In this document: positions 1 to 64,000 of the stretch, piece after piece
How positions within the stretch are numbered: the stretch's first letter is position 1
Layout: the number at the start of each line of letters is the position of its first letter
DNA from: an uncultured Spirochaetota bacterium
GTDB lineage: Bacteria > Spirochaetota > Spirochaetia > Treponematales > Rectinemataceae
NCBI GenBank assembly: GCA_903821875.1
Contig: CAIJMU010000146.1
Location: forward strand, 62,001 to 126,000
Reading direction: 5' to 3'
DNA: 64,000 bases
Translations under genes and position numbers: made by a program
Notes under the pieces: generated by a model
Database searches by the model: none
What the model was told of the DNA's origin: nothing
What the model saw: only the letters and a program-made list of their open reading frames with translations

Positions 1-3000
1 GTTCCAGCATGCCTTCCGGATAGCCTGTCTTGATCGCGACGACCCTCATCATCACGCTCTGGATATGGGCTACATCGATTGCCGTGCGGGAGCTGGGGAC
101 CTGGGCTGCCAGCGGTATTCCCCCCGCAGGAACCTTCGAATGCATGTAGCCCACGATCTGGCCCAGTGTGCGCAGTTCTGCCAAGTCCTCGGGCTTCAGT
201 TCGGGCAGTCCGGGAATCTCCTCCTGGACTGCGCCAAGAATCTCAACCCGCTTGATCGAATCGATGCCCAGGTCGGCTTCCATGTCCATGTCCAGATCCA
301 GCATTCCTCCAGGGTAGCCAGTCTTTTCGGCGACTATCTTCATCATCACGTTCTGGATATGGGCTACATCGATCGTGGGTGCCAGCGAGGCCCTGGGGCT
401 GGGGGGGGGCGCTGCCGAAATGCTCTGGGGTTGCGAGGAAGGGGTGGGAGACGCATGTGTCGGAGCCGCCGGGGTGACAGCCTTAGGCAGGGGGACGGCA
501 GCGCCCGGATGCACTTCAACCGAAGCTGTCGGCGCTATCGAAGCTGTCAAACCCTCAAGCGCGCGTGTCTGAGCCGAAAGGAAGTTTTCGTGTACCCTCA
601 GGGTATCGGTCTGGAACTCGTGGTACATCGAGAGTGTCCGGTCGAGGCTTTCAGGCAAGGGTCCTGGACCCTGGGCGCTGAGCACAGACTGCACCGTACG
701 GGCATAGTCGGTCGGTCCTTGCAGGTACTGCTCGTGAACCTGGAGTAGGTCCTTCTGACTCTGAACGAGCTGCCCCACGGAACGCTCCAGGGACTGGATC
801 ATCGCCATAGATGAATCGGGGGATTCGCCACCTGCCGCTGTGCCCTCCGCTGGGCCCCCCGCATCACGATAGACCACGCGTTCGACCACTTTCTCGACGA
901 TCTGGGGCGGCCCGCCGGGGAAGGCCCCAGACTGAATCCTATAGCCGTCAACCAGGGCATCGGCGTAGTTCTTACGGGTTTTGTCGCTCACGTAGGGTGC
1001 AGCGTTGAGCTTGATGGTCATAGGCGACTTCTTGCGACCCGCAGCAGCTCGACTAACAAGGTTGTAGGGGTCGAGCGTGTCCAGCTCCACCCCTGCGACG
1101 GCAAGTTCGACAGCAGCAAGGCGGTATTGGCTGTCGGAAGGCTTTTTCGGGTTCGCGTTCACGGCTACCGCCAGGACATCGGTCTTGTCGGCCAGAATGC
1201 TTTCGACCAGCTTGGTCAGCACGTTCTTGGGGCCGAACTCCACGAATATCCTTCCGCCTGCTGCATAGAGGTTTTCTATCTGCTCCACAAAATGCACCGA
1301 CTCCAGCATGTGGGACTTCATGGCGGTCTGTATCGCTGTCGGATCTTCGGAGTGCGCCTTGCCAGTGCCGTTCGAGAAGACGGGAACCTTCGGAGCGTGG
1401 AACTGGACCTTGTCGATGGCCTGAGCCAGTGGCTTCTGGGCATGACCAACCAGGGGGGTGTGGAAGGCGGCAGAAACCGAAAGCTGGACAACCCTGAAGC
1501 CCTTGGCTTTGAGCTGCTCAAAAGCCGATTGAATGGCCTTTGTCGGCCCCGCCACCACCACCTGGTTCCTGGAGTTGTAGTTGGCGATCGAAACGCCTTC
1601 CTGTCCCTTGATTTCGGCTGCCACCAGGGCAGGGTCACCGACCACGGCGATCATGGTTCCCCTGTCGAAGTCTGCATCCAGCGGGGCTGACATCGCCTGA
1701 CCTCTGCTCCGCGCCAGGGCCAGGAAGTCCCCGTCGTCGAGAACGCCCGCTGCCCACAGCGCAGACCATTCCCCAAAGCTGTGACCGGCGGTGAAGTCAG
1801 CGACAAAGCCGGCGTTCTGGAGGATCCTGTAGGCTCCCATGCTGAAGGCACCAATGGCCGGCTGTGCGAACTGGGTTAGCTGGAGGGTCTTCTCCTGGGC
1901 ATCCCGAGCCTCGGAGGAAAACACGGGGGTCGGGAACACGATTCGTGATAATTGATCCTGTTTTTGGAGCGTGAACTCCCTGTCCATCGCCTCGAAGGCA
2001 GCCATGAGCGGGGGGAAGTTGCAGGCCAGCTCAGCGCCCATGTTCAGGTATTGCGAACCCTGCCCAGGGAAGAGGGCGACAGTCCTGGTTCCGGCCAGGG
2101 CGGCCGAACGATAGAAGATTCCGCCAGGAAGGCTCCAGGCCGGGGCTCCGGACCTGGATTCGAACTGGGCGAGGGCATGCCGGATCGCAGCCAGGGCTTC
2201 AGGACCATTCCTTGCCGCAAAACCCACCCTCGCCGCCGCAGCGCCCGGAGTCCTGAGCGGGGCCGAAGTGACCAATTGATTGAAAACAAAGGGCTCCTCG
2301 TCGGGACCTACGGAAAGCCTCGCTGCCCAGGATTCCAGCTGGCCGACGAGGGCAGCTTCTGTCAGGTCGGACAGGATGAGTGCCTCGGCCACCTGGTTCA
2401 GGCGGAACCTGCCTGTATGGCTGGGTCGATGCTCTTCAAGCACGAAGTGGAAGTTGGATCCCCCAAAGCCAAAGGAGCTGACGCCTGCGCGGCGGGGAAT
2501 TCCGTCTTCCCGGCTCATCCAGGGCCGGGTCTCGGTGTTGAGGTAGAAGGGCGAGTTTTCAATGTCGAGCTGGTGATTCGGCCGGTCGACATTGATGGTG
2601 GCAGGAAGGACCTTGTGGTGGAGGGCCAGGGCCGTCTTGATCATGCCAGCGGAACCGGCAGCCGCCTTGGTGTGGCCGATCTGGCTTTTTACGCTGCCCA
2701 GTCCGATGTACTGGCGGCGGGGATTGTCGGGACCGAAGAATTTCACAAGTCCACTGAACTCGGCAGCGTCGCCGGCAATGGTTCCGGTTCCGTGGGCTTC
2801 GATCAGGCCTACAGTCGAGGGGTCAAAGCCTGCATCTTCGTAGGCGCGCCTGAGGGCCTTGGCCTGACCGTCGGGCCTCGGCGCATAGATGGACTTGAAA
2901 CGACCGTCAGACGAGGTCCCTATGCCCTTGATGACGGCATAGACGCGGTCTCCGTCCCGCTCGGCATCTTCGAGGCGTTTGAGGGCAAGCATACCGATGC

Positions 3001-3860
3001 CCTCACCCACCATCATGCCCTTTGAATCCTCATCGAATGAGCGGACGTTTTCATTCGTGGTGAAGGCGGGAGTCTTTGAAAAGGACATGTACATGAAGGG
3101 GGAGTTGTCACAACAGATCCCGCCCGAAATCATCACTTCGCTGCGGTATTCAAGAAGGTCACTGATGGCCAGTTTCATGGCAGCCAGCGATCCAGCGCAG
3201 GCGGCATCGACCACGCAGTTGGTGCCGCCAAGGTCAAAGCGGTTGGCGATGCGCCCTGCGATCACGTTGCCGAGCATGCCAGGAAAGGAGTTTTCTTCCC
3301 AGCCAACATAGGCTTTTTTGAACTTGTCGATTATCACGGCGCGGTCGGCGGCCTCGATGCCGCAGGAGCCCAGCACCTTTTCAAGGACGGGTCCCTGCAA
3401 GCGGGCAGACAGGGGAACGATCTGCTGCTGGCCGCCGCCGACGCCGAGCACGATGCCTACCTTGTCGCGGTCGCAGGAGGGGTCGGCAAGGCCTGCATCC
3501 TCAAGTACGTCACGGGCGACAACGAGGGCGAGAAGTTGGGCGATATCGGTGACTTCGAGGATATTCGGAGGCAGCCCGAACTCCATGGGGTCGAAGTCCA
3601 GATCGGGAATGAAGCCACCCCGCTTGCAATAGGTCTTGTCAGGCGCTTTGCTATCCGGTGAATAATAGTCCTCGATCTTCCAACGTGAGGCCGGGACGTC
3701 AATTATGGCGTCGATTTTCTCGACAATGTTGTCCCAATAGCCTTCGAGGTTCCTTGCATTGGCAAAGACGCTGGCCATGCCAATGATGGCGATGGGCGTT
3801 TCCTGCAGACGGGAATTCAGCCGACGAGTCTGGCCCCTGTTGTTCGACTTTTCGATCATG
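1..3860 (-). CDS. pfaA: PfaA-like multidomain polyketide/PUFA synthase (KS-AT-ACP), 3' end outside window
   Basis: Open on the minus strand from an ATG at 3860 to the window edge (about 1286 codons seen). It condenses malonyl units into a long-chain or polyunsaturated product in the cytoplasm. Seen: an N-terminal ketosynthase with active-site DAACAGS (Cys near residue 221) and later EAHGTGT and GHTKAAAG motifs; an acyltransferase with FPGQGSQ and GHSFGE (near residue 692); an Ala/Pro-rich linker; then a complete ACP with LGIDSIKR (Ser near residue 1200) and the start of a second, near-identical ACP at the edge. KS-AT-tandem ACP with LGIDSIKR is the PfaA signature; the usual C-terminal ketoreductase would lie outside. 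It follows the phosphopantetheinyl transferase that would load its ACPs. It could instead be a related secondary-lipid or glycolipid synthase; the product cannot be read from this part. Confidence 0.88.
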
Positions 3861-3907
3861 CCTGCTCACTTCCTGGTATCTTGGGGGATGTCACTATTAC
3901 ACACTGC

Positions 3908-3941
3908 GACAAATTGTCATATAGAAAGGTTGCGATCGCAA
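3908..3941. promoter_or_regulatory. Two palindromes upstream of pfaA, possible operator
   Basis: Between the phosphopantetheinyl transferase stop and the pfaA start lie two perfect palindromes, GACAAATTGTC (3908-3918) and TTGCGATCGCAA (3930-3941), in a locally AT-rich stretch. They would suit a regulator binding at a pfaA-specific promoter. Whether a promoter exists here is inferred only from position and base composition. Confidence 0.3.
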
Positions 3942-3978
3942 GTTCTTTTTAGGTGGCGTTTCGCCATGTGGAGGAATT

Positions 3979-4671
3979 TCAGGGATTTTCTAATAGACCT
4001 TTGGAAATTCCTACGGGAAGCACCCTCCACCCCGTGACATCAAGGCTGGTGGCTGCGGAAAGGAAGCCAGTACCAAGGTCGGGGTCCAGACCTTGCAGGA
4101 GGGCCCGTGGGTGCTGGAAATCCGAGGTCTGCAAAAGCACCGGAACCTCGTTCAAGGGGCGAGCCAATCCCTCCCCAGACAGCTTGAGCCTGGCCTCCTT
4201 TTGGGTAAAAAGGGACAGAAACCGCTGCCGACCCTTCTCGCTTTCCGGGTCCAGGACCCAGGTGGCTTCGGGTTCCGAAAAATATCTTTTAGTCAGCACG
4301 CGGTGGTCTCTGACAACCTGCTCACTGCGCAGGACGTCGACACCGATATCCCCCCTGTCACAGAGCGCAACAACGATGAGCCCCTCGGAGTGTGCAATAT
4401 TGAAACCAGGAATATCGGGGGATTGGCCGACCAGCTGAGGCTTTCCGCGGTGGCCGGATTCGAACACAAGGGCTTTGGGATCGCAACCAAGCGCCTGTCC
4501 CAGCATCTTCCTCGCAAGTGCTCGGCCAATGCCGAACTCCCTGCGTCTGCTTTCGTGGCGAAACCCCGCCTGGCGAGCTAGCTCGTCGGGCGAAAGCAGG
4601 CCAGCCAGACTCGCCTCGGCCGCGCTGGAGAGCTCAGCTGAATCCAGCCACCAGATCCTCCCTTCGTTCAC
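3979..4671 (-). CDS. 4'-phosphopantetheinyl transferase, Sfp/Gsp family
   Basis: 230 aa, the usual Sfp-type length. It transfers phosphopantetheine from CoA to the serine of carrier proteins, here most likely the tandem ACPs of the adjacent PfaA-like synthase. Seen: the substrate-binding GKPQL segment, FNIAHS, the metal-binding IGVDV motif near residue 110 and a C-terminal FTQKEARLKLSGEG, which corresponds to W-x-x-KEA-x-x-K in the family. Two departures: the acidic residue that normally follows IGVDV as Glu is Leu, and the usual Trp before KEA is replaced. The start overlaps the stop of the upstream thioesterase by 4 nt (ATGA), so the two are translationally coupled. Confidence 0.85.
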   Translation of the reverse strand: MNEGRIWWLDSAELSSAAEASLAGLLSPDELARQAGFRHESRRREFGIGRALARKMLGQALGCDPKALVFESGHRGKPQLVGQSPDIPGFNIAHSEGLIVVALCDRGDIGVDVLRSEQVVRDHRVLTKRYFSEPEATWVLDPESEKGRQRFLSLFTQKEARLKLSGEGLARPLNEVPVLLQTSDFQHPRALLQGLDPDLGTGFLSAATSLDVTGWRVLPVGISKGLLENP

Positions 4672-5060
4672 TGCTGGAAGACTTCGGGAGGAAGGGGCTG
4701 CAATCGCTTGCTTTTGTCGAGGCAGACCATCTCGATGTCGGCGACTACTGCGGCCTTTTTTGCCCCTGGTCTCCAGACTTCCTGGTGCCAGAGAGTCTTG
4801 TATTTGCCGTCCGTCTCATAGCTCGAACGGATGTCACAGACCTCGGAAAACAGTACCCCGTCCTGGAACAGGCAGGAGACCTTGTAGACAGCAAAGCCAA
4901 GCCCCTGCTCGTTCCAGAGGCGGGCCAGAAGCTCGCTGTCGATCACGTGCTCGCGGGCGCGCTCGAAGTACTTGAGGAAATTGGGATGATAGACGACGCC
5001 GGAATGGTCGGTATCCTCATAGTAGATCTGCACAGGGAAATGAAAGATCTGACTCTGCAT
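4668..5060 (-). CDS. YbgC/4-hydroxybenzoyl-CoA-type acyl-CoA thioesterase
   Basis: 130 aa hot-dog-fold thioesterase. The N-terminal YYEDTDHSGVVYHPNFLKYF matches the catalytic segment of YbgC-type enzymes (catalytic Asp in EDTD, then the H-x-G-V-V-Y-H helix). It hydrolyses acyl-CoA or acyl-ACP thioesters in the cytosol. As first gene of a leftward operon with the phosphopantetheinyl transferase and the PfaA-like synthase, it is a good candidate for releasing the synthase product; that role is inferred from context. It was the gene immediately downstream of ssrA before the mobile element inserted. Confidence 0.88.
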   Translation of the reverse strand: MQSQIFHFPVQIYYEDTDHSGVVYHPNFLKYFERAREHVIDSELLARLWNEQGLGFAVYKVSCLFQDGVLFSEVCDIRSSYETDGKYKTLWHQEVWRPGAKKAAVVADIEMVCLDKSKRLQPLPPEVFQQ

Positions 5061-5217
5061 GGGAATCTTTCTCGCACATCTGCAGGCGATTTACAATTCG
5101 ATTGTCCTGCGATGTGCGCCAGCAGTAACGGTATCGGGCAGCATGGAACCTTGAATACCGATGCCGAGCCCTCGTTTCGCGCTCAAATGATCGCGCGAAA
5201 GCTCGGGACGCTGCTCC

Positions 5218-5241
5218 GGGGGGTCGACTCCCCCCACCTCC
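5218..5241 (+). repeat. Inverted partial copy of the tmRNA 3' end / att core
   Basis: On the plus strand this reads as a T-arm and acceptor end (GGGGG, loop with TCGACT, CCCCC, then CACCTCC). Its reverse complement shares 18 bp (GGAGGTGGGGGGAGTCGA) with the att core at 5278-5297. With that core it forms a near-perfect inverted repeat around the terminator. No complete tmRNA or tRNA precedes it, so I read it as a decayed remnant of an RNA gene end or of an earlier integration. Confidence 0.6.
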
Positions 5242-5246
5242 TCAAA

Positions 5247-5275
5247 AGAAAAACCCGCCGTTGCGGGTTTTTCAG
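5247..5275. terminator. Stranded ssrA terminator (bidirectional)
   Basis: AAACCCGC-CGTT-GCGGGTTT hairpin with A/T runs on both sides. Read on the minus strand it ends in a U-rich tail just downstream of the left att core, exactly where the tmRNA terminator should lie. The element insertion has moved it about 38 kb from ssrA. Confidence 0.75.
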
Positions 5276-5277
5276 AG

Positions 5278-5297
5278 TGGAGGTGGGGGGAGTCGAA
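5278..5297. other. attL core (20-bp direct repeat of the ssrA 3' end)
   Basis: TGGAGGTGGGGGGAGTCGAA here is identical to 43665-43684 inside the intact tmRNA gene. Similarity stops on both sides. The two copies bracket the integrase-bearing element, as expected for site-specific integration into a tmRNA 3' end. Confidence 0.88.
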
Positions 5298-5456
5298 TCT
5301 AATTACATATGGTGTAATGAAATGCAACAAGATGCAGATTTCCAGAACCAGACAGAAATTGGCCAATTCTCCTGGTGCAGCAAGGCGCGGCAAGGTGCAG
5401 TGAGATGCAAGGGAATGCGCCGGGATTTGCTGTGAATTTTGCTACACGAGGTTCGT
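5298..5456. repeat. Left element end with candidate integrase arm sites
   Basis: ATTACATATGGTG follows the core at 5302-5314 and matches ATTACATATGATG at the right end (43654). AATTTTGCTACACGAGG (5435-5451) matches the right-end AATTCTGCTACACGGGG at 15 of 17 positions in the same orientation. RTGCA recurs at 5322, 5332, 5375, 5395 and 5405, about one helical turn or a multiple apart. These look like arm-type binding sites for integrase or excisionase; the role is inferred. Confidence 0.5.
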
Positions 5457-5497
5457 GTGGGCCAGCGCATGCCAAAGACCTCATGCCGGCATGAAAG

Positions 5498-5842
5498 CTA
5501 CCTCTTCGAAGTGCCTCTGGTCGAAGTGCTACTAGGGGGATTGGTGAGAGTGTCCTCAATTGCCTTCTGAACATTTCGTTCCAGTCGCTCCCTGACCTCA
5601 TAAGCATTGCGGAGACGCTCGATGGCAGGAGAATCCTCCATGAAAAGCTCTGAGGGATGGATCTGTAGCGCTTGGGCGATGAGGTTGAGGTTCTCGGGCG
5701 AAGGGAAGCGCTTCAGGGTTTCGATATTGCCGACCAAGGTCGTCGAGCAGCCAATGCGCTCGGCGAGGGCCATCTGGGAAAGACCCAGTATTTGCCGACA
5801 GCGTTTCATGTTATGGGCGAGAAGTATGCGGACATCGGTCAT
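5498..5842 (-). CDS. Xre-family helix-turn-helix regulator
   Basis: 114 aa from an ATG at 5842 preceded by GGAGG; a longer reading frame upstream lacks such a site. The N-terminal half is a lambda-repressor-type HTH (a LGLSQMALAERIGCSTTLVGN-like segment within residues 18-40, then the EN-L-N-LIAQAL helix). The C-terminal half is charged and helical and ends in a Ser/Thr-rich tail. It is divergent from the nuclease-like gene at 5976, so the 130-bp intergenic region probably holds both promoters. It is the first element gene inside the left end and may be the element's repressor or the control gene of the neighbouring nuclease-like gene. Confidence 0.8.
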   Translation of the reverse strand: MTDVRILLAHNMKRCRQILGLSQMALAERIGCSTTLVGNIETLKRFPSPENLNLIAQALQIHPSELFMEDSPAIERLRNAYEVRERLERNVQKAIEDTLTNPPSSTSTRGTSKR

Positions 5843-5975
5843 ATAGAGCAAACCTCCCAACCGTGCCGGGGAAGTGTCACCCTTGGGACCAGGCGTCTCA
5901 ATCACCAATATGCCATTGTTGTGAGTGGCTAATCGGCTATAATGGAGAATGTTCTTATCCAAGGAGGGGCGTGAT

Positions 5976-6884
5976 ATGAGCAAACTTACGGCAGAGTACC
6001 AAGCTAATTATTCTGACAGGCTCTTCTACGACCCTACCGTCCTCGAACTGATTGACCCCGCGGCAAAGTTGCACGGCGAGGCAAAGTCGAATCCCTTGAG
6101 CAGCGCCGCCTCCTGCATGAACGTCCTCGGTTCATTGGGGGGTGATCCCGACGGCCTCAAAGCCTACCTGAACGCCTTGGGGATCAACGTGAGCAAGGTC
6201 TATGAGTTCCCCACCGGCGCGGATGTTGGCGGCGAGGTGTACAAGGACAAGGGCTGTGCAGTATTCGAGTGGATCGGGCCCAAAGTATCTCCGATCAATG
6301 AGGTAGGCGGAAGCCGAGGGCAGAACCGGACCAGCATCGACGCCTATGTCATCGCCGAGATTGACGGCAAGGTGACACAGTTGCTGATTGAGTGGAAATT
6401 TACCAAGGGCCTTTCGAGGCCGATCGTCCTGAACAAGTTCGGCGGACTGTGCGGGAATGAACGGCTCAGAAGGTATTCTTCGGTTCTTGCGGAGATGAGA
6501 GGGAAGGGCTTTCCCTTGGCTTTCTCGGAAGAGGGGGGCATGGGCGTCCATGACTTCTCCGTGGATCATCTGTATCAATTGCTCCGAATGACGCTACTTG
6601 CCAAGAAGACTACACCCATGAATGTTGGGAGCATTGAGGTCCAGGATTACCGAGTAATCCACCTCACTCACTCGGGGAATGACAAGATCAATGTCCTGCA
6701 AAGCGAGCATGCCAAGTATAGCCCAGGATTGGCGGACTACATTGGCCGGCCCTTTCATGAGGTTTGGCTTCAGCTTCTTAACCCGGATGAACGAAGGAAG
6801 TTCTTGGGAGCTTACTGGGACAAGGGCATCCCGAGCATCGGTAACAAGGCACTGCGAGAGTATCTCGCTGAACGCTACGGGTGA
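5976..6884 (+). CDS. PD-(D/E)XK restriction-endonuclease-like protein (paralogue A)
   Basis: 302 aa; the ATG at 5976 follows AAGGAGGGG, better placed than an upstream ATG. The segment FEWIG...TSIDAYVI...LLIEWKF has Asp122, Glu139 and Lys141 in the D-x(n)-E-x-K spacing of the PD-(D/E)XK nuclease fold. The same layout recurs in the 327-aa gene at 8352-9335 (FEWIG, TSIDAAVI, LLIEWKY), so the two are paralogues. Similar proteins have been annotated as putative restriction endonucleases. No methylase partner is adjacent. It lies divergent from an Xre regulator and 128 bp before another nuclease-like gene. Function beyond probable DNA cleavage is unknown. Confidence 0.65.
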   Translation: MSKLTAEYQANYSDRLFYDPTVLELIDPAAKLHGEAKSNPLSSAASCMNVLGSLGGDPDGLKAYLNALGINVSKVYEFPTGADVGGEVYKDKGCAVFEWIGPKVSPINEVGGSRGQNRTSIDAYVIAEIDGKVTQLLIEWKFTKGLSRPIVLNKFGGLCGNERLRRYSSVLAEMRGKGFPLAFSEEGGMGVHDFSVDHLYQLLRMTLLAKKTTPMNVGSIEVQDYRVIHLTHSGNDKINVLQSEHAKYSPGLADYIGRPFHEVWLQLLNPDERRKFLGAYWDKGIPSIGNKALREYLAERYG

Positions 6885-7012
6885 ACCCGATCAGGGTCGG
6901 CATAGCGGGGTTGCGGCCTGATAGATGCCCTGTAGCGAGTACGATCTATCTGCTCCCGGTATCACAGCTCCCTCGGTGAGTAAGAGGGTATCCAATAAGG
7001 AGGCTTCGAAGC

Positions 7013-8299
7013 ATGGACATTCTACGAGTTCTAGCCTTCAACAATGACAAGGTCGTCAGGGAGACGGTCGTCTCGTCGATCTTCAACTATCTCCTAGATC
7101 CCTACAATGATCATGGCTTCGGGAGCACTTTCCTGGTTCGCTACCTGCGAGGACTGGAATGTTCATGGATCACCGAAGAACTTATCAAGGCTCTCGAAGC
7201 CTACGGCAAGAATCATGATCTTGTGATCCAGGTCAGTCCTGAATGGTCCGGCGTCAGTTCCCAGGCACCCGATAGCCGCCGCAGGCTTGATTCCCTCATC
7301 AGGATTGAATATCGGGGGAAGTTGTACCTCATCGGAACTGAGGTAAAGATCTACCCCACATCAGCATCCGATGATGTACAGCTTGATGCCTATGTCGAGA
7401 TGTTGTCGACTGAGCGAGCGGTGGCGATCGAGGAAGGGGAATACCCTGTCGATTCGATCAAAATGGACTTGGCGTATTTGATCCCAGCTAACGCAAGGGG
7501 ACCCTACGACTTTGCCGATGCCACGACGGCCAAGTGTCTTTCAATCGGCATTGACGGCATCCGAGTCATGACCTGGCAGGCCCCAGACGCATCCAAAGTT
7601 AGCCTGCCAAAGGTGGCGCCGGTCTGTAAGATTTCGATGGAGGAGATAATCCGAGAGCTTCTCGAGTCCTATGCAAGCGGCGATGTATCGCCGGTTGATG
7701 CCCATGCGGCTGATCTCGTCAGAAGCCTCAGAAGCGCAGCCATCAAGAAGTTCGATTTCTCCATGCCAAGCGCTTCGGTGAGCCGTGGTCGATTCCCTGA
7801 TAGCGAGAGTTATGAGAAGGGTCTCGACGAGTACCAGCGCAGTCTTCTCGAGTGTTTCAAGATGGCGGCCAAGCTCTTTGGCTGCAAGCGGCCCATAGGC
7901 GCGAATTCCCAGCACACCAGCATCGGCATCCCGGCCATCGAGGCGCCAGCGCCAGGCAAGAACAATACGCTCTGCCGCATTGTGACGACACTCTCCTATG
8001 ACACGGCGGTTCCCGTAGATGGCTTTGTCCTCCAGATTTCCCAGCCGGTCTACGAGAAGCAGCTTGAGACGATCAAGGTGAATCTCGGCAACCTCGTAAT
8101 CCCTCACAATTTGAAGCTATCCGATGATGGAGGCAAACCCCTCTATCATGAGAATGGGAAGAAGGACCAGCCAGTCTTTCTCATCACCTTCCCCGGAAGC
8201 GGGGCGAACCTTGACGATGATAAGAGGATTGATGTGACTGGGCAATTCGCCGTTCTTCTCGATACGCTGAAGAGGGTGTTTCTCGCAGAAGCGAGGTAG
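7013..8299 (+). CDS. PD-(D/E)XK nuclease-superfamily protein
   Basis: 428 aa, with AAGGAGG 8 nt before the ATG. RRRLDSLIRI ... LYLIGTEVKIY places Asp93, Glu110 and Lys112 in a D-x(n)-E-x-K array, followed by D-D-V-Q-L-D-A-Y as in the helix with conserved Gln/Tyr of this superfamily. The C-terminal 200 residues are not recognised. It follows paralogue A in the same direction and ends before a strong terminator shared with the convergent nuclease gene. Likely a DNA-cleaving or DNA-processing enzyme of the element's defence cargo; substrate unknown. Confidence 0.6.
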   Translation: MDILRVLAFNNDKVVRETVVSSIFNYLLDPYNDHGFGSTFLVRYLRGLECSWITEELIKALEAYGKNHDLVIQVSPEWSGVSSQAPDSRRRLDSLIRIEYRGKLYLIGTEVKIYPTSASDDVQLDAYVEMLSTERAVAIEEGEYPVDSIKMDLAYLIPANARGPYDFADATTAKCLSIGIDGIRVMTWQAPDASKVSLPKVAPVCKISMEEIIRELLESYASGDVSPVDAHAADLVRSLRSAAIKKFDFSMPSASVSRGRFPDSESYEKGLDEYQRSLLECFKMAAKLFGCKRPIGANSQHTSIGIPAIEAPAPGKNNTLCRIVTTLSYDTAVPVDGFVLQISQPVYEKQLETIKVNLGNLVIPHNLKLSDDGGKPLYHENGKKDQPVFLITFPGSGANLDDDKRIDVTGQFAVLLDTLKRVFLAEAR

Positions 8300-8317
8300 C
8301 CAGCATTCATGAAAGGT

Positions 8318-8346
8318 GAGGCCCGCCCCTCGATGGGGCGGGCCTC
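8318..8346. terminator. Strong bidirectional terminator
   Basis: A perfect 12-bp stem (GAGGCCCGCCCC / GGGGCGGGCCTC) with loop TCGAT lies between two convergent genes and is followed by TGTCTTT on the plus strand. It would stop transcription from both sides. Confidence 0.8.
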
Positions 8347-8351
8347 TGTCT

Positions 8352-9335
8352 TTAGCGGAGGAAGGAGTAGCGCTCCTTCATGAAGAGGAGCCAGGGCTCG
8401 AGTTCGGGGAAGCGGGCGATCGGGGCAGAGGCGATGAGGTCCTTGGTCGCGATGGGGACGAAGGATGACGGCTCGAGAAGGAGCCGGGGCCAGACCTCGT
8501 AGACATCGTGGCCGAGATCGCGAAAGCGGGGAGAGGTGACCGCCCGGATTTCGCGGTTCTCGGTGACGGTGACATGGACGAGCTTGACCTGGTCTACCTC
8601 GGGGATGCCCACCTCGATGATTCTCGAGGCCAGGAGCTGCTGTCGGGCGAGCTGGTACAGCGGCTCGTAGAGCATGTCCTCGATCCTCGGGGCGATGGTC
8701 AGGTCGAATGGGGTGAAGGCGCCGTAGTAGATCCCGCGGTAGGATTCGGCGCGGTCGGAGCCGTCAGACCGAAAACGTTTGTACGACACCCCATACGACT
8801 CGCTGTACTTCCACTCGATGAGCAGCATTACCTGTTGGCCGTCGATGGCCTCGTAGATGACCGCGGCATCTATCGACGTTGAACCAGCGCCGCGATGGCG
8901 GTCGGCGCCGAGCTTGGGAATCTCGCCGAGGTAGTTGTAGTCGCCAATCCATTCGAAAGCGATGAACGAGTCCTCCTCGACCGGAAGCATTCGCGCCAGG
9001 TCAGGGAAGTGAGGCCGGAGAAGGTCGGCGAGCGGCTCAGGCCGTTTGGCAAATGGGTAGAGGGCGTTGACGCAGAATACTTGGCTGGAGCAAAGATGAT
9101 TCGAGGGGAGCCCTGGCAGGGCTCCTCCGTGCCAGACGATGCCGAGGCGCTCAAAGTCTGCCATGGCATCGTCACGTATCTCGTGGAAAAGATTGAAGTG
9201 GGCAAGCTCCATGGGCAGGCAGAAGGGATACATGCGGGAGCGGTAGAGGCCAGGAACTCGGGCCTTGCGAGGAAGGGTCTTTGACGTCAGCTTCCAGGCG
9301 AGCTGGCGTCGCTTTTCGGTGCTCAGGAATGTCAT
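8352..9335 (-). CDS. PD-(D/E)XK restriction-endonuclease-like protein (paralogue B), downstream of Bet
   Basis: 327 aa. FEWIG, TSIDAAVIYEAIDG and LLIEWKY place Asp156, Glu174 and Lys176 as a PD-(D/E)XK centre; the same motifs occur in the gene at 5976-6884. It starts 30 nt after the Bet/RecT gene with GAGGT ahead of the ATG, so the two are co-transcribed. Recombinases of the Bet family usually pair with an exonuclease; this gene occupies that place but does not look like a YqaJ or lambda-Exo protein. It may be that partner, or an unrelated restriction-type nuclease. Confidence 0.65.
   Translation of the reverse strand: MTFLSTEKRRQLAWKLTSKTLPRKARVPGLYRSRMYPFCLPMELAHFNLFHEIRDDAMADFERLGIVWHGGALPGLPSNHLCSSQVFCVNALYPFAKRPEPLADLLRPHFPDLARMLPVEEDSFIAFEWIGDYNYLGEIPKLGADRHRGAGSTSIDAAVIYEAIDGQQVMLLIEWKYSESYGVSYKRFRSDGSDRAESYRGIYYGAFTPFDLTIAPRIEDMLYEPLYQLARQQLLASRIIEVGIPEVDQVKLVHVTVTENREIRAVTSPRFRDLGHDVYEVWPRLLLEPSSFVPIATKDLIASAPIARFPELEPWLLFMKERYSFLR
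8771..8786 (-). repeat. Copy 1 of 16-bp GARAACGTTTG motif
   Basis: GAAAACGTTTGTACGA on the plus strand, identical to the copy at 38631. It lies inside the coding sequence of nuclease paralogue B, so it may be fortuitous, but it shares orientation with the four right-end copies. Confidence 0.5.
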
Positions 9336-9364
9336 ATCGGTGGTACCTCGTTGGTCTTGGTGGC

Positions 9365-10333
9365 TTAGGCGGTGGCGCCGGCCATGGTGTTCACATTGCG
9401 GACCACCTTGGTCGAGTACGACAGCATCTTCAGGACCCCTTCCCGATCGCGGGACTTGCGAGCCTTGTCGACGACCCAGGAGTAGTGTTTCGAGGTGAAG
9501 GCCTCGGCATTGGCATCAAGGTAGCCTTGAAGCCGTGCGAGGAGATCTTCCTGACTCTCACCGGGATAGGGATCTTGATAGCCATAGCTGCCGTTCGACT
9601 GCTGGGACGTGAAGGGCGACCTGCTTGGGGGTGCCGAGGCTGGCATCGTGAGCACCACAGGGACTTCGGCAGGGGTGGTTTCCTGGGGCGGCATGGCCGG
9701 GATAGACGGTTGTACATTTCGTACCGACTCTGTAGCCGGCATCGGCGTGCTGCTGGCAGGTAGCGTGTTCTCAGCATCGGGTAGTTCCGCGGCATCATAC
9801 GGCATGCCGCCAAGTTCATCGGGAAATGCGAGCCTGAACCCTTGGGAGATAGCGACCTTCTTCAGTTGGAAGCGGGGCTGCTTGCTCCAGAACGAGGTTG
9901 GGGAGCCATCACGCTTCTTCTGGACAGCCTCGGGCCAATAGACTTCATGGACGAATGGCTCGGACCAGTCCTTGCGGTGAATCTCGACGAAGGCCTTCAT
10001 GGCATCGCCCTCACCTTCGACCCAGGCACGCCAACCATCGAGCGCCCCGGTGCGTTCGGCGCGTTTGAGATAGACCTCATAGCCGGTGATGATGCTGAGG
10101 CGGCGATACTCGCCTTCGCCGTAGACGGCGACGTGGACCTCGCGCTTGAAGGGGTTGAGGCCAAATGCTTGAGCGATCTCGATGAACTGAAGCTTCTCGG
10201 GTTCGGTGAGCTGGGTGGCGAGGCCGAAGGCTTTGAGGAAATCGAGTACCGTTTCCTTGCGGATCTCGGGAACGGTCGGTGGACTCGGCGATGCCTCTCT
10301 GTTGGGGACAAGGGCTGGATAGGCACTCTGCAT
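9365..10333 (-). CDS. bet: Phage recombination protein Bet (RecT family single-strand annealing protein)
   Basis: 322 aa from the ATG at 10333, which follows AGGAGG; the longer open frame upstream has no such site. Bet-type proteins coat single-stranded DNA and anneal complementary strands. The core segment EKLQFIEIAQAFGLNPFKRE, then VYGEGEYRRLSIITGYEVYLK and an alternating charged stretch near residue 130, match the Bet/RecT family. A Pro/Ser/Ala-rich linker (residues about 215-275) separates the core from a helical C-terminus, where such proteins often contact SSB or nuclease partners. The element also encodes a Mu-Gam-like protein and an SSB at 36-37 kb, so a full recombination set is present though split. 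Confidence 0.85.
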   Translation of the reverse strand: MQSAYPALVPNREASPSPPTVPEIRKETVLDFLKAFGLATQLTEPEKLQFIEIAQAFGLNPFKREVHVAVYGEGEYRRLSIITGYEVYLKRAERTGALDGWRAWVEGEGDAMKAFVEIHRKDWSEPFVHEVYWPEAVQKKRDGSPTSFWSKQPRFQLKKVAISQGFRLAFPDELGGMPYDAAELPDAENTLPASSTPMPATESVRNVQPSIPAMPPQETTPAEVPVVLTMPASAPPSRSPFTSQQSNGSYGYQDPYPGESQEDLLARLQGYLDANAEAFTSKHYSWVVDKARKSRDREGVLKMLSYSTKVVRNVNTMAGATA

Positions 10334-10454
10334 TGGATACCTCCTGTGAGATGGATCTCCAATAGCAGTAGAATCTGGGTCGGGCTTGGCGCAGGCAATC
10401 AGGGCTGGATTCTGACGCTTGTCAGCGGTTTCGGTATCGGATACCATTGAATCC

Positions 10455-11411
10455 ATGAAAACCGATGCCGATGCCATGCCCCCCGACCTGATCAGGGCCA
10501 TCGAGGGCAAAAAGCGGGAACTAGACCGGCACCGGCCCTTTCCTCCGGCAGTGGTGAAAAAGCTCGAAGAGCAGTTCAGGCTCGAATGGACCTACAACTC
10601 CAATGCCATCGAGGGGAACACCCTCAACCTCCGAGAGACCGAGCTCGTCCTCAACCGCGGTCTCACGATCGGCAAGAAGAGCCTACGTGAGCACTTTGAG
10701 GTCTTGAACCACGCCGAGGCAATCACGCTCCTCGAGAACATTTGCACGAAGAAGAAGGACCTTTCTGAGGATCTGATACTCTCGTTGCACCGGCTCATCC
10801 TCAAGAACATCGATGATGCCGAGGCCGGCCGGTACCGACAGTCCAATGTCATGATCGTGGGTGCCGTCCACATTCCGCCCCAGGCGGTGAAGGTTCCCCG
10901 GCTGATGGGTGAGCTGCTAGCTTGGTATCACGAAAACTCGAGGAAGATCCCCGCCCCTGAACTGGCAGCCTGGGTCCACTACAAGTTCGTGAACATCCAC
11001 CCCTTTATCGACGGGAATGGAAGGACCGCCAGGCTCCTCATGAACCTCATCCTGATGCGCGCTGGGTACCCGCCGGCGGTCATCCTGACCGTCGACCGCA
11101 AGAAGTACTACCGAGTGCTCAAGGATGCGGACAAGGACCGTTTTGAGGGCTTCCTGGCCTTTATCGGAAGGTCAATAGACCGGTCCCTATCGATCTACCT
11201 CAACGCGATGAAGGGGACGGGGGAGGAGTCGGAGCGGCACGGGTATATGTTCCTTTCGGAGGCGACAAAGCACTGCGAGTATGGGATCGAGTACCTGTCC
11301 TACCTTGCCAGGACAGGAAGGCTGGGAGCGGTGAAGATCGGGAGCAAGTGGATGACGACGAGGGAAGCGCTGGAGGACTACAAGGCCAAGGTGGACGAGG
11401 GAACGAAGTAG
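10455..11411 (+). CDS. Fic-domain protein (AMPylation/nucleotidyl transfer) with C-terminal HTH
   Basis: 318 aa from the ATG at 10455; an in-frame TTG at 10419 is the only alternative. Fic enzymes transfer AMP or another nucleotide moiety to protein hydroxyls. The catalytic HPFIDGNGRTAR is intact (His182) and an N-terminal inhibitory helix S-N-A-I-E-G-N (residues 49-55) marks it as a class II, self-inhibited Fic protein. The C-terminal 50 residues (SEATKH...GAVKIGSKWMTTREALEDY) look like an excisionase-type winged helix. It is divergent from bet and alone in its direction. Fic genes are common in defence islands; target unknown. Confidence 0.9.
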   Translation: MKTDADAMPPDLIRAIEGKKRELDRHRPFPPAVVKKLEEQFRLEWTYNSNAIEGNTLNLRETELVLNRGLTIGKKSLREHFEVLNHAEAITLLENICTKKKDLSEDLILSLHRLILKNIDDAEAGRYRQSNVMIVGAVHIPPQAVKVPRLMGELLAWYHENSRKIPAPELAAWVHYKFVNIHPFIDGNGRTARLLMNLILMRAGYPPAVILTVDRKKYYRVLKDADKDRFEGFLAFIGRSIDRSLSIYLNAMKGTGEESERHGYMFLSEATKHCEYGIEYLSYLARTGRLGAVKIGSKWMTTREALEDYKAKVDEGTK

Positions 11412-11435
11412 TATTGATTGCCTGGGCAAGACCTC

Positions 11436-11723
11436 TTAGGTGATCTGTTCCCCAAGCTCCTTTTCGAGGCCCCGAAACAGCTCAGGAAGTTGTCCAACAT
11501 CGATTTCGTAGTGATAGCTATCCCTGGGGAGACCATAGGGCGAAATGATCTTTCCAACTGCCCTTTTCACCAAGGTGCCAACCAGCTCATGGTCCGGCAC
11601 CTGTTTGCAGCCCATCGCCGAAAGCAAACCCTTGATCTTGCTACCAAGCACATTGTTCCTGATGCTTTCGGCGTACCCGAATTGCCTGAGGTAGGCGATG
11701 ATCCAATCTGAGCTGATCTTCAT
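11436..11723 (-). CDS. Small hypothetical protein
   Basis: 95 aa, with GAGGT 4 nt before the ATG. No family recognised. The sequence is soluble and mixed (DWIIAYLRQFGYAESIRNN at the N-terminus, ELFRGLEKELGEQ at the C-terminus). It sits convergent to the Fic gene and divergent from the SNF2 operon. Nothing decides its function; it may be a small accessory or regulator of either neighbour. Confidence 0.5.
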   Translation of the reverse strand: MKISSDWIIAYLRQFGYAESIRNNVLGSKIKGLLSAMGCKQVPDHELVGTLVKRAVGKIISPYGLPRDSYHYEIDVGQLPELFRGLEKELGEQIT

Positions 11724-11848
11724 GATGACCTCGATTGATTTGGCCAGGAAAGATTCTCAAGAGGCTCAGTTTCGGGCATCCAGCCCCAAAGCACAAGAGA
11801 TTCCCAGTCACTGTGTCAGGTTGAAAGCCTCTTGGCTGTGCAATGACT

Positions 11849-11877
11849 TTGACAGGCGGGTAGGTCTTGGCTACTAT
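11849..11877 (+). promoter_or_regulatory. Sigma-70-type promoter of the DISARM-like operon
   Basis: TTGACA, a 17-nt spacer and TACTAT, a near-consensus arrangement, about 79 nt before the SNF2 helicase ATG. No other good promoter is visible before that operon. Confidence 0.7.
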
Positions 11878-11955
11878 GCATCGGTGAGTGGAAGATCGAA
11901 TCGGGCTTTCATAAGTCCTTGTATGACAAAATCATCCGAGAAATAGGGAGGATTC

Positions 11956-14900
11956 ATGGCATCGGCGCCTGCTTCGAGCCTGCCGCGCATTGGCCTAAAC
12001 GCCTATATCCGCTCCCGCTGGGGGATCATCACCAACGTCGAGCCCTTCGATACCCGAGGGCCCGAGGGCGTCCTGCACCTTGTGACGATAGAGTATGGGG
12101 CCGCCGACGGCGGGGGAGATGATACGGTCGTCTGGGAACGCGAGGCAGACGCCCGGGTCCTCGAGATCTCGAAGATAGGCGACCTCTCTAGTACCAAGCC
12201 GATGGATCCCGATGACCATGCGGCGATGATCTCGGCAGCCCGCTGGAACGCCCTGACTCCCTTCTTGTCACCCTACTCCCCCACGGAGAGGGCCAAGAAC
12301 CTCGCCTCCAGTCCGCTCTTCGGCGCGGTTCAGGGGGAGGACTACCAAATGGTTCCCCTCCTCCAGGCGCTCTCGATGGAGCGCATATCGCTCCTCCTCG
12401 CGGATGATGTCGGCCTTGGAAAGACGATAGAGACGGGCCTCATCCTCACCGAGCTCCTCCTCAGGCGGAAGATTCGGCGCGTCCTCATCCTTACACCCGC
12501 GAGTCTCAAGGCTCAGTGGAAGGAGGAGATGAAGGAGCGCTTCAGCCTCGGCTTCGACGTCGTTGATCGCGAGGAGACCGCCCGGTTCCGCCGTAGCCAG
12601 GGGCTCGAGGCGAATCCTTGGCGACTTCTTCCACGCATAATCGCGAGCTACTACTACCTTAGGCAGCCTGATGTCCTCGAGCAGTTCCTGTCGACCTGCC
12701 GCGACGCGGTGAGACCAGGGGGAGAAGGCGGCAGGCTTCCCTGGGATCTGCTCATCGTGGATGAGGCTCACAACCTGATGCCCGTTCCCTTCGGCGAAGA
12801 GTCCGATCTCACGAAGATGCTACGGGAAATAGGCCCCTACTTCGAGCACAAGCTCTTCCTCACCGCGACTCCCCATAACGGCCACACGAGAAGCTTCACG
12901 GGGCTGCTCGAGCTTCTCGATCCCGTCCGCTTCGTCCAGAAGAGTGAGCTCTCCGAGAATGAGCGCACTCTTGTCAAGAACCTCGTCGTGAGGCGACTGA
13001 AGCGAGAGATCAACGCCCAGGATAGGGCCGCAAAGCGTCCGCAGAGATTCGTCGATCGGAGCGTATCACCCGCTCCGGTATACCTGAAAGCGACTGAGGT
13101 CCGGCTCTACGAAGCCTTCGGTGAATTCCGCGGCTCCATGAAGAGATTGGTCAGGTCAGCTGGCATAGAAAAGAACAGAGTAGGCGCGTTCGCCGTCGAG
13201 ATACTGGCGAAGCGCCTCCTCTCTTGCCCCTTCGCCTTCGCGGATTCCTGGTTCAGGATGGTGGCAAACCTTCGTGATGACACTGGAGGGAGTGAGCTTG
13301 CTTCTCCGGCAGAGACGGCCAATGAGGCAGCCGTCAAGAGAGCCAAGCGTGACCTGGATAACGAGACCGAAGACGACCAGGAAAAGAACTCGCGTGAGGG
13401 CTTCGCGAGCGCGACGGTCGGTGCCTGGCTAAAGCCGTGGGCATCGCAACTGAAGGGCGAGATAGATGCGATAGGCGACGCGATCGCGGCATTAGGCATC
13501 AAATCCTCGGATCCTATTGCCGCACCTGAGGATAGCCGAATCGAGAGGCTCATCGAGACGATCGATGGCGAACTTCGTGAAGGCGGCCTTTGGCGAGATG
13601 ATGAGAGGATGATTGTCTTCACGGAGTACAAGACAACGCTCGACTATCTGGCAGCCAAGCTTGAAAAGCGCTATCCGGAAGGAAGCAACCGGATTGCTCT
13701 TCTCTATGGAGGAAGCGACCCGAGCATGAATGCGGAGCGGCGCGAGGAGATCAAGCGTCGATTCAACGACCCAAGTGATCCAGTCCGTCTGCTCCTGGCC
13801 ACGGACACCGCGAGCGAAGGACTCAATCTTCAAGCGACTGCCCACCGAGTATTCCACTTCGACATCCCATGGAACCCTTCCAGGCTGGAGCAAAGGAATG
13901 GCCGCCTCGATCGGCATGGCCAGGCGCGCAACGTCGTCGTCTATCACTTCACCTGCGAGCAAAACCTTGATCTCGCCTTTCTTGCCACGATCGTCGAGAA
14001 GGTCCAGCAGATACGTGAGGATCTCGGGTCCATGGGAGAGGTCTTCGATCGGGCATTCCAGCGCCGCCTCCTAGACGGAGAGGAAGTCCGAACGGTAGTC
14101 AGCGATCTTGAACTCGACATCAAACGCCGACAGGCTCGCATCAATGTCCCCTCGACGGATGGAGCTACGATAGACGGAGACATCGCACGATATCGAGCTG
14201 CCCTCGGCTTCACGCCAGAGGCATTCAAGCTGTTCATCGATCGGGCCATGGCCGGGAAGAGCGCGCCACCACCACGCATGACAGGGCCTGAGGGCTCCGG
14301 CAAGTATCGCCTGAAGCTTCCCCTACCCAGTGATTGGAAGCGGCTCATCGAGGATGAGATCGCGGATCCAGAAAGCAGGGCAATACCAGCCTTGATATTC
14401 GATGGCTTGGCCTGTATCGAGCAGATACACGGAAGGCCTCTCTTCAAGGTGCCGGCTGACTCCCGTCTCCTCCATCTAGGCCACCCCCTCGTCCGCGAAG
14501 CATTGGCCGTCTGGTCGCGGCGCCGCTACGAAGCCTGGGTGGACCGTAAGGGAGGCGCCGGTCCATGGACTGTTCATCGCGGAAAGCTGCCGGCAGGGAC
14601 TCGTGCCCTGCTACGGTTGACGGTAGAAGAACTTGCCGTGAATGAGCTTCGTGAGGCCTTCCACCACTGGGTCCGTGTCTGGGAATGCGAGATCAACACC
14701 GAGGGGAGGCTACAAGCCCCAAGGCCCTTCAATGGGCAACCGTCAGGCGAGGCAGCACTGCTTCGTGATGCTTCCTCGGAATCCCAGCTCATAGAATCGG
14801 CCCGACGTATATTCATGGACATTGAAGATGAGATGGCCGATGCCTTCGCCTCGATCAGGGAGAACCTCAACACCTCCCTAAGGCCTCTCCTCGCGGTCGC

Positions 14901-15255
14901 GACCAAAGAGGAAGTCGGGAAGGAGAAGGAGAGACTCGATGCACGTATCGCGGAGATCGATGTCGCGATGCGGGATGCCAATGTAAAAGCGATCTCAAAG
15001 GAGCTGGATACGCTCATAGCCGAAGGAGAGACCTGGCTCTTCGAGGAAATATCACGCGACGAGGCCGAACGGAAGCAGCGCCTTGAAGAGGAACTCGAAC
15101 TACGAAAGAGACGATACCGAGAGCTCCGCGACTTCCTCAAGAAGGAGCAGAAGCGACTACTGGAGGAAGTCCTCCCGCGCCGCTATAGCCTCGCAGGTAA
15201 CATCCAGGTATTTCCGGTTGGGGTTGAGCTCGTTCTCCCGGAGACGATCGTATGA
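11956..15255 (+). CDS. SNF2-family helicase, DrmD-like (DISARM-type)
   Basis: 1099 aa; GGGAGGA precedes the ATG. An SF2/SNF2 motor: Walker A D-D-V-G-L-G-K-T-I-E near residue 153, LLIVDEAHN near 267, LFLTATPHNGH near 300, then the helicase C lobe with VFTEYK, LLATDTASEGLNLQ and QRNGRLDRHGQ near 610-655, and a long helical C-terminal region rich in Glu/Arg. It is the first gene of a four-gene rightward operon and overlaps the methylase start by 4 nt. In class 1 DISARM the SNF2-like DrmD precedes an adenine methylase, a helicase and a DUF1998 protein, the order found here. It would act as a DNA translocase on incoming DNA. Confidence 0.85.
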   Translation: MASAPASSLPRIGLNAYIRSRWGIITNVEPFDTRGPEGVLHLVTIEYGAADGGGDDTVVWEREADARVLEISKIGDLSSTKPMDPDDHAAMISAARWNALTPFLSPYSPTERAKNLASSPLFGAVQGEDYQMVPLLQALSMERISLLLADDVGLGKTIETGLILTELLLRRKIRRVLILTPASLKAQWKEEMKERFSLGFDVVDREETARFRRSQGLEANPWRLLPRIIASYYYLRQPDVLEQFLSTCRDAVRPGGEGGRLPWDLLIVDEAHNLMPVPFGEESDLTKMLREIGPYFEHKLFLTATPHNGHTRSFTGLLELLDPVRFVQKSELSENERTLVKNLVVRRLKREINAQDRAAKRPQRFVDRSVSPAPVYLKATEVRLYEAFGEFRGSMKRLVRSAGIEKNRVGAFAVEILAKRLLSCPFAFADSWFRMVANLRDDTGGSELASPAETANEAAVKRAKRDLDNETEDDQEKNSREGFASATVGAWLKPWASQLKGEIDAIGDAIAALGIKSSDPIAAPEDSRIERLIETIDGELREGGLWRDDERMIVFTEYKTTLDYLAAKLEKRYPEGSNRIALLYGGSDPSMNAERREEIKRRFNDPSDPVRLLLATDTASEGLNLQATAHRVFHFDIPWNPSRLEQRNGRLDRHGQARNVVVYHFTCEQNLDLAFLATIVEKVQQIREDLGSMGEVFDRAFQRRLLDGEEVRTVVSDLELDIKRRQARINVPSTDGATIDGDIARYRAALGFTPEAFKLFIDRAMAGKSAPPPRMTGPEGSGKYRLKLPLPSDWKRLIEDEIADPESRAIPALIFDGLACIEQIHGRPLFKVPADSRLLHLGHPLVREALAVWSRRRYEAWVDRKGGAGPWTVHRGKLPAGTRALLRLTVEELAVNELREAFHHWVRVWECEINTEGRLQAPRPFNGQPSGEAALLRDASSESQLIESARRIFMDIEDEMADAFASIRENLNTSLRPLLAVATKEEVGKEKERLDARIAEIDVAMRDANVKAISKELDTLIAEGETWLFEEISRDEAERKQRLEEELELRKRRYRELRDFLKKEQKRLLEEVLPRRYSLAGNIQVFPVGVELVLPETIV

Positions 15256-18200
15256 CCGGCATGCGGATGAATAGTCGTGACGCGACTACTCGTCGCGAAG
15301 GTGACCAGGCTTGGTGGAACTCACTCAACCATGGTGGCCTCATGCTCTCGCCCGCGCAGATCAAGAGCCTCTCGCCCGAGGCCGCCGCATTGCGACCTCT
15401 CAATGACTATGCCTATACGAAGCTGAAGAATGCCACCCTCGCACAGCGAGACGATTGGGCGAATCCTCCGGCCCTCGTGCTCGAGACTCTATGGGGAATC
15501 GTGCTCGGCAAAGGTTCCGATGGTTGGCTTAATTCTCCCGATGCGAGCTGGTCGGTGGAGTCAATAACTGGGCGGATAGTCAAACCTTGGCGCGTGTATA
15601 GTCGCGACGGTCTCACGTTCCCTGTATTCCTTGCGGAGAAGCAAGAGCGAGGGTCGGCGAAGCCTCTTTCACGGAATCGCCGCTTCCTTGCCAGAGTTCT
15701 CGAGTGGCAAAGGAAGAAGGGCCTACGCTTTGCCTTGGCTACCAATGGAGCGCAGTGGCGCTTCATCCATGCCGGAACGGACTACGAGTCTTTCACGGAG
15801 TGGGACGAGAGCCTCTGGTTCGAGGAGGGTCGCGAGGGCGACCAGATCGACGCCCTTCGTATCCTGTTCTCAGATCTACCGCGACTCTTCGATCTCGCGG
15901 CTTGCGCCAAGGCAGGCCAAGGCGAGCTCTCACGAGACCTTGGTGAACGAATCAGGCGCGGGGTAGAGCTCCTTGTCGCGGCAGGCGGAGACCGATTCAA
16001 CGAACTCGCGACGGACGATGAAGGCCGACGCTCGGTATACCTCGCGGCTGTCCGGATCGTCATGCGCCTCATCGTCATCCTCTTCTCGGAAGCACGCGCG
16101 TTGCTACCGCGGGACAATCCTGTATACGCTCGCAGCTATAGCCTCGAGGGCCTCCGGGATCAGCTCCATAGGCGAATAGGCCGTAAGGACGGGAGCCTCC
16201 GGAACGGGAGGAGCGCTTGGCCTCGGGTCCTCTCCCTCTTCCGCCTCGTATATGCTGGCAGCAAACACGCGGCTCTCCCGATGACCGCGTATGGCGGAGG
16301 ACTCTTCGAACCGGGGGCGCCTGACTCCGAAGATCCTACATCCCGCGCCTTGGCATCCCTTGAAGATGTGGCAAAACCACTATCCGATGCAGAGATCGCT
16401 CAACTCCTCGATCTCCTGTGCTACGCGACCTATCGCACGAGACAAGGACGGGGATCGATTCCTGTCAAAGCGCCTGTGGACTTCTCCGACCTTTCGAGCG
16501 AGTACATCGGCATTTTATATGAGGGCCTTCTTGACTTCGAGCTTCGCCGCGCCGAGGCGGATGATGCCATAGTGTTCCTGAACGCGGGCAACCAGCCAGC
16601 CCTCCCCCTGTCCCGACTCGAGGCTATGTCAGACAAGGAACTGGAGACGCTCTTCAAGGAGCTCGCGAAAGCCGCGAAGGGCGATGCAGCAGCTGAGGAG
16701 GAACCCGAAGAGGACTCCGCAGATGAATCCGAAGAAGATTTAGCGGAGGAAGGGGTCTCGGACCCCGACGAGAGTGAAGGTGAAGAACTCCTTCAAGTTT
16801 CACTCGAGGACACTGACCAGGCCCCGCGGGACCAAGGTCCCGTCGTAGATCGCGGGCCTGAGGATCTGGCGGCTGAAAGAATCCGGGGATGGAAACTTCG
16901 GGCATCCTTGGCCCTGGAACCGAAGAAGAAGAAAAGCGAATCCGACGCGGCCTTCCAGGAGAGGATCGAGCGCGCGAGTCGTACGGTGAGCGTGAGGGAT
17001 GTCCTCCCGGGCGAATGGTACCTCGTGCGCTGGGGCGGGACCCGAAAGGGCTCGGGCACCTTCTACACGCCGCCGGGACTCGTAGAGCCAACCGTGCGTC
17101 GGACACTCGAGCCACTCCTCTATGAAGGTGAAGGGGACGCGAGCCATCCGAAGCTACCGGAAGCGATACTGTCGCTTAAGGTAGCGGATATCGCGATGGG
17201 ATCGGGTTCCTTCCTGATCGGCGCTCTCCGGGAGATAACGGATGCCCTCCAGAAGAGCCTCTATGCCCACGGTCGCCTCTGTGAACGGGAAGACGGGACT
17301 ACCTGTCGCCTCGCTGATGGCGGCGAGGCCGGCATTGTTGACGACATAATCCCCTTGCCGCAAAGCCACGATGCCTTCGAAGACAGGCTCCGCGGGAGGT
17401 TGAAGCGCCATATCGTGGAACGCTGCCTCTATGGCGTGGACATAGATCCCCTGGCCGTCGAACTCGCCCGCCTCGCGCTCTGGGTAGAGACGATGGACTA
17501 CGAGCTTCCCTTCACCTTCCTGGATCATAAGCTCAAAGTTGGTAATAGCATCGTAGGCTGCCGCTTCTCCTGGCTCGGGCACTATCCGGTCAACGCCTGG
17601 TCGAGAGAAGGTCCCGATAAGGACCATCCCTGGACCAAAGCATACAAAGAGTTCATGAATGAAAACGTAAAGGGCTCGGTCTGCAAATGGCTCGAAGCGG
17701 AGCAGGGACAGATCCTTATGTATAAGGAATATAGCGCCCTTCGAAGCAAGGTCCATGCTGAGGGAATCGCGGCCTTCGCTGAGCTTCACGCCTTGCCGGT
17801 ATGGCAAGCCGAGGAAAGACGTCGGATATACCAGGAAAAGGTCGTAGGGAATGCCTCGGTCAAGGCTCTGAAAGACCAGCTCGATCTCTGGTGTGCCCTC
17901 TGGTTCTGGCCTGCCGACAAGCTCGGTGATGCTCCACTAGCCGACAGCCTAGCGCGACCGAGTCCAGCGGCTCTCGAGATTGCACACACGATTGCCAGGG
18001 AAGAACACTTCTTCCACTGGGAACTTGAGTTCCCCGACGTCTTTGTAGGGACTATTGATGACAAGGCTTCAGGCTTCGATGCTATTCTAGGGAATCCACC
18101 ATGGAATATTCTCAAACCCTATTCGAAAGAGTTCTTCTCTAACTTCGATCCGCTCTATAGGTGTTACGGGAAGTCGCAGGCTCTCGCTAAGCAGAAAGAG

Positions 18201-20117
18201 TACTTCGCAATAGACGAGGCACGCAAAACAGAATGGGATCAATATCGGGCCAACTCCAAAGCATTGTTAAACTGGACAGTGCTTATACATAACCCATTCG
18301 GTGATCCTAAGTCATCAGATTCAGGCAATGTAGTGCTTAAGCGCGGGAGTGATGGAGACATCAAACACGATATCTGGCGTTTCGCGAGGACTCGAGCGAT
18401 TGGCTTTGCTGACCCAGCACCTCTTTTCATGCATCAAGGAGGAGGTGCCGTTAACAGTTACAAGCTATTTACCGAGCAAGCATTCCTTCATATCTGCTCC
18501 GGGGGGTGTATTGGGTATATTACGCCTAGTGGTATCTATGCAGATGAAGGGTCCTACGCCCTTCGAAAACTTCTGATAGAGCGAGGCGAATGGGATTGGC
18601 TGTTCGGCTTCGAGAACCGGGACAAGATCTTCGATATCGATAGCCGCTTCAAGTTCTGTGCATTCATTGCAAGAAAGGGCGGTAGCACGCAAGCCGTGCG
18701 CGTTTCATTCATGAACCACAGACTTGAGGACTGGGCTAATGGCAATACCTATCCAACGACCGTGACCCAGGTAAAGGCTTTCTCCCCAAAATCGCTCGCA
18801 TTCCTAGAAGTGCGAGGCAAGCGCGATCTTGAAATCCTTGAGAAGATCTATGGAAACGCGAATGTCGTGCTTCTCGGGAATCAGGTCGATCAGGGATGGA
18901 CGATTAATTGTTCGCGAGAATACAACATGACGGACGACGCCATGCTATTCCCTGCTATCACAAAATGGGAAGAGAAAGGTTATCGAGCCGACGAATATGG
19001 GCATTGGCTCAAGGGGGAATGGCAAGCGCACTTAGGGACGGAAACAAGACTTGACATGCCATCTGATCCCGCCATCCGCAAACCAGAGACCGTCCTCTCT
19101 CAAGATCGTAGGTATATTCTTAATCTGGATTCACTCGAAGATGTTGCCTTGCCTCTCTACCAAGGTGTAATGATCAACCACTTTGACTTCGCAGCAAAAA
19201 CCTACATCTCAGGCGCAGGGAATCGAGCCAAGTGGGGTGATCAACCTGAAGTCATCAGGACGATCAGACCTCAGTTTCTAATAGCCAATACCGAGGACAG
19301 TTTCCGCTCAAAGACAGTAAAGGTCGCGTTTAGGCTGGTTGCGAGATCTACTGACGCGCGTACTATGATCTGTGCTGCTATCCCTGACTTGCCGTCTGGA
19401 AATTCTTTGTCCCGCTACATTGTAAGCAAAGGCAATCCGTTCGTATTTGCGGCAATACTGTCGTCGATGGTGTTTGACTTTCTGCTAAGGATGAGAATGA
19501 CCGGAACAAACCTAAACCAGTTTATAGTCGAAGAAGTTCCAATAATTACCGATTCGATGGTTACGACTATAACGACCATTTCGGAGAGACTAAGTGCCAC
19601 TCACATCGCATTCGCCCCACATAGTGAGTTAGCGCCTTCAGAATGGCTCAGAACTACAGAAGCAAGAGCGAAGGTCCGAGCTGAGCTCGACGCTCGCGTC
19701 GCTCTTCTCTACGGACTCGACGAGGGCGATCTCGCCTACATTCTCTCTGACTGTAATCATCCTTCCGACAGGCTCAGCCAAAAAGCCTTCGCACGAGGGC
19801 TGGATCCCCGAGGCTTCTGGAGGGTGGACAAGGAACTGTCGCCGGAAGAGCGCCATACGGTGCGGACGCTCAGGGCCTTCAAAGCGATCAAGGAAGGAAG
19901 TTACGGGCAGATCGCTACCGAGAGCTTCGAAAGGGCCGAGGCTGCGGAACGCCCCGGCGCGGAAGACATGAAGGGACGCAAGCTGGTTCTTGCCCATCGC
20001 TCGCTTATCTCGAGGATACGGAGATTCGGTCGGGAAGATGATGTATTGGAGACCCCCAAATCGGCAGCAACCAAGCTTGAGCGGGCTGACAAGAAAGGGC
20101 AAGGATTCTTGTTCTAG
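15252..20117 (+). CDS. Giant N6-adenine DNA methyltransferase, DrmMI/PglX-like
   Basis: 1621 aa. Motif I (V-A-D-I-A-M-G-S-G-S-F-L) lies near residue 645 and motif IV G-N-P-P-W near 946, the signature of gamma-class N6-adenine methylases of the Eco57I/PglX type. A strongly acidic stretch (residues about 480-525, repeated Glu/Asp) separates the N-terminal 450 residues from the catalytic region. Residues about 950-1460 would hold target recognition; the DNA there (18.1-19.65 kb) is visibly more AT-rich than on either side. It overlaps the SNF2 gene by 4 nt. It likely marks self DNA for the DISARM-like system. The N-terminal region could include a degenerate nuclease domain, but I see no clear catalytic triad. 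Confidence 0.85.
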   Translation: MTGMRMNSRDATTRREGDQAWWNSLNHGGLMLSPAQIKSLSPEAAALRPLNDYAYTKLKNATLAQRDDWANPPALVLETLWGIVLGKGSDGWLNSPDASWSVESITGRIVKPWRVYSRDGLTFPVFLAEKQERGSAKPLSRNRRFLARVLEWQRKKGLRFALATNGAQWRFIHAGTDYESFTEWDESLWFEEGREGDQIDALRILFSDLPRLFDLAACAKAGQGELSRDLGERIRRGVELLVAAGGDRFNELATDDEGRRSVYLAAVRIVMRLIVILFSEARALLPRDNPVYARSYSLEGLRDQLHRRIGRKDGSLRNGRSAWPRVLSLFRLVYAGSKHAALPMTAYGGGLFEPGAPDSEDPTSRALASLEDVAKPLSDAEIAQLLDLLCYATYRTRQGRGSIPVKAPVDFSDLSSEYIGILYEGLLDFELRRAEADDAIVFLNAGNQPALPLSRLEAMSDKELETLFKELAKAAKGDAAAEEEPEEDSADESEEDLAEEGVSDPDESEGEELLQVSLEDTDQAPRDQGPVVDRGPEDLAAERIRGWKLRASLALEPKKKKSESDAAFQERIERASRTVSVRDVLPGEWYLVRWGGTRKGSGTFYTPPGLVEPTVRRTLEPLLYEGEGDASHPKLPEAILSLKVADIAMGSGSFLIGALREITDALQKSLYAHGRLCEREDGTTCRLADGGEAGIVDDIIPLPQSHDAFEDRLRGRLKRHIVERCLYGVDIDPLAVELARLALWVETMDYELPFTFLDHKLKVGNSIVGCRFSWLGHYPVNAWSREGPDKDHPWTKAYKEFMNENVKGSVCKWLEAEQGQILMYKEYSALRSKVHAEGIAAFAELHALPVWQAEERRRIYQEKVVGNASVKALKDQLDLWCALWFWPADKLGDAPLADSLARPSPAALEIAHTIAREEHFFHWELEFPDVFVGTIDDKASGFDAILGNPPWNILKPYSKEFFSNFDPLYRCYGKSQALAKQKEYFAIDEARKTEWDQYRANSKALLNWTVLIHNPFGDPKSSDSGNVVLKRGSDGDIKHDIWRFARTRAIGFADPAPLFMHQGGGAVNSYKLFTEQAFLHICSGGCIGYITPSGIYADEGSYALRKLLIERGEWDWLFGFENRDKIFDIDSRFKFCAFIARKGGSTQAVRVSFMNHRLEDWANGNTYPTTVTQVKAFSPKSLAFLEVRGKRDLEILEKIYGNANVVLLGNQVDQGWTINCSREYNMTDDAMLFPAITKWEEKGYRADEYGHWLKGEWQAHLGTETRLDMPSDPAIRKPETVLSQDRRYILNLDSLEDVALPLYQGVMINHFDFAAKTYISGAGNRAKWGDQPEVIRTIRPQFLIANTEDSFRSKTVKVAFRLVARSTDARTMICAAIPDLPSGNSLSRYIVSKGNPFVFAAILSSMVFDFLLRMRMTGTNLNQFIVEEVPIITDSMVTTITTISERLSATHIAFAPHSELAPSEWLRTTEARAKVRAELDARVALLYGLDEGDLAYILSDCNHPSDRLSQKAFARGLDPRGFWRVDKELSPEERHTVRTLRAFKAIKEGSYGQIATESFERAEAAERPGAEDMKGRKLVLAHRSLISRIRRFGREDDVLETPKSAATKLERADKKGQGFLF

Positions 20118-20154
20118 TCACGTATATGCAGGAAGTTGATGGAAGGAGCGCGAT

Positions 20155-20793
20155 ATGCCAAGAGGGATCATCTATGTCTTCACCAACGAAGCCATGCCTG
20201 AACTGGTGAAGATTGGGTTCACCACCAATGAATCCGTGGAGGATCGCCTCGCGCAGCTATCGACCCATGCGGGCGTTCCCATGCCCTTCGAGTGCTTCTT
20301 CGCGGCAGAAGTTGATGATGTCGAGAACAAGGAGAAGCTTCTTCACAGCTTGTTCGATGACAGAAGAATCAATAAGCGTAGGGAGTTCTTCAGGATAGAA
20401 CCCGAGAAAGCCGTGACCGCATTGAGACTCTGTGACTACACTGACAAGACGCCCGGCCCAGTCGCCATGGAAGCTGAAGACAAGAAGGCGATAGACGCGG
20501 AGAAGGTCAGGCGCTCGCGAATCAACCTTTCCAAACTAGGCATACAGGAAGGGGATACCCTGACCTTCTCTCGAGATGAGAATCTTCATGCGATCGTTAG
20601 GGCAAACAACAAGATCGAAGTTAACGGAATCGAAACAAGCCTCTCCGCGTCGGCTCTTGAGATACTCAACAGGATGGGGTACAAGACCACCTCGGTAAGC
20701 GGATCAGATTATTGGGTATATGATGGCGAGCTGCTGGATGAGCGCCGCAGAAGATTGGAAGAGCAAGAGTTCGGTGATCAGTCGGCGAGCTGA
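20155..20793 (+). CDS. GIY-YIG (T5orf172-type) protein with C-terminal RAMA/DUF4357-like domain
   Basis: 212 aa. The first 95 residues (GIIYVFTNEAMPELVKIGFT, D-R-L-A-Q-L-S, then E-x-L-H-S-L-F) match the T5orf172 branch of GIY-YIG endonucleases. The last 95 (LSKLGIQEGDTLTF, VRANNKIEVNG, SLSASALEIL, YWVYDG) match the RAMA/DUF4357 module, thought to recognise modified DNA. Together they suggest cleavage or sensing that depends on modification state. It is set 37 nt after the methylase and 47 nt before the giant helicase, in one operon with both. A GIY-YIG gene is not part of the canonical DISARM set. Confidence 0.8.
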   Translation: MPRGIIYVFTNEAMPELVKIGFTTNESVEDRLAQLSTHAGVPMPFECFFAAEVDDVENKEKLLHSLFDDRRINKRREFFRIEPEKAVTALRLCDYTDKTPGPVAMEAEDKKAIDAEKVRRSRINLSKLGIQEGDTLTFSRDENLHAIVRANNKIEVNGIETSLSASALEILNRMGYKTTSVSGSDYWVYDGELLDERRRRLEEQEFGDQSAS

Positions 20794-20840
20794 TTCGGAT
20801 AATGGCGCAATGAGAGTAGAATCACTGAGGAAGGAAAAGC

Positions 20841-23800
20841 ATGATAAATCCCATCTCCTTCACTGAAGAGGTCATCTCCGACTTCCTCAAGTACCAGCTC
20901 TCGACCTATCGCTTCTCCGACCCCGACCTCTATGCCCAAATGAGGAAGCTCCTCAACCTGAACGAGACTAGGTCATCCCCCCTTCTCAAGGGCCCATACA
21001 TAAGCCTCTCCCGGGTATTCAGGCAGGGTGCTACCCTTGATCAACTGGCCGCGGCCGGCGTACTCCATCCAGGGATCGCGACACTCTCCTCATACCCTCG
21101 AATGTATGCTCATCAGGAGAAGGCCATTCGAGCCATCACCTCGGACAAGCATACAATAGTCTCAACCGGTACAGGATCGGGAAAGACCGAGTGCTTCCTC
21201 TACCCCATCATAAGCCGCTGCATGAAGCTACGCGACGAGAGCGCTCCTCAAGGTATCGTCGCGGTCATCGTGTATCCTATGAACGCTCTTGCAGAAGACC
21301 AGCGGATTCGCCTCAGGGAGCTCCTGGTGGGGACCGGCGTCAGCTTTGGCATGTATACGGGAAACACGCCCGAGGATCCTGTCGCGACCTCGAAGCGCCT
21401 TCCTCCTGGAACCTCGCGGGCTGCCTATAAAGCGGAGCTGGAAAGGATGCGCAGGGACAATCCTGAAGGCCTCCTCTATCCTTCGGAGGAGCGGACCTCG
21501 CGCAGCGAGATGCGTGATCCAGAGACGGTCCCGAGAATCCTCCTCACCAACGTCAAGCAGCTGGAAATCCTACTGACCCGTGGCAAGGATACTTCCATGT
21601 TCGCGGGCGCCAGGCTCGAGTATCTAGTCTTCGACGAGGCGCATACCTTCACGGGGGCTCTTGGAGCAGAGACCGCCGCGCTGATCCGCCGCCTTAGGAC
21701 CTTCTGTGGTAAGGAAACAGAAGATACCGTGTGCATCGCTACCTCGGCCACCATCGCTGACCCTGAACGGGGAGTGGAAGCCGGACGGGACTTCGCGGCA
21801 CGGTTCTTCGGTGTACATCGCGAGCGTGTCGAACTAGTCGGCGAAGAATATGAATCGGAGCACGCCATTTGGTCGGAGGCTCTGAGTTCCACGCCGCCAC
21901 CCTCCGATCCCCAGGGAATCCTTCGGACTATCCTGAAGTCGCTGGGCAAGCTTGAAAGCGAGGACTCTGACGAGATTGCCTTGGCCGCCCTATCGGGAGC
22001 TTGTACTGCCTTGTTCGGACGCCCAACTTCGTACAAAGAAGCGTGGCGAGAGCAGCTCTACAGAGACATGGTCCGATGGACGGTCCCCTATCAACTGGCG
22101 GAAAAGGTGAAGTACCCCTTGAGTCTGCAAACCTTGCAAGGCTCGTTCAAGGACATCCGCCATGACCCCATCTCCGAAGAAGAGATACTGGCGTGGTTCG
22201 CCCTTGGCGCCGCGGCGCGCAATGAGGGAAGACCCTTGTTCCGCCCCGTTGTCCATAACTTCGTACGGGGAATCGCCGGTGCCCAGGTGACGCTCGACCC
22301 TACTACGAGCAAGCCAACACTGTATCTCTCCGGCGAAGATCGCATAACCTCATCAGACACGCGCTTCCCCTTCTCGGTCGTAGTTTGCACTACCTGCGGG
22401 CAACACTACTTCAAGCATTCAGTAGCGGGGCTTGAGCCGCTCCCGGCAGGATTCGGCGGCGGACACCAGACGTTGCATGGCCAGCATTGGGATCATGTGC
22501 CTTCCGGTGACGAGGGGACGGTACTCTACCTCTTCGACAAGATTCGGGGGGAGAGCGACGACGAATCCGAAGAAGACGAAGCCGAACGAAGCCACAGTGC
22601 CAAGATACGATCGGTTCCGCTGTACGTATGCACAGAATGCGGCCTTCTGGCCGACCATGAGCCGGATACTTGCCCAAGCTGTTCCCGGTCTGGCTGCTTC
22701 GCGCGCGTGAGCGCGGTCCTCCAGAAAGACACCAACCGTGGATACTTCCAGCGCTGCGTATGCTGCGGCAAGCAGGGGAACTCACTTACCGGACGCTATA
22801 GGGAGCCGGTCAGGGAGATCAAGGCTATTACGGCTCCCGACATCCACATCCTCGCCCAAAGCATGATCCAAAACCTGGAACGCAGGCGACTCCTCGTGTT
22901 CGCCGACAATAGGCAAGACGCGGCTTTCCAGGCCGGGTGGATGAAGGATCACTCGCGGCGTTATCGCTTCCTCAATCTCGCGCAAGCCGAGCTAAAGAAA
23001 GGTCCCACCACCCTTGGGGACCTTGTCCACAATCTTGACGAACTATTCGATAGGGACAAGATGCTCTCGTTCTCGCTCCTGCGCGAGGTCTGGGAGTACG
23101 CCTCCTTCAATGACTCTCCGACCAATCACAGGAGAGAAAGAAATACGTACATCAGGCTGCAGCTTCTCAGGGAACTGACCCGGCCTGCGCGTGATACTCA
23201 AGGCCTTGAGGCTTGGGGACGGCTCTGTGTGCGCTACAGGGGTCTTGATCCTGAGAATCAGTGGATCCGCGATTGGGCCTTCGATCTGCACATCCCGCCC
23301 GAAGAACTAGTCGATGACTGCTCGCTCTTCCTTGACAAGCTGCGAAGGAGCGATCGATGCGTCTTCGACAAGCCAACGAAGCTATACACGCGCTTTATCG
23401 AGCGCTCCGATCCATTCGTGCAGCGCGGATACATACCAAACACCGACCTCATGCCAAAAATCGTGAAGGTTCGGTACGAGTCAAATGACAAGAAGAGCTA
23501 TACGATCCAGCTGGCTTCCGAGAGGGGGCAGACCGCCTTCTCACAGATGGCGCGCAAGTGGGGTGTTCCAAGCGATCACTTCAGGGACTTCGCCGAGAGC
23601 TTCTTCAGGCTCCTGGTGTCGAAGGGTATTCTTGTCTCAACTGATGTCGAGAACAAGAGAGGCAATCCTATCCCCGGCGCTTCAGGCTATCAGGTCAATG
23701 TCGAATCCCTCCTCCTGACCTATGGGGAGCAAGCCTACCGTTGTTCGACTTGTCATCAGATCCATGCTCGTCGATCGACAGGGATGAAGTGCGTAGCATG

Positions 23801-26270
23801 GAATTGCGATGGCACGCTCTTGCCAAGGGAAACCGATGCCGATGACTTCGACCTCATGATGCTGGATCGCGAGGTAGCCATCCTTCAGCCGGAGGAGCAC
23901 TCAGCCCAGGTCCCTGCCGCAGCGAGGGAGAAGCTCGAACGCGACTTCAAAGATGAGCATCACGAGATACCGAATACGCTGGTATGTACTCCGACACTTG
24001 AGATGGGTGTTGATATCGGTAGTCTCGATTGCATTCTCATGCGGAATATGCCGCCTCTCCCCGCGAACTACTGGCAGCGTGCCGGCCGAGCCGGGCGGCG
24101 CCATAGGATAGCGGTAGACATCACTTATGCCCGACCCGCGAGCTTCGACCAGGCATACTTCAAGGACCCGCTCAAGCTGCTCATGGGGATGATCGATCCT
24201 CCGAGCTTCAATCTCAGGAACGAGAAGCTCATCGAGAAGCATGCCCACTCTGCTGTCATCGGTTGGTTCCGCAAGAAAGCGGAAGCACGAGCTACTCCCG
24301 CTGATGAACGGGAAAGAATCCAGGAGACGCTTGCGTCCTCGTTCCCATCGAAGACCGGGGACTATGTCTTCACTGATAACCGCATCGACTTGACGCCCCG
24401 CAGCTTCGCTGCCCTGGCCGCTCTCGTCGGTGAGTACCGTGACGAGCTGCTCGAGATGCTAAAGCGGACCTTCACGGCTACATGGCCACCGGAAGACAAG
24501 GAATCTGTCCAGGTTGAAATACTTGGGTCGGTGCTCGATGGAATGGCACATGCACTCACGGAAACCGTGCTCAGGCTTCGGGAACGCATAGCCTGGGCCC
24601 AACGCGAGCTACAGCGCATTAGTGGCGTCTTCAATGATACGGCGCTCTACGATCCCCTCGACAGAGTAATCGAGTCCAGGCTGAAACGCTTCTTGTCGCA
24701 GATGCGTCCCAGCGGCCAGATGCAAAATGCCGACGCTCTGTCGGAGGAATCATTCACCCTGTCCTACCTTGCCTTGGAGGGCTTCCTTCCTGGCTACGGG
24801 CTTGATACAGGATCAATACTCGGCGAGTACTCATCAGGAGGGGCGGGAATCTCACGCGCTCTATCGATCAGGCGCAACCCTGCGGTCGCCCTGCGGGAAT
24901 TCGCCCCCGGCAACCTGCTCTATGCGTTGGGGAGTAAATACATCCCCAGGCGATATCATCTCGGTGATAAGCCCCCCCTTGCCTTCAACTATGATCCGAA
25001 TACATCCACGATCGTCGAAGAGGGGCTGGTCGACAACAGCTTCGCGACGCCCGTCACGGGGCAGGTGTTGAGCCTCGAGCTCCAAGATACGGAGATACTC
25101 CACTACTCGACAATCAGCGACGAGGAAGACTACCGATTCTCCATGGCATCCACTGTGCTCGGAATGTCCATGGAGTCACATGAAGGTGGAGCATCGTACC
25201 GCGCAGGAAACCAGGAAATACGATCGCTGAAGAACTACCAGTTCCGCCTGATAAACCTTGGACCCGGCATGATCATTGGGGGTGCCAACATCTCTGGTTT
25301 CCCGATCTGTCGAGTATGCGGCTATAGCACCTCTCCCTACTCCTCAGACGCAGAGAAAAAGACATTCTGGGATCGGCATGTCCAGACATGCCAGCAACCC
25401 CATAGCGTACCCTTTGCATTGCATATTGAAGACGCGGCGGACGTCCTTCTGTGGCCAGGATTCGAGACGCCTCTCGATGCGTACAGCACCGTAGAGGCAA
25501 TCCGCAAGGGCGCGGCCGCCGTTCTTGATATGGAAGAGGACGATCTTCAGCTCCTCGGGCTGCCCCAGGATGGCGGGTATACGATGATGCTCTATGATCC
25601 AATGCCAGGTGGATCAGGCCTACTAGATCAGATACTCGTGAAATGGGAAGCGGTACTCAAGGCGGCACTCTCGATCGTGGAAGAGTGCCCAAGCCGCTGT
25701 GAAACAGCCTGCATCGATTGCCTGTATTCATACCGGAACAGTCAGTACCACCGGTTCCTCGACAGAAAGAAGGCGGCCGAACATATCGGCGAGTTATTGC
25801 AGGCCGGTGACCTTCAGAAACAGATGGACATACCACAGAAGATCCCGCAGGCAAAGAGCGGAGCCCAACCCCTCAACAATCCCGAGGGCCGCCTCAGGAA
25901 GCTATTGATCAATGCCGGCCTCCCCGAACCGGAGGCTCAGAAGGTCATCAATCTAGGTGGTGGACTCGGTGCGACGATCCCGGATTTCTACTACCACTCT
26001 CCAAACGACCAAATCGAAGGCATATGCGTCTACCTGGACGGCATGCACTCTAGTATCCACGGCAATGCTGCCCAGTCCGAAGTTGATGCCAGAAAGCGAA
26101 CTGGGCTGGAAAACCAGGGGTACATGGTAGTCGTGATAACATTCACCGAGCTTTCGGACCGCAACTCCCTAGGTGGCAAGTTCTACAGGATCGCGCGGGC
26201 ATTGATGGGGAAGGTGCAGGCGGACCGCATAAGGGATTCTGGCGAGTGGTTTGAGGTTGGAACGGAATAG
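20841..26270 (+). CDS. DEAD/DEAH helicase-DUF1998 protein (DrmA+DrmB-like) with C-terminal Vsr/DUF559-like nuclease segment
   Basis: 1809 aa. Lobe 1: STGTGSGKTE at 108-117, LVFDEAH near 263, ATSAT near 300. Lobe 2: PTLEMGVDIGSLD near 1053 and QRAGRAGRR near 1079, so about 740 residues lie between the lobes. That insert carries Cys pairs (CTTCG near 516, CTECG...CPSC near 597, CVCCG near 643, CSTC...C..NC near 970), probable zinc sites. A DUF1998 region follows, with CRVCG near 1490, YDPMPGGSG and the four-Cys segment CPSRCETACIDC near 1617. The last 120 residues (TIPDFYY, VYLDG-MH, R..GLENQGYMVVVI) resemble Vsr/DUF559 PD-(D/E)XK nucleases. DISARM keeps DrmA and DrmB separate; their combined length is about that of this single protein. 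Confidence 0.82.
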   Translation: MINPISFTEEVISDFLKYQLSTYRFSDPDLYAQMRKLLNLNETRSSPLLKGPYISLSRVFRQGATLDQLAAAGVLHPGIATLSSYPRMYAHQEKAIRAITSDKHTIVSTGTGSGKTECFLYPIISRCMKLRDESAPQGIVAVIVYPMNALAEDQRIRLRELLVGTGVSFGMYTGNTPEDPVATSKRLPPGTSRAAYKAELERMRRDNPEGLLYPSEERTSRSEMRDPETVPRILLTNVKQLEILLTRGKDTSMFAGARLEYLVFDEAHTFTGALGAETAALIRRLRTFCGKETEDTVCIATSATIADPERGVEAGRDFAARFFGVHRERVELVGEEYESEHAIWSEALSSTPPPSDPQGILRTILKSLGKLESEDSDEIALAALSGACTALFGRPTSYKEAWREQLYRDMVRWTVPYQLAEKVKYPLSLQTLQGSFKDIRHDPISEEEILAWFALGAAARNEGRPLFRPVVHNFVRGIAGAQVTLDPTTSKPTLYLSGEDRITSSDTRFPFSVVVCTTCGQHYFKHSVAGLEPLPAGFGGGHQTLHGQHWDHVPSGDEGTVLYLFDKIRGESDDESEEDEAERSHSAKIRSVPLYVCTECGLLADHEPDTCPSCSRSGCFARVSAVLQKDTNRGYFQRCVCCGKQGNSLTGRYREPVREIKAITAPDIHILAQSMIQNLERRRLLVFADNRQDAAFQAGWMKDHSRRYRFLNLAQAELKKGPTTLGDLVHNLDELFDRDKMLSFSLLREVWEYASFNDSPTNHRRERNTYIRLQLLRELTRPARDTQGLEAWGRLCVRYRGLDPENQWIRDWAFDLHIPPEELVDDCSLFLDKLRRSDRCVFDKPTKLYTRFIERSDPFVQRGYIPNTDLMPKIVKVRYESNDKKSYTIQLASERGQTAFSQMARKWGVPSDHFRDFAESFFRLLVSKGILVSTDVENKRGNPIPGASGYQVNVESLLLTYGEQAYRCSTCHQIHARRSTGMKCVAWNCDGTLLPRETDADDFDLMMLDREVAILQPEEHSAQVPAAAREKLERDFKDEHHEIPNTLVCTPTLEMGVDIGSLDCILMRNMPPLPANYWQRAGRAGRRHRIAVDITYARPASFDQAYFKDPLKLLMGMIDPPSFNLRNEKLIEKHAHSAVIGWFRKKAEARATPADERERIQETLASSFPSKTGDYVFTDNRIDLTPRSFAALAALVGEYRDELLEMLKRTFTATWPPEDKESVQVEILGSVLDGMAHALTETVLRLRERIAWAQRELQRISGVFNDTALYDPLDRVIESRLKRFLSQMRPSGQMQNADALSEESFTLSYLALEGFLPGYGLDTGSILGEYSSGGAGISRALSIRRNPAVALREFAPGNLLYALGSKYIPRRYHLGDKPPLAFNYDPNTSTIVEEGLVDNSFATPVTGQVLSLELQDTEILHYSTISDEEDYRFSMASTVLGMSMESHEGGASYRAGNQEIRSLKNYQFRLINLGPGMIIGGANISGFPICRVCGYSTSPYSSDAEKKTFWDRHVQTCQQPHSVPFALHIEDAADVLLWPGFETPLDAYSTVEAIRKGAAAVLDMEEDDLQLLGLPQDGGYTMMLYDPMPGGSGLLDQILVKWEAVLKAALSIVEECPSRCETACIDCLYSYRNSQYHRFLDRKKAAEHIGELLQAGDLQKQMDIPQKIPQAKSGAQPLNNPEGRLRKLLINAGLPEPEAQKVINLGGGLGATIPDFYYHSPNDQIEGICVYLDGMHSSIHGNAAQSEVDARKRTGLENQGYMVVVITFTELSDRNSLGGKFYRIARALMGKVQADRIRDSGEWFEVGTE

Positions 26271-26313
26271 GCGACTGGGAAGAGGCCAGACAAGCTCTCC
26301 CGCTGATGAGAGA

Positions 26314-26799
26314 TTATAGAGCGGCGAGCTTGCACTTAAATTCTTCAAGGATCTTGTCTGTGATCTCAGGGTTGTCGATATTGATCCTCTTCGCGACGTC
26401 TTGTGCGCGTGCTTTTGTAATCTGGTGGTTAGCCACCAGCATGAGGAGCATCTCGAGTCCCCATACTACCCTGCCGCCTTGACGCCCACACTCGTTCCTT
26501 AGGTGCCGATCATTAGCGATGCACGTCCACCCTCGATCGAGTACATAGTGGAGACATGCACGGTCTTGGTCCGATAAGCCAGAGCCGGGAGGAAGAACCA
26601 ATGGTGTTTCAATAATCGTAAGACCTAGCTCTTCCGCTCGCTGAAAGGTTAGCTGCCTGACTTCGATGAGGACCCTGTCTGGAACATAAACAGCTCCCCA
26701 ATATGCCACGAGCTCGCGAATGAGATCCTCATCGGCTTTGACGTAGTCGATGAGGACATTGGCGTCACAGATCGCGGCTACAGGACATGATTCCGACAA
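26314..26799 (-). CDS. PIN-domain ribonuclease, toxin-like
   Basis: 161 aa. Acidic residues in the PIN pattern: Asp12 in C-D-A-N-V-L-I-D, Glu46, Asp77/79 in SDQDRA, and Asp97 in I-A-N-D-R-H-L. PIN proteins cleave RNA with a metal cluster bound by such residues. The start lies 3 nt after the stop of the Xre-ImmA gene, so the pair is one transcript with the regulator first, the layout of a type II toxin-antitoxin module. It is convergent to the giant helicase gene. Confidence 0.82.
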   Translation of the reverse strand: MSESCPVAAICDANVLIDYVKADEDLIRELVAYWGAVYVPDRVLIEVRQLTFQRAEELGLTIIETPLVLPPGSGLSDQDRACLHYVLDRGWTCIANDRHLRNECGRQGGRVVWGLEMLLMLVANHQITKARAQDVAKRINIDNPEITDKILEEFKCKLAAL

Positions 26800-26802
26800 G
26801 AG

Positions 26803-27933
26803 CTAGAGCGCCTGCCACGCGCGAACGAGAGTTCGCATGTCTTCAAGAGAGTGGTTCAGCATCTCACCCGCGCGGCTGATAGAAATGAGCTCCTTGTCAT
26901 ACGCATCCCGTACGAGCCGAGCGAAGCGATCCTCGACGAGGTCGCTGGTGTCAAGCTCCTGGGGATCATCGGTGGCGACGGGGTCCTGAATAGCCTCAGG
27001 CTCATAATGAGCCTTCAGATCGTGCTTATAGAGAAGTGCATAGGCACTTCTGAACTCCGCAATCAGTGGCCGGTCTCTGAGTTCCGGGTAAAGCTGCATG
27101 AGCCTAACCAAGACAGTCATATAGCTAACCTTGTATCTCTTCTTGACGTGAAGTACTCGATCAACCCAATGCAAACCCTTGGATTCCTCCCACTCCTTGA
27201 GGAGCCCCTCATTAGGGATAAGGAACACACCGGCGAAAGAGTTGGCTGCGAGCTCCTCGTTGGCATCCTCAATGTCCCTAGCCGCATCATAAGAGCTTTT
27301 GTGCAAAATGAGGTGTCCAAGCTCATGAGCAATAGTGAAGATCTGACGCTCTACAGAGATGCCGGGCTCGGCATTGACGACGATCGCAGGGCCTCCGTCG
27401 TCTTCTCCGACTGAAAGACCAAAGGTCTTCTTAAACCCAAAAGCCCTAAGTCGAAGCTTGATTCCAGCTTTCTCCATCAGCGCAGAAATGTCGTAGATCG
27501 GATCGTCTGCAACAACTTCGAGTTTCTTCCTTACTGCAAGAGCAGCCTTGCTTGGATCGTCTTCCCTGATGTCTGCAAGCTCAAAGGGGCGCTTATCCCC
27601 GAGAGACTTTTCGAGGAACTGGTAATCCGATAGCCAGATTGCAGTGTCATGGCGTAGCTGGTCCCGCTCTGCCTTCTCTCGACCACTCAAGGTCTTCCCA
27701 GTACGGAAGCGAAGGGACTGTAGCTGGGGAGCGTCCGCGAGTAAATCCTGAAACGGTACAGCAAGAGCTTCGGAAAGCTTAATCAAGGTCGAGGACTTAG
27801 GTTCGGCTTTACCATTGAGGAGATTCGACAAGGCAGCGGTTCCCATTCCCATCTTCGCGGAGAGCTGAGGAATGGTCAGTCCGCGTATTTTCATATGGCG
27901 GCGTACATTGTCGCCGATATCTTGGATTCCCAT
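26803..27933 (-). CDS. Xre HTH-ImmA/IrrE metallopeptidase (antitoxin/regulator)
   Basis: 376 aa; AAGGAG precedes the ATG. Residues 1-70 are a Cro/C1-type HTH (LTIPQLSAKMGMGTAALSNL). The centre is a COG2856/ImmA zinc peptidase with HELGH at 203-207 and the downstream E-E-L-A-A-N-S-F-A helix supplying the third ligand. Proteins of this build repress their own promoter and can be cleaved or can cleave a partner upon DNA damage. Here it precedes the PIN gene with almost no gap, so antitoxin is the natural reading. Its promoter is overlapped by an inverted repeat, consistent with autorepression. Confidence 0.88.
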   Translation of the reverse strand: MGIQDIGDNVRRHMKIRGLTIPQLSAKMGMGTAALSNLLNGKAEPKSSTLIKLSEALAVPFQDLLADAPQLQSLRFRTGKTLSGREKAERDQLRHDTAIWLSDYQFLEKSLGDKRPFELADIREDDPSKAALAVRKKLEVVADDPIYDISALMEKAGIKLRLRAFGFKKTFGLSVGEDDGGPAIVVNAEPGISVERQIFTIAHELGHLILHKSSYDAARDIEDANEELAANSFAGVFLIPNEGLLKEWEESKGLHWVDRVLHVKKRYKVSYMTVLVRLMQLYPELRDRPLIAEFRSAYALLYKHDLKAHYEPEAIQDPVATDDPQELDTSDLVEDRFARLVRDAYDKELISISRAGEMLNHSLEDMRTLVRAWQAL

Positions 27934-27950
27934 AGGGCACTCCTTCCTCT

Positions 27951-27986
27951 ATTGCAAATGTACTACACTATGTGTTATTATGCAAT
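27951..27986 (-). promoter_or_regulatory. Promoter and candidate operator of the Xre-ImmA/PIN pair
   Basis: Read on the minus strand: TTGCAT, 17 nt, TACATT, a good sigma-70 promoter. It is bracketed by ATTGCA (27951-27956) and TGCAAT (27981-27986), with ACAC-ATAG-TGT in the middle. The symmetry suits autorepression by the Xre protein. Confidence 0.6.
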
Positions 27987-28133
27987 CAGTAAAAACAAAT
28001 AGTCTGCAATGTGCCATAGACGGAATGGGCGCAAAGCAGTACTTTGTAAGGGACGATGACTACTATGGGTGGTGGTACACACATGTTGACAACCATACCT
28101 TGTGGTCAATAAGCTGCCGGGTGGAAATAATAA

Positions 28134-28223
28134 CGGCCCATGGATCTTGAACATCCACAGGCCGCTTGCCGCTGATCCGCATGGATCGGTGATCCCACGG
28201 AAGGAGCGATGCTTTGGTAAGCA
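28134..28223 (+). other. Hairpin-rich intergenic stretch
   Basis: Between the toxin-antitoxin promoter and the DUF2188 gene (27987-28392) I see no convincing gene. The stretch holds a nested hairpin CGGCC..TGGAT / ATCCA..GGCCG (28134-28164), GATCC/GGATC (28174-28187) and TGCTT/AAGCA (28210-28223). A short frame at 28022-28150 has no good start. It could hold a structured leader, but short stems also arise by chance. Confidence 0.3.
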
Positions 28224-28392
28224 AGGTAAGTATTAGCCCAGATCCTCAACCTCGTCAACATCGCCCCTCCGTATACCGGGGGTGGCATATGGTCACGTAA
28301 CCCTCACAGTCCTAATCCCTACTCAGGTTTCGGCACCGCCGAAGATCATCTCAGCTGGAGCATGCCCTGCATGCAAGGAAGGAAGGATAACT

Positions 28393-28635
28393 ATGTCCAA
28401 GCCACATGATCGAATCGTATACATGACGCCCGCAGGATGGGCGAACAAGAGGAATGGAGCGGAGCGCGCCGAAGGAATTTACCCGACACAGCGTGAAGCA
28501 GCCGAGGCCGCTCGCCAGAATCTACAGAACTCTGGTGGCGGTGAACTCACCATTCAGGGAGTGAACGGACGCTTCAGGGACAAGGATACCGTTGCGCCAG
28601 GCAACGATCCTTGCCCGCCGAAGGACAAGCGGTAG
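28393..28635 (+). CDS. DUF2188 family small protein
   Basis: 80 aa; GGAAGGATAACT precedes the ATG at 28393. The pattern I-V-Y-M-T-P-A-G-W-A-N-K-R-N-G, then TQREAAEAARQNL and GGGELTIQGVNGRFRDKDT is that of DUF2188, a small beta-alpha-beta domain of unknown function often written as repeats, in which a sequence is asked to act on its own reversed index. No catalytic residues are known. It lies 99 nt ahead of the ubiquitin-like operon, separated by three hairpins, and may or may not share its transcript. Confidence 0.75.
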   Translation: MSKPHDRIVYMTPAGWANKRNGAERAEGIYPTQREAAEAARQNLQNSGGGELTIQGVNGRFRDKDTVAPGNDPCPPKDKR

Positions 28636-28642
28636 GACACAA

Positions 28643-28721
28643 CTTCTGCCGCTTCGGAAGAAGTGGCAGAAGCACTCGTGGCTGTTGCCACGAACAAGTA
28701 ATGACTCGCAGTAATCTGCGA
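28643..28721 (+). promoter_or_regulatory. Three tandem hairpins in the leader of the ubiquitin-like operon
   Basis: Hairpin 1 (28643-28672): CTTCTGCC-G-CTTC, loop GGAA, GAAG-T-GGCAGAAG, a 13-pair stem with one G-U and a GNRA-type tetraloop. Hairpin 2 (28676-28693): TCGTGGC / GCCACGA. Hairpin 3 (28706-28721): TCGCAG / CTGCGA, ending just before the GGAG ribosome-binding site of the Ubl gene. None is followed by a U-run, so they do not look like simple terminators. Confidence 0.6.
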
Positions 28722-28734
28722 TAGGAGTACCACT

Positions 28735-29049
28735 ATGCAAGAGAACCAAGACATTGAGCAGATCATCGATATTGAGACCTTCGCGAAGGAAGGGAAGGAC
28801 ATCCCAACAGGGCCGAAGGTCCGATACCAGATCAGAATTGACGCCGAGCGCTTCATCTTGGAGGAGAGACGCCCGACCGGAAGAGAGCTGCTCATCAAAG
28901 CGGGGAAGAACCCGCCCGAAGGCTATCGCCTCGATCAAAAGCTCCATGGAGGTGTGACGAAGAAAATAGAGCTCGATGAAGAAGTCGATCTCGCAACTCC
29001 TGGGGTTGAGAGGTTCATCACGCTTCCCCTTGACCCCACGGAGGGCTGA
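28735..29049 (+). CDS. Ubiquitin-like protein (single multiubiquitin-type beta-grasp domain)
   Basis: 104 aa; AGGAG precedes the ATG. After a 28-residue acidic tail comes one beta-grasp domain (VRYQIRIDAERFILEERRPT, GRELLIKAG, YRLDQKL, KKIELDEEVDL, ERFITLP) of the type found in prokaryotic multiubiquitin proteins. It ends exactly in Glu-Gly, so the C-terminal glycine needed for adenylation is already exposed without processing. The E2 gene starts 2 nt later. It would be the modifier attached to targets by the E2/E1 pair downstream. Most relatives carry several domains; this one has a single copy. Confidence 0.82.
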   Translation: MQENQDIEQIIDIETFAKEGKDIPTGPKVRYQIRIDAERFILEERRPTGRELLIKAGKNPPEGYRLDQKLHGGVTKKIELDEEVDLATPGVERFITLPLDPTEG

Positions 29050-29051
29050 TC

Positions 29052-29480
29052 ATGGAAGAGGCGAGTCTCCGTCGTGTCTTTCCCTTGCTACTGGATGATA
29101 TAGAGTATCTGGATGCGCGGGGACTCGCCTGGGAAACGCTCTTCGAGGAGCCTTCTCGGTGGATTCTTGTACGGAATTTCCCAATCCCAGAAGGGTATAA
29201 CGTATCCTATGCCGACATTGCGATACTCCTCCCAGATTCATATCCGACAACACAGATAGACATGGCATACGTATTCCCTGCCCTTAGCCTTACTAGCGGT
29301 GCTGCCATCAACAACGTTGACGCCATTCAAGCGCTCGACAATCGTAGCTTCCAGCGTTGGTCTCGACATCGGACTCAATCTAATCCTTGGCGCCCTGGCC
29401 TAGACAATCTCGGAACTCATATCGAGCTAATTGAAGAGTGCTTCTTGAGGGAGACAACGAAAAATGGAAACACCAACTGA
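29052..29480 (+). CDS. E2-like ubiquitin-conjugating protein (prokaryotic E2 family E type)
   Basis: 142 aa. The sequence follows the prokaryotic E2-E pattern: WILVRNFPIPEGYN, ADIAILLPDSYPTTQIDMAY, then the SFQRWSRHR motif and NPWRPGLDNLGTHIELIEE helix. It sits between Ubl and E1 and overlaps the E1 start by 17 nt. The only cysteine is near the C-terminus, in the last helix, not at the usual E2 active-site position. The mechanism may therefore not use a canonical cysteine thioester, or this member may be a scaffold. Confidence 0.78.
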   Translation: MEEASLRRVFPLLLDDIEYLDARGLAWETLFEEPSRWILVRNFPIPEGYNVSYADIAILLPDSYPTTQIDMAYVFPALSLTSGAAINNVDAIQALDNRSFQRWSRHRTQSNPWRPGLDNLGTHIELIEECFLRETTKNGNTN

Positions 29481-30834
29481 ACCTATAGCTACCGCGCGTC
29501 TGCGGCTATCAGGACGTCAGCTAGCGCGCATACAGGATCTACTGACGTCCGCTCGCCTTGAGAAAAAGGCCATTATTGGCGTCTGCGGATCGACAACTAG
29601 GAAAGGGGAGGCAGGAGCTGATTTCGTTGCCTCCGTCCACGCTCTGTCAGAAGAGCTGAGCGACTTGGATAAAGAGCCCACCGATGAAATCCTCTGCTGG
29701 ATCGCTCAGAAGCAGAAGCGTTATCCTCTTCTGCCGATAGTGTTCCACCACGGCGGTGAACACGAAGCTGCACAGGCAAGGCGAGTTCTTGAAACCCTTA
29801 GTGGGGACAAATGCATGACTGGCATTGTCGTGCAGGTAGGCGCTAAAGGTGATATGGCAGGAATACTTGTGGACAATACTGAGGTCATGTTGCTAGATTC
29901 CCTAATTGTTGCAGGTCCTGACATCCTTGTTTGGTCACGTAATTCTGCCGCTGATGCCGAAGGCGATGACATCAGCCTCCGACTAGAACAGTCATTCGGT
30001 ACCAAGACAACTCGAATGCTATCGGGCTTGCGAGTGGGAGTTGTTGGCGTATCGGGAACCGGCAGCCCGGTGGCTGAGATGCTCTACCGCCTTGGCGTGA
30101 AGGAGATCACCCTTGTCGATGATGATTGTCTGGAAGAAAAGAATCTCGGGAGGATCTACAACTCGGCTCTTGCCGATGTAGGGAGATTCAAGGTTGATGT
30201 AATGGGCGAGGCCTTCGAGCGAAATGGTCTGCCAACTGCTATTCGAGTAATTAGCAAGAATACGTTTGATCAGGACGTAGTCAGGGAGCTGGCCCAATGC
30301 GACATCATATTCGGGTGCATGGACACACATTCCGGACGAAATCTGTTGAATAGGCTCTGCACATTCTATGTAATCCCCTATCTCGACCTTGGAGTAAAGC
30401 TGGAGGCAGATGGTCGGGGAGGAGTCTCGGCCGTCTGCGGGGCGGTACACTATTTGCAGCCTGATGGATCAACCCTTCTCAGTCGCAAGGCCATTAGCCT
30501 GGCTCAGATCGAAGCTGAGGATTTGAAGCGGACTGACCCCAATCGCTATGATGAACTCAGAAGGGAGAAGTACATCAAAGGCGTCCAAGAGGATCGACCA
30601 GCCGTCATATCGGTGAACACGATGGTCGCATCTATAGCAGTGAACGATTTCCTTGCACGGCTTCACCCCTATCGAAACAACCCCAATGCCGATATCGGTA
30701 GCATAGCAGTTAACCTGAGGGAACCTCTTCTGAGACCAGATGAAGAAGGTGATCCGGATGAAGGCATGGCAAAGTCCGTTGGACTCGGCGATATTCGCCC
30801 AATACTGGCTATGCCTTTCTTTGCCCACGGGTGA
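29464..30834 (+). CDS. ThiF/E1-like adenylyltransferase for the ubiquitin-like protein
   Basis: 456 aa. The C-terminal 270 residues are an E1/ThiF Rossmann domain: VGVVGVSGTGS near 191-201, D-D-D near 219-221, E-K-N-L-G-R (Arg230), G-R-F-K-V-D (Lys243) and F-G-C-M-D-T-H (Asp287), all residues that hold ATP and Mg. The first 180 residues are a separate domain with FHHGGEH near 94-100, possibly a degenerate JAB-like or inactive partner domain. It would adenylate the C-terminal glycine of the Ubl encoded two genes upstream. There is no CxxC zinc pair of the MoeB/ThiF type, which sets it apart from cofactor-sulfurylation E1s. Confidence 0.85.
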   Translation: METPTEPIATARLRLSGRQLARIQDLLTSARLEKKAIIGVCGSTTRKGEAGADFVASVHALSEELSDLDKEPTDEILCWIAQKQKRYPLLPIVFHHGGEHEAAQARRVLETLSGDKCMTGIVVQVGAKGDMAGILVDNTEVMLLDSLIVAGPDILVWSRNSAADAEGDDISLRLEQSFGTKTTRMLSGLRVGVVGVSGTGSPVAEMLYRLGVKEITLVDDDCLEEKNLGRIYNSALADVGRFKVDVMGEAFERNGLPTAIRVISKNTFDQDVVRELAQCDIIFGCMDTHSGRNLLNRLCTFYVIPYLDLGVKLEADGRGGVSAVCGAVHYLQPDGSTLLSRKAISLAQIEAEDLKRTDPNRYDELRREKYIKGVQEDRPAVISVNTMVASIAVNDFLARLHPYRNNPNADIGSIAVNLREPLLRPDEEGDPDEGMAKSVGLGDIRPILAMPFFAHG

Positions 30835-30838
30835 AGCG

Positions 30839-31174
30839 GTGAAGTCTCTACTGATTCGCCTCTGGCATGACCTCAGAAAGGTCGTGAAGCGGAAATACCG
30901 TGTCGTGTTCCTAGAGGATCTGCCGCCAGTTTTGACTGATCATACCGCCTACATAATCGGCGAAGGAGGCTACCGCTGGTACGTAGCCATGCTGTGTCCC
31001 TGCGGGTGCGAGGATATCGTCTACTTGAATCTCCGCACTGATGCACATCCATGTTGGCGAGCTACCTTTCTCAGGGGGACGATCTCGATTGAACCATCGA
31101 TATGGCGGCAGAAGGGATGCCGCTCTCATTTCTTTCTGCGAAAGGGCGAGGTTCAATGGTGCGAGAGACGTTGA
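30839..31174 (+). CDS. DUF6527 family protein of the ubiquitin-like operon
   Basis: 111 aa from a GTG at 30839, 4 nt after the E1 stop; a reading from 30740 would overlap E1 by about 95 nt without a ribosome-binding site. It has the DUF6527 hallmarks: MLCPCGCEDIVYLNL, HPCW, SIEPSIWRQKGCRSHFFLRKGEVQWC. The Cys/His pattern suggests a bound metal, and the invariant S-H-F segment a catalytic or binding role. It is the recurrent last gene of Ubl-E2-E1 operons of this kind, where a protease/deconjugase role has been proposed. Its stop is 25 nt from the convergent parB. Confidence 0.75.
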   Translation: MKSLLIRLWHDLRKVVKRKYRVVFLEDLPPVLTDHTAYIIGEGGYRWYVAMLCPCGCEDIVYLNLRTDAHPCWRATFLRGTISIEPSIWRQKGCRSHFFLRKGEVQWCERR

Positions 31175-31199
31175 TGCCGGGTATTGCGGACTATTGGTA

Positions 31200-32015
31200 T
31201 TACTTGTAGGCCTTTCTGAGAAGCTTAATGGCAGAACGAAGGATTACCCGCCTGGAAGTGTCAGGATCACGTTGCAGAAGCTCGTGAAGCAAGCCAACGG
31301 TGCGGAGTCCCTCAGTGTTCGCGACCTCGTCGGCTTTCTTGGCAACAGGGGAGAGGATCCTTTTCTTACCCAGCTGGTTTGAGCGCCTGGCCTTCGCGTC
31401 ATGTGCGGCCTGGTGGATCGTCTTTGCGCCTGAGCGGACAGCCGCGGCTTCATCGGGATCGGCGAGGACGGTCCGAGCACGCTCTACCTTGCGGGCTGAA
31501 ATGCCAATGGAGTCGGCAGTTATGGCCGCGGTCTTCGAGGCTTTACGATCGGTAGCGCCGTTTGGCGCTATCGTGGAGCGGAAGCCTTCTTGAGGCCGGT
31601 CAACGAGCTCGATGAGCCTGAGAAGCTCGGCATCAGACAGGTTGCGGCGGTCCCTCTGGGTGTGGACGGCGTACGCAAGAGCATCGGCCTCGGAGGCGAA
31701 GGTTTTCTCGTAGGCCGTGACGTGGAGGAGGCCGAGGGATTCGGCGGCGCGGACTCGGGTATAGCCGTCGATGAGGACTCGGGTGCCATCAGGTTTCTTC
31801 CAGATATTGACTGGCTTGGAGGGGTCGAAGCCATTGGCCTTCATGTCGGCGGTGATGGCCTCAAGGACCTCGGACTTGATCATGAAGAGGGAGGCGAAGG
31901 GCTCTGCCTTGGTTAGCTGGTCGAGGGAGAGCGTGACGCCGATAGCCTTATCGCCCGAGTTGTTGACTGAGGCTTTATCAGGACGTGTAGTCATCGTGAG
32001 CTTGGGCATGGTCAA
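31200..32015 (-). CDS. parB: ParB/RepB/Spo0J-type partition protein
   Basis: 271 aa. The N-terminal domain has the ParB fold (FMIKSEVLEAITADMKANGF, then VLIDGYTRVRAAESLGL, the G-x-x-R nucleotide-binding box) and a central HTH-containing region (NLSDAELLRLIEL, ADSIGISARKVERARTVL). It overlaps the parA stop by 4 nt. With ParA it would segregate or stabilise the element when circular, or act as a regulator. The classical GERRxR box is altered to G-Y-T-R-V-R. Confidence 0.85.
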   Translation of the reverse strand: MTMPKLTMTTRPDKASVNNSGDKAIGVTLSLDQLTKAEPFASLFMIKSEVLEAITADMKANGFDPSKPVNIWKKPDGTRVLIDGYTRVRAAESLGLLHVTAYEKTFASEADALAYAVHTQRDRRNLSDAELLRLIELVDRPQEGFRSTIAPNGATDRKASKTAAITADSIGISARKVERARTVLADPDEAAAVRSGAKTIHQAAHDAKARRSNQLGKKRILSPVAKKADEVANTEGLRTVGLLHELLQRDPDTSRRVILRSAIKLLRKAYK

Positions 32016-32770
32016 AACCTCCCTGAAAAGCGGTCAGCGCCACAGTAGGCGGCAAGGGAAGCGATGGCGGAATGGAGAGGGGCTTTGGCGGTTGAGGCGG
32101 TGATTGGTTCGCCCGTGTCGATGGAACGGCGGATGAGGGTTGTGTCGGGGATGGTGACTGGCGCGATGGTGTCGCTGAAGGCATCACGGAAGAGGGATTC
32201 GTATTGGTTGCGAAGGGAATCGGGGTTCTCGGAGCGCGCAGGCCTGTAAAAGTTGAAGAGGAGGCGCCAGGACGGGAGTTTGTCGGTTTCACGGCGAAGC
32301 TGGGACTGGAAGAAGAGAGCGCCCTTGAAATCGAACTGGGAGAAGGCGACCGGACTGAGGATGAGGTCGGCGGCATGGATGGCGTTCAGGACAAGGTTGT
32401 CGTAGGTCGGCGGGGTGTCGATGAAGATTAAGTCATGGGGAAGAGGCGTTGAGTCAAGAATGCACTTGAGCGTGCGTTCGCTAATGGCCCTGAGTTTCAC
32501 GAGATCGAGCGACGAGGCCAGGAGGTCTATGCCTGGGTAGTTTGAGGGGATGATGTTCTCGATGAGGTGTTCGGAATGGAGAGCCGTCGCGATGTTGTGC
32601 TGGTCAGCCTCGTCAGGCGAGTCTAGGTAGTAGGATGTGGCGCTGTTCTGGAGGTCGAGGTCGACGACGAGAACGCGATAACCAGCGGAAGCGGCGTAGT
32701 TGGCAGTGAGGATACAGATGGAGCTCTTGCCGGTGCCGCCTTTGACAGAGGAGAAGCAGACTGATTTCAT
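32012..32770 (-). CDS. parA: ParA-family ATPase
   Basis: 252 aa with a deviant Walker A K-G-G-T-G-K-S-S at residues 10-17, VVDLDLQNSAT (Walker A') and LIFIDTPPTYD (Walker B). It is a MinD/ParA cytoskeletal ATPase that binds DNA nonspecifically and moves ParB-bound DNA. There is no N-terminal HTH, so it does not repress its own promoter directly. First gene of the parAB pair. An upstream 322-bp gap is the natural place for a parS site. Confidence 0.9.
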   Translation of the reverse strand: MKSVCFSSVKGGTGKSSICILTANYAASAGYRVLVVDLDLQNSATSYYLDSPDEADQHNIATALHSEHLIENIIPSNYPGIDLLASSLDLVKLRAISERTLKCILDSTPLPHDLIFIDTPPTYDNLVLNAIHAADLILSPVAFSQFDFKGALFFQSQLRRETDKLPSWRLLFNFYRPARSENPDSLRNQYESLFRDAFSDTIAPVTIPDTTLIRRSIDTGEPITASTAKAPLHSAIASLAAYCGADRFSGRF

Positions 32771-33092
32771 GGGGTACCTCAGGGGGTGTGGGAGATGGGT
32801 TATTTATATGTAGACTTAGAAAGATCTACTGCGTAGGCGGACTTGGTAGTGTTTCTGAGGACTCACGGAAGAGAACGGAATCAGATGGCGAAGGGGCAGG
32901 TACATGCGAAGATACCGCCCGTGGCCACTGGCAGCATCTTATTCGCTGAGGAGATTGAACGTCGCCTGCTGTTGGCGATCGCTGGTTGATCCCGGTGGTC
33001 CTCTCGGGAAGGTGGCGATAGAACCCAACTCCTGGGCCTAATGTTTAGGCGGCTACTGCGCACCTCGTCCTCTTGCCCGTCAAAGCGGAGTG
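32771..33092. other. Gene-free stretch upstream of parA
   Basis: No supported gene. It contains a perfect 6-bp hairpin GCCTAA-TGT-TTAGGC (33036-33050) and TCCCG/CGGGA nearby. It probably holds the parAB promoter and may hold a ParB-binding site, but no repeated site is evident. Confidence 0.35.
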
Positions 33093-33380
33093 TCAATTCC
33101 GGAAGGTGGACGTATAGTCTCGATGAGTTTTGCGCTGTATCAACTTCGAGATGCGTATCAGATAGGACGCAATAATTCGTATGAAAGCTCGAAAACAGAG
33201 AAGAAGCCCACTGAGTACCGCGATGGCGATAAGATCGATCCATTTCAGTGCAATGCCAAATACGAGAGTCATGACTGCCACGGGGATCGTTACTTGGTAT
33301 ATACGCTTCGTGAAGTGCTCAAGGGCGATGTACTCGGAATCATAGGTGTGCAGAGCTGCCAGCTCTTCTTCCTTGATCAT
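33093..33380 (-). CDS. Small two-helix membrane protein
   Basis: 95 aa; GGAG precedes the ATG. Two hydrophobic segments (residues about 28-45 and 47-75: VTIPVAVMTLVFGIALKW and LIAIAVLSGLLLCFRAFIRII) are followed by a basic tail. No family recognised. It lies 22 nt after the DUF2779 gene in the same direction, third in a WYL > DUF2779 > membrane-protein series. Membrane effectors are common in defence loci, but nothing here proves that role. Confidence 0.55.
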   Translation of the reverse strand: MIKEEELAALHTYDSEYIALEHFTKRIYQVTIPVAVMTLVFGIALKWIDLIAIAVLSGLLLCFRAFIRIIASYLIRISKLIQRKTHRDYTSTFRN

Positions 33381-33402
33381 TCATTTCTCCATAGTTGCGA
33401 AA

Positions 33403-34869
33403 TTATAGGTCTGTTAAGAACTGAAAGAGCCGAACCATAGCAAGCGTATCGAGCCCACAATAGGCGCGTAGGCCCTTGGCTAGAGCCACTCGTTCGGCCT
33501 CATCGGTAGAGGAAATGAGCTTGGACCAAATGGCTTGCGCCTCCTCGCCATTGCGCACCTCGAGGCTTGCGTAGCCGAGATCGGGACAGATCACGGGAAG
33601 GACGTTCTTGATCGAATTGGAGCCGCCAAAGGCCGGATCGATGTAGTGATTGCGAAAGACATCGAGGAGGTCGGCGAAACGCGGCTGGAGGGCCTGGAGC
33701 CCCTTGGCAAGCGAAGGCAGGAAGCTCGCCAGCTGGCCGATGACACGCTTCTCGAAGGACGCGTTGTAGGCGACAAGGGTTCCTTCCCTGCCGATCTGCT
33801 CAAGGAGGGCATCTGCGATGCCAGGACGGGGATCGTCGGCAGTGAGGTGTAGGTATCCGGGTGCCTCGGTAAGCCTTCCGTCAGCCTCAAGGACGTGGAG
33901 CGAGAACTGGAAGGGAATTGTACCGAAGGGGCCAAGTCCCTCGAGTCGGGGGATGGCTGGTCCATCCGTCTCGAAGTCGAGGAACCACAGGGGATAGCTG
34001 AGCCCCTTGATCCAGCGCGCGATCGCTAGCTTGTCGATCTCCTTGGACTTGCTGAGGTAGAGCCGGACGAAGCGTGAGCCTTGGGTTCCGATGTCCGCAT
34101 CCGCGGGCAGGTCCTCGATGGCGAGGGCCCCCGCCTCGATGAGAAGATCGCGCTTGTCCGCCCCGAGGTGGGGGATGTTGAAGACCGAAGGCACGGGCAG
34201 CTTCCAGAGCTTCGAGCAGTAGTCGAAGAAGGAGCACTCGTAGGGGCTCGAGCAGCGGGAGCCAAGGCGGATCGTTGGCTCGGCCTTTGAGTTGAGGACC
34301 GCCTTCATTCGGGCGATGTTACCGGGCACCTCGGTTATGTGCTTTCGCATCTCTTCGGTCAGGTCGTCGATGGCGAAGAGATTCGACAGGTCGGGGTAGC
34401 GGCATTCCTTGTTGAGGTGCATGAGGGAGGCGTGGGCGATGCGGAGCCCACAGCCCTCGTAGACCCAGGTCTGCACGGCAAGGTCCCAGACATGCTCCGG
34501 TTTGCTCCCGGTCGTGGACTTCACCTCGATGAGGTCGAAGCTTCCATCGGAAAACTTCACGAGCACATCCGCGCGGGCGATGGTATCCTCGAAAGCGAAG
34601 CAAGGTTCGAAGATCGTGGTAGCTCCTGTATCCAGGGCCGCCTTGGTGGCAACGATGGCATCAGCCCACTTCATTGGATTCTCATCGATGAGAATGCCTC
34701 CAGGGAATTGTTCGCGAGCGAGTTGCCCGACTTGATGCCCCTGGTCGAAGACCCGCTGCCGCGTAGGTGGGATGGGAGGGAGAAGATCGCGCCGATTTGA
34801 TTCAAGCCAGAGGCGTTTTTCGCATTGGAGTCCGACGAGGTACTTCGACTTGGAAAGATGGTTGCTCAT
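33403..34869 (-). CDS. DUF2779 protein: Cas4-like PD-(D/E)XK plus DEDD exonuclease domains
   Basis: 488 aa. N-terminal half: LQCEKRLWLE (first Cys), a basic/acidic core with DLIEVKSTT (E-x-K centre near residue 115) and a three-Cys group C-SSPYEC-SFFDYC near 205-216, together an Fe-S PD-(D/E)XK nuclease like Cas4/AddB. C-terminal half: LWFLDFETDGPAIP, VAYNASFEKRVI and YCGLDTLAM supply the Asp/Glu residues of a DnaQ-like 3'-5' exonuclease. A two-nuclease DNA-processing enzyme. It starts 8 nt after the WYL regulator gene. WYL-DUF2779 pairs probably act as a regulated nuclease module; the trigger is unknown. Confidence 0.82.
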   Translation of the reverse strand: MSNHLSKSKYLVGLQCEKRLWLESNRRDLLPPIPPTRQRVFDQGHQVGQLAREQFPGGILIDENPMKWADAIVATKAALDTGATTIFEPCFAFEDTIARADVLVKFSDGSFDLIEVKSTTGSKPEHVWDLAVQTWVYEGCGLRIAHASLMHLNKECRYPDLSNLFAIDDLTEEMRKHITEVPGNIARMKAVLNSKAEPTIRLGSRCSSPYECSFFDYCSKLWKLPVPSVFNIPHLGADKRDLLIEAGALAIEDLPADADIGTQGSRFVRLYLSKSKEIDKLAIARWIKGLSYPLWFLDFETDGPAIPRLEGLGPFGTIPFQFSLHVLEADGRLTEAPGYLHLTADDPRPGIADALLEQIGREGTLVAYNASFEKRVIGQLASFLPSLAKGLQALQPRFADLLDVFRNHYIDPAFGGSNSIKNVLPVICPDLGYASLEVRNGEEAQAIWSKLISSTDEAERVALAKGLRAYCGLDTLAMVRLFQFLTDL

Positions 34870-34877
34870 GATCGTCC

Positions 34878-35909
34878 TTAGGGTTTGTCTGGATAGAGGG
34901 AACGGGCCTTGGCGAGTTCGGAGGCGGCGCGTTTCCGGAGTGCGGGCGGTGAAAGCACCTCGGCCCCCGAACCGAAGGAGAGAATCCAGCGCAGGAGGTC
35001 GTCCTCGCCCGAAGTGGAAATGGTGAGGGTACAGGAACCATCGGCATGGTCTTCGAAGGCCTGCTCGCGGGAGTAGCGGCGTTCCTTGACGTAGGGTGCG
35101 TCCTTTGCCGAAAAGCGTACGGTCGCCATGACGGGATCGTCGAAGGTGAGGTCGAAGGCCGTGGCGAGGAGACCCTCCGCGTCGAAGTCCTCGGGGTACT
35201 CAAAGGCGGCTTCGGTGGGCTCGATCGCCTCGATGCGGTCGATGGCGATGAGCCTGATGCTGTTGTGCTTGGGGATTCTGATGAAGAGGTAGAGCCCTCC
35301 ACGATGCTCGATGAGCTTGAGGGGATGGACCTCGTAGGTCTTGGCTGTGGCTTGGGTAGGAGATTGATAGGTGAGCATGCAGCTTGAACGGTGTTCGAGC
35401 GCATCGAGGGCCGTATCGATGAGGTGTTCCCGGCCTTCGTAGGATTTGAGCGCCGCCGGGGAAGCCGCGAAGATGGAATCGAGCCGCGCATCGGCGTGCT
35501 TGGTGAGGAAGGCTGTCGGGAGGAAGGCCTCGAGCTTCCCCTTGAGCGAGTCGAGGTCGGGGGCGAAATCCGTGCGGGCGAGGAGGATGTCCCGACCCAG
35601 GAGGAAGTAGAGAAGCGATGCCTCCGTCAAGGAGAGGGAAAGACGGGGCAGGGAGACATTGCTGAGCTTGTGAGCAAAGCCGGCCTCGAGGAAGTAAGTG
35701 GTCTCGCCGCCGAAGTCCTCGCGGGTGGTCGTGAGGGGAAACTCGAGCTCCTCGGAAAGGGTCTTCAAGACCCGAAAAACCGTACGCCTGCTCGTTTCGA
35801 GGGCATCCACGAGCTGCCTGACAGTCGCCCCCTCAGGGCGGGAGATCAGAGTAAGGCTTTTTATGATCTGTATGAGATTCCTGTCATACATGCTCGGAGT
35901 ATAGGGCAT
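34878..35909 (-). CDS. WYL-domain transcriptional regulator
   Basis: 343 aa from the ATG at 35909, which follows GGAGGAG; an ATG 18 nt earlier and one 18 nt later are alternatives. An N-terminal winged helix (TVRQLVDALETSRRTVFRVLKTL) precedes a WYL domain (TYQSPTQATAKTYEVHPLKL, then the basic region with I-R-I-P-K-H-N-S-I-R-L-I-A-I-D-R-I) and a WCX C-terminal domain. WYL proteins bind nucleotides or nucleic acid and control defence loci. It is the promoter-proximal gene of the operon with DUF2779 and the small membrane protein and probably governs it. Confidence 0.85.
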   Translation of the reverse strand: MPYTPSMYDRNLIQIIKSLTLISRPEGATVRQLVDALETSRRTVFRVLKTLSEELEFPLTTTREDFGGETTYFLEAGFAHKLSNVSLPRLSLSLTEASLLYFLLGRDILLARTDFAPDLDSLKGKLEAFLPTAFLTKHADARLDSIFAASPAALKSYEGREHLIDTALDALEHRSSCMLTYQSPTQATAKTYEVHPLKLIEHRGGLYLFIRIPKHNSIRLIAIDRIEAIEPTEAAFEYPEDFDAEGLLATAFDLTFDDPVMATVRFSAKDAPYVKERRYSREQAFEDHADGSCTLTISTSGEDDLLRWILSFGSGAEVLSPPALRKRAASELAKARSLYPDKP

Positions 35910-35963
35910 GGGCTCCTCCGCGAGCAACCTTGGCAGCCATCAGTGCCAGAAGCGGGCACGAAT

Positions 35964-35993
35964 GAAAAAGGCCCATGGAGCGAACCATGGGCC
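35964..35993 (-). terminator. Terminator after the gam-ssb-DUF6573 operon
   Basis: A perfect 9-bp stem GGCCCATGG / CCATGGGCC with a 6-nt loop, followed on the minus strand by TTTTTCATTC. It ends the leftward operon and insulates the WYL gene. Confidence 0.85.
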
Positions 35994-36005
35994 TCGAGGC
36001 GGGGG

Positions 36006-36386
36006 TCAGTCTTCGTTGGGAAGGAGCACGGTGATCGAAGGCGCGCCTTCGTCATCAGGACCGGCTATGGAGATGAGTTCGATAGGGACTGCCGCCGTGC
36101 CGGGTGAAAGCACGAAGAGAACCGAGAACCTGATGAAGGTATCATTCTTAGACTGCCGGATGGCCCAGCGCAGGACATTCAACAGATCCCAGAGCCTTCC
36201 CTCGTATGACTGGCCCCACGCTTCAAGCTCAGGGCTTGGCTGCAGGTACCCATGATAGAGCCGAGACGTTATCGCCACAGGCCATACGAAGCCGGCTTCC
36301 TTGGCGATATCGCCTGCATCGATCAAGACCCCCTCGGCAATAGCCTCCCGACGACCATACCGATGGATGATGTCACCTTCCATCAT
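36006..36386 (-). CDS. DUF6573 family protein
   Basis: 126 aa. The pattern I-I-H-R-Y-G-R-R-E-A-I-A-E-G-V-L-I-D, then AKEAGFVWPVAITSRLYHGY, W-D-L-L-N-V-L and R-F-S-V-L-F-V matches DUF6573, a family found in plasmids and mobile elements with no known activity. It overlaps the SSB stop by 4 nt and is last before a strong terminator. Its constant company with SSB-type genes suggests a role in element DNA metabolism. Confidence 0.65.
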   Translation of the reverse strand: MMEGDIIHRYGRREAIAEGVLIDAGDIAKEAGFVWPVAITSRLYHGYLQPSPELEAWGQSYEGRLWDLLNVLRWAIRQSKNDTFIRFSVLFVLSPGTAAVPIELISIAGPDDEGAPSITVLLPNED

Positions 36387-36700
36387 GCAACCTCGACTCG
36401 TCGGGAGATGGTTGGCTTGACCTCGACATGTTCGGCCACGACTCGGAGCTTCTGGCTTCCTTCCGCTTCGGAGGCAGCGGGGTCCTGTGTGATTCGGCCA
36501 ACGACGCGGACACCGGAGCCCTTGCTGAGGAGTTCGCTACAACGGAGAGCCAACCGCGAATAGACGACCACGGGCACGGCCGGGGCTGTATCACCCGCGC
36601 TAATATCGAAGGTGCAGTATTCGAGTCCTTCGGGAAGGCTAGAGAAAAGGGGGTCTGCCAAGACCTCTCCCTCGATGAGAATGCTGTTGAGGAGATTCAT
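36383..36700 (-). CDS. ssb: Single-stranded-DNA-binding protein (short SSB, OB fold)
   Basis: 105 aa. SSB-type OB fold: NSILIEGEVLADPLFSSL, the V-P-V-V-V-Y-S-R strand, C-S-E-L-L-S-K-G-S-G-V-R-V-V-G-R-I, and a final V-V-A-E-H-V-E-V. It lacks the acidic C-terminal tip of housekeeping SSB, as is common in element-encoded forms. It lies 2 nt after gam and overlaps the DUF6573 gene by 4 nt; the three make one operon. It would protect single strands during Bet-mediated annealing or element transfer. Confidence 0.82.
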   Translation of the reverse strand: MNLLNSILIEGEVLADPLFSSLPEGLEYCTFDISAGDTAPAVPVVVYSRLALRCSELLSKGSGVRVVGRITQDPAASEAEGSQKLRVVAEHVEVKPTISRRVEVA

Positions 36701-36702
36701 CG

Positions 36703-37302
36703 CTAGTCCTTCAAGGCACGAGCTCGAATGTAGAGCTCATCGGATCCGAGGCAGGCATCCACACCGGGGACGGCCTCCCCCTTGGTGAAGATCAGCGTCT
36801 TGAGCGCTGACTTGGAAAGTTCCTTCTTGGTGACGATAGCTTCAGGGTGTGTGTCCTCGGCCCAGGCCATGGCAGCCTTAGCGTCGGTGATTTCCAGGCG
36901 ATCGGGCAGGCGACGCAGGCTCGCCGTACCGGAGGGTAGGATGAGCGAGCGAGAGCGATGCTGGGTAGCGATCTCAGCTTCAGCATAGGGGCGAAGAAGG
37001 GCCATGAGGTAGCTGACAGAATCCTCATCTGAGGTATTCGCCTTGGCCAACCAGGAGTTGACCCGGCAGTGGAGGTCGGCGGCGAGATCGGCCCTCGTGG
37101 CCATTCGAGCCTGGGCTTCTATGATGCGGGCGATTGCCCAGTCAGCCCTGGCCACCGAGTCAATGGCAAAGGTCTCGGAGGAGGCGGAGCCAAGCTCCTT
37201 GGTGGTAGGTGAGAAGAAGTCAGGATAGAGGATGTCAGAGGGAGAGGGCAGGGCGAGCGTTGCCTGCTCTGTCATGCGATCGGCAAGGACGGTAGCGAGC
37301 AT
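36703..37302 (-). CDS. gam: Mu Gam-like host-nuclease inhibitor
   Basis: 199 aa; AGGAGG stands shortly before the ATG. The central region (DSVARADWAIARIIEAQARM, followed by helical WLAK..., YLMALLRPYAEAEI, then KS-like RSLILPSGTASLRR and DAKAAMAWAE) matches the Mu Gam / DUF1320-like end-protection family, related to Ku, which coats DNA ends against exonucleases. It opens an operon with SSB and DUF6573. Together with Bet at 9.4-10.3 kb it gives the element phage-type recombination functions. Confidence 0.78.
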   Translation of the reverse strand: MLATVLADRMTEQATLALPSPSDILYPDFFSPTTKELGSASSETFAIDSVARADWAIARIIEAQARMATRADLAADLHCRVNSWLAKANTSDEDSVSYLMALLRPYAEAEIATQHRSRSLILPSGTASLRRLPDRLEITDAKAAMAWAEDTHPEAIVTKKELSKSALKTLIFTKGEAVPGVDACLGSDELYIRARALKD

Positions 37303-37452
37303 GGTGAGACCTCCTGAAAGGGAGAGGAAAAGGTGATGTGGCCGAGATCACGCCTGCCCACAAGGAGCAAGAGAATCGAAGGGCCATATGCTAGAAATAG
37401 AGGCCGAGGCCAGGACTAGGCAGCCTCAGTGAAGCGATTAGCTGTAACGGCT

Positions 37453-37468
37453 GAGAACGTTTGTACGA
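37453..37468 (-). repeat. Copy 2 of 16-bp GARAACGTTTG motif, upstream of gam
   Basis: GAGAACGTTTGTACGA, about 150 nt before the gam ATG, in the same orientation as the other copies. Confidence 0.6.
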
Positions 37469-37795
37469 TGGGCTAGCGGGATCAGGGCAGTAGAAATGCT
37501 GGAGCCCTCATGCTGAGTGAGCAGTACCAGCTCTGCCAAGAATGGCCCTGGAAGGCCGATTCGAGGCCGTAGCGAGTACGCTCTGCCGACACCCCGTGTG
37601 TTTTCTTGTTCGCATCCCATGTGGGAATGGAGGATCATGGTGATGTAGCTTGTGATCGTCGTTGGCAGGCAGAGCCTAGCCCACGAGGGAAGCTCGTACC
37701 AGCTGACTATGCGTGGAGGGGTAGGGATCATGCTCAGCTTGGAATGGATGGGACTAGTGGCATTGGACATTTGCAATAGACATCACAAATATGAC

Positions 37796-37900
37796 GGTAT
37801 TGGGTATAGAGAATAATGATACTAGAGAATCGCGTATTGTGGTATCTGGTATATCGGTATTGAATATAGAGGTATCAGGTATGGAGGTAAATAATAGATG
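37796..37900. repeat. 15-bp AT-rich iteron-like array in a gene-free region
   Basis: Units in 15-bp phase: GGTATTGGGTATAGA (37796), two diverged units, then GGTATCTGGTATATC (37841), GGTATTGAATATAGA (37856), GGTATCAGGTATGGA (37871) and GGTAAATAATAGATG (37886). The surrounding gap (37303-38145) holds no convincing gene; minus-strand frames there lack ribosome-binding sites. Such arrays serve as replication origins, partition sites or operators. A minus-strand frame through the array would give degenerate five-residue repeats, but this follows from the 15-bp period. Confidence 0.55.
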
Positions 37901-38145
37901 TTCCTTTGAGAGGAAGCGTATCCATGGATACTTTTGGCGATAAGGGTCGTACAATCGAATTGTAAGACTTGGTGGGAACAATTTTCTGGAATTTGTAAGG
38001 CCTATATGATACCAGGATTTAAAAGTTTCAGAATCCGAAATCTAGCCCTTCAGTTCGGTCACTTTGCGCGAGCTAGAGGACTTTGCGCTGATAACGCGGA
38101 CAGGAAATATCGTAGAGCGCAGATAATTTTCAAGGGGGACCCCTT

Positions 38146-38574
38146 CTAGTCAATGGTTGCAGGGGGAATGAGTCCCCGTTCGACGAACGATAGGAATCCA
38201 TCTCGCCCGAAAATGATATGATCGAGGACAGGAATGCCAATGAGTTCACCCGCCTCTCTCAGGCGCCTGGTGATGGCCAGGTCTTCAGGGCTGGGATCCA
38301 AGCGATTTGAAGGATGATTGTGGCCGATTACAAGAGCTACTGCGCCATCGAGAATCGCTGGCCTGAATATTTCTCGGGGATGTACGATAGTTCGGTTGAT
38401 GAGGCCTATGGTGATGATCCGAACCTTTATGATGTCATGGGCTCCGTTCAGCGAGGCAGTGACAAACCTCTCTGTGCGTGCCCGCGCATAACGGCCGAAC
38501 GCAGCATAGGCGTCGCGAGGATTGGAGAGCCGTATCGGGGTTCCTTTGCGCTCGCAGATGAGGTCATAGGTCAT
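38146..38574 (-). CDS. radC: RadC-family JAB/MPN-domain protein
   Basis: 142 aa from an ATG at 38574 that follows CGGAGG. The JAMM metal centre is visible: LVIGHNHPSNRLDPSPEDLAITRRL (His-x-His-x(n)-Ser-x-x-Asp) and a following ILDHIIFGRDGFLSF, the RadC core. It lacks the N-terminal HhH domain of chromosomal RadC, as in most element-borne copies, which are used in antirestriction and mobile-element biology rather than repair. One copy of the AACGTTTG motif lies 57 nt upstream. Confidence 0.9.
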   Translation of the reverse strand: MTYDLICERKGTPIRLSNPRDAYAAFGRYARARTERFVTASLNGAHDIIKVRIITIGLINRTIVHPREIFRPAILDGAVALVIGHNHPSNRLDPSPEDLAITRRLREAGELIGIPVLDHIIFGRDGFLSFVERGLIPPATID

Positions 38575-38630
38575 AGAATGCCTCCGTGACAAATATGGTA
38601 ACTATTAGTAGAGGCTGACCACAGGGGAGC

Positions 38631-38646
38631 GAAAACGTTTGTACGA
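38631..38646 (-). repeat. Copy 3 of 16-bp GARAACGTTTG motif, upstream of radC
   Basis: GAAAACGTTTGTACGA, identical over all 16 bases to the copy at 8771. It lies between the terminator of the 581-aa gene and radC. Confidence 0.6.
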
Positions 38647-38662
38647 TGACTCAGGGAAAACG

Positions 38663-38688
38663 AAAACGCCTCCGGTTTCCCGGAGGCG
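38663..38688 (-). terminator. Terminator of the 581-aa gene
   Basis: CGCCTCCGG / CCGGAGGCG stem with a 4-nt loop, followed by TTTTCGTTTTC on the minus strand. Confidence 0.85.
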
Positions 38689-38707
38689 CGAAGTCGAGCC
38701 TGCAGTT

Positions 38708-40453
38708 TTAGGCAGCTGAGCTGGATTCGGAGAAAGACCCAACCATCTCCGGTTCTGAATCCAGGATCTCGACCTGGACTTGTGAAGACCTAGATGCCGC
38801 TTCAGTCGTTGCCTCATCGAGGTAGGATTGAACCAGGGAACGCTCTTTGTTGCCAAAGATTTCGACCACGTCAACAGCAAAGTACTGCTCTTTGAGTGAG
38901 TCGATGCTGGTAGCGATGCTCGTGAAGCGCTCGTCTACCTTGCGGGTGAGCTTACGGACGATTGTGTTGAGTTCGAAGTTGGAGTCTCGAGCGAAAAGAG
39001 CGAACTCACGGGAGGACAACGTCTGGAGCCTTTTCCTGATAAGGCTGACGTCGCCATTATGCGTTCTGACAGCATCCTCGAGAAAACGAAGACTGAAGAA
39101 CATAGCGTCGGTGGAGGTATCGTCGAGTCCATCGAGGATGTAATGGTGCCGAGCTAGGTTTTTGCCCACGCGGAGATAGTCCCGGTAGTCTTCGCCCATG
39201 CCCAAGATGTCGGCGACGAAGGCACTGAAGGCGGTGAACTGCTTTCCAGGGTAGGGTTTTTTCCAGATAGGACGGAATTGGGGCTCGGAGGCGAGACGAT
39301 ACAACAAGATAGCGACCGTGCGGCGCTGAGGGGCGACTAGCGCGATCCCGGCGCGGATACGGTCGATCATCTCGAAGGGATTATAGGCGCTCCAAAGAGC
39401 TTGGTTGATGGCGAGCGGCTTGTTCGGATTATAGGGCTTGTGACCGATCTCCTTCCTGGTTTCTTCGTTGTAGCCCTGGCGATTTTGAGCCAATCGAACT
39501 ACGGCGCGGTCGATGATGTCCTGGCTGGAACTGGCAAGGATATGGATGGTGCCGCCCCGAGTCAGGATGCGCAGGCATTTGATCTGGACGGGCGTGAGGT
39601 CTTTGATGTCATCAAGAGTCCGGCCGGTATTGTTCGCACCCTTGGTGGTCGTGGTTTTTTTCTCGCCCTTGGCGGGCCTAGCGATAGGCTCGGGATTTTT
39701 GGCGGCCTTGATGCGAGCGGCGAATTCCCGGAAAGTCAGCGACTTGAAGAGCCTGAGGGTCTCTTCTCGGTCGAACTGGGCTATCGCGTCTTGGTACAGC
39801 CGAAGCTTGGTCAGGTGACGAGCGGCGAGTTCCTCGAGCGGCATGCCGGATTCGGCGCCGACTCCTTTTACCAAGTCTTCCCAATGAGCGCGGAAGTTCA
39901 TGCCGCGGAGTTGAAAGTCGCGGGCCTTTGAAGGGAGATACCCGATATACTCTTCGCACTCGGCGAAGAAGGCGGCGCGGCTTGAACAGAGATAGAGCTT
40001 TTTGTAAAGCCCGTCGGAGACGATCTTGTCGAGGAAGATCATGACACCAAGTTCAGCAAGGCCATAGACACCCTTAAGGCGGAGAATGGCGCGAACAATG
40101 TGGTGGAAGTCATTGGACACGAAGAGGCCAGCATCCTTCTTCGCGGTAGAGGCATGGAGTGCGATGGCGATCTTCTCGGAGATGGAAGTGAGAGCCTTCC
40201 ATTGCTCCGGCGTGTAGTTGTAGGTCTTGTCGTCGCCAGTGGTCCAGCCGAGATGGTTGACGAGGGTGGTATAGAGCGCGTAGTGCGGACCTTTTTGTAT
40301 AGCCGGCGTCTTTTTCGCCTTTGGCGCCACGCTCGCGAGCGGATCTTCACCCGTTGCGTCCTCCGAAGGCACTGGTGGAGTGAACTGAACCGGTGAGTCC
40401 TGAATGGTCACGATAGACTTGGATTCGGTCGAACCGAGAACGTTTGGATCCAT
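38708..40453 (-). CDS. Unknown 581-aa element protein
   Basis: Start ATG at 40453 follows GGGAGGT. No family recognised. Residues 1-55 are Ser/Pro-rich and disordered; 55-240 and 300-500 are helical and soluble (GPHYALYTTLVNHLGW, KARDFQLRGMNFRAHWEDL; then NQALWSAYNPFEMIDRIRAG and a long charged region); a Lys/Thr-rich linker lies near 260-285. The C-terminus is Ser/Glu-rich. It has its own promoter region and terminator. A copy of the AACGTTTG motif covers its first five codons. Its size and position among maintenance genes would suit a replication or DNA-binding role, but no motif supports that. Confidence 0.7.
   Translation of the reverse strand: MDPNVLGSTESKSIVTIQDSPVQFTPPVPSEDATGEDPLASVAPKAKKTPAIQKGPHYALYTTLVNHLGWTTGDDKTYNYTPEQWKALTSISEKIAIALHASTAKKDAGLFVSNDFHHIVRAILRLKGVYGLAELGVMIFLDKIVSDGLYKKLYLCSSRAAFFAECEEYIGYLPSKARDFQLRGMNFRAHWEDLVKGVGAESGMPLEELAARHLTKLRLYQDAIAQFDREETLRLFKSLTFREFAARIKAAKNPEPIARPAKGEKKTTTTKGANNTGRTLDDIKDLTPVQIKCLRILTRGGTIHILASSSQDIIDRAVVRLAQNRQGYNEETRKEIGHKPYNPNKPLAINQALWSAYNPFEMIDRIRAGIALVAPQRRTVAILLYRLASEPQFRPIWKKPYPGKQFTAFSAFVADILGMGEDYRDYLRVGKNLARHHYILDGLDDTSTDAMFFSLRFLEDAVRTHNGDVSLIRKRLQTLSSREFALFARDSNFELNTIVRKLTRKVDERFTSIATSIDSLKEQYFAVDVVEIFGNKERSLVQSYLDEATTEAASRSSQVQVEILDSEPEMVGSFSESSSAA
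40436..40451 (-). repeat. Copy 4 of 16-bp GARAACGTTTG motif, at the start of the 581-aa gene
   Basis: GAGAACGTTTGGATCC; it begins directly at the start codon of the 581-aa gene (codons 1-6). Confidence 0.6.
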
Positions 40454-40589
40454 GGTGGACCTCCCTGGAAGTAGTGCTAGTTCATACGAACCAGCTAACA
40501 ACCAGGAATGTAGCGAAGCGCGCCATGGACATCAACGCAGGAGGCTGTTGGGAGACCCCGGGGCACCCCGAGACCCCTTGAATATTCTG

Positions 40590-41492
40590 CTAATTCCTTT
40601 CGTAGTCACCGGAATCAATTAGTCGAGAGAGCACCCGCAAAACATCGAAATCAAGTTTGGCGATATCTTTTGATTTTGAAAACTCAGCGGCCATCTTTTC
40701 GTTGTCGGTCAGAGCTAGGCAGTCTTCTAGATCCCCGTAGTCGGTTGCTGGCCTTTCTGGTTTCTTCAATTTCTCACGTGCTAAGGCAAGGAATTTGGGC
40801 AATTGATTCATGACAGGGTTGATATGTTCTTTGGTGATGCCTGTGTACACCGGCTTTCCGCGAATATGAAAAGTCTTCCTAATTGCTGCGTCAAAAGCGG
40901 GCTTTCTCGCTCCAGGCCCGCCTCCTTTGGGGATTCTCATGTCGATCTTGAAAAGCTTCATGTAGTATCCGACCACAGCGAAATTTACTAGCGAGAGAGT
41001 GGTGCCGATCCAATTAACCTTTATGGGGATGTTTTCATAGAAATATCCACCTTGGATTACGTCAATGAATAAGTCCTTATTCTCCTCGGTAAGGTATCCC
41101 TCTTCAACCAGAAGGTCGTAAAGCACTTCCTTGGTAAATGAAGCGATCTTCTGCTGCTCCATGCGGTTGGATCGATAGTCTTCTTCCAGAAGGAGTGGAT
41201 CTGCGGCTGCCTGATCTGGTTCCGCTTCAGGCTCGAATCCGAAGCTCCTGACAATTTCGAGGGTAGTGACCAAGCGATCTGAAAGGTCTGCAATATCAGG
41301 AGTCTTTGGTATTTCTTGGTTTCGGACAGCCTGCCATAGGCTACGGAATTGTATGAGGATCTCCTTCTCAAGCTCCAGAGATAGCAAGCGGCGCATTTCG
41401 GGACTGACCTCGGAAAGGAGCCGTTCGAGGTACGATACGGGATTTGTCTGGAGAATTCGGTGAGAACGTTTGGACCCAGGACTGCTTGCCAT
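40590..41492 (-). CDS. Unknown 300-aa element protein
   Basis: Two adjacent ATGs follow GGAGGA; the second (41492) has better spacing. No family recognised. Residues 1-90 are helical with leucine-rich segments (SYLERLLSEVSPEMRRLLSL); residues 140-200 contain a hydrophobic stretch (IGTTLSLVNFAVVGYYMKLF) and a Gly-rich basic loop (PKGGGPGARK); the C-terminus is charged. It might be an AT-box DNA-binding or replication accessory protein, but this is not decided by the sequence. The AACGTTTG motif lies about 20 nt inside the start. No overlap with neighbours. Confidence 0.65.
   Translation of the reverse strand: MASSPGSKRSHRILQTNPVSYLERLLSEVSPEMRRLLSLELEKEILIQFRSLWQAVRNQEIPKTPDIADLSDRLVTTLEIVRSFGFEPEAEPDQAAADPLLLEEDYRSNRMEQQKIASFTKEVLYDLLVEEGYLTEENKDLFIDVIQGGYFYENIPIKVNWIGTTLSLVNFAVVGYYMKLFKIDMRIPKGGGPGARKPAFDAAIRKTFHIRGKPVYTGITKEHINPVMNQLPKFLALAREKLKKPERPATDYGDLEDCLALTDNEKMAAEFSKSKDIAKLDFDVLRVLSRLIDSGDYERN
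41462..41477 (-). repeat. Copy 5 of 16-bp GARAACGTTTG motif, near the start of the 300-aa gene
   Basis: GAGAACGTTTGGACCC, inside the first codons of the 300-aa gene; same orientation as copies 1-4. Confidence 0.6.
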
Positions 41493-41636
41493 CATTCCTC
41501 CGATTTCATTGTTCAATGAGGATCTTGTAGGCAAGGTGAATTGAAGTACACTCAATCGCAATTGCCGAATAGGTGTAGAAGTATGCGGCTAATTGGCTAT
41601 AATGTTGATCTCGTCATCTGGGAGCTTGGGCTATCC

Positions 41637-42302
41637 TCATTTATCAGGTATATCAATCCCGGGGAAATCCCTTTCCCCATTGACCCAGCGATCCAGTTCA
41701 CTTCGGCGGAATGCCTGTTTTCGTTTTCCGGTATGTCGAATGGGAAATCCAGGCTGTTTGACGAGGTCTCTGAAAGCGCGCTCACTTTTGCGGAGGTATG
41801 TCCAGGCCTCCTCCGCTGTGAGCAAGCGCTCTGCCAGTTTCTGCTCGCTACTATCGAAGACGGCTCGGGTTGAGGCTACGCGTGGTTCACGTTTCCCTGA
41901 CGCTATAGGGGCATTGGCCTTCTCCTCCGCCGCTAATTGCACTTCCTCGATCTTGAGTGTGAGCATCCCGCAGGCCTCGTCAGCCTGTACCATATAGGCT
42001 TGGAAGAAATGCCTATCGTCCAAAGATTCTTCCTTGTGGACGGTAGCCAGGTGAGTCTCAGCTGCCTTCTTTAGGAATGAAATGCGGTTGATGGCATGGC
42101 TGAGGTGTTTGGCCTTTGTTTCAGGGGAAGTAGCTTTCTTCGCTGCTTTGAGAGCCTTTGCCACGATCGGCTGGATGCTAACGAGGGGAACACCAGCGTC
42201 GATAGAAAGGGCGGCTCGAATCTTGGCGAAGGCGCGGCCCTTGTCCTTAAGAGTAGGAGCAGCAGGATTCAAAGGCGCTGGGGTCGATTTCTTACCTGCC
42301 AT
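41637..42302 (-). CDS. Excisionase-like HTH protein with long helical N-terminus
   Basis: 221 aa. The last 60 residues (LLTAEEAWTYLRKSERAFRD, FPIRHTGKRKQAFRRSELDRWV) form a MerR/Xis-type winged helix that reads like an excisionase or recombination directionality factor. The preceding 160 residues are helical and charged, unlike minimal Xis proteins of about 70 aa. It lies just upstream of no other gene and 48 nt beyond the integrase stop in the same direction, the usual neighbour of an integrase. It would bind att DNA and direct excision; inferred from context. Confidence 0.65.
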   Translation of the reverse strand: MAGKKSTPAPLNPAAPTLKDKGRAFAKIRAALSIDAGVPLVSIQPIVAKALKAAKKATSPETKAKHLSHAINRISFLKKAAETHLATVHKEESLDDRHFFQAYMVQADEACGMLTLKIEEVQLAAEEKANAPIASGKREPRVASTRAVFDSSEQKLAERLLTAEEAWTYLRKSERAFRDLVKQPGFPIRHTGKRKQAFRRSELDRWVNGERDFPGIDIPDK

Positions 42303-42350
42303 GGACTGATTATTGGGCGCGATGTCTCTTCTGACAAGGTTTCATCGCCC

Positions 42351-43592
42351 TTATGTCGACTCGGGCTCGGCGGGCTCTTCGGCCTTGTTCAAGAGCGTTG
42401 CCCTGGCTTTGTCATTGGTCAACGCCTTCGCAAGGAAGGCCTGCTCCTTGGAAACGTCACTGAATGAATCGGCGTTCCAGTTGGTGTAGTGGTCCGTCAT
42501 GGTCTCCGATTCGTGCCGGGTAAGCTGACGCACCTTGGCATCGGGGAGGCCCCTGCTGCGGAGGTAGGTGTTGGCAAAGCGCCGCCAGGAATGGAAGACG
42601 AGATTACGGCGGGCGCGTTCCTTTTCATCGATGTCGATCTTCTCGAGAGCGGCATAGAAGGCATCGGTGACGCGTGCCCCCGTGGCGGGTCGCTTGCCGA
42701 GGGAGAAGCTGAAGATGTAGCCATCCCATTCAGCGAAGTTCATGAGGGCATCGTAGAGGTACTTCGGGATCGGCACGGGAGCCTTGGTTTTCGTTTTGGT
42801 GGGTCCGCGCTCGTGGTAGCGGATAGTCCAGGAAGCCTCGACATCGAGGTGGTCAGGGTGGAGGTTCTCCTTTTGAAGAGCAAGGAGTTCGCCCTGGCGA
42901 CAGGCGGTGATCATGGCAGTGAGGCTCATGAGGTAGTTTACTTGGTTGCCGTTCCAGACCGTCTCAACCGTCGCGGGGTTCATGAGCTTGAGGGCTTCAG
43001 CGGTAGTGAGAACGCCTCTGGGTTTGGAATCGCCTACAAAGCTGGGGACCCGTTTCCATGGATCGTCGGAGATCAGCTCGAGGCGGAAGGCCTCCGAGGT
43101 GATCGTGCGGAAGGCCGAGCCAATGTTGATGACGGTCTTCTGGGCGAAGCGGGTGGCGAGCTCGAAGAGCCATTCTTCCAACTGCGCGGGTGTGATCTCG
43201 TCCAGGCGCTTGCTCCCGAAGGAGGGAAGGATGTGGTCCCGGAGGTGGGCGAAGCAGCGGTCGATGTGTCCGCGGCCGACTGCCGGCTTGTCCTTGGAAC
43301 TTCGTGCAAGCCGTCCGCGAGTGTAGAGGCAGAGGGGCTCCTTGTCACGGGGCCATTCGTACCAATGCCGTTCCTTTGTCCAGTCGAGAAGGGTAGGGAC
43401 CTTGGCTGCTCCAAGCTTGCCGTCGCGGAGGAGATCATCACAATGATTTCGCGCATCACCCTTGGTGGTCTTGCCCGTGGACCGGGCGGTGAGGCGGCGA
43501 CCATTGGCATCGCGGGCATGGTAATACCAGACCTTCTTGCCATCTGAGAGGAGTCTTGGGAAGAGGGTGTACGCCGCCTTGACGCTTGCCAT
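42351..43592 (-). CDS. int: Tyrosine-recombinase integrase
   Basis: 413 aa from the ATG at 43592; an in-frame TTG at 43643 would add 17 residues. Catalytic set: Arg232 (T-A-C-R-Q-G-E), a Lys in the K-T-K-T-K hairpin near 270, H-S-W-R-R (His334, Arg337), His360 and Tyr369 in D-H-Y-T-N. A core-binding domain (residues about 60-190) precedes. It recombines the att core in the ssrA 3' end; its start is 73 nt from that site, as usual for tmRNA-targeting elements. Confidence 0.93.
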   Translation of the reverse strand: MASVKAAYTLFPRLLSDGKKVWYYHARDANGRRLTARSTGKTTKGDARNHCDDLLRDGKLGAAKVPTLLDWTKERHWYEWPRDKEPLCLYTRGRLARSSKDKPAVGRGHIDRCFAHLRDHILPSFGSKRLDEITPAQLEEWLFELATRFAQKTVINIGSAFRTITSEAFRLELISDDPWKRVPSFVGDSKPRGVLTTAEALKLMNPATVETVWNGNQVNYLMSLTAMITACRQGELLALQKENLHPDHLDVEASWTIRYHERGPTKTKTKAPVPIPKYLYDALMNFAEWDGYIFSFSLGKRPATGARVTDAFYAALEKIDIDEKERARRNLVFHSWRRFANTYLRSRGLPDAKVRQLTRHESETMTDHYTNWNADSFSDVSKEQAFLAKALTNDKARATLLNKAEEPAEPEST

Positions 43593-43613
43593 TCGAGCCC
43601 CCGTGTTGCTCAC

Positions 43614-43630
43614 AATTCTGCTACACGGGG
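43614..43630. repeat. Right-end copy of the AATTYTGCTACACGRGG arm repeat
   Basis: AATTCTGCTACACGGGG matches 5435-5451 at the left end at 15 of 17 positions, same orientation. A candidate integrase arm site. Confidence 0.5.
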
Positions 43631-43664
43631 GCCGGAATGTCAAGTAACTCTTTATTACATATGA

Positions 43665-43684
43665 TGGAGGTGGGGGGAGTCGAA
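43665..43684. other. attR core within the ssrA 3' end
   Basis: TGGAGGTGGGGGGAGTCGAA, identical to 5278-5297. It restores the T-arm and acceptor stem of tmRNA, so the gene stays functional after insertion. Confidence 0.88.
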
Positions 43685-44017
43685 CCCCCGTCCCCGGGCG
43701 CGAAACGAAAGCGTCTACAGGTTTAGTCGGTCATTCGGATTGTCGGGGAGGGGGCGGCGGGCCAACACGCTTTCCCTCCCGTATCCCGTGGTTGTCCCCG
43801 AATTCCTCCGGGTAGGAATTCGGGCAAGCCCTGGTTGGTGTCGGAGCCGTCCCCCGCTCAGGGCGGCGCGGGGGCGGTTCCGTCGCTATCGGCGCTTACG
43901 CGGCGAGAGCGAGGTTGCCATTGTTGTTGGCAAGTAAAAGTTTGCCCAATCAGGAGATAGGCGTCTCCACCTGCGACTCGCGAAACTGACCGCACGGGTC
44001 GATACCGGTGCACCCCC
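43665..44017 (-). ncRNA. ssrA: Transfer-messenger RNA (tmRNA)
   Basis: The minus strand begins GGGGGTGCACCGGTATCGAC, the conserved tmRNA 5' end, and finishes with a T-arm (GGGGG-TTCGACT-CCCCC) and CACCTCCA. The 5' GGGGGTG pairs with 3' CACCTCC over 7 pairs (one G-U). The tag frame is ANNNGNLALAA followed by TAA (43896-43931), ending in the LAA degron. tmRNA with SmpB rescues stalled ribosomes and tags the nascent chain for proteolysis. The 353-nt length is normal. The 3' end is the integration site of the element. Confidence 0.95.
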
Positions 44018-44047
44018 AAGGGTAGAACTAGCAAGGATCCTTAAGTC

Positions 44048-44076
44048 AATATACGTTTGTGGGGACAGCGGGTCAA
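44048..44076 (-). promoter_or_regulatory. ssrA promoter
   Basis: On the minus strand TTGACC, 17 nt, TATATT, about 31 nt ahead of the mature tmRNA 5' end. Transcription from here would make a short 5' leader to be trimmed by RNase P. Confidence 0.65.
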
Positions 44077-44154
44077 TCGCCCATGCGGTTGCCTCTCCAC
44101 AGCCCTCGACGGCATACTCGTGTAACTTTTGGAGTCTTCAAAGGAGCTCTGGCT

Positions 44155-45831
44155 ATGTGCGGCATCCTCACGGTACTCGATATAAAGGGCAATCCCGTCG
44201 AGCTTAGAAAAAAGGCTATTAGCCATGCCAAGAGGCTCCGTCATCGCGGTCCCGACTGGTCCGGTATCTGGTCGGACGAAAAGGCGGTCATCTGCCACGA
44301 GCGGCTTTCCATCGTCGATGTGACCCATGGCGCGCAGCCCCTCGTCGACAAGGATACGGGGCGCGTTCTCGCAGTCAACGGCGAGATCTACAACCACCTC
44401 GAATTGCGCAAGACAAGGCTCTCGAAGCCCCATAGCTTCCAGACCGAATCGGATTGCGAGCCCCTCCTCTACCTCTACGACGAACACGGCCCCGAGTTCG
44501 TCAGAATGCTGAATGGTATTTTCGCCTTCGTGATCTACGATCCCCGCGACGGCGACTTCTTCATCTCCCGCGACCACGAGGGAGTCAATCCCCTCTACTG
44601 GGGCAGGGACGGCGAAGGCACCCTCTACGTGGCTTCGGAACTCAAGGCGATCTGGGACCTCTGTCAGACTGTCGAAGTCTTTCCTCCCGGCCACTACTAC
44701 CGGTCCTCCGAGGGGAAACTGGTTAAATGGTACGAGCCAGCCTGGGCTGCCCCGAATTTTGTTCCCAAGGGAGGGGCTGACCTTGAAGTTCTCAGGCAGG
44801 CCCTCGAGGACGCGGTCAAGCGCCAGCTGATGTGCGACGTGCCCTACGGGCTCCTGATCTCCGGTGGCGTCGATTCGTCCATAATTGCAGCGATAGCGGC
44901 GAAGCACGCGGAAAAGCGTGTCGAAACGGACGAGCGTGACAGGGCCTGGTGGCCACGCATCCACTCCTTTTCCGTGGGCCTTCCAGGAGCACCAGACACC
45001 AAGTACGCGAGAATGGTCGCCGCGCACATCGGCAGCCAGCACCACGAGATCGAGTTCACCATCCAGGAAGCCCTCGACGCCATCCCGGACGTCATCTACC
45101 ACCTCGAGACCTTCGACGTGACGACCATACGCGCGGGTACGCCCATGTACCTCATGGCCCGCAAGATCAAGGCCATGGGCATCAAGATGGTCCTTTCTGG
45201 AGAGGGTTCCGACGAAATCTTCGGTGGCTACCTCTATTTCCACAAAGCGCCCAATGCAACCGAATTCCACGAGGAGCTTGTACGTAAGCTCGATGCCTTG
45301 CACCTCTACGATTGCTGCCGGGCCAACAAGGCGATGAGTGCCTGGGGCGTCGAGGCCCGGGTGCCCTTCCTCGACCCTGAGTTCATGGACGTCGCCATGT
45401 CCATCGATCCCGTCCACAAGATGATCCACAAGGACCAGGGACGGATGGAGAAATACATACTCAGGAAGGCTTTTGACGGCTGGATTCCCGACGAGATCCT
45501 CTGGCGCCAGAAGGAGCAGTTCTCCGACGGCGTTGGCTACTCATGGATCGATTCGGTCAAGGCCCACGCCGAGAAGGAAGTCAGCGATTCGATGATGGCC
45601 AATGCGCGGCACCGCTTCCCGAGGAAGACCCCTCCCACCAAGGAAGCCTATCTCTTCCGGTCCATCTACGAGGAGCACTTCAGGAATCCGAGCGCGGTGG
45701 AACTGGTGCCGGATGGGCCTTCTATCGCCTGCTCGACACCCACAGCCATTCGCTGGGATGCTGCCTGGGCCTCGATGGCCGATCCCTCGGGTCGGGCAGT
45801 CTTTGGAGTGCATGACAACGCGAATACATGA
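44155..45831 (+). CDS. asnB: Asparagine synthetase B (glutamine-hydrolysing)
   Basis: 558 aa, close to E. coli AsnB. It makes asparagine from aspartate, ATP and glutamine. The start at 44155 follows AAGGAG and leaves Cys2 (M-C-G-I-L) as the nucleophile of the N-terminal class II glutaminase domain; LRHRGPDWSG and VNGEIYNH follow. The synthetase domain has the PPi loop SGGVDSS and S-G-E-G-S-D-E-I-F-G-G-Y. Complete. It runs divergently from ssrA and 56 nt ahead of fba. Confidence 0.95.
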   Translation: MCGILTVLDIKGNPVELRKKAISHAKRLRHRGPDWSGIWSDEKAVICHERLSIVDVTHGAQPLVDKDTGRVLAVNGEIYNHLELRKTRLSKPHSFQTESDCEPLLYLYDEHGPEFVRMLNGIFAFVIYDPRDGDFFISRDHEGVNPLYWGRDGEGTLYVASELKAIWDLCQTVEVFPPGHYYRSSEGKLVKWYEPAWAAPNFVPKGGADLEVLRQALEDAVKRQLMCDVPYGLLISGGVDSSIIAAIAAKHAEKRVETDERDRAWWPRIHSFSVGLPGAPDTKYARMVAAHIGSQHHEIEFTIQEALDAIPDVIYHLETFDVTTIRAGTPMYLMARKIKAMGIKMVLSGEGSDEIFGGYLYFHKAPNATEFHEELVRKLDALHLYDCCRANKAMSAWGVEARVPFLDPEFMDVAMSIDPVHKMIHKDQGRMEKYILRKAFDGWIPDEILWRQKEQFSDGVGYSWIDSVKAHAEKEVSDSMMANARHRFPRKTPPTKEAYLFRSIYEEHFRNPSAVELVPDGPSIACSTPTAIRWDAAWASMADPSGRAVFGVHDNANT

Positions 45832-45887
45832 AGGTACTGGCGGATACGCCACATCAAAGTCCCAGGATTTTTGACAAGGAGAGTCTT

Positions 45888-46886
45888 ATGGTCAGTTACA
45901 AGGAACTCGGGCTCGTCAACACGGTCGAGCTTTTCAAGAAGGCAGTGAAGGGCGGCTTCGCCATCCCTGCCTACAACTTCAACAACCTGGAGCAGATCCA
46001 GTCCATCATCCAGGCCTGCGTGGAGACGAAGAGTCCCGTCATCCTCCAGGTCTCCTCGGGTGCGCGCAAGTACGCCAACCAGACCATGCTCCAGTACCTC
46101 GCCAAGGGCGCGGTGGAGTATGCCAAGGAACTCGGTCTGCACATCCCGATCGTGCTCCACCTCGACCACGGGGATTCGCTTGAGCTCTGCAAGAGCTGCA
46201 TCGAGTCGGGCTTTTCCTCAGTGATGATCGATGGTTCGCACCTTCCTTACGACGAGAACGTGAAGCTCACAAAGAGCGTCGTCGACTTCGCCCATGCTCA
46301 GAAGGACTATGTCTCTGTCGAGGGAGAACTCGGGGTGCTCGCCGGCGTCGAGGACGATGTATCGGCCGAACATTCCAGCTACACGCAGCCCGACGAGGTG
46401 CAGGATTTCGTGAAGAAGACCGGCGTCGACTCCCTTGCCATATCAATTGGTACGAGTCATGGACGCACCAAGTTCAAGCCCGAGCAGTGCACCAGGACAG
46501 CCGACGGAGTCCTCGTTCCTCCTCCCCTCCGTTTCGACATCCTCGAGGAAATCGAGAAGCGCCTTCCCGGCTTTCCCATCGTCCTCCACGGTTCCTCATC
46601 CGTACCAATTGAATATGTCAAGATCATCGAGCAGTTCGGCGGCAAGATGAAGGACTCCGTCGGCATTCCCGAGGAGCAGCTGCGCAAGGCGGCCAAGAGC
46701 GCGGTGTGCAAGATCAACATCGATTCCGACGGCCGTCTGGCGATGACCGCGATGATCCGCAAGGTATTCGCCGAGAAGCCCGACGAGTTCGACCCCCGCA
46801 AGTACCTCGGCCCTGCCCGTGACGAGCTCAAGAAGCTCTACGCGCACAAGAACAAGAACGTGCTCGGGTCGGCAGGCCAGGCATAG
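45888..46886 (+). CDS. fba: Class II fructose-1,6-bisphosphate aldolase
   Basis: 332 aa from the ATG at 45888 after AAGGAG. It cleaves fructose-1,6-bisphosphate to DHAP and G3P in glycolysis. Zinc and substrate segments: VLHLDHGD, SSVMIDGSHLPYDENV, SVEGELGVLAG, LAISIGTSHG and IVLHGSSS, then KINIDSDGR. The full-length class IIA/B pattern is intact and resembles treponemal aldolases. A terminator follows 27 nt after the stop. Confidence 0.95.
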   Translation: MVSYKELGLVNTVELFKKAVKGGFAIPAYNFNNLEQIQSIIQACVETKSPVILQVSSGARKYANQTMLQYLAKGAVEYAKELGLHIPIVLHLDHGDSLELCKSCIESGFSSVMIDGSHLPYDENVKLTKSVVDFAHAQKDYVSVEGELGVLAGVEDDVSAEHSSYTQPDEVQDFVKKTGVDSLAISIGTSHGRTKFKPEQCTRTADGVLVPPPLRFDILEEIEKRLPGFPIVLHGSSSVPIEYVKIIEQFGGKMKDSVGIPEEQLRKAAKSAVCKINIDSDGRLAMTAMIRKVFAEKPDEFDPRKYLGPARDELKKLYAHKNKNVLGSAGQA

Positions 46887-46912
46887 GGACGAGCTGCGGG
46901 CATCTTTGAAGC

Positions 46913-46942
46913 GGAGGCCGGGGAAACCCGGCCTCCTTCTTT
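46913..46942 (+). terminator. Terminator after fba
   Basis: GGAGGCCGGG / CCCGGCCTCC stem with a GAAA loop, followed by TTCTTT. Confidence 0.88.
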
Positions 46943-46983
46943 GAAGCCGCTGCAGGATTGCCTTTGCAGTCCTCTGTATTACC

Positions 46984-47952
46984 TCAAATCCCGAAAAGTC
47001 CAGCTGCCAAGAGGGGTATGGAAACAAGCGAAATGGCCGTTGACAGGAATACCAGGGAGCTGGCGGTGCGGTAGTCGCCGCCAAATGCCGCAGACAGGAA
47101 GCTCAGGTTGGCGGCTACCGGCATGGCGGCCATCATGACCGGCATGCCGAGGGCTATGCCCGTGAATCCCAGGGTCTTGAGGACGAGATAGAGGAGGAGG
47201 GGGAGGGCAAGGAGCCTGAAGGCCGAGCTGGCCCAGAGCCGCCAGTCGCGGAGGGTATTGCCGAGGTTGGTTTCCGCGAGGGTCGCTCCAATTATGCACA
47301 TTGCAAGTGGCGTGGTCGTGTCCCCCAGGATGCTCATGGCGCGGAACAGGGGGAGGGGCAGGCGGAAGTCGGCGAGGAAGAGGGCAAAGCCCACGATCGA
47401 GGAGACACCCGCGGGGTTGACGAAGGACCTCCAGCTGAGTTTGGCTTCGTGGACGGCACCGCCTCCCAATGTCGGCTCCCGGCCCTCGCTGCGGACCCCT
47501 CCGGCGATCATGGCAGCCCCGACCGAGAACGCGAGAAGATTGAAGGGTATTATGAAGATCGAGGCCTGGAAGAGCACGGCTTTTCCGAAGAGCGCCTGCT
47601 GGACGGGGAAGCCCATGAAGGCCACGTTGGCGAAGACGGCCGCGAAGGCGTGGACTCCTCGTGTCGGTCCTTTGGCCCGGATGAGGCTCGCAAAGCCGAA
47701 GGCGAGGGGAAAGGAAGAGGCGTAGATCGCAAAGGAAAGGCCGAGGGTGCGGAAGGCCTCCATCCTGAGCTCGGGCGTGAGGGGTTGCTGCATCGAAGCG
47801 ACGATGAGGCAGGGAAGGACGAAGTTGACCAGGAAGCGGGAGAGTTTTTTTACCGTCATCTCGTCGAGGATGGAGGTCTTCCCCGCGGCGAAGCCGGCGG
47901 ACATAAGGAGGAAGAGGATAAAGGTCTGGATTGTCGAGGCGGGTAGGGTCAT
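46984..47952 (-). CDS. AEC-family auxin-efflux-carrier-type transporter
   Basis: 322 aa with about ten hydrophobic helices. The first half (FILFLLMSAGFAAGKTSILDE, LSRFLVNFVLPCLIVASM) and the second (TTPLAMCIIGATLAE) show the two inverted five-helix units of the AEC/BART fold. Relatives move organic acids or small anions out of or into the cell; the substrate here is unknown. It is convergent to fba and stands alone. Confidence 0.85.
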   Translation of the reverse strand: MTLPASTIQTFILFLLMSAGFAAGKTSILDEMTVKKLSRFLVNFVLPCLIVASMQQPLTPELRMEAFRTLGLSFAIYASSFPLAFGFASLIRAKGPTRGVHAFAAVFANVAFMGFPVQQALFGKAVLFQASIFIIPFNLLAFSVGAAMIAGGVRSEGREPTLGGGAVHEAKLSWRSFVNPAGVSSIVGFALFLADFRLPLPLFRAMSILGDTTTPLAMCIIGATLAETNLGNTLRDWRLWASSAFRLLALPLLLYLVLKTLGFTGIALGMPVMMAAMPVAANLSFLSAAFGGDYRTASSLVFLSTAISLVSIPLLAAGLFGI

Positions 47953-48003
47953 CGGTCGTCCTCTGGGCTGGAGAAGCTGTCTAGGGTGATGGCGGCAACT
48001 ACT

Positions 48004-48495
48004 TCAGGGATATGGTGCGAGCACAGTCTCTGTGGTCATGAGGCCGAGATGCGTGAAAGAGCTCCTGCGATGGAGGTTGCTCTTGCCGGTATCAGTGCCC
48101 TGCGGGGTGAGCATCCCTACGCCTGTAACCGCGTTGTTGGAATAGAATGCCCCGCCCGTGGCCGGGAATCCGGCAGCAGAGGCATCGGCGCCTGAGAGAA
48201 TCCATTCGCGTATCGGGTCGGATTCCTCGGGGGCTAGTCCGGGGCCGCCTTGCGGCATGCGCCCTGAGTCGATCATCATCATGAGGGGGCTCGCTGCGGG
48301 ATCACCAGGGGCGACCCTGCCTGCGATGCCTGAAATCGAGGTGGCCCAGACATGGCAGCTCCCGCAGCGGCTGTCGATGATGTCGGCGACCCTCACCGGG
48401 AGCGGGGCTGTCGCAGCCTGGGCCGAGATCGGCGCGATGGCTGCGAGGGACAGGAGCATGATCATGGAGAGGAACGCTGGACCGCGAATTGGCAT
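48004..48495 (-). CDS. Exported c-type cytochrome-like protein
   Basis: 163 aa. An N-terminal signal peptide (about residues 8-27, ending S-A-Q-A) is followed by one haem-binding motif C-G-S-C-H at 44-48 and a downstream Met-rich segment (LMMMIDSGRMPQGGPGL), the pattern of small cytochrome c domains with a Met axial ligand. The C-terminal 50 residues lack a known domain. A periplasmic electron carrier is likely; partners are not visible nearby. Confidence 0.72.
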   Translation of the reverse strand: MPIRGPAFLSMIMLLSLAAIAPISAQAATAPLPVRVADIIDSRCGSCHVWATSISGIAGRVAPGDPAASPLMMMIDSGRMPQGGPGLAPEESDPIREWILSGADASAAGFPATGGAFYSNNAVTGVGMLTPQGTDTGKSNLHRRSSFTHLGLMTTETVLAPYP

Positions 48496-48647
48496 GGGTG
48501 CCTCCGGTCGAAGAGTACAGGAGATCGGGGCGGAACCGCAACCTCGGCGAGCCCGGTGCGTCTAATACTGGCAACGATGGCCGGGCCCCAGGGCGACGGC
48601 CATGGGAAGCCCGGCAAAGGCCGGTGCGTTTCCGGCAAGGGAGAAGC

Positions 48648-49358
48648 ATGTCTGACATTACAATTGGTACTGATTCCGGAAAGGCCGTCAACGGAGCCAG
48701 GCACAGGTCGAAGGACAGGGTAGCCTCAGTGGGCGAGGAGATCGCCAACGCAGTCACCCATGGGCTGGGCGCCCTCCTGGGAATGGCAGGCCTTGTGGTC
48801 CTCGTCGTCGTCTCGGCGCGCACGGGCGACGCCTGGCGCATGGCAGCGAACATCGTTTTCTGCTCGAGCGCGATACTCCTCTACCTCGCCTCGACCCTCT
48901 ATCATTCGATGGCGAGGACCAAGGCTGTCCGTGTCTTCGAGACCATCGACCATGCCGCCATATTTGTCCTCATAGCGGGGTCATATACGGCCTTCGCGCT
49001 CACTGCCTTGAGGCCCACCGTCGGCTGGTGGATCTTCGGCACAGTCTGGGCCATCGCCGTCATCGGCATTGTCTTCGAGGCTGTCTTCCTCAACCGCTGG
49101 CCTCTGGCCACACTTCTGTCCTATCTCGGAATGGGCTGGATCATAGTACTGGCCTGGAACCCATTGGTTGCATCGACGCCCCCGGCGACAATTGCCCTCC
49201 TCATCAGTGGTGGCCTGGCCTACACCCTTGGTGCCGGCTTCTATGCCCTCGGCAGGCGGAGGAAATGGTTCCACGCCCTCTGGCACCTCTTCGTGATAGC
49301 CGGGACCGTCTGCCACTGGTTCGCCGTGTTCACGATGACCACGCAGGCGATCAGGTAG
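48648..49358 (+). CDS. Hemolysin III / YqfA (PAQR-type) membrane protein
   Basis: 236 aa from the ATG at 48648 (GGGAGAAG before it). Seven hydrophobic helices with the family signatures EEIANAVTHGLGALLG, ASTLYHSM, DHAAIFVLIAGSYTAF and, near the end, FHALWHLFVIAG plus CHWFAV; the His and Asp residues form the metal site of PAQR proteins. Function in bacteria is poorly known. Its stop meets the stop of the convergent hydrolase within 2 nt. Confidence 0.92.
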   Translation: MSDITIGTDSGKAVNGARHRSKDRVASVGEEIANAVTHGLGALLGMAGLVVLVVVSARTGDAWRMAANIVFCSSAILLYLASTLYHSMARTKAVRVFETIDHAAIFVLIAGSYTAFALTALRPTVGWWIFGTVWAIAVIGIVFEAVFLNRWPLATLLSYLGMGWIIVLAWNPLVASTPPATIALLISGGLAYTLGAGFYALGRRRKWFHALWHLFVIAGTVCHWFAVFTMTTQAIR

Positions 49359-49359
49359 C

Positions 49360-50754
49360 CTACTTCAGCTTTCCGACAAAGCTGGCAACCGCCTCGATCA
49401 GGGTGACATCGACGTGGCCCGGGGTATCGTATTCCGCCGGGTTGGCCGGACCGCTCCCCTTCATCATGAGATGGTTGAGGTTGGGGATCAGCATCGTCGT
49501 TGTGTCCTTCTGGCCGCTGAGTCCCGACTTCCAGGCTGTCGCCTCGCTCGACATCACCTGATAGTCGCGTGAGCCGTGGATAACCAGGAGGGGGAGGCCG
49601 AGGCCCCGGGCGACCGTGACGGGGTTGTATCCAGCAACGGAACGCCACCAGGCTGCCGGAATGGCCAGGGGGAGTTCCGAAGTCTCCGGGTCGCTGTCCT
49701 CTGCCGCAGGCCCAAGGGCCTTGACGCGGGCTGCTGCCGCTACGAGCTCGGCGATCCCTGCGGACTTCTGCTCATCGTTGCCCGGCTGCAGCATCGACAG
49801 GTATCGCACCTGGTCCACGATCACGTCCTCGAGGGGCCGCGCGTTCGGGGCCAGGAGAACGAGGGCAGCGGGGTGGAGTGCCGAAGCACCCGAAGCGGAC
49901 GCCACCGCGATCATCGGGCCGAGCATGGCTCCCAGGGAATGTCCAACTATGATGATGCGCCTGCCATCCACGCGCTGATCGCGGGACAGGAGGGCCAGGG
50001 CGGCGACCGCGTCGTCCACGGTCTCGGAGCGGACGTCGATGTCCTGTACATCCATCGACAGCCGTGTTGCGTGGACGAGTGTGCGCTTGTCGTAGCGCAG
50101 CACTGCGATGCCCTTCGAGGCAAGGCCCTGGGCGATATCCGCAAAGACCTTGTTGGGGCCGATGGTCTCGTCGCGGTCGTTGGGCCCGGAACCATGGACG
50201 AGGACGACGGCAGGGAAGGGTCCCCTTCCCTTCGGGATGCTGAGGGTACCCGGGAGGGGCCAGCCCCCTGCATCGACGCTTGCCGGCTCGTCAGTCCAGC
50301 TACCTGCCTTTGCGTAGGGAGGGGAGGCCCACTGGGCGCGGTTTTCCAGCCTGACTACGAAGAACCCGGCGACCTTCCCCGCGTCCTTTCCGCTTCCACC
50401 GATGGTGACCCGGAAATCCGCATAGTACTTATCGAAGGTTCCACGCAGCGAGACGATGTGGTTGCCTGACCTGGCTTCCTCGATGGGTTTTCCGAGTCCT
50501 GAGAAGCTGCCGCATCTGGCCACGAGCTGGTCGGCAGTCGCCGCTGCCTGTGCATCGCTGAAGGCAGCCTTCATGGAGTCGGTCATCATGGCTCGATAGG
50601 CTGGGTCCTTGGCAAAGAATGCGGTAATGAAATTCCGGGCCACCGTTCCGGGATCGGCAGCCTGGGCTGTAGCCTGCGCAGCGACCGTATCGAGACTGGA
50701 AAAACCCACCGAAAATGCGAGGGCGGGAAGGAGGGCAAGGCGTCGTGTATCCAT
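49360..50754 (-). CDS. Secreted alpha/beta hydrolase with DUF3887 N-terminal domain
   Basis: 464 aa. Signal peptide (residues 1-26), a DUF3887-like domain (about 35-140: FITAFFAKDPAYRAMMTD, LRGTFDKYYADFRVTI), then an alpha/beta hydrolase with VVLVHGSGPNDRD (oxyanion region), G-H-S-L-G-A (Ser near 282), G-S-R-D (Asp near 402) and N-L-N-H-L (His near 436), the catalytic triad. An exported esterase or peptidase of unknown substrate. Confidence 0.88.
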   Translation of the reverse strand: MDTRRLALLPALAFSVGFSSLDTVAAQATAQAADPGTVARNFITAFFAKDPAYRAMMTDSMKAAFSDAQAAATADQLVARCGSFSGLGKPIEEARSGNHIVSLRGTFDKYYADFRVTIGGSGKDAGKVAGFFVVRLENRAQWASPPYAKAGSWTDEPASVDAGGWPLPGTLSIPKGRGPFPAVVLVHGSGPNDRDETIGPNKVFADIAQGLASKGIAVLRYDKRTLVHATRLSMDVQDIDVRSETVDDAVAALALLSRDQRVDGRRIIIVGHSLGAMLGPMIAVASASGASALHPAALVLLAPNARPLEDVIVDQVRYLSMLQPGNDEQKSAGIAELVAAAARVKALGPAAEDSDPETSELPLAIPAAWWRSVAGYNPVTVARGLGLPLLVIHGSRDYQVMSSEATAWKSGLSGQKDTTTMLIPNLNHLMMKGSGPANPAEYDTPGHVDVTLIEAVASFVGKLK

Positions 50755-50860
50755 GAATACATTCTACACCAAGGACGGCCTTTCCTGCCTTGCCCCCCAG
50801 GCCCAGTCGGAGTACCATTCGGCCCGCCTGAGAGGATATTTCCACCTTCAAGGAGTCAAC

Positions 50861-52381
50861 ATGCGCGAGGAACTCGAGCGTCTGGTAGAACTTGACCGCG
50901 AGAAAAAGATTGTAGCCCACATCGGAGCGCTGCTCGGCTGGGACCAGGAAACAGGCATGCCGGAAAAGGCGGTGGACGAGCGCTCCGAGCAGCTTGCCAT
51001 GATTCAGGGCCTTGCCCATGCCAAGGCTGTGCGCCCCGAAATAGGGGAACTCCTTTCGAAACTGGGTTCAACCAGTGAGAGCCCTCTAGGTGATCCTGAG
51101 CTGGCAGCCGATGAGCGTGCTTTCTTGAGGGTCCTGCGTCGTGCCTACGACCGTGATACCAAGCTCTCTGCCGATCTGGTTGAGGAAATGGCCCGCACGA
51201 CGAGTCTCGTCCAGCCCGCCTGGGTAAAGGCCAGGAAGGAGGACGATTTCGCCTCCTTCGCCCCTCACCTTGAAAAGATCCTTGGGCTCGAGCGTCGGGT
51301 CGCCACCTGCCTCGGTCCCGGCAAGCCTCCCTATGATGTCCTCCTCGACCTCTACGAACCCGGGTCGACCGAAGCCTCCATAGCCCAGGTATTTTCCAGA
51401 CTCCGCGGCGACCTGGTGAAGATCCTGGGGAAGATCAAGTCGCGGGCCCAGGTGGACGATTCCTTCCTCCACGAGGCGATAGGCGAGGGCAGGCAACGAG
51501 CAGTTTCCGACTGGCTCATGGATGTGCTGGCCTTCGACCGCTCGCGCGGGAGGCTGGACATCTCAGCCCATCCCTTTACAACGACACTCGGCAGCGACGA
51601 TGTCCGCATCACCACCCGCTACCTCGAAAACTTCATCCCCTCGTCCATGTTCTCCACCATGCATGAGACAGGCCACGCGCTCTATGAGCTGGGCCTGGCT
51701 CCCGGAGCCTCCTTTGCGGGCACCGAGCTTGCCGAGGCTGCCTCGATGGCCATCCATGAGTCACAGAGCCGGATGTGGGAAAACATGGTTGGCCGCGGCG
51801 AGGCTTTCTGGAAGGGACACTTCCATAAGCTCGTCGACCTCGTCTCCCCTACCTGGGATGGACTTGGGCGCGAGGATTTCCTTCGCGCCGTCAACAAGGT
51901 CGAGCCCTCGCAGATCCGTACCGATGCTGATGAAGTCACCTACGGGCTCCACATCATCCTCCGCTTCGAGCTTGAGGCAGACCTGATTTCCGGGAGGCTC
52001 GCCGTCAAGGATCTTCCCAAGGCCTGGAACGCCAAGACCCGTGAGCTTCTCGGCATCGAAGTCCGCGACGATGCCCACGGCTGCCTCCAGGATGTGCACT
52101 GGTCTGCAGCCCTCTTCGGCTACTTTCCAAGCTACAGCCTGGGCAACCTCTACGCGGCGCAATTCTGGGAAGCGATGCGCAAAGACCTTCCCGATATCGA
52201 TGCCCGCATCGAGGCAGGGGACACTGCCTCCCTCCTGGCCTGGCTCCGCGACAGGATCCACAAGGCTGGCGGAAGCTACCTTCCCGGCGAGCTTGTGGAG
52301 AGGGTCACCGGCCATGCCCTCGATCCTTCCCACTTCGTAAGCTATCTCGACCGTAAATACGCACGGGTCTACGGCTATTGA
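50861..52381 (+). CDS. Thermostable carboxypeptidase Taq family (M32)
   Basis: 506 aa from the ATG at 50861, which follows AAGGAG; the open frame upstream is not coding. A cytosolic zinc carboxypeptidase with broad specificity. The M32 motifs are present: D-x-R-x-T near 238, M-H-E-T-G-H near 267-272, E-S-Q-S-R near 299 and RFELEADLI near 363 (third zinc ligand region), then Y-F-P-S-Y-S-L-G-N near 425. Full family length, no defects. It is divergent from the hydrolase. Confidence 0.93.
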   Translation: MREELERLVELDREKKIVAHIGALLGWDQETGMPEKAVDERSEQLAMIQGLAHAKAVRPEIGELLSKLGSTSESPLGDPELAADERAFLRVLRRAYDRDTKLSADLVEEMARTTSLVQPAWVKARKEDDFASFAPHLEKILGLERRVATCLGPGKPPYDVLLDLYEPGSTEASIAQVFSRLRGDLVKILGKIKSRAQVDDSFLHEAIGEGRQRAVSDWLMDVLAFDRSRGRLDISAHPFTTTLGSDDVRITTRYLENFIPSSMFSTMHETGHALYELGLAPGASFAGTELAEAASMAIHESQSRMWENMVGRGEAFWKGHFHKLVDLVSPTWDGLGREDFLRAVNKVEPSQIRTDADEVTYGLHIILRFELEADLISGRLAVKDLPKAWNAKTRELLGIEVRDDAHGCLQDVHWSAALFGYFPSYSLGNLYAAQFWEAMRKDLPDIDARIEAGDTASLLAWLRDRIHKAGGSYLPGELVERVTGHALDPSHFVSYLDRKYARVYGY

Positions 52382-52415
52382 GGTTCTCGCAGCCTGACCC
52401 AGGGAGCCTCGCAGG

Positions 52416-53240
52416 ATGACGGTTCCGCTGTATGCCAATCCCTGGCTCTGGCTTCTCCTGGGGAGCCTCGCCCTCGGTGGGGGTCTGGCCATGTTCCTGC
52501 GAATCCTTCTCAGGCAACTAAGGAAGAGGCGCAGGCGTCCCGAGGGTCTGCCCACTATAGGCATGGTGCTTGTTTCCATTGCGGTCCTGGCCGCTACCGG
52601 TCTCTTCGTCTTTCCTGAAAAGGAAGTGTTGGGAGAATCCGGCTTCCGGATGGTTGGCCTCATTTCACTGGGACTCGGCTTTCTCGCTGGCCTCTTTCCC
52701 CGCGCCTTCGGCCTGCCCCTCCTGCCACTCCTTGTGCTGGTCATCGGCCTGGCCGCAACCGGACTCGACGGCTGGGCACCTGTGGAAGGAAAGCACGTAA
52801 TTGCGACTATCATTCCCTATTCGGTCGATGCCTCGGGAATGCACGGCGAACTATCGCTCGCGGCTCCGGGCGCTGGCCCTGCCGTCCGGGCCCTCGAGCT
52901 GCCGGGAACCGAGGTCGGCCTCGAAGTCGAGAGGCTCGCCCTCGGAGGTCCGCTGACGCTCTTTGGCTCGCCCTCACGCTATCGCGTGGCAGCCGTAAGC
53001 ACTGCTGAAGCTGCGGGCCCCGGCCTGATCCTGCCGCCGCGCTCGAGTCTCCTCGACACCATGCTCCCCCTTGGTCCAGGCGGCAGCGATGAGTCGGGTT
53101 TCGCCTTTATCCGGCGCTGGAGGGAGTCAGCTGCGCCGGTACGGCTCGAGGCCCTTGTCCAGCAGCGCTTCACTCTCGACCCGGCTGCAGCCCAGGGTGG
53201 GCAGCTCGGCAGCGAGGGTGGCCAGGACCTTTTCAACTAG
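52416..53240 (+). CDS. Hypothetical membrane protein
   Basis: 274 aa. Four hydrophobic segments in the first 120 residues (WLWLLLGSLALGGGLAMFL; IGMVLVSIAVLAATGLFVF; MVGLISLGLGFLAGLF; LPLLPLLVLVIGLAATGL) with a strongly basic loop after the first, then a 150-residue soluble domain rich in Gly/Ala/Leu. No family recognised. It begins 35 nt after the carboxypeptidase gene, in the same direction, and meets ridA end to end. Confidence 0.65.
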   Translation: MTVPLYANPWLWLLLGSLALGGGLAMFLRILLRQLRKRRRRPEGLPTIGMVLVSIAVLAATGLFVFPEKEVLGESGFRMVGLISLGLGFLAGLFPRAFGLPLLPLLVLVIGLAATGLDGWAPVEGKHVIATIIPYSVDASGMHGELSLAAPGAGPAVRALELPGTEVGLEVERLALGGPLTLFGSPSRYRVAAVSTAEAAGPGLILPPRSSLLDTMLPLGPGGSDESGFAFIRRWRESAAPVRLEALVQQRFTLDPAAAQGGQLGSEGGQDLFN

Positions 53241-53246
53241 TTCCTG

Positions 53247-53624
53247 TCAGCGAAGGGCGAGGGCTTCGATCTCCACGAGTCCGCCCCTGGGCAGGGCTGC
53301 GACGGCGATGGTCGAGCGGGCAGGGCGATGCGCGCCGAAAAAGGCTCCATAAATTTCGTTCACCTTCGCGAAGTCGCCCATGCTGACCAGGAAGATCGTC
53401 GTCTTGGCGACGCGGTCGGGACCGAGGCCCGCGCCTTTCAAGACGGCGGCCAGGTTGGCGAGGGCCTGTCGTGTCTGCTCTTCCACTCCCTCGGCGAGGA
53501 CGCCTGAAACAGGGTCGAGACCCAGCTGTCCTGAGCAGTAGATTGTTGTGCCCGCATCCATGGCCTGGGAATAGGGGCCGATCGCGGCAGGCGCCTCGGT
53601 CGTGACGATAGGCTTTAATTCCAT
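53247..53624 (-). CDS. ridA: RidA family reactive-intermediate deaminase
   Basis: 125 aa from the ATG at 53624 with AAGGAG before it. RidA trimers hydrolyse the enamine/imine intermediates of PLP dehydratases, preventing damage to PLP enzymes. Signature segments: A-P-A-A-I-G-P-Y-S-Q-A, YCSGQLGLDP, and V-A-A-L-P-R-G-G-L-V-E-I-E at the end; the Arg usually present in the S-R-x-x-V-x-V region is here in A-R-S-T-I-A-V. Complete. Confidence 0.93.
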   Translation of the reverse strand: MELKPIVTTEAPAAIGPYSQAMDAGTTIYCSGQLGLDPVSGVLAEGVEEQTRQALANLAAVLKGAGLGPDRVAKTTIFLVSMGDFAKVNEIYGAFFGAHRPARSTIAVAALPRGGLVEIEALALR

Positions 53625-53737
53625 GCAGTTCTCCTTGCGCGAAGGCGCGGGCCAATGATGCCCGAAAGGGCCAGCATTGGCAATGCCGACACCGCTGCGC
53701 CATGGACAGGCCCTGCCGCTCCCGCTAGGATGCTCGC

Positions 53738-54613
53738 ATGTCAGTCGATCCCATCCTTGGCCCACGAGGTTTCCTCTACCTCGCCCGCTCGCGCCGGGCA
53801 GGAGGCCTGTCCCTCGGCATCAACCTCTTTGGCGAGGGCAAGAGATGCAATTTCGATTGCGCCTACTGCGAGGTCGTCGAGGGAAAGGCAGGGAGCCTCT
53901 TTTCTGCCTGGGGCCTCGAAGAGGATCTGGAGGCCTTTGCAGCCTCGGCCAGCTCTGGAGCACTACGGGGTGAGCCGCTCAGGGACATCTCGATAGCGGG
54001 CGACGGCGAGCCGACCCTGTCGCCCCTCCTCGGAGAGGCGATCGAGGCCATCGCGGCGGCGAAGACCCGCCATCCGCAGGTCTTCGGGCAGACGGCATTT
54101 GTACTAATTACCAATTCAACCGGCCTGGCCGTCCCTGAGGTCGCGGAGCTCCTCGAGGCCGCGGTACGCGTCCACGCCCTCGAAGTCTGGGCCAAGCTCG
54201 ATGCCGGCAGCAAGTCCTGGTTCCGCAGCATCGACAGGAGCCCGATCGACTTCACTACCCTGCTTTCAGGCCTCGAGGCCTTTGCACAGAGGACTCCGGT
54301 TATCATCCAGTCCATGTTCTGCGCCCTGGCGGAGGGACCGGATGCCGGGCCATCGCCGCCTCCGGCGAAAGAACTTGACAATTGGATCGATACCCTGATC
54401 GGCCTCCTGGAGCGCGGTGCCAGGGTCGGGGGGATCCAGCTCTACACGCAGGCACGGCCTGCGCCCCTGGGCATTACCGCGCCCCTCGATGATGCCTGGC
54501 TGACTGCCTTCGCCCACCGCGTCCGCTCGGAGCTCCACCGTAGTGGCCATGCCATCCCCCTGCGCGTCTATGGCAGCCGCTCAGAGCTCGACATCGAAAG
54601 CCTCGCACCGTGA
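53738..54613 (+). CDS. Radical SAM protein
   Basis: 291 aa. The C-N-F-D-C-A-Y-C-E motif (residues 37-45) gives the CxxxCxxC ligands of the radical SAM 4Fe-4S cluster; S-I-A-G-D-G-E-P-T-L is the SAM-binding GGE-like strand, and LITNSTG and VWAKLDAGS follow. It resembles small radical SAM proteins related to the TYW1/YfkA group; substrate unknown. It overlaps the PHP gene by 4 nt, so the two are coupled. Confidence 0.85.
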   Translation: MSVDPILGPRGFLYLARSRRAGGLSLGINLFGEGKRCNFDCAYCEVVEGKAGSLFSAWGLEEDLEAFAASASSGALRGEPLRDISIAGDGEPTLSPLLGEAIEAIAAAKTRHPQVFGQTAFVLITNSTGLAVPEVAELLEAAVRVHALEVWAKLDAGSKSWFRSIDRSPIDFTTLLSGLEAFAQRTPVIIQSMFCALAEGPDAGPSPPPAKELDNWIDTLIGLLERGARVGGIQLYTQARPAPLGITAPLDDAWLTAFAHRVRSELHRSGHAIPLRVYGSRSELDIESLAP

Positions 54614-55461
54614 TCGACCTCCACAGCCACTCGACGGCGAGCGACGGAAGCCTGTCCCCGGCCGAGCTTGTCGCCCTCGCCGCGAAGTCGGGCGTCACGA
54701 CCCTTGCCCTCACGGACCACGATACACTGGCAGGCATTCCGGAGGCGGAGGAGGCTGCGGGCAAGCTCGGCGTGAGGCTCATCAGGGGCGTCGAGATCGA
54801 GATCGTCTTTTCTCCGGGGGAATTCCACGTCCTGGGGCTCGACCTCCGCGACATTGATGGCGAGATCGGAGAGGCCATGACAAGGCTCGCTCGCCTTCGC
54901 CGGGAGCGCAACGGACGCATCATCGCCAAGCTCAACGCGGCGGGCATAGATGCCACTATGGAAGAACTCATCGCAATTGCGACGGGAAGCGGCGAGGAGT
55001 TCACCGGCCAGATCGGGCGCCCCCACATTGCCAGCCTCCTTGTTGCCAGGAAGGCTGCCAAGGACAGGCAGGACGCCTTTGACAAGTGGCTCGCCAAGGG
55101 CCGCCCCTTCTACGATGCCAAGGAATGCCTTGAACTGGGACAGGCCATCCAGCTCATCCACGATGCCGGAGGCCTCGCCATCGTTGCCCATCCGCGGTCG
55201 CTCTTCATTTCCTGGGGACGCCTCTCGACGCACTTCGATGAATGGAAGGATCTGGCGATCGACGGCATAGAAGCCTGGCACCCGACCGCCAAGGCCGGCG
55301 AATGCCGTCGCCTCGAAAAGATGGGCCGTGATCGCGGCTTCAGGATCACTGCCGGAAGCGATTACCACGGTTCCCTGCGCCCCGAACGCAGACTGGGGCA
55401 TACCGCAGGAAAAATCGCTATCGGGGAAGAATGGCTGAAGGAGATAGAGAGGCCAGGCTAG
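54610..55461 (+). CDS. PHP-domain phosphoesterase (RNase AM / YciV-like)
   Basis: 283 aa with a GTG start inside the preceding stop (GTGA). PHP metal motifs: D-L-H-S-H-S at the N-terminus, LTDHDTLAG, G-V-E-I-E, then FHVLGL, G-R-P-H-I-A near 137, A-H-P-R near 195 and G-S-D-Y-H-G near the end. The order matches TrpH/YciV-type 3'-5' nucleases or 3',5'-nucleotide phosphatases. Complete. Its stop overlaps the convergent ydeI stop. Confidence 0.9.
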   Translation: MIDLHSHSTASDGSLSPAELVALAAKSGVTTLALTDHDTLAGIPEAEEAAGKLGVRLIRGVEIEIVFSPGEFHVLGLDLRDIDGEIGEAMTRLARLRRERNGRIIAKLNAAGIDATMEELIAIATGSGEEFTGQIGRPHIASLLVARKAAKDRQDAFDKWLAKGRPFYDAKECLELGQAIQLIHDAGGLAIVAHPRSLFISWGRLSTHFDEWKDLAIDGIEAWHPTAKAGECRRLEKMGRDRGFRITAGSDYHGSLRPERRLGHTAGKIAIGEEWLKEIERPG

Positions 55462-56036
55462 TCATCCAGTCCCAAGCCGTCGAGGATCCTGGGTACGCAC
55501 TTCTCGATCCGTGATTCCCTGGTCTTCGCTTGCTTGGCCTGGGAAATGTGGAAGATGTATCCCTTCTGCCGCCCAGGCGTCAATGCTTGAAAGGCAGTCC
55601 GCAGGGCAGAGTCACTGTCCAGCCTCACCTTGAGTTCTTCGGGAAGCACATACTCGGAAGCCTTTTTGAATTGCACCTCAAGGCCGGATGTTTCCACGTC
55701 AATCGCCTCGAGGATATAGGCTTTCAGGGTCTTTTCCAGCTTGACGATTTCCTGGACCTTCGTGAAGCGGACCTGCCGGCCGGCCTGTACGTTCTCCGTC
55801 TGCGCGACAAGTATGCCCTTGGCATCTTTCAGCAAGGAGCCCTTGACGAAGAGGAGGGCACAATACTCCTTGAAGCCATGCATTATGAGAATGTTTTTAC
55901 CCTTTGCCATGTAGCAGGGCTTTCCCCACTTCAGGTCCTCGGATAGCTTGCAGTCGAGGAGGATCTGCCGGAGTTTCCTGAATTCCTCCTGCCACCTGCG
56001 TTCATCACTTATGAATTCATCGACTTTCTGATTCAT
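55458..56036 (-). CDS. YdeI family (DUF1801/OmdA) protein
   Basis: 192 aa, starting at the second Met (56036). The N-terminal half is the DUF1801 domain (SEDLKWGKPCY, LLFVKGSLLKD, E-N-V-Q-A-G-R-Q-V-R-F); the C-terminal half is the OmdA motif L-T-P-G-R-Q-K-G-Y and A-K-Q-A-K-T-R-E-S-R-I-E-K. Linked in other bacteria to cationic-peptide or antibiotic tolerance, mechanism unknown. A monocistronic gene. Confidence 0.88.
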   Translation of the reverse strand: MNQKVDEFISDERRWQEEFRKLRQILLDCKLSEDLKWGKPCYMAKGKNILIMHGFKEYCALLFVKGSLLKDAKGILVAQTENVQAGRQVRFTKVQEIVKLEKTLKAYILEAIDVETSGLEVQFKKASEYVLPEELKVRLDSDSALRTAFQALTPGRQKGYIFHISQAKQAKTRESRIEKCVPRILDGLGLDD

Positions 56037-56082
56037 TCGTCGCACCTCCAGGCCAGGGTTTGCCAGGATCGCCTGTCATGTC

Positions 56083-57267
56083 CTATCTCAGTATGTGGGC
56101 TACCAGGGGCGGGAAACCGTTGAAGTAGATCGAGGAGTAGCTCTGCGTATAGGCACCGGTGGACAGGATGTATACCCGCTCGCCGATCTTGGTCTTTTCG
56201 GGCATCTTGTAGAGCTTCTTTTCATACAGGATGTCCATGGAATCGCAGGTGGGACCGGCCAGGATTATCGGGACGGCCTTGCCTTCGCCCTGGAAGTAGA
56301 TGGGGTACTTGATCGCCTCGTCGAGGGTCTCGATCAGGCCTCCGAACTTGCCGATGTCGAGGAAGACCCAACTATTGCGGTCATGTACGGATTTCTTTGC
56401 GATGTTGACGATCTCGCTGACGATGACACCGGCGTCGCCGGCCATGGACCGTCCAGGCTCGATGATGATCTCCTCGGGGAGGTTCTCGCCGAAGGTGTTC
56501 TTGAGGAATCGCTGGATGTCCTCTGCGTACTGGCCGAGGGCATCGGTGGCTTCGACATAGTTGGCAGGAAATCCGCCTCCCATGTTGATCATCTTCATCT
56601 CGACCTTGGCCTCGTTCCGTGCCCAGTTCCACAGCTGTCCGACCTGGGTGAGCGCCGTCGACCACTGCCCGATGTCCCGTTGCTGCGAGCCCGGATGGAA
56701 GGAGATGCCGTAGGGTTGGAGCCCGAAGCGGACAGCTGTCTTGATGAGTTGACGCGCGAGGTCGGGGTGCGAACCGAATTTCCGGGACAGGGGCCAGTCG
56801 GCACCGAGACCCTCGGTGAGGAGGCGGAAGAAGACCTTCGAGCCCGGAGCCGCACGCGAGAGCTTGTCGATGTCCGCGATGGAGTCGGTGACAAAGAGAC
56901 GGACGCCCTTTTCGTAGAAGTAGGCGATGTCCTTTTCTTTCTTGATGGTGTTGCCGAAGGACATGCGTTCGGGCGCGACACCGAGGCGGAGGAGCTGGTC
57001 AAGCTCGTAGCGGGTCGCTACGTCGAAGTTGGAGCCGAGGGATGCAAGGAGACTGACGACCTCGTCGGTGGGATTGGCCTTGACCGCGTAGTAGATGTTG
57101 GCGAAGGGGAGGTTGCTGCGCAGGGCCTCATAATTCCCTTTTATCACCTCGAGGTCGATGATCAGGCAGGGAGTCTCCTTGTCCTTCGCGAACTCCTTGA
57201 TGCGTTCGAACTTTTCGCGGGCCATGAAGGTCTCGAGCGGGAAGCGATAGGCGGCGGTGGTTTCCAT
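56083..57267 (-). CDS. Fold-III PLP decarboxylase, ornithine/lysine decarboxylase type
   Basis: 394 aa; GAGGTG precedes the ATG. It makes putrescine or cadaverine from ornithine or lysine. Seen: Y-Y-A-V-K-A-N with PLP Lys63, F-H-P-G-S-Q near 200, M-G-G-G-F-P near 242, E-P-G-R near 282, and the active-site G-P-T-C-D-S-M-D loop near 348 with Cys, then A-Y-T-Q-S-Y at the end. The length and loop fit eukaryote-type ODC and bacterial lysine/ornithine decarboxylases rather than DAP decarboxylase. Which amino acid it prefers is not decided. Confidence 0.9.
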   Translation of the reverse strand: METTAAYRFPLETFMAREKFERIKEFAKDKETPCLIIDLEVIKGNYEALRSNLPFANIYYAVKANPTDEVVSLLASLGSNFDVATRYELDQLLRLGVAPERMSFGNTIKKEKDIAYFYEKGVRLFVTDSIADIDKLSRAAPGSKVFFRLLTEGLGADWPLSRKFGSHPDLARQLIKTAVRFGLQPYGISFHPGSQQRDIGQWSTALTQVGQLWNWARNEAKVEMKMINMGGGFPANYVEATDALGQYAEDIQRFLKNTFGENLPEEIIIEPGRSMAGDAGVIVSEIVNIAKKSVHDRNSWVFLDIGKFGGLIETLDEAIKYPIYFQGEGKAVPIILAGPTCDSMDILYEKKLYKMPEKTKIGERVYILSTGAYTQSYSSIYFNGFPPLVAHILR

Positions 57268-57354
57268 GCGGCACCTCTTTCGAAGAACGTCGTGTGTAGT
57301 GCTTGAAAATAGAGACAGGTTGCCTTCTTGTCAAGGAAAGGGTATACCGCCTGT

Positions 57355-58131
57355 ATGGTGTCATTCTACCTCAAGAAAGCCTTCTTCGATGGCTGGGACC
57401 ATCTATTCGGCCTGGCAGCTCTCAATGCGGTCTTGCTCGCCCTTGCCTTCGGCGGCATCTCGCTTGCGTCTGTCCTGCCGCCCGCGGTCGCCATTGCCCT
57501 GGGGTTTGTCCTCTGGTTCGGGCTCTCGGTTTTTTTCGCGGCCACCGTTGCTGCCACGATGCGATGGAGCGACTACGGGGATTTCCACTTCAGCGAACTT
57601 TTCGGCATCATCCGACAGGCCATCCTTCCTGGTCTGCAGTTCGGGCTTTTCATCGGCATGGCCGTACTGGCCCTGGCCTTTACGGTGCCTTTTTACATGG
57701 GCCAGGGTCTGCTCGGTGCCGCTCTGGCTGGATTGATCCTCTGGCTGAGCATTGCCTGGATCATTGGGCTCCAGTTTTACCTTCCGCTCTGGTTCAGGGT
57801 TGGGGGCGGCATGAGGAAGAACCTCCGAAAGAGCTTCCTCCTCCTCCTGGACAACCTGGGCATCTCCGCCTTCCTCTTTCTGTGGAGCCTTCTCACCCTC
57901 GTCGTTTCCCCACTTCTGGCCTTCCTCGCTCCAGGGCCTGCCGGCGTCACGCTCGCCTGGAACGACGCACTCAGGCTCCTCCTCCTGAAGTATGACTGGA
58001 GGGAAGCGCACAAAGGTGAGATCGTGGAGTCCAAGTCCATCCCGGTGCCGTGGAAGGAGCTGTTCGTAGAGGAGGAAGAGCGCGTCGGCAAGCGCAGCCT
58101 CAAGGGCATGTTCTTTCCCTGGAAGGATTGA
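57355..58131 (+). CDS. Hypothetical five-helix membrane protein
   Basis: 258 aa from an ATG at 57355; an in-frame ATG at 57328 is also possible. It starts with KKAFFDGWDHLFGLAALN, then has five hydrophobic helices (about residues 20-45, 48-70, 95-120, 125-150, 168-190) and an amphipathic, charged C-terminus. The layout resembles uncharacterised spirochaete membrane proteins. No enzyme motif. It is divergent from the decarboxylase and precedes the PilZ gene. Confidence 0.7.
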   Translation: MVSFYLKKAFFDGWDHLFGLAALNAVLLALAFGGISLASVLPPAVAIALGFVLWFGLSVFFAATVAATMRWSDYGDFHFSELFGIIRQAILPGLQFGLFIGMAVLALAFTVPFYMGQGLLGAALAGLILWLSIAWIIGLQFYLPLWFRVGGGMRKNLRKSFLLLLDNLGISAFLFLWSLLTLVVSPLLAFLAPGPAGVTLAWNDALRLLLLKYDWREAHKGEIVESKSIPVPWKELFVEEEERVGKRSLKGMFFPWKD

Positions 58132-58184
58132 GAGGGCCTTTCCGTTGACGTAAGGCAGTCCTTGCCCTATTATGATTTCCACCC

Positions 58185-59033
58185 ATGGCAATAACCACAA
58201 GCCAACAGATCTCGCGTTGGTATGAAGTCTACAAAACAATAGATGTCTCATTCACGAAGGAGATCGTAAAGGCGATTGGGCTCGAGCCGAGGCATGTCTA
58301 TCTCAAGTGCGTCGGCGAGCAATGGCCCTGTGTCATCTACTCCAGCTCCTTCGCTGGCGCCAAGATAATCGCTACCTCGAAATCCAATTTCACCGAGAAG
58401 CTCCAGAAAGCCAATTCTCTCGTTTCCCTGCGTTTCAGTTTCAGGATGGAGGGGAAGACCGACCCGGTCAGCTTTTTCATCCAGGGTCGCGTGATGGGCT
58501 CTGCGCCGTATACACAGAGCGGCAGCGAGCTCCAGTTCATGACGATCGAGTACACGCAGCGGCCGCCGGATGATCTCATCGACATCCTGGGCCAGGTGCT
58601 CGAGGCCAATGTGAGCGCTGCCCGCCGGCGCGAGGATCGCGTCCTGGTCTCCCCGGACATGATGCGAAAGATGAGCCTCCTGACCAAGGACACGATCATT
58701 TCCGTCCAGGGCGTTCCCAGGAAGTGCATCATCCGGGACCTTTCCTTCAGCGGAGCCAAGATCATCATCATGGGTCTCGCCCGCTTCCTCGTTGACAAGG
58801 AATGCATGCTCCGCATCGATTTCGAGGAACCCCGCGAATGCGTCGACATCAAGGGCTCCATCATCCGTTTCGAGGACGTCGAGGGTCGGAAGGACCTCGC
58901 AGCCGTGGCTGTGGTCTTTGACGAAGCGCTCCTCCCCCTTTCCTACAAGATCCATCTCAACGCCTGCCTTTCCCAGACCCGCCCCTCGCGCCTCGAGGAA
59001 GATCCCGGACTGAAGGCTGCTCCCCAGGCGTGA
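58185..59033 (+). CDS. PilZ-domain protein (c-di-GMP receptor)
   Basis: 282 aa. The C-terminal PilZ domain has R-R-R-E-D-R (residues about 145-150) and D-L-S-F-S-G-A-K-I (about 185-193), the RxxxR and D/NxSxxG c-di-GMP-binding boxes, both intact. The 140-residue N-terminal domain (VYLKCVGEQWPCVIYSSSF, LVSLRFSF) is a PilZN-like beta domain often fused to it in spirochaetes. It likely tunes motility, adhesion or metabolism to c-di-GMP. First of a PilZ > TPR > GerMN series with gaps of 61 and 6 nt. Confidence 0.9.
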   Translation: MAITTSQQISRWYEVYKTIDVSFTKEIVKAIGLEPRHVYLKCVGEQWPCVIYSSSFAGAKIIATSKSNFTEKLQKANSLVSLRFSFRMEGKTDPVSFFIQGRVMGSAPYTQSGSELQFMTIEYTQRPPDDLIDILGQVLEANVSAARRREDRVLVSPDMMRKMSLLTKDTIISVQGVPRKCIIRDLSFSGAKIIIMGLARFLVDKECMLRIDFEEPRECVDIKGSIIRFEDVEGRKDLAAVAVVFDEALLPLSYKIHLNACLSQTRPSRLEEDPGLKAAPQA

Positions 59034-59094
59034 GTCCCACTGAGGGCGTGAAGGACGACTTCCCGCCCAGTCCGATTCCGGAGGTTGACCGAAC

Positions 59095-60225
59095 ATGACA
59101 GATATGAGACAGATGCGGCGCGACGAGGCTCTTGGCCGACTCGTCTATATCGAGCTCCCCAAGGCCTTCAACCGCGAGATCGGGGCCTTCAAGCCCGATC
59201 CTGCGATTCCCCTTCCCGTCGAGACAGCAGGCATCGTCGACAACTTCGACCCTCGCGTGATCACCGGAGAGGCGATCGTTGCCGGAATGATGCGAATCCT
59301 CGCCTGGGACCCCGACAATCTCAACGCAGCCTATTATCGCGGCTTTGTCCGCGCGGTAAAGCCCGAGCTCCTCTCGCTTCTTTCCGAGGCTGGCGTGCTC
59401 AAGGCGCGCAGCAAGGCCTGGGATGTTGCCGAGGAGATTTTCCTCGCCTTGGCTGGTATCTATCCGGAGGCACCCGAGCCATTGGTCGATCTGGCCATCC
59501 TCTACGAGGACCATGCGGAGTCGCTGGCCCTGGCAGGGGACGAGGAGGGCGCTGAATTCCTGGACAGCCTGGCCTTCGAACGCCACAAGGCCCTCCTTGC
59601 GCTTGAACCCTCCTTCCCCGAGGCGTATTTCAACGCCGGCTTTTTTTTCCTGCGCCGAAGGAACTACGAACGCGCGGCAAGTCTTCTTGAAACCTACATG
59701 GAGATCGGCCCCGAGGGTGAACGCAGGCTGCGTGCCGGAGAAGTCCTGTCGAGCCTTCGGGACCAGGGTTACCTCGATGAGCTGTTCAAGGAAGCCTACG
59801 ACTTCATCAAGCTGGGGCGAGAATCGGAGGGCCTTGAAAAGGCATCCCTCTTCCTGGCGCGGAATCCGCGCATCTGGAACGCCTGGTTCCTCAAAGGCTG
59901 GGCGTTGCGGAGGCTTTCACGCTGGGCCGAGGGCCGGGAAGCCTTCGAGCGCGCCATCGAGCTTGGAGCAGAAGGCACCGATGTGTTCAACGAGCTTTCT
60001 ATCTGCCTCGTCGAACTCGGCTTTATCGATGAGGCCCGCAGCGCCCTCGAAAAGGCCCTGGTCCGAGAGCCGGAGAACACCAAGATCATCACGAACCTCG
60101 GAGCGGTTGCCGTGCGCCAGGGGCGCAGGGCCGAAGCCGAGGGTTTCTTCCTCACGGCCCTCGAGATCGAGCCCGAGGACAAGGCTGCGGCAGCCTGGCT
60201 CCTGCGTCTTGAAGGGGAGGGCTGA
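59095..60225 (+). CDS. Tetratricopeptide-repeat protein
   Basis: 376 aa, no signal peptide. Helical repeats with TPR spacing: AYYRGFVRAVKPELLSLL, PLVDLAILYEDHAESLAL, AYFNAGFFFLRRRNYERAASLL, AWFLKGWALRRLSRWAEGREAF, VFNELSICLVELGFIDEARSAL and ITNLGAVAVRQGRRAEAEGFFL. A cytoplasmic protein-protein scaffold. It lies between the PilZ and GerMN genes, the latter starting 6 nt after its stop, so it is co-transcribed with them. Specific partner unknown. Confidence 0.88.
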   Translation: MTDMRQMRRDEALGRLVYIELPKAFNREIGAFKPDPAIPLPVETAGIVDNFDPRVITGEAIVAGMMRILAWDPDNLNAAYYRGFVRAVKPELLSLLSEAGVLKARSKAWDVAEEIFLALAGIYPEAPEPLVDLAILYEDHAESLALAGDEEGAEFLDSLAFERHKALLALEPSFPEAYFNAGFFFLRRRNYERAASLLETYMEIGPEGERRLRAGEVLSSLRDQGYLDELFKEAYDFIKLGRESEGLEKASLFLARNPRIWNAWFLKGWALRRLSRWAEGREAFERAIELGAEGTDVFNELSICLVELGFIDEARSALEKALVREPENTKIITNLGAVAVRQGRRAEAEGFFLTALEIEPEDKAAAAWLLRLEGEG

Positions 60226-60231
60226 TCCAGG

Positions 60232-61101
60232 ATGGCAGCTCGGGGAAAGGGTGCGTCCGGCCCGATCAAGGGTGGTTCTGCCGGATGCCTCCTGTGGCTT
60301 ATCGTTTTCAGCTTCATATTTATCCTTTTCGTGGTCAATTGGGGGCGCATCACCGAAACCCTCGAGCGGACGAACTTCAGCGGGATCGTGCGCAACCAGC
60401 GCGAGGACGATCTGGGAGGCAAGGCTGCACCGGTGAAGCCGGCGCCGAAGGTGGGGGAGTCGGTGCAGCGCGATTCCGGGGACGAGGGGCCTGTGCCGCA
60501 GCCCTCCTCGAATCCGGAGGCAAAGGGAGCGCCGGAGCCCAGGAAGACCGAACCCATCGCGGTACCAGAGGCGCCAAAAACAGAGGTCAAGGCCAAGCCC
60601 GCAGCGACTGCGCCAGGGCCGGCGCCTTCACAGCCGCCGGCCCCCGCCACCGCGGTGGTGCAGCCCGCCAAGGCTGTCCGCACGAGGCCAGCCATGCTCT
60701 ATTTCGTCAGGATCGACGACGATGGCATCATTGCCCGCGAGAGCGTGAAGCGCAACATTCCCGCCAGTGACTCGCCCTTGACCGATGCCCTCACCGCCCT
60801 CATCAATGGACCCAATGCCGATGAACTTGGGAAAAGGCTCGTGAGCCTCATCCCCGCCGGGACGAGGCTCGTCGGAGTCCGCGTCCAGGGCAGCACCGCG
60901 GTCGTCAATCTCAGCGAACCCTTCATGTACAACCACTACGGCATCGAGGGCTACGCGGGCCAGCTCAAGCAGATCGTCTATACTGCGACGTCCTTCCCCA
61001 CGGTCCACGACGTGCAGATACTCGTCGACGGGGAAAAGCACGATTACCTCGGCGGCGAGGGCGTGTACATAGGCAAGCCACTTTCCAGGAACAGCTTCTA
61101 G
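60232..61101 (+). CDS. Membrane-anchored GerMN-domain protein
   Basis: 289 aa. One N-terminal transmembrane helix (about residues 18-38: LLWLIVFSFIFILFVVN) precedes a long Pro/Ala/Lys-rich linker (about 60-150) and a GerMN domain (about 155-275: MLYFVRIDDDGIIARESV, LTDALTALINGP, TRLVGVRVQGSTAVVNLSE, Q-L-K-Q-I-V-Y-T-A-T). GerMN is a substrate-binding fold found in sporulation and lipoprotein LpqB/GerM proteins; in non-sporulators such as spirochaetes it is an envelope protein of unknown role. Confidence 0.85.
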   Translation: MAARGKGASGPIKGGSAGCLLWLIVFSFIFILFVVNWGRITETLERTNFSGIVRNQREDDLGGKAAPVKPAPKVGESVQRDSGDEGPVPQPSSNPEAKGAPEPRKTEPIAVPEAPKTEVKAKPAATAPGPAPSQPPAPATAVVQPAKAVRTRPAMLYFVRIDDDGIIARESVKRNIPASDSPLTDALTALINGPNADELGKRLVSLIPAGTRLVGVRVQGSTAVVNLSEPFMYNHYGIEGYAGQLKQIVYTATSFPTVHDVQILVDGEKHDYLGGEGVYIGKPLSRNSF

Positions 61102-61111
61102 CGGGGGGGAC

Positions 61112-61326
61112 ATGGCAATTACGATCGATGATTCCTGCACGGGCTGTACCGCCTGTGCGGGGGCCTGCCCGGGGGCCTGGGCGAGACCCCGCATCTGGCG
61201 CGGCACGAAGCCTGCATTTCCTGCGAACTATGCGTGGAAATCTGTCCTGCGGACTGCGTGTCCATGGGCCAGGGAAACCCTGCAGGGAAGGCCGACGGAA
61301 ACGCGGCGAAAGAGGGTGCGGCATGA
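61112..61326 (+). pseudogene. Di-cluster ferredoxin with a -1 frame change between clusters
   Basis: From ATG 61112 the first cluster C-T-G-C-T-A-C-A-G-A-C-P is in frame 1; the second, ACISCELCVEICPADC, is read only in the -1 frame and ends at TGA 61324-61326. The joined product is continuous if reading slips at C-CCG-GGG (61168-61174), giving ...ACPGGLGETPHLARHEACISC... The TGA overlaps the ATG of the oxidoreductase. Ferredoxins of this type are electron partners of the tungsten enzyme downstream. Either a lost G in a G-run (mutation or assembly error) or a programmed frameshift explains it; the neighbouring damage favours decay or error. Confidence 0.7.
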
Positions 61327-62985
61327 AGACGCTCAGGGGAGACTCGAGGCGCTACCTCGACATCGACCTCTCGACCGGAGCCTGGTCGGTCTTCACCCCC
61401 GAAGAGGCCGACCTCCGGGACTATATCGGTGGCAAGGGCCTCGGCACGAAGCTTTACTACGACAGACTAAAGGACAGGTTAGGCGACCTTGATCCACTCG
61501 GTCCGGAAAACATGCTTTGCTTCCTGTCTGGCCCCTTCCTTGCACCCGGCGCCTCCTGTTCGGGGCGCTTCGTCGGCCTGTCGAAGTCGCCACTCACGGG
61601 CATCATGGCAAGCTCATCCTGCGGCGGACCTTTCGGACGCGCCCTCCGTACGGCGGGCTGGGATGGGGTACTCCTCAGGGGCGCTGCCGCTTCCCCCGCC
61701 GTTCTTCGCATCGACGAGGAAGGCCTTCGCATCGAGGATGGCTCCGCTGTCTGGGGTCTCGAGACGGGGCAGGCGCGGAGCCTCCTCTCGCATGAAGAAG
61801 CACGTGCTCCGCAACTCCTTCTCGAAATCCTACCGGTCCTTTGGCACCAATTACAATGTCAATCCCGGCATCGATGCAGGTTTCATGCCGGTCCTGAATT
61901 TCCGCGACCGCACCGACGAGCGCTTCCGCGCCTTCTCGGGCGAGGCCATGGCCGAGCGCTATGATACCCGGCACGCCACCTGCATGCCCTGCGCGGTGCT
62001 CTGCGGACACAAGGGGAGCTACCCCGACGGCAAGGTCAGGCATATCCCCGAATACGAGACGATAGGCCTGTGGGGCGGGAACATTGGCAACTGGGACCCC
62101 GATATCGTCGGGGTCTGGAACGACAGGATGAACGAACTCGGCCTCGACACGATCTCCGCAGGGGGAACCTTTGCCTGGGCCATGGAAGCAGCCGAGAAGG
62201 GCTCAAGGCCGAGCGCCCTCGCTTTCGGGAAGTCCGACAACATCGTGGCCCTCCTCGAGGACACCGCCCACCGTCGGGGCGAGGGCGCGGAACTTGCCGA
62301 GGGCTCGAGGATCCTCGCCACGAAATATGGCGGGCTCGGCTACGCGGCCCAGGTGAAGGGCCTCGAGATCGCGGCCTACGACCCGAGGGCAGGCTGGGGA
62401 CAGGGCCTCAACTACGCGGTCGCCAACCGCGGAGGCTGTCACCTCAACGCCTATCCGATCGGCCTCGAGGTCCTGTACGGCTTCATCCCGCCTTATTCCA
62501 CGCGCTCGAAGGCCGCCTGGGTCGATTTCATGGAAGACCTCTTCGATGCGGTCAATTGCACCCATACCTGCCAGTTCACCGTGTTCGGCGTACTCCTGGA
62601 GCCCCTCTTTCCGAAGCTCACGCCGAAGCCACTATTACGTATTATGATGACCTGGTTCCCCCGCGTCGCCCAGCTCCTCCTCGACTGGTCGGTCCTTTCC
62701 GGCCAGGTCTCCGCGATCACGGGACGTCGCGTGACGATGTACGGCTACCTCCGCGCAGGACGGCGCTCGCACGTCCTTGAGCGCTGGATGAACACGCGCA
62801 TGGGCGTGCGCCGCAAGGATGACACGCTGCCCGGCCGCTTCCTGGCCGAGGCGGACACGAAGCACGCCAGGAAGAGCGTAGTGGACCTCGAACCGATGCT
62901 CGACGCCTATTACCGGATGAAGGGCTACGATGCCGACGGCGTGCCGACCGCGGGGACACTCGCGAAGCTCGGCATCCCCACATGA
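61323..62985 (+). pseudogene. Aldehyde:ferredoxin oxidoreductase family (AOR), internally deleted and frameshifted
   Basis: Frame 1 encodes the N-terminal AOR domain (LDIDLSTGAWSVFTPEEADL, IGGKGLGTKL, GPENMLCFLSGPFLAPGA, S-S-S-C-G-G-P-F-G) to about 61790. From about 61788 a different frame encodes the rest (S-K-S-Y-R-S-F-G-T-N-Y-N-V, C-M-P-C-A-V-L-C, EYETIGLWGGN, G-L-D-T-I-S-A-G-G, Asp-Cys ligand region NCTHTCQFTVF) to the stop at 62985. The pterin/cluster segment with C-I-G-P-A-G-E and A-G-R-G-G-x-G-A-V-M-G-S-K-N that normally joins them is absent, about 60 residues. This is a tungsten/molybdenum enzyme in intact form. Confidence 0.75.
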
Positions 62986-62995
62986 GGAGACCTGG

Positions 62996-64000
62996 ATGAA
63001 TGGAGCGACGATGAAGAAACGCTGGTTTGCAAGCGACAACAACGCCACGGTGCACCCTGCCGTCATGGCAGCCCTCTCGAGGGCCAACGTGGGCCACGCG
63101 GTAGGCTACGGGGACGATCCAGTCACTGAGCGGACAGAGCTCCTTTTCAAGGAGACCTTCGGCGCGGATAGCCAGACCTATCTTGTCTGGAACGGCACAG
63201 GGGCCAACGTCATGGCCATCGCTTCTGCGCTCCGGCCCTGGGAAGGCGTCATCTGCGCAGGCCACGCCCACATCGCCGTCGACGAGGCCGGCGCACCCGA
63301 AAGGATAGCTGGGGTCAAACTATTCACAATTGACACTGAAAACGGAAAACTGACACCGGACATGGTCAGGGAGAGGGTAGCGGACCTCGGCTGGGTCCAC
63401 TCCAATCTCCCGAGGATGGTATCGGTATCCCAACCCACCGAGCTGGGCACCGTCTACTCCGAGGAGGAACTGGCAGCCCTCGGTGCCCTGTGCCGCGAAA
63501 GGAACTATTACCTCCATGTCGACGGTGCGCGGCTTTCCAACGCCGCCGTCCACCTTGGCACGGGGTTGCGGGAGGCTGCTGGCCCTGCCGACCTCCTGTC
63601 CTTCGGTGGAACCAAGAACGGCCTCATGAACGGGGAGGCCCTCGTCTTCCTCAATCCTGCCCTGGCCACCGGTGCCGGAAACCTCCGGAAGAATGTCCTC
63701 CAGCTTGCGAGCAAGATGCGTTTCCTCTCTGCCCAGTACGAGGTCTACCTCGGGGAGGGCTTGTGGAAGGAGAATGCGGCCAGGTCCAATGCCCTCGCGC
63801 GGCGCCTTGAAGCGGCTATCCTCTCCCGCGGCCTTTCCCCTGCGCAGGCCGTTCAAGCCAATGGAGTCTTCGCCTGTCTGCCCACCCCGGTGACGGAAAG
63901 CCTTCTTGAGCGCTGGTTTTTCTATGTCATGGATGCTTCCCGGGGGCTGGCCCGCTGGATGTGCTCGTGGGACAACGAGGAGTCGGAGATCGATGCTTTT
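62996..64000 (+). CDS. Low-specificity threonine aldolase, 3' end outside window
   Basis: 335 codons seen; GAGGAG precedes the ATG at 62996, and an in-frame ATG at 63011 is an alternative. A fold-I PLP enzyme that splits L-threonine or allo-threonine to glycine and acetaldehyde. Seen: SDNNATVHPAVMAAL, V-G-Y-G-D-D, N-G-T-G-A-N, H-V-D-G-A-R-L (Asp near 184), S-F-G-G-T-K-N-G (PLP Lys near 212). The protein is missing only its last few residues. It follows the AOR pseudogene by 10 nt. Confidence 0.9.
   Translation, partial: MNGATMKKRWFASDNNATVHPAVMAALSRANVGHAVGYGDDPVTERTELLFKETFGADSQTYLVWNGTGANVMAIASALRPWEGVICAGHAHIAVDEAGAPERIAGVKLFTIDTENGKLTPDMVRERVADLGWVHSNLPRMVSVSQPTELGTVYSEEELAALGALCRERNYYLHVDGARLSNAAVHLGTGLREAAGPADLLSFGGTKNGLMNGEALVFLNPALATGAGNLRKNVLQLASKMRFLSAQYEVYLGEGLWKENAARSNALARRLEAAILSRGLSPAQAVQANGVFACLPTPVTESLLERWFFYVMDASRGLARWMCSWDNEESEIDAF

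Follow-up and report, generated by a model that had tools for sequence, protein, structure and literature searches.

Which kind of defence system is encoded by the four genes at 11956-26270 of a 64,000-nucleotide stretch of DNA from an uncultured Spirochaetota bacterium (the window), and is the small GIY-YIG protein encoded among them a working part of it? A first-pass annotation of the sequence described a self-contained, DISARM-like operon of class 1, with helicase and DUF1998 in a single chain that ends in a nuclease. Family searches, structural models and comparison with related loci show that this locus, which looked like an odd DISARM, is better placed as a divergent ARMADA, and give its additional gene a different standing.

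Gene order and affinities of the core proteins

The operon consists of four intact co-directional genes on the plus strand, in the order SNF2 helicase, methylase, GIY-YIG protein and YprA helicase (P0001 to P0004; Table 1), and the place, strand and order first described for them are confirmed. From 5' to 3', their junctions measure -4, +37 and +47 bp. GC content varies little along the operon (0.52-0.59). Direct reading finds intact GLGKT and DEAH motifs in P0001 and intact GSGSF and NPPW motifs in P0002; P0004 likewise keeps its GTGSGKT and DEAH motifs. The same-strand gene upstream encodes a Fic protein, and the first gene downstream that could be assigned to a family encodes an HTH-ImmA/IrrE protein on the opposite strand.

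Table 1. Coordinates of the operon, its domains and the surrounding element in the window
Feature	Position	Strand	Basis or detail
Left attachment repeat	5278-5297	+	exact 20-bp copy of tmRNA 3' end; 0 expected by chance
ArmA-type SNF2/RapA-like helicase (DrmD/BrxHII-like), P0001	11956-15255	+	1099 aa; Pfam SNF2-rel_dom, Helicase_C
ArmB-type N6-adenine DNA methylase (PglX/Eco57I-like), P0002	15252-20117	+	1621 aa; Pfam Eco57I, N6_Mtase
GIY-YIG-RAMA accessory protein, P0003 (PADLOC candidate family PDC-S57)	20155-20793	+	212 aa; T5orf172
GIY-YIG (T5orf172) nuclease domain, residues 4-91 of P0003	20164-20427	+	Pfam
RAMA-like domain, about residues 122-205 of P0003	20518-20769	+	structure match only
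ArmC-type YprA-family helicase with DUF1998 (MZB) and EDxHD/Vsr-like nuclease, P0004	20841-26270	+	1809 aa
MZB (DUF1998) zinc-binding domain, residues 1552-1628 of P0004	25494-25724	+	Pfam PF09369, 44.2 bits, cut-off 24
EDxHD/Vsr-like nuclease domain, residues 1675-1809 of P0004	25863-26267	+	model, Foldseek 3r3p, profile match 3r3p, conservation
HTH_17/excisionase-like protein of the element	41637-42302	-	Pfam HTH_17, 23.4 bits, below cut-off; PHROG 'excisionase and transcriptional regulator'
Tyrosine integrase, adjoining tmRNA 3' end	42351-43643	-	Pfam Phage_integrase, 35.8 bits
tmRNA	43662-44017	-	
Right attachment repeat, within tmRNA 3' end	43665-43684	+	exact 20-bp repeat

The case for DISARM comes from the first two genes. 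P0001 passes the NCBIfam DISARM_DrmD equivalog cut-off (635 bits against 610) and scores 624 bits with the PADLOC DrmD model, and P0002 matches PADLOC DrmMI at 384 bits, along with the PADLOC IIG model PDLC03622 at 1117 bits. In P0004, Pfam places DEAD, Helicase_C and MZB together in a single chain, so the fusion of helicase and DUF1998 stands and both functions known from class 1 DISARM are present. This helicase, however, is not DrmA: P0004 reaches 51 bits with the PADLOC DrmA model and 19 bits with that of NCBIfam, whose cut-off is 999, against 368 bits with DruE. Its DUF1998 region is fused rather than supplied by a separate DrmB, an additional Vsr-like nuclease follows, and the neighbouring genes scanned include no DrmB, DrmC or PLD gene, which bears out the reported absence of DrmC. 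In addition, a 2025 preprint (PMC12458937) recovers chains of this fused type, ending in a nuclease, as a clade of their own with good support, and the same fusion occurs in 81 loci. It is accordingly very improbable that the locus is a class 1 DISARM whose DrmA and DrmB have fused with each other and with a nuclease. The top PADLOC matches of P0004 are Druantia DruE models (368 and 347 bits), and E. coli DruE aligns with it at 26-30%, which suggests that P0004 is closer to Druantia than to DISARM. Druantia type III (DruH-DruE) likewise combines a large DruE-like YprA helicase, a DUF1998 region and a C-terminal nuclease. Yet the adjoining genes include neither DruH nor any other Druantia partner, the nuclease of the window is EDxHD/Vsr-like and not PLD, and a methylase and an SNF2 helicase are present. 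A Druantia-type system with P0004 as its DruE is the least credible of the explanations and can nearly be set aside.

The first-pass annotation had allowed that similar arrays might be described under other names, and they are. The preprint by Bell et al. introduces ARMADA, which is related to DISARM and Druantia. Its defining parts are a YprA helicase, a BrxHII-like helicase and a PglX-like methylase, together with a C-terminal Vsr nuclease that is predicted to be active (PMC12458937). A YprA helicase of Druantia affinity alongside a DISARM-like SNF2 helicase and methylase corresponds exactly to that definition, so the P0001-P0002-P0004 core, judged by its family scores, is ARMADA, a kind already described, and not DISARM minus parts. 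The likeness includes the fusion of helicase, DUF1998 and Vsr-type nuclease, the A-B-C order and a mobile setting, in an element that sits at a tRNA or tmRNA gene and has a repeat of 16-20 bp there. What had been presented as a self-contained variant is thus an architecture already catalogued, apart from its GIY-YIG-RAMA gene.

The differences from the described systems are also clear. The host is Spirochaetota-like: among nine genomes compared, its 16S rRNA fragment comes nearest to an uncultured Spirochaetia (83%, against 76-80% for the others with a match), which is compatible with a Spirochaetota host but falls short of proof. Identity to the system of E. coli ATCC 8739, the second E. coli system used in the preprint (PMC12458937), is low: 27% over 585 aa for ArmA, 24-25% for ArmB and 24-32% for ArmC. 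Unlike the E. coli Type II system, the locus has no ArmD (a GajB-like helicase with a RelE-like domain) after ArmC, which places it outside the Type II definition. Closer relatives exist elsewhere. P0002 shares 40% identity over 1073 aa with the ArmB of an IMG/VR contig, and relatives of P0004 occur in 80 species-genome loci and one viral contig from many phyla, at 39-45% identity and mostly near full length. ArmB lies upstream of ArmC on the same strand in 53 of these 81 loci, and many others stop at a contig edge; none of the ARMADA loci read has the ArmC-first order of Type I. An ArmD-like gene directly follows ArmC in only seven of the loci examined. In a tree with long branches that meet, and with the Type I reference WP_108720193.1 not included, P0004 clusters with the 80 loci and outside the E. 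coli Type II ArmC.

The terminal nuclease of ArmC

Pfam does not recognise the nuclease segment at the C-terminus of P0004, whose last 120 or so residues had been proposed as a Vsr-like nuclease. Structure prediction, the check suggested for this segment, does find a nuclease fold. An AlphaFold2 model based on an alignment of thirty homologous segments has a pLDDT of 78 overall and 84-92 in its core blocks, and its top Foldseek match is the catalytic domain of I-Bth0305I (3r3p; probability 1.00, TM 0.68 on the target, and a modest E-value of 7e-3). The profile of the alignment independently matches PDB chain 3r3p (E 0.014). Residues E1682, D1715 and D1733 are each invariant in 81 of 81 homologues, and H1740 (80/81), D1749 (79/81) and R1753 (78/81) are nearly so. 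Neither E-value is strong alone, but the agreement of Foldseek and profile, together with residue conservation, makes a convincing case from the model that the segment is a real EDxHD/Vsr-like nuclease domain, with predicted activity.

The EDxHD homing endonucleases, with I-Bth0305I as their type member, have an active site that resembles those of PD-(D/E)xK enzymes (PMC3943268). The ARMADA preprint labels the C-terminal domain of ArmC as Vsr-type, which likewise falls in the PD-(D/E)xK superfamily (PMC12458937), and the Vsr guess was therefore right. P0004 shares with I-Bth0305I the nuclease fold and the E...D...H...D pattern. Unlike the homing enzyme, it carries this fold as the terminal domain of a helicase, without the DNA-binding modules of I-Bth0305I. 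The active site (E1682, D1715, D1733, H1740 and D1749) offers a concrete point for testing.

Many ArmC homologues continue beyond the nuclease, and in 39 of 81 (among L014-L093) a LexA-like Peptidase_S24 domain follows it. All 39 have a GxSM motif with the serine and nearly all have a [FY]T.K-type motif with the lysine; Pfam confirms Peptidase_S24 in each of three extensions tested. Examples lie at L051:14927-15937, L015:14954-15952 and L059:14969-15925. Neither LexA nor S24, nor any peptidase or protease, comes up in the main text of the ARMADA preprint (PMC12458937). A role of the S24 domain as a sensor of damage or infection is possible. Seven other homologues (L025, L043, L060, L069, L071, L074 and L081) have a different, non-S24 extension, and these are exactly the seven loci with an ArmD-like UvrD helicase immediately downstream. 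P0004 has neither the S24 nor the ArmD-associated extension.

The GIY-YIG-RAMA protein and the slot between armB and armC

P0003 matches Pfam T5orf172 (E 1.3e-17) and the PADLOC family PDC-S57 (226 bits), and residues Y7, E60, H64, R71 and E77 of its GIY-YIG domain are invariant across six homologues. Its model has a pLDDT of 80, but a pTM of 0.45 leaves uncertain how the two domains are arranged towards each other. Foldseek matches the N-terminal half to the Slx1 GIY-YIG domain and the C-terminal half to the RAMA domains of CcrM (C-terminal; 6pbd, E 1.6e-3) and MPND (7ydw, E 0.14), both with probability 1.00. Pfam RAMA and DUF4357 match neither P0003, nor its C-terminal half, nor five homologues. 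From the earlier reading of a T5orf172 protein with a RAMA/DUF4357 module, the nuclease is thus upheld by Pfam and the RAMA assignment by the structural model only, whereas a DUF4357 identity is not supported by the sequence searches. CcrM is the closest structural relative of the MPND RAMA domain, and the fold is poorly conserved in sequence (Yang et al. 2023, PMC9963953), which would account for the silence of Pfam. The same study found that the MPND RAMA domain does not prefer 6mA DNA in vitro, and 6mA reading by RAMA is disputed.

Relatives of P0003 were retrieved by an alignment that included plasmid relatives; P0003 as a lone query found none in genome contigs or viral contigs. Three full-length homologues (L113, L129 and L150) lie directly beside type I HsdR, with gaps of 18-90 bp, and another (L111) is two genes from HsdR. 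One (L112) precedes a type ISP enzyme by 9 bp, one (L008) is divergent beside a BsuBI/PstI-type RM pair, and others stand alone (L151-L154, L009 and L010). About 16 full-length loci make up this picture, which is not a statistical test. The window protein shares with these PDC-S57 proteins a two-domain layout of 205-215 aa and a frequent place beside adenine-methylase restriction systems; elsewhere the partners are type I, ISP or type II RM systems, or none, whereas here the gene sits within ARMADA. GIY-YIG-RAMA fusions have earlier been proposed as possible 6mA-dependent type IV restriction enzymes, and nucleases of the wH type that target 6mA seldom have a methylase gene next door (PMC11037411). 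Since GIY-YIG-RAMA genes often adjoin a methylase, an enzyme that simply cut 6mA DNA could harm its own cell. That danger would fall away with a different motif, or if RAMA detects missing methylation or just binds DNA. The recurrence of this family beside adenine-methylase systems makes 6mA reading by prokaryotic RAMA domains directly testable.

The position of the gene is variable in content. Among the 53 loci with ArmB upstream of ArmC on the same strand, the armB-armC gap is at most 250 bp in 21, 250-1000 bp in 11 and more than 1 kb in 21, and Pfam detects GmrSD, BrxC/D, AbiEi/ii, PLD, reverse transcriptase, XisH/XisI and other families among 57 ORFs in these gaps. An HMM made from P0003 together with five homologues of full length scores the window protein, as a positive control, at 292 bits and finds no GIY-YIG-RAMA gene in the 80 other ARMADA loci fetched from species genomes. 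With gap sizes that vary and unrelated defence genes inside the gap, this position behaves as a variable cargo slot, with the GIY-YIG gene apparently one more occupant; such a recurrent slot is itself a point for testing. Two loci illustrate a filled slot. In an IMG/VR contig (L011:6127-9988), it holds four genes, including those for a DUF932 protein and an HNH protein, and in an ARMADA relative on a Synechocystis sp. B12 plasmid (L007:2449-19482) a PIN-domain gene lies between ArmB and ArmC. The latter locus is annotated as many short CDS, pointing to frameshifts, decay or sequencing errors.

The best reading, with a probability of about 0.7, is an ARMADA anti-phage system (armA-armB-[slot]-armC, without ArmD) on a tmRNA-integrated 38.4-kb element, with the GIY-YIG-RAMA gene as slot cargo. 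The E. coli Type II system gives direct, non-abortive protection and requires all four of its genes (PMC12458937). By analogy with E. coli ARMADA and DISARM, ArmB would mark host DNA by N6-adenine methylation or license the complex, ArmA and ArmC would travel on phage DNA, either incoming and unmarked or in replication, and the EDxHD/Vsr-like nuclease of ArmC would cut it, protecting the cell directly and not by suicide. P0003 would be a co-transcribed, self-sufficient second nuclease, an add-on and not a required subunit, and its RAMA half would bring it to DNA and probably respond to adenine methylation state; we infer this methylation-gating step. Several points weigh against ARMADA with cargo: identity to the E. 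coli proteins is low, the E. coli system needs the ArmD that the window does not have, and what RAMA reads is contested by the MPND result (PMC9963953).

The main competitor makes P0003 an integral fourth subunit, in which RAMA would sense the methylation set by ArmB, GIY-YIG would make the first cut, and ArmC would then load and degrade. The shared strand, the short junctions on both sides of the gene and its similar GC content fit this arrangement as well as they fit cargo, a RAMA fold beside an adenine methylase speaks for it, and the family recurs near adenine-methylase systems, unlike the wH-type nucleases (PMC11037411). Against it, every other ARMADA locus fetched does without a GIY-YIG-RAMA gene and keeps A-B-C, and many unrelated genes occupy the slot elsewhere. 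A fixed role in a self-contained system, as first envisaged, fails on these grounds, and an integral subunit is unlikely. A methylation-gated, two-nuclease ARMADA, in which RAMA reads ArmB m6A, GIY-YIG cuts phage DNA that is hemimethylated or carries the wrong methylation, and the ends pass to ArmC, is equally doubtful. If it holds, adenine-methylase defence systems in general (type I, ISP, type II and ARMADA) would use GIY-YIG-RAMA as a plug-in. For ARMADA with slot cargo, the novelty is modest: the core is known, and in the literature examined a GIY-YIG-RAMA gene has not been reported in the armB-armC position, nor does the main text of the ARMADA preprint mention one there.

A tmRNA-integrated element around the operon

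The boundaries of the surrounding element can be read directly from the sequence. The integrase beside the tmRNA, and the 20 bases of its 3' end that recur at 5278-5297, indicate that the operon is carried by an element of about 38.4 kb (5278-43684) integrated at the tmRNA gene. ARMADA islands carry repeats of 16-20 bp (PMC12458937). In 392 further genomes of the phylum, no ArmC similar to P0004 appears at E 1e-60, and a search with P0003 finds no relative in 29 genomes of the family. Vertical inheritance of the operon is therefore unlikely, and these distributions are in keeping with horizontal arrival.

Besides the operon, the element carries genes for REase-ARP, PDDEXK, RecT, Mu Gam-like, ThiF, ParA-like and DUF2779 proteins. 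Upstream of the operon, a cluster at 5949-6884, 7013-8299 and 8352-9335 encodes two REase-ARP/PDDEXK_13 family proteins and one PDDEXK_4-like protein. Near the left end, at 5224-5241, an inverted near-copy of the attachment repeat lies across a terminator-like hairpin. A ThiF-domain (E1-like) protein encoded at 29464-30834 has weak PADLOC E1-E2 matches and may represent a further defence gene.
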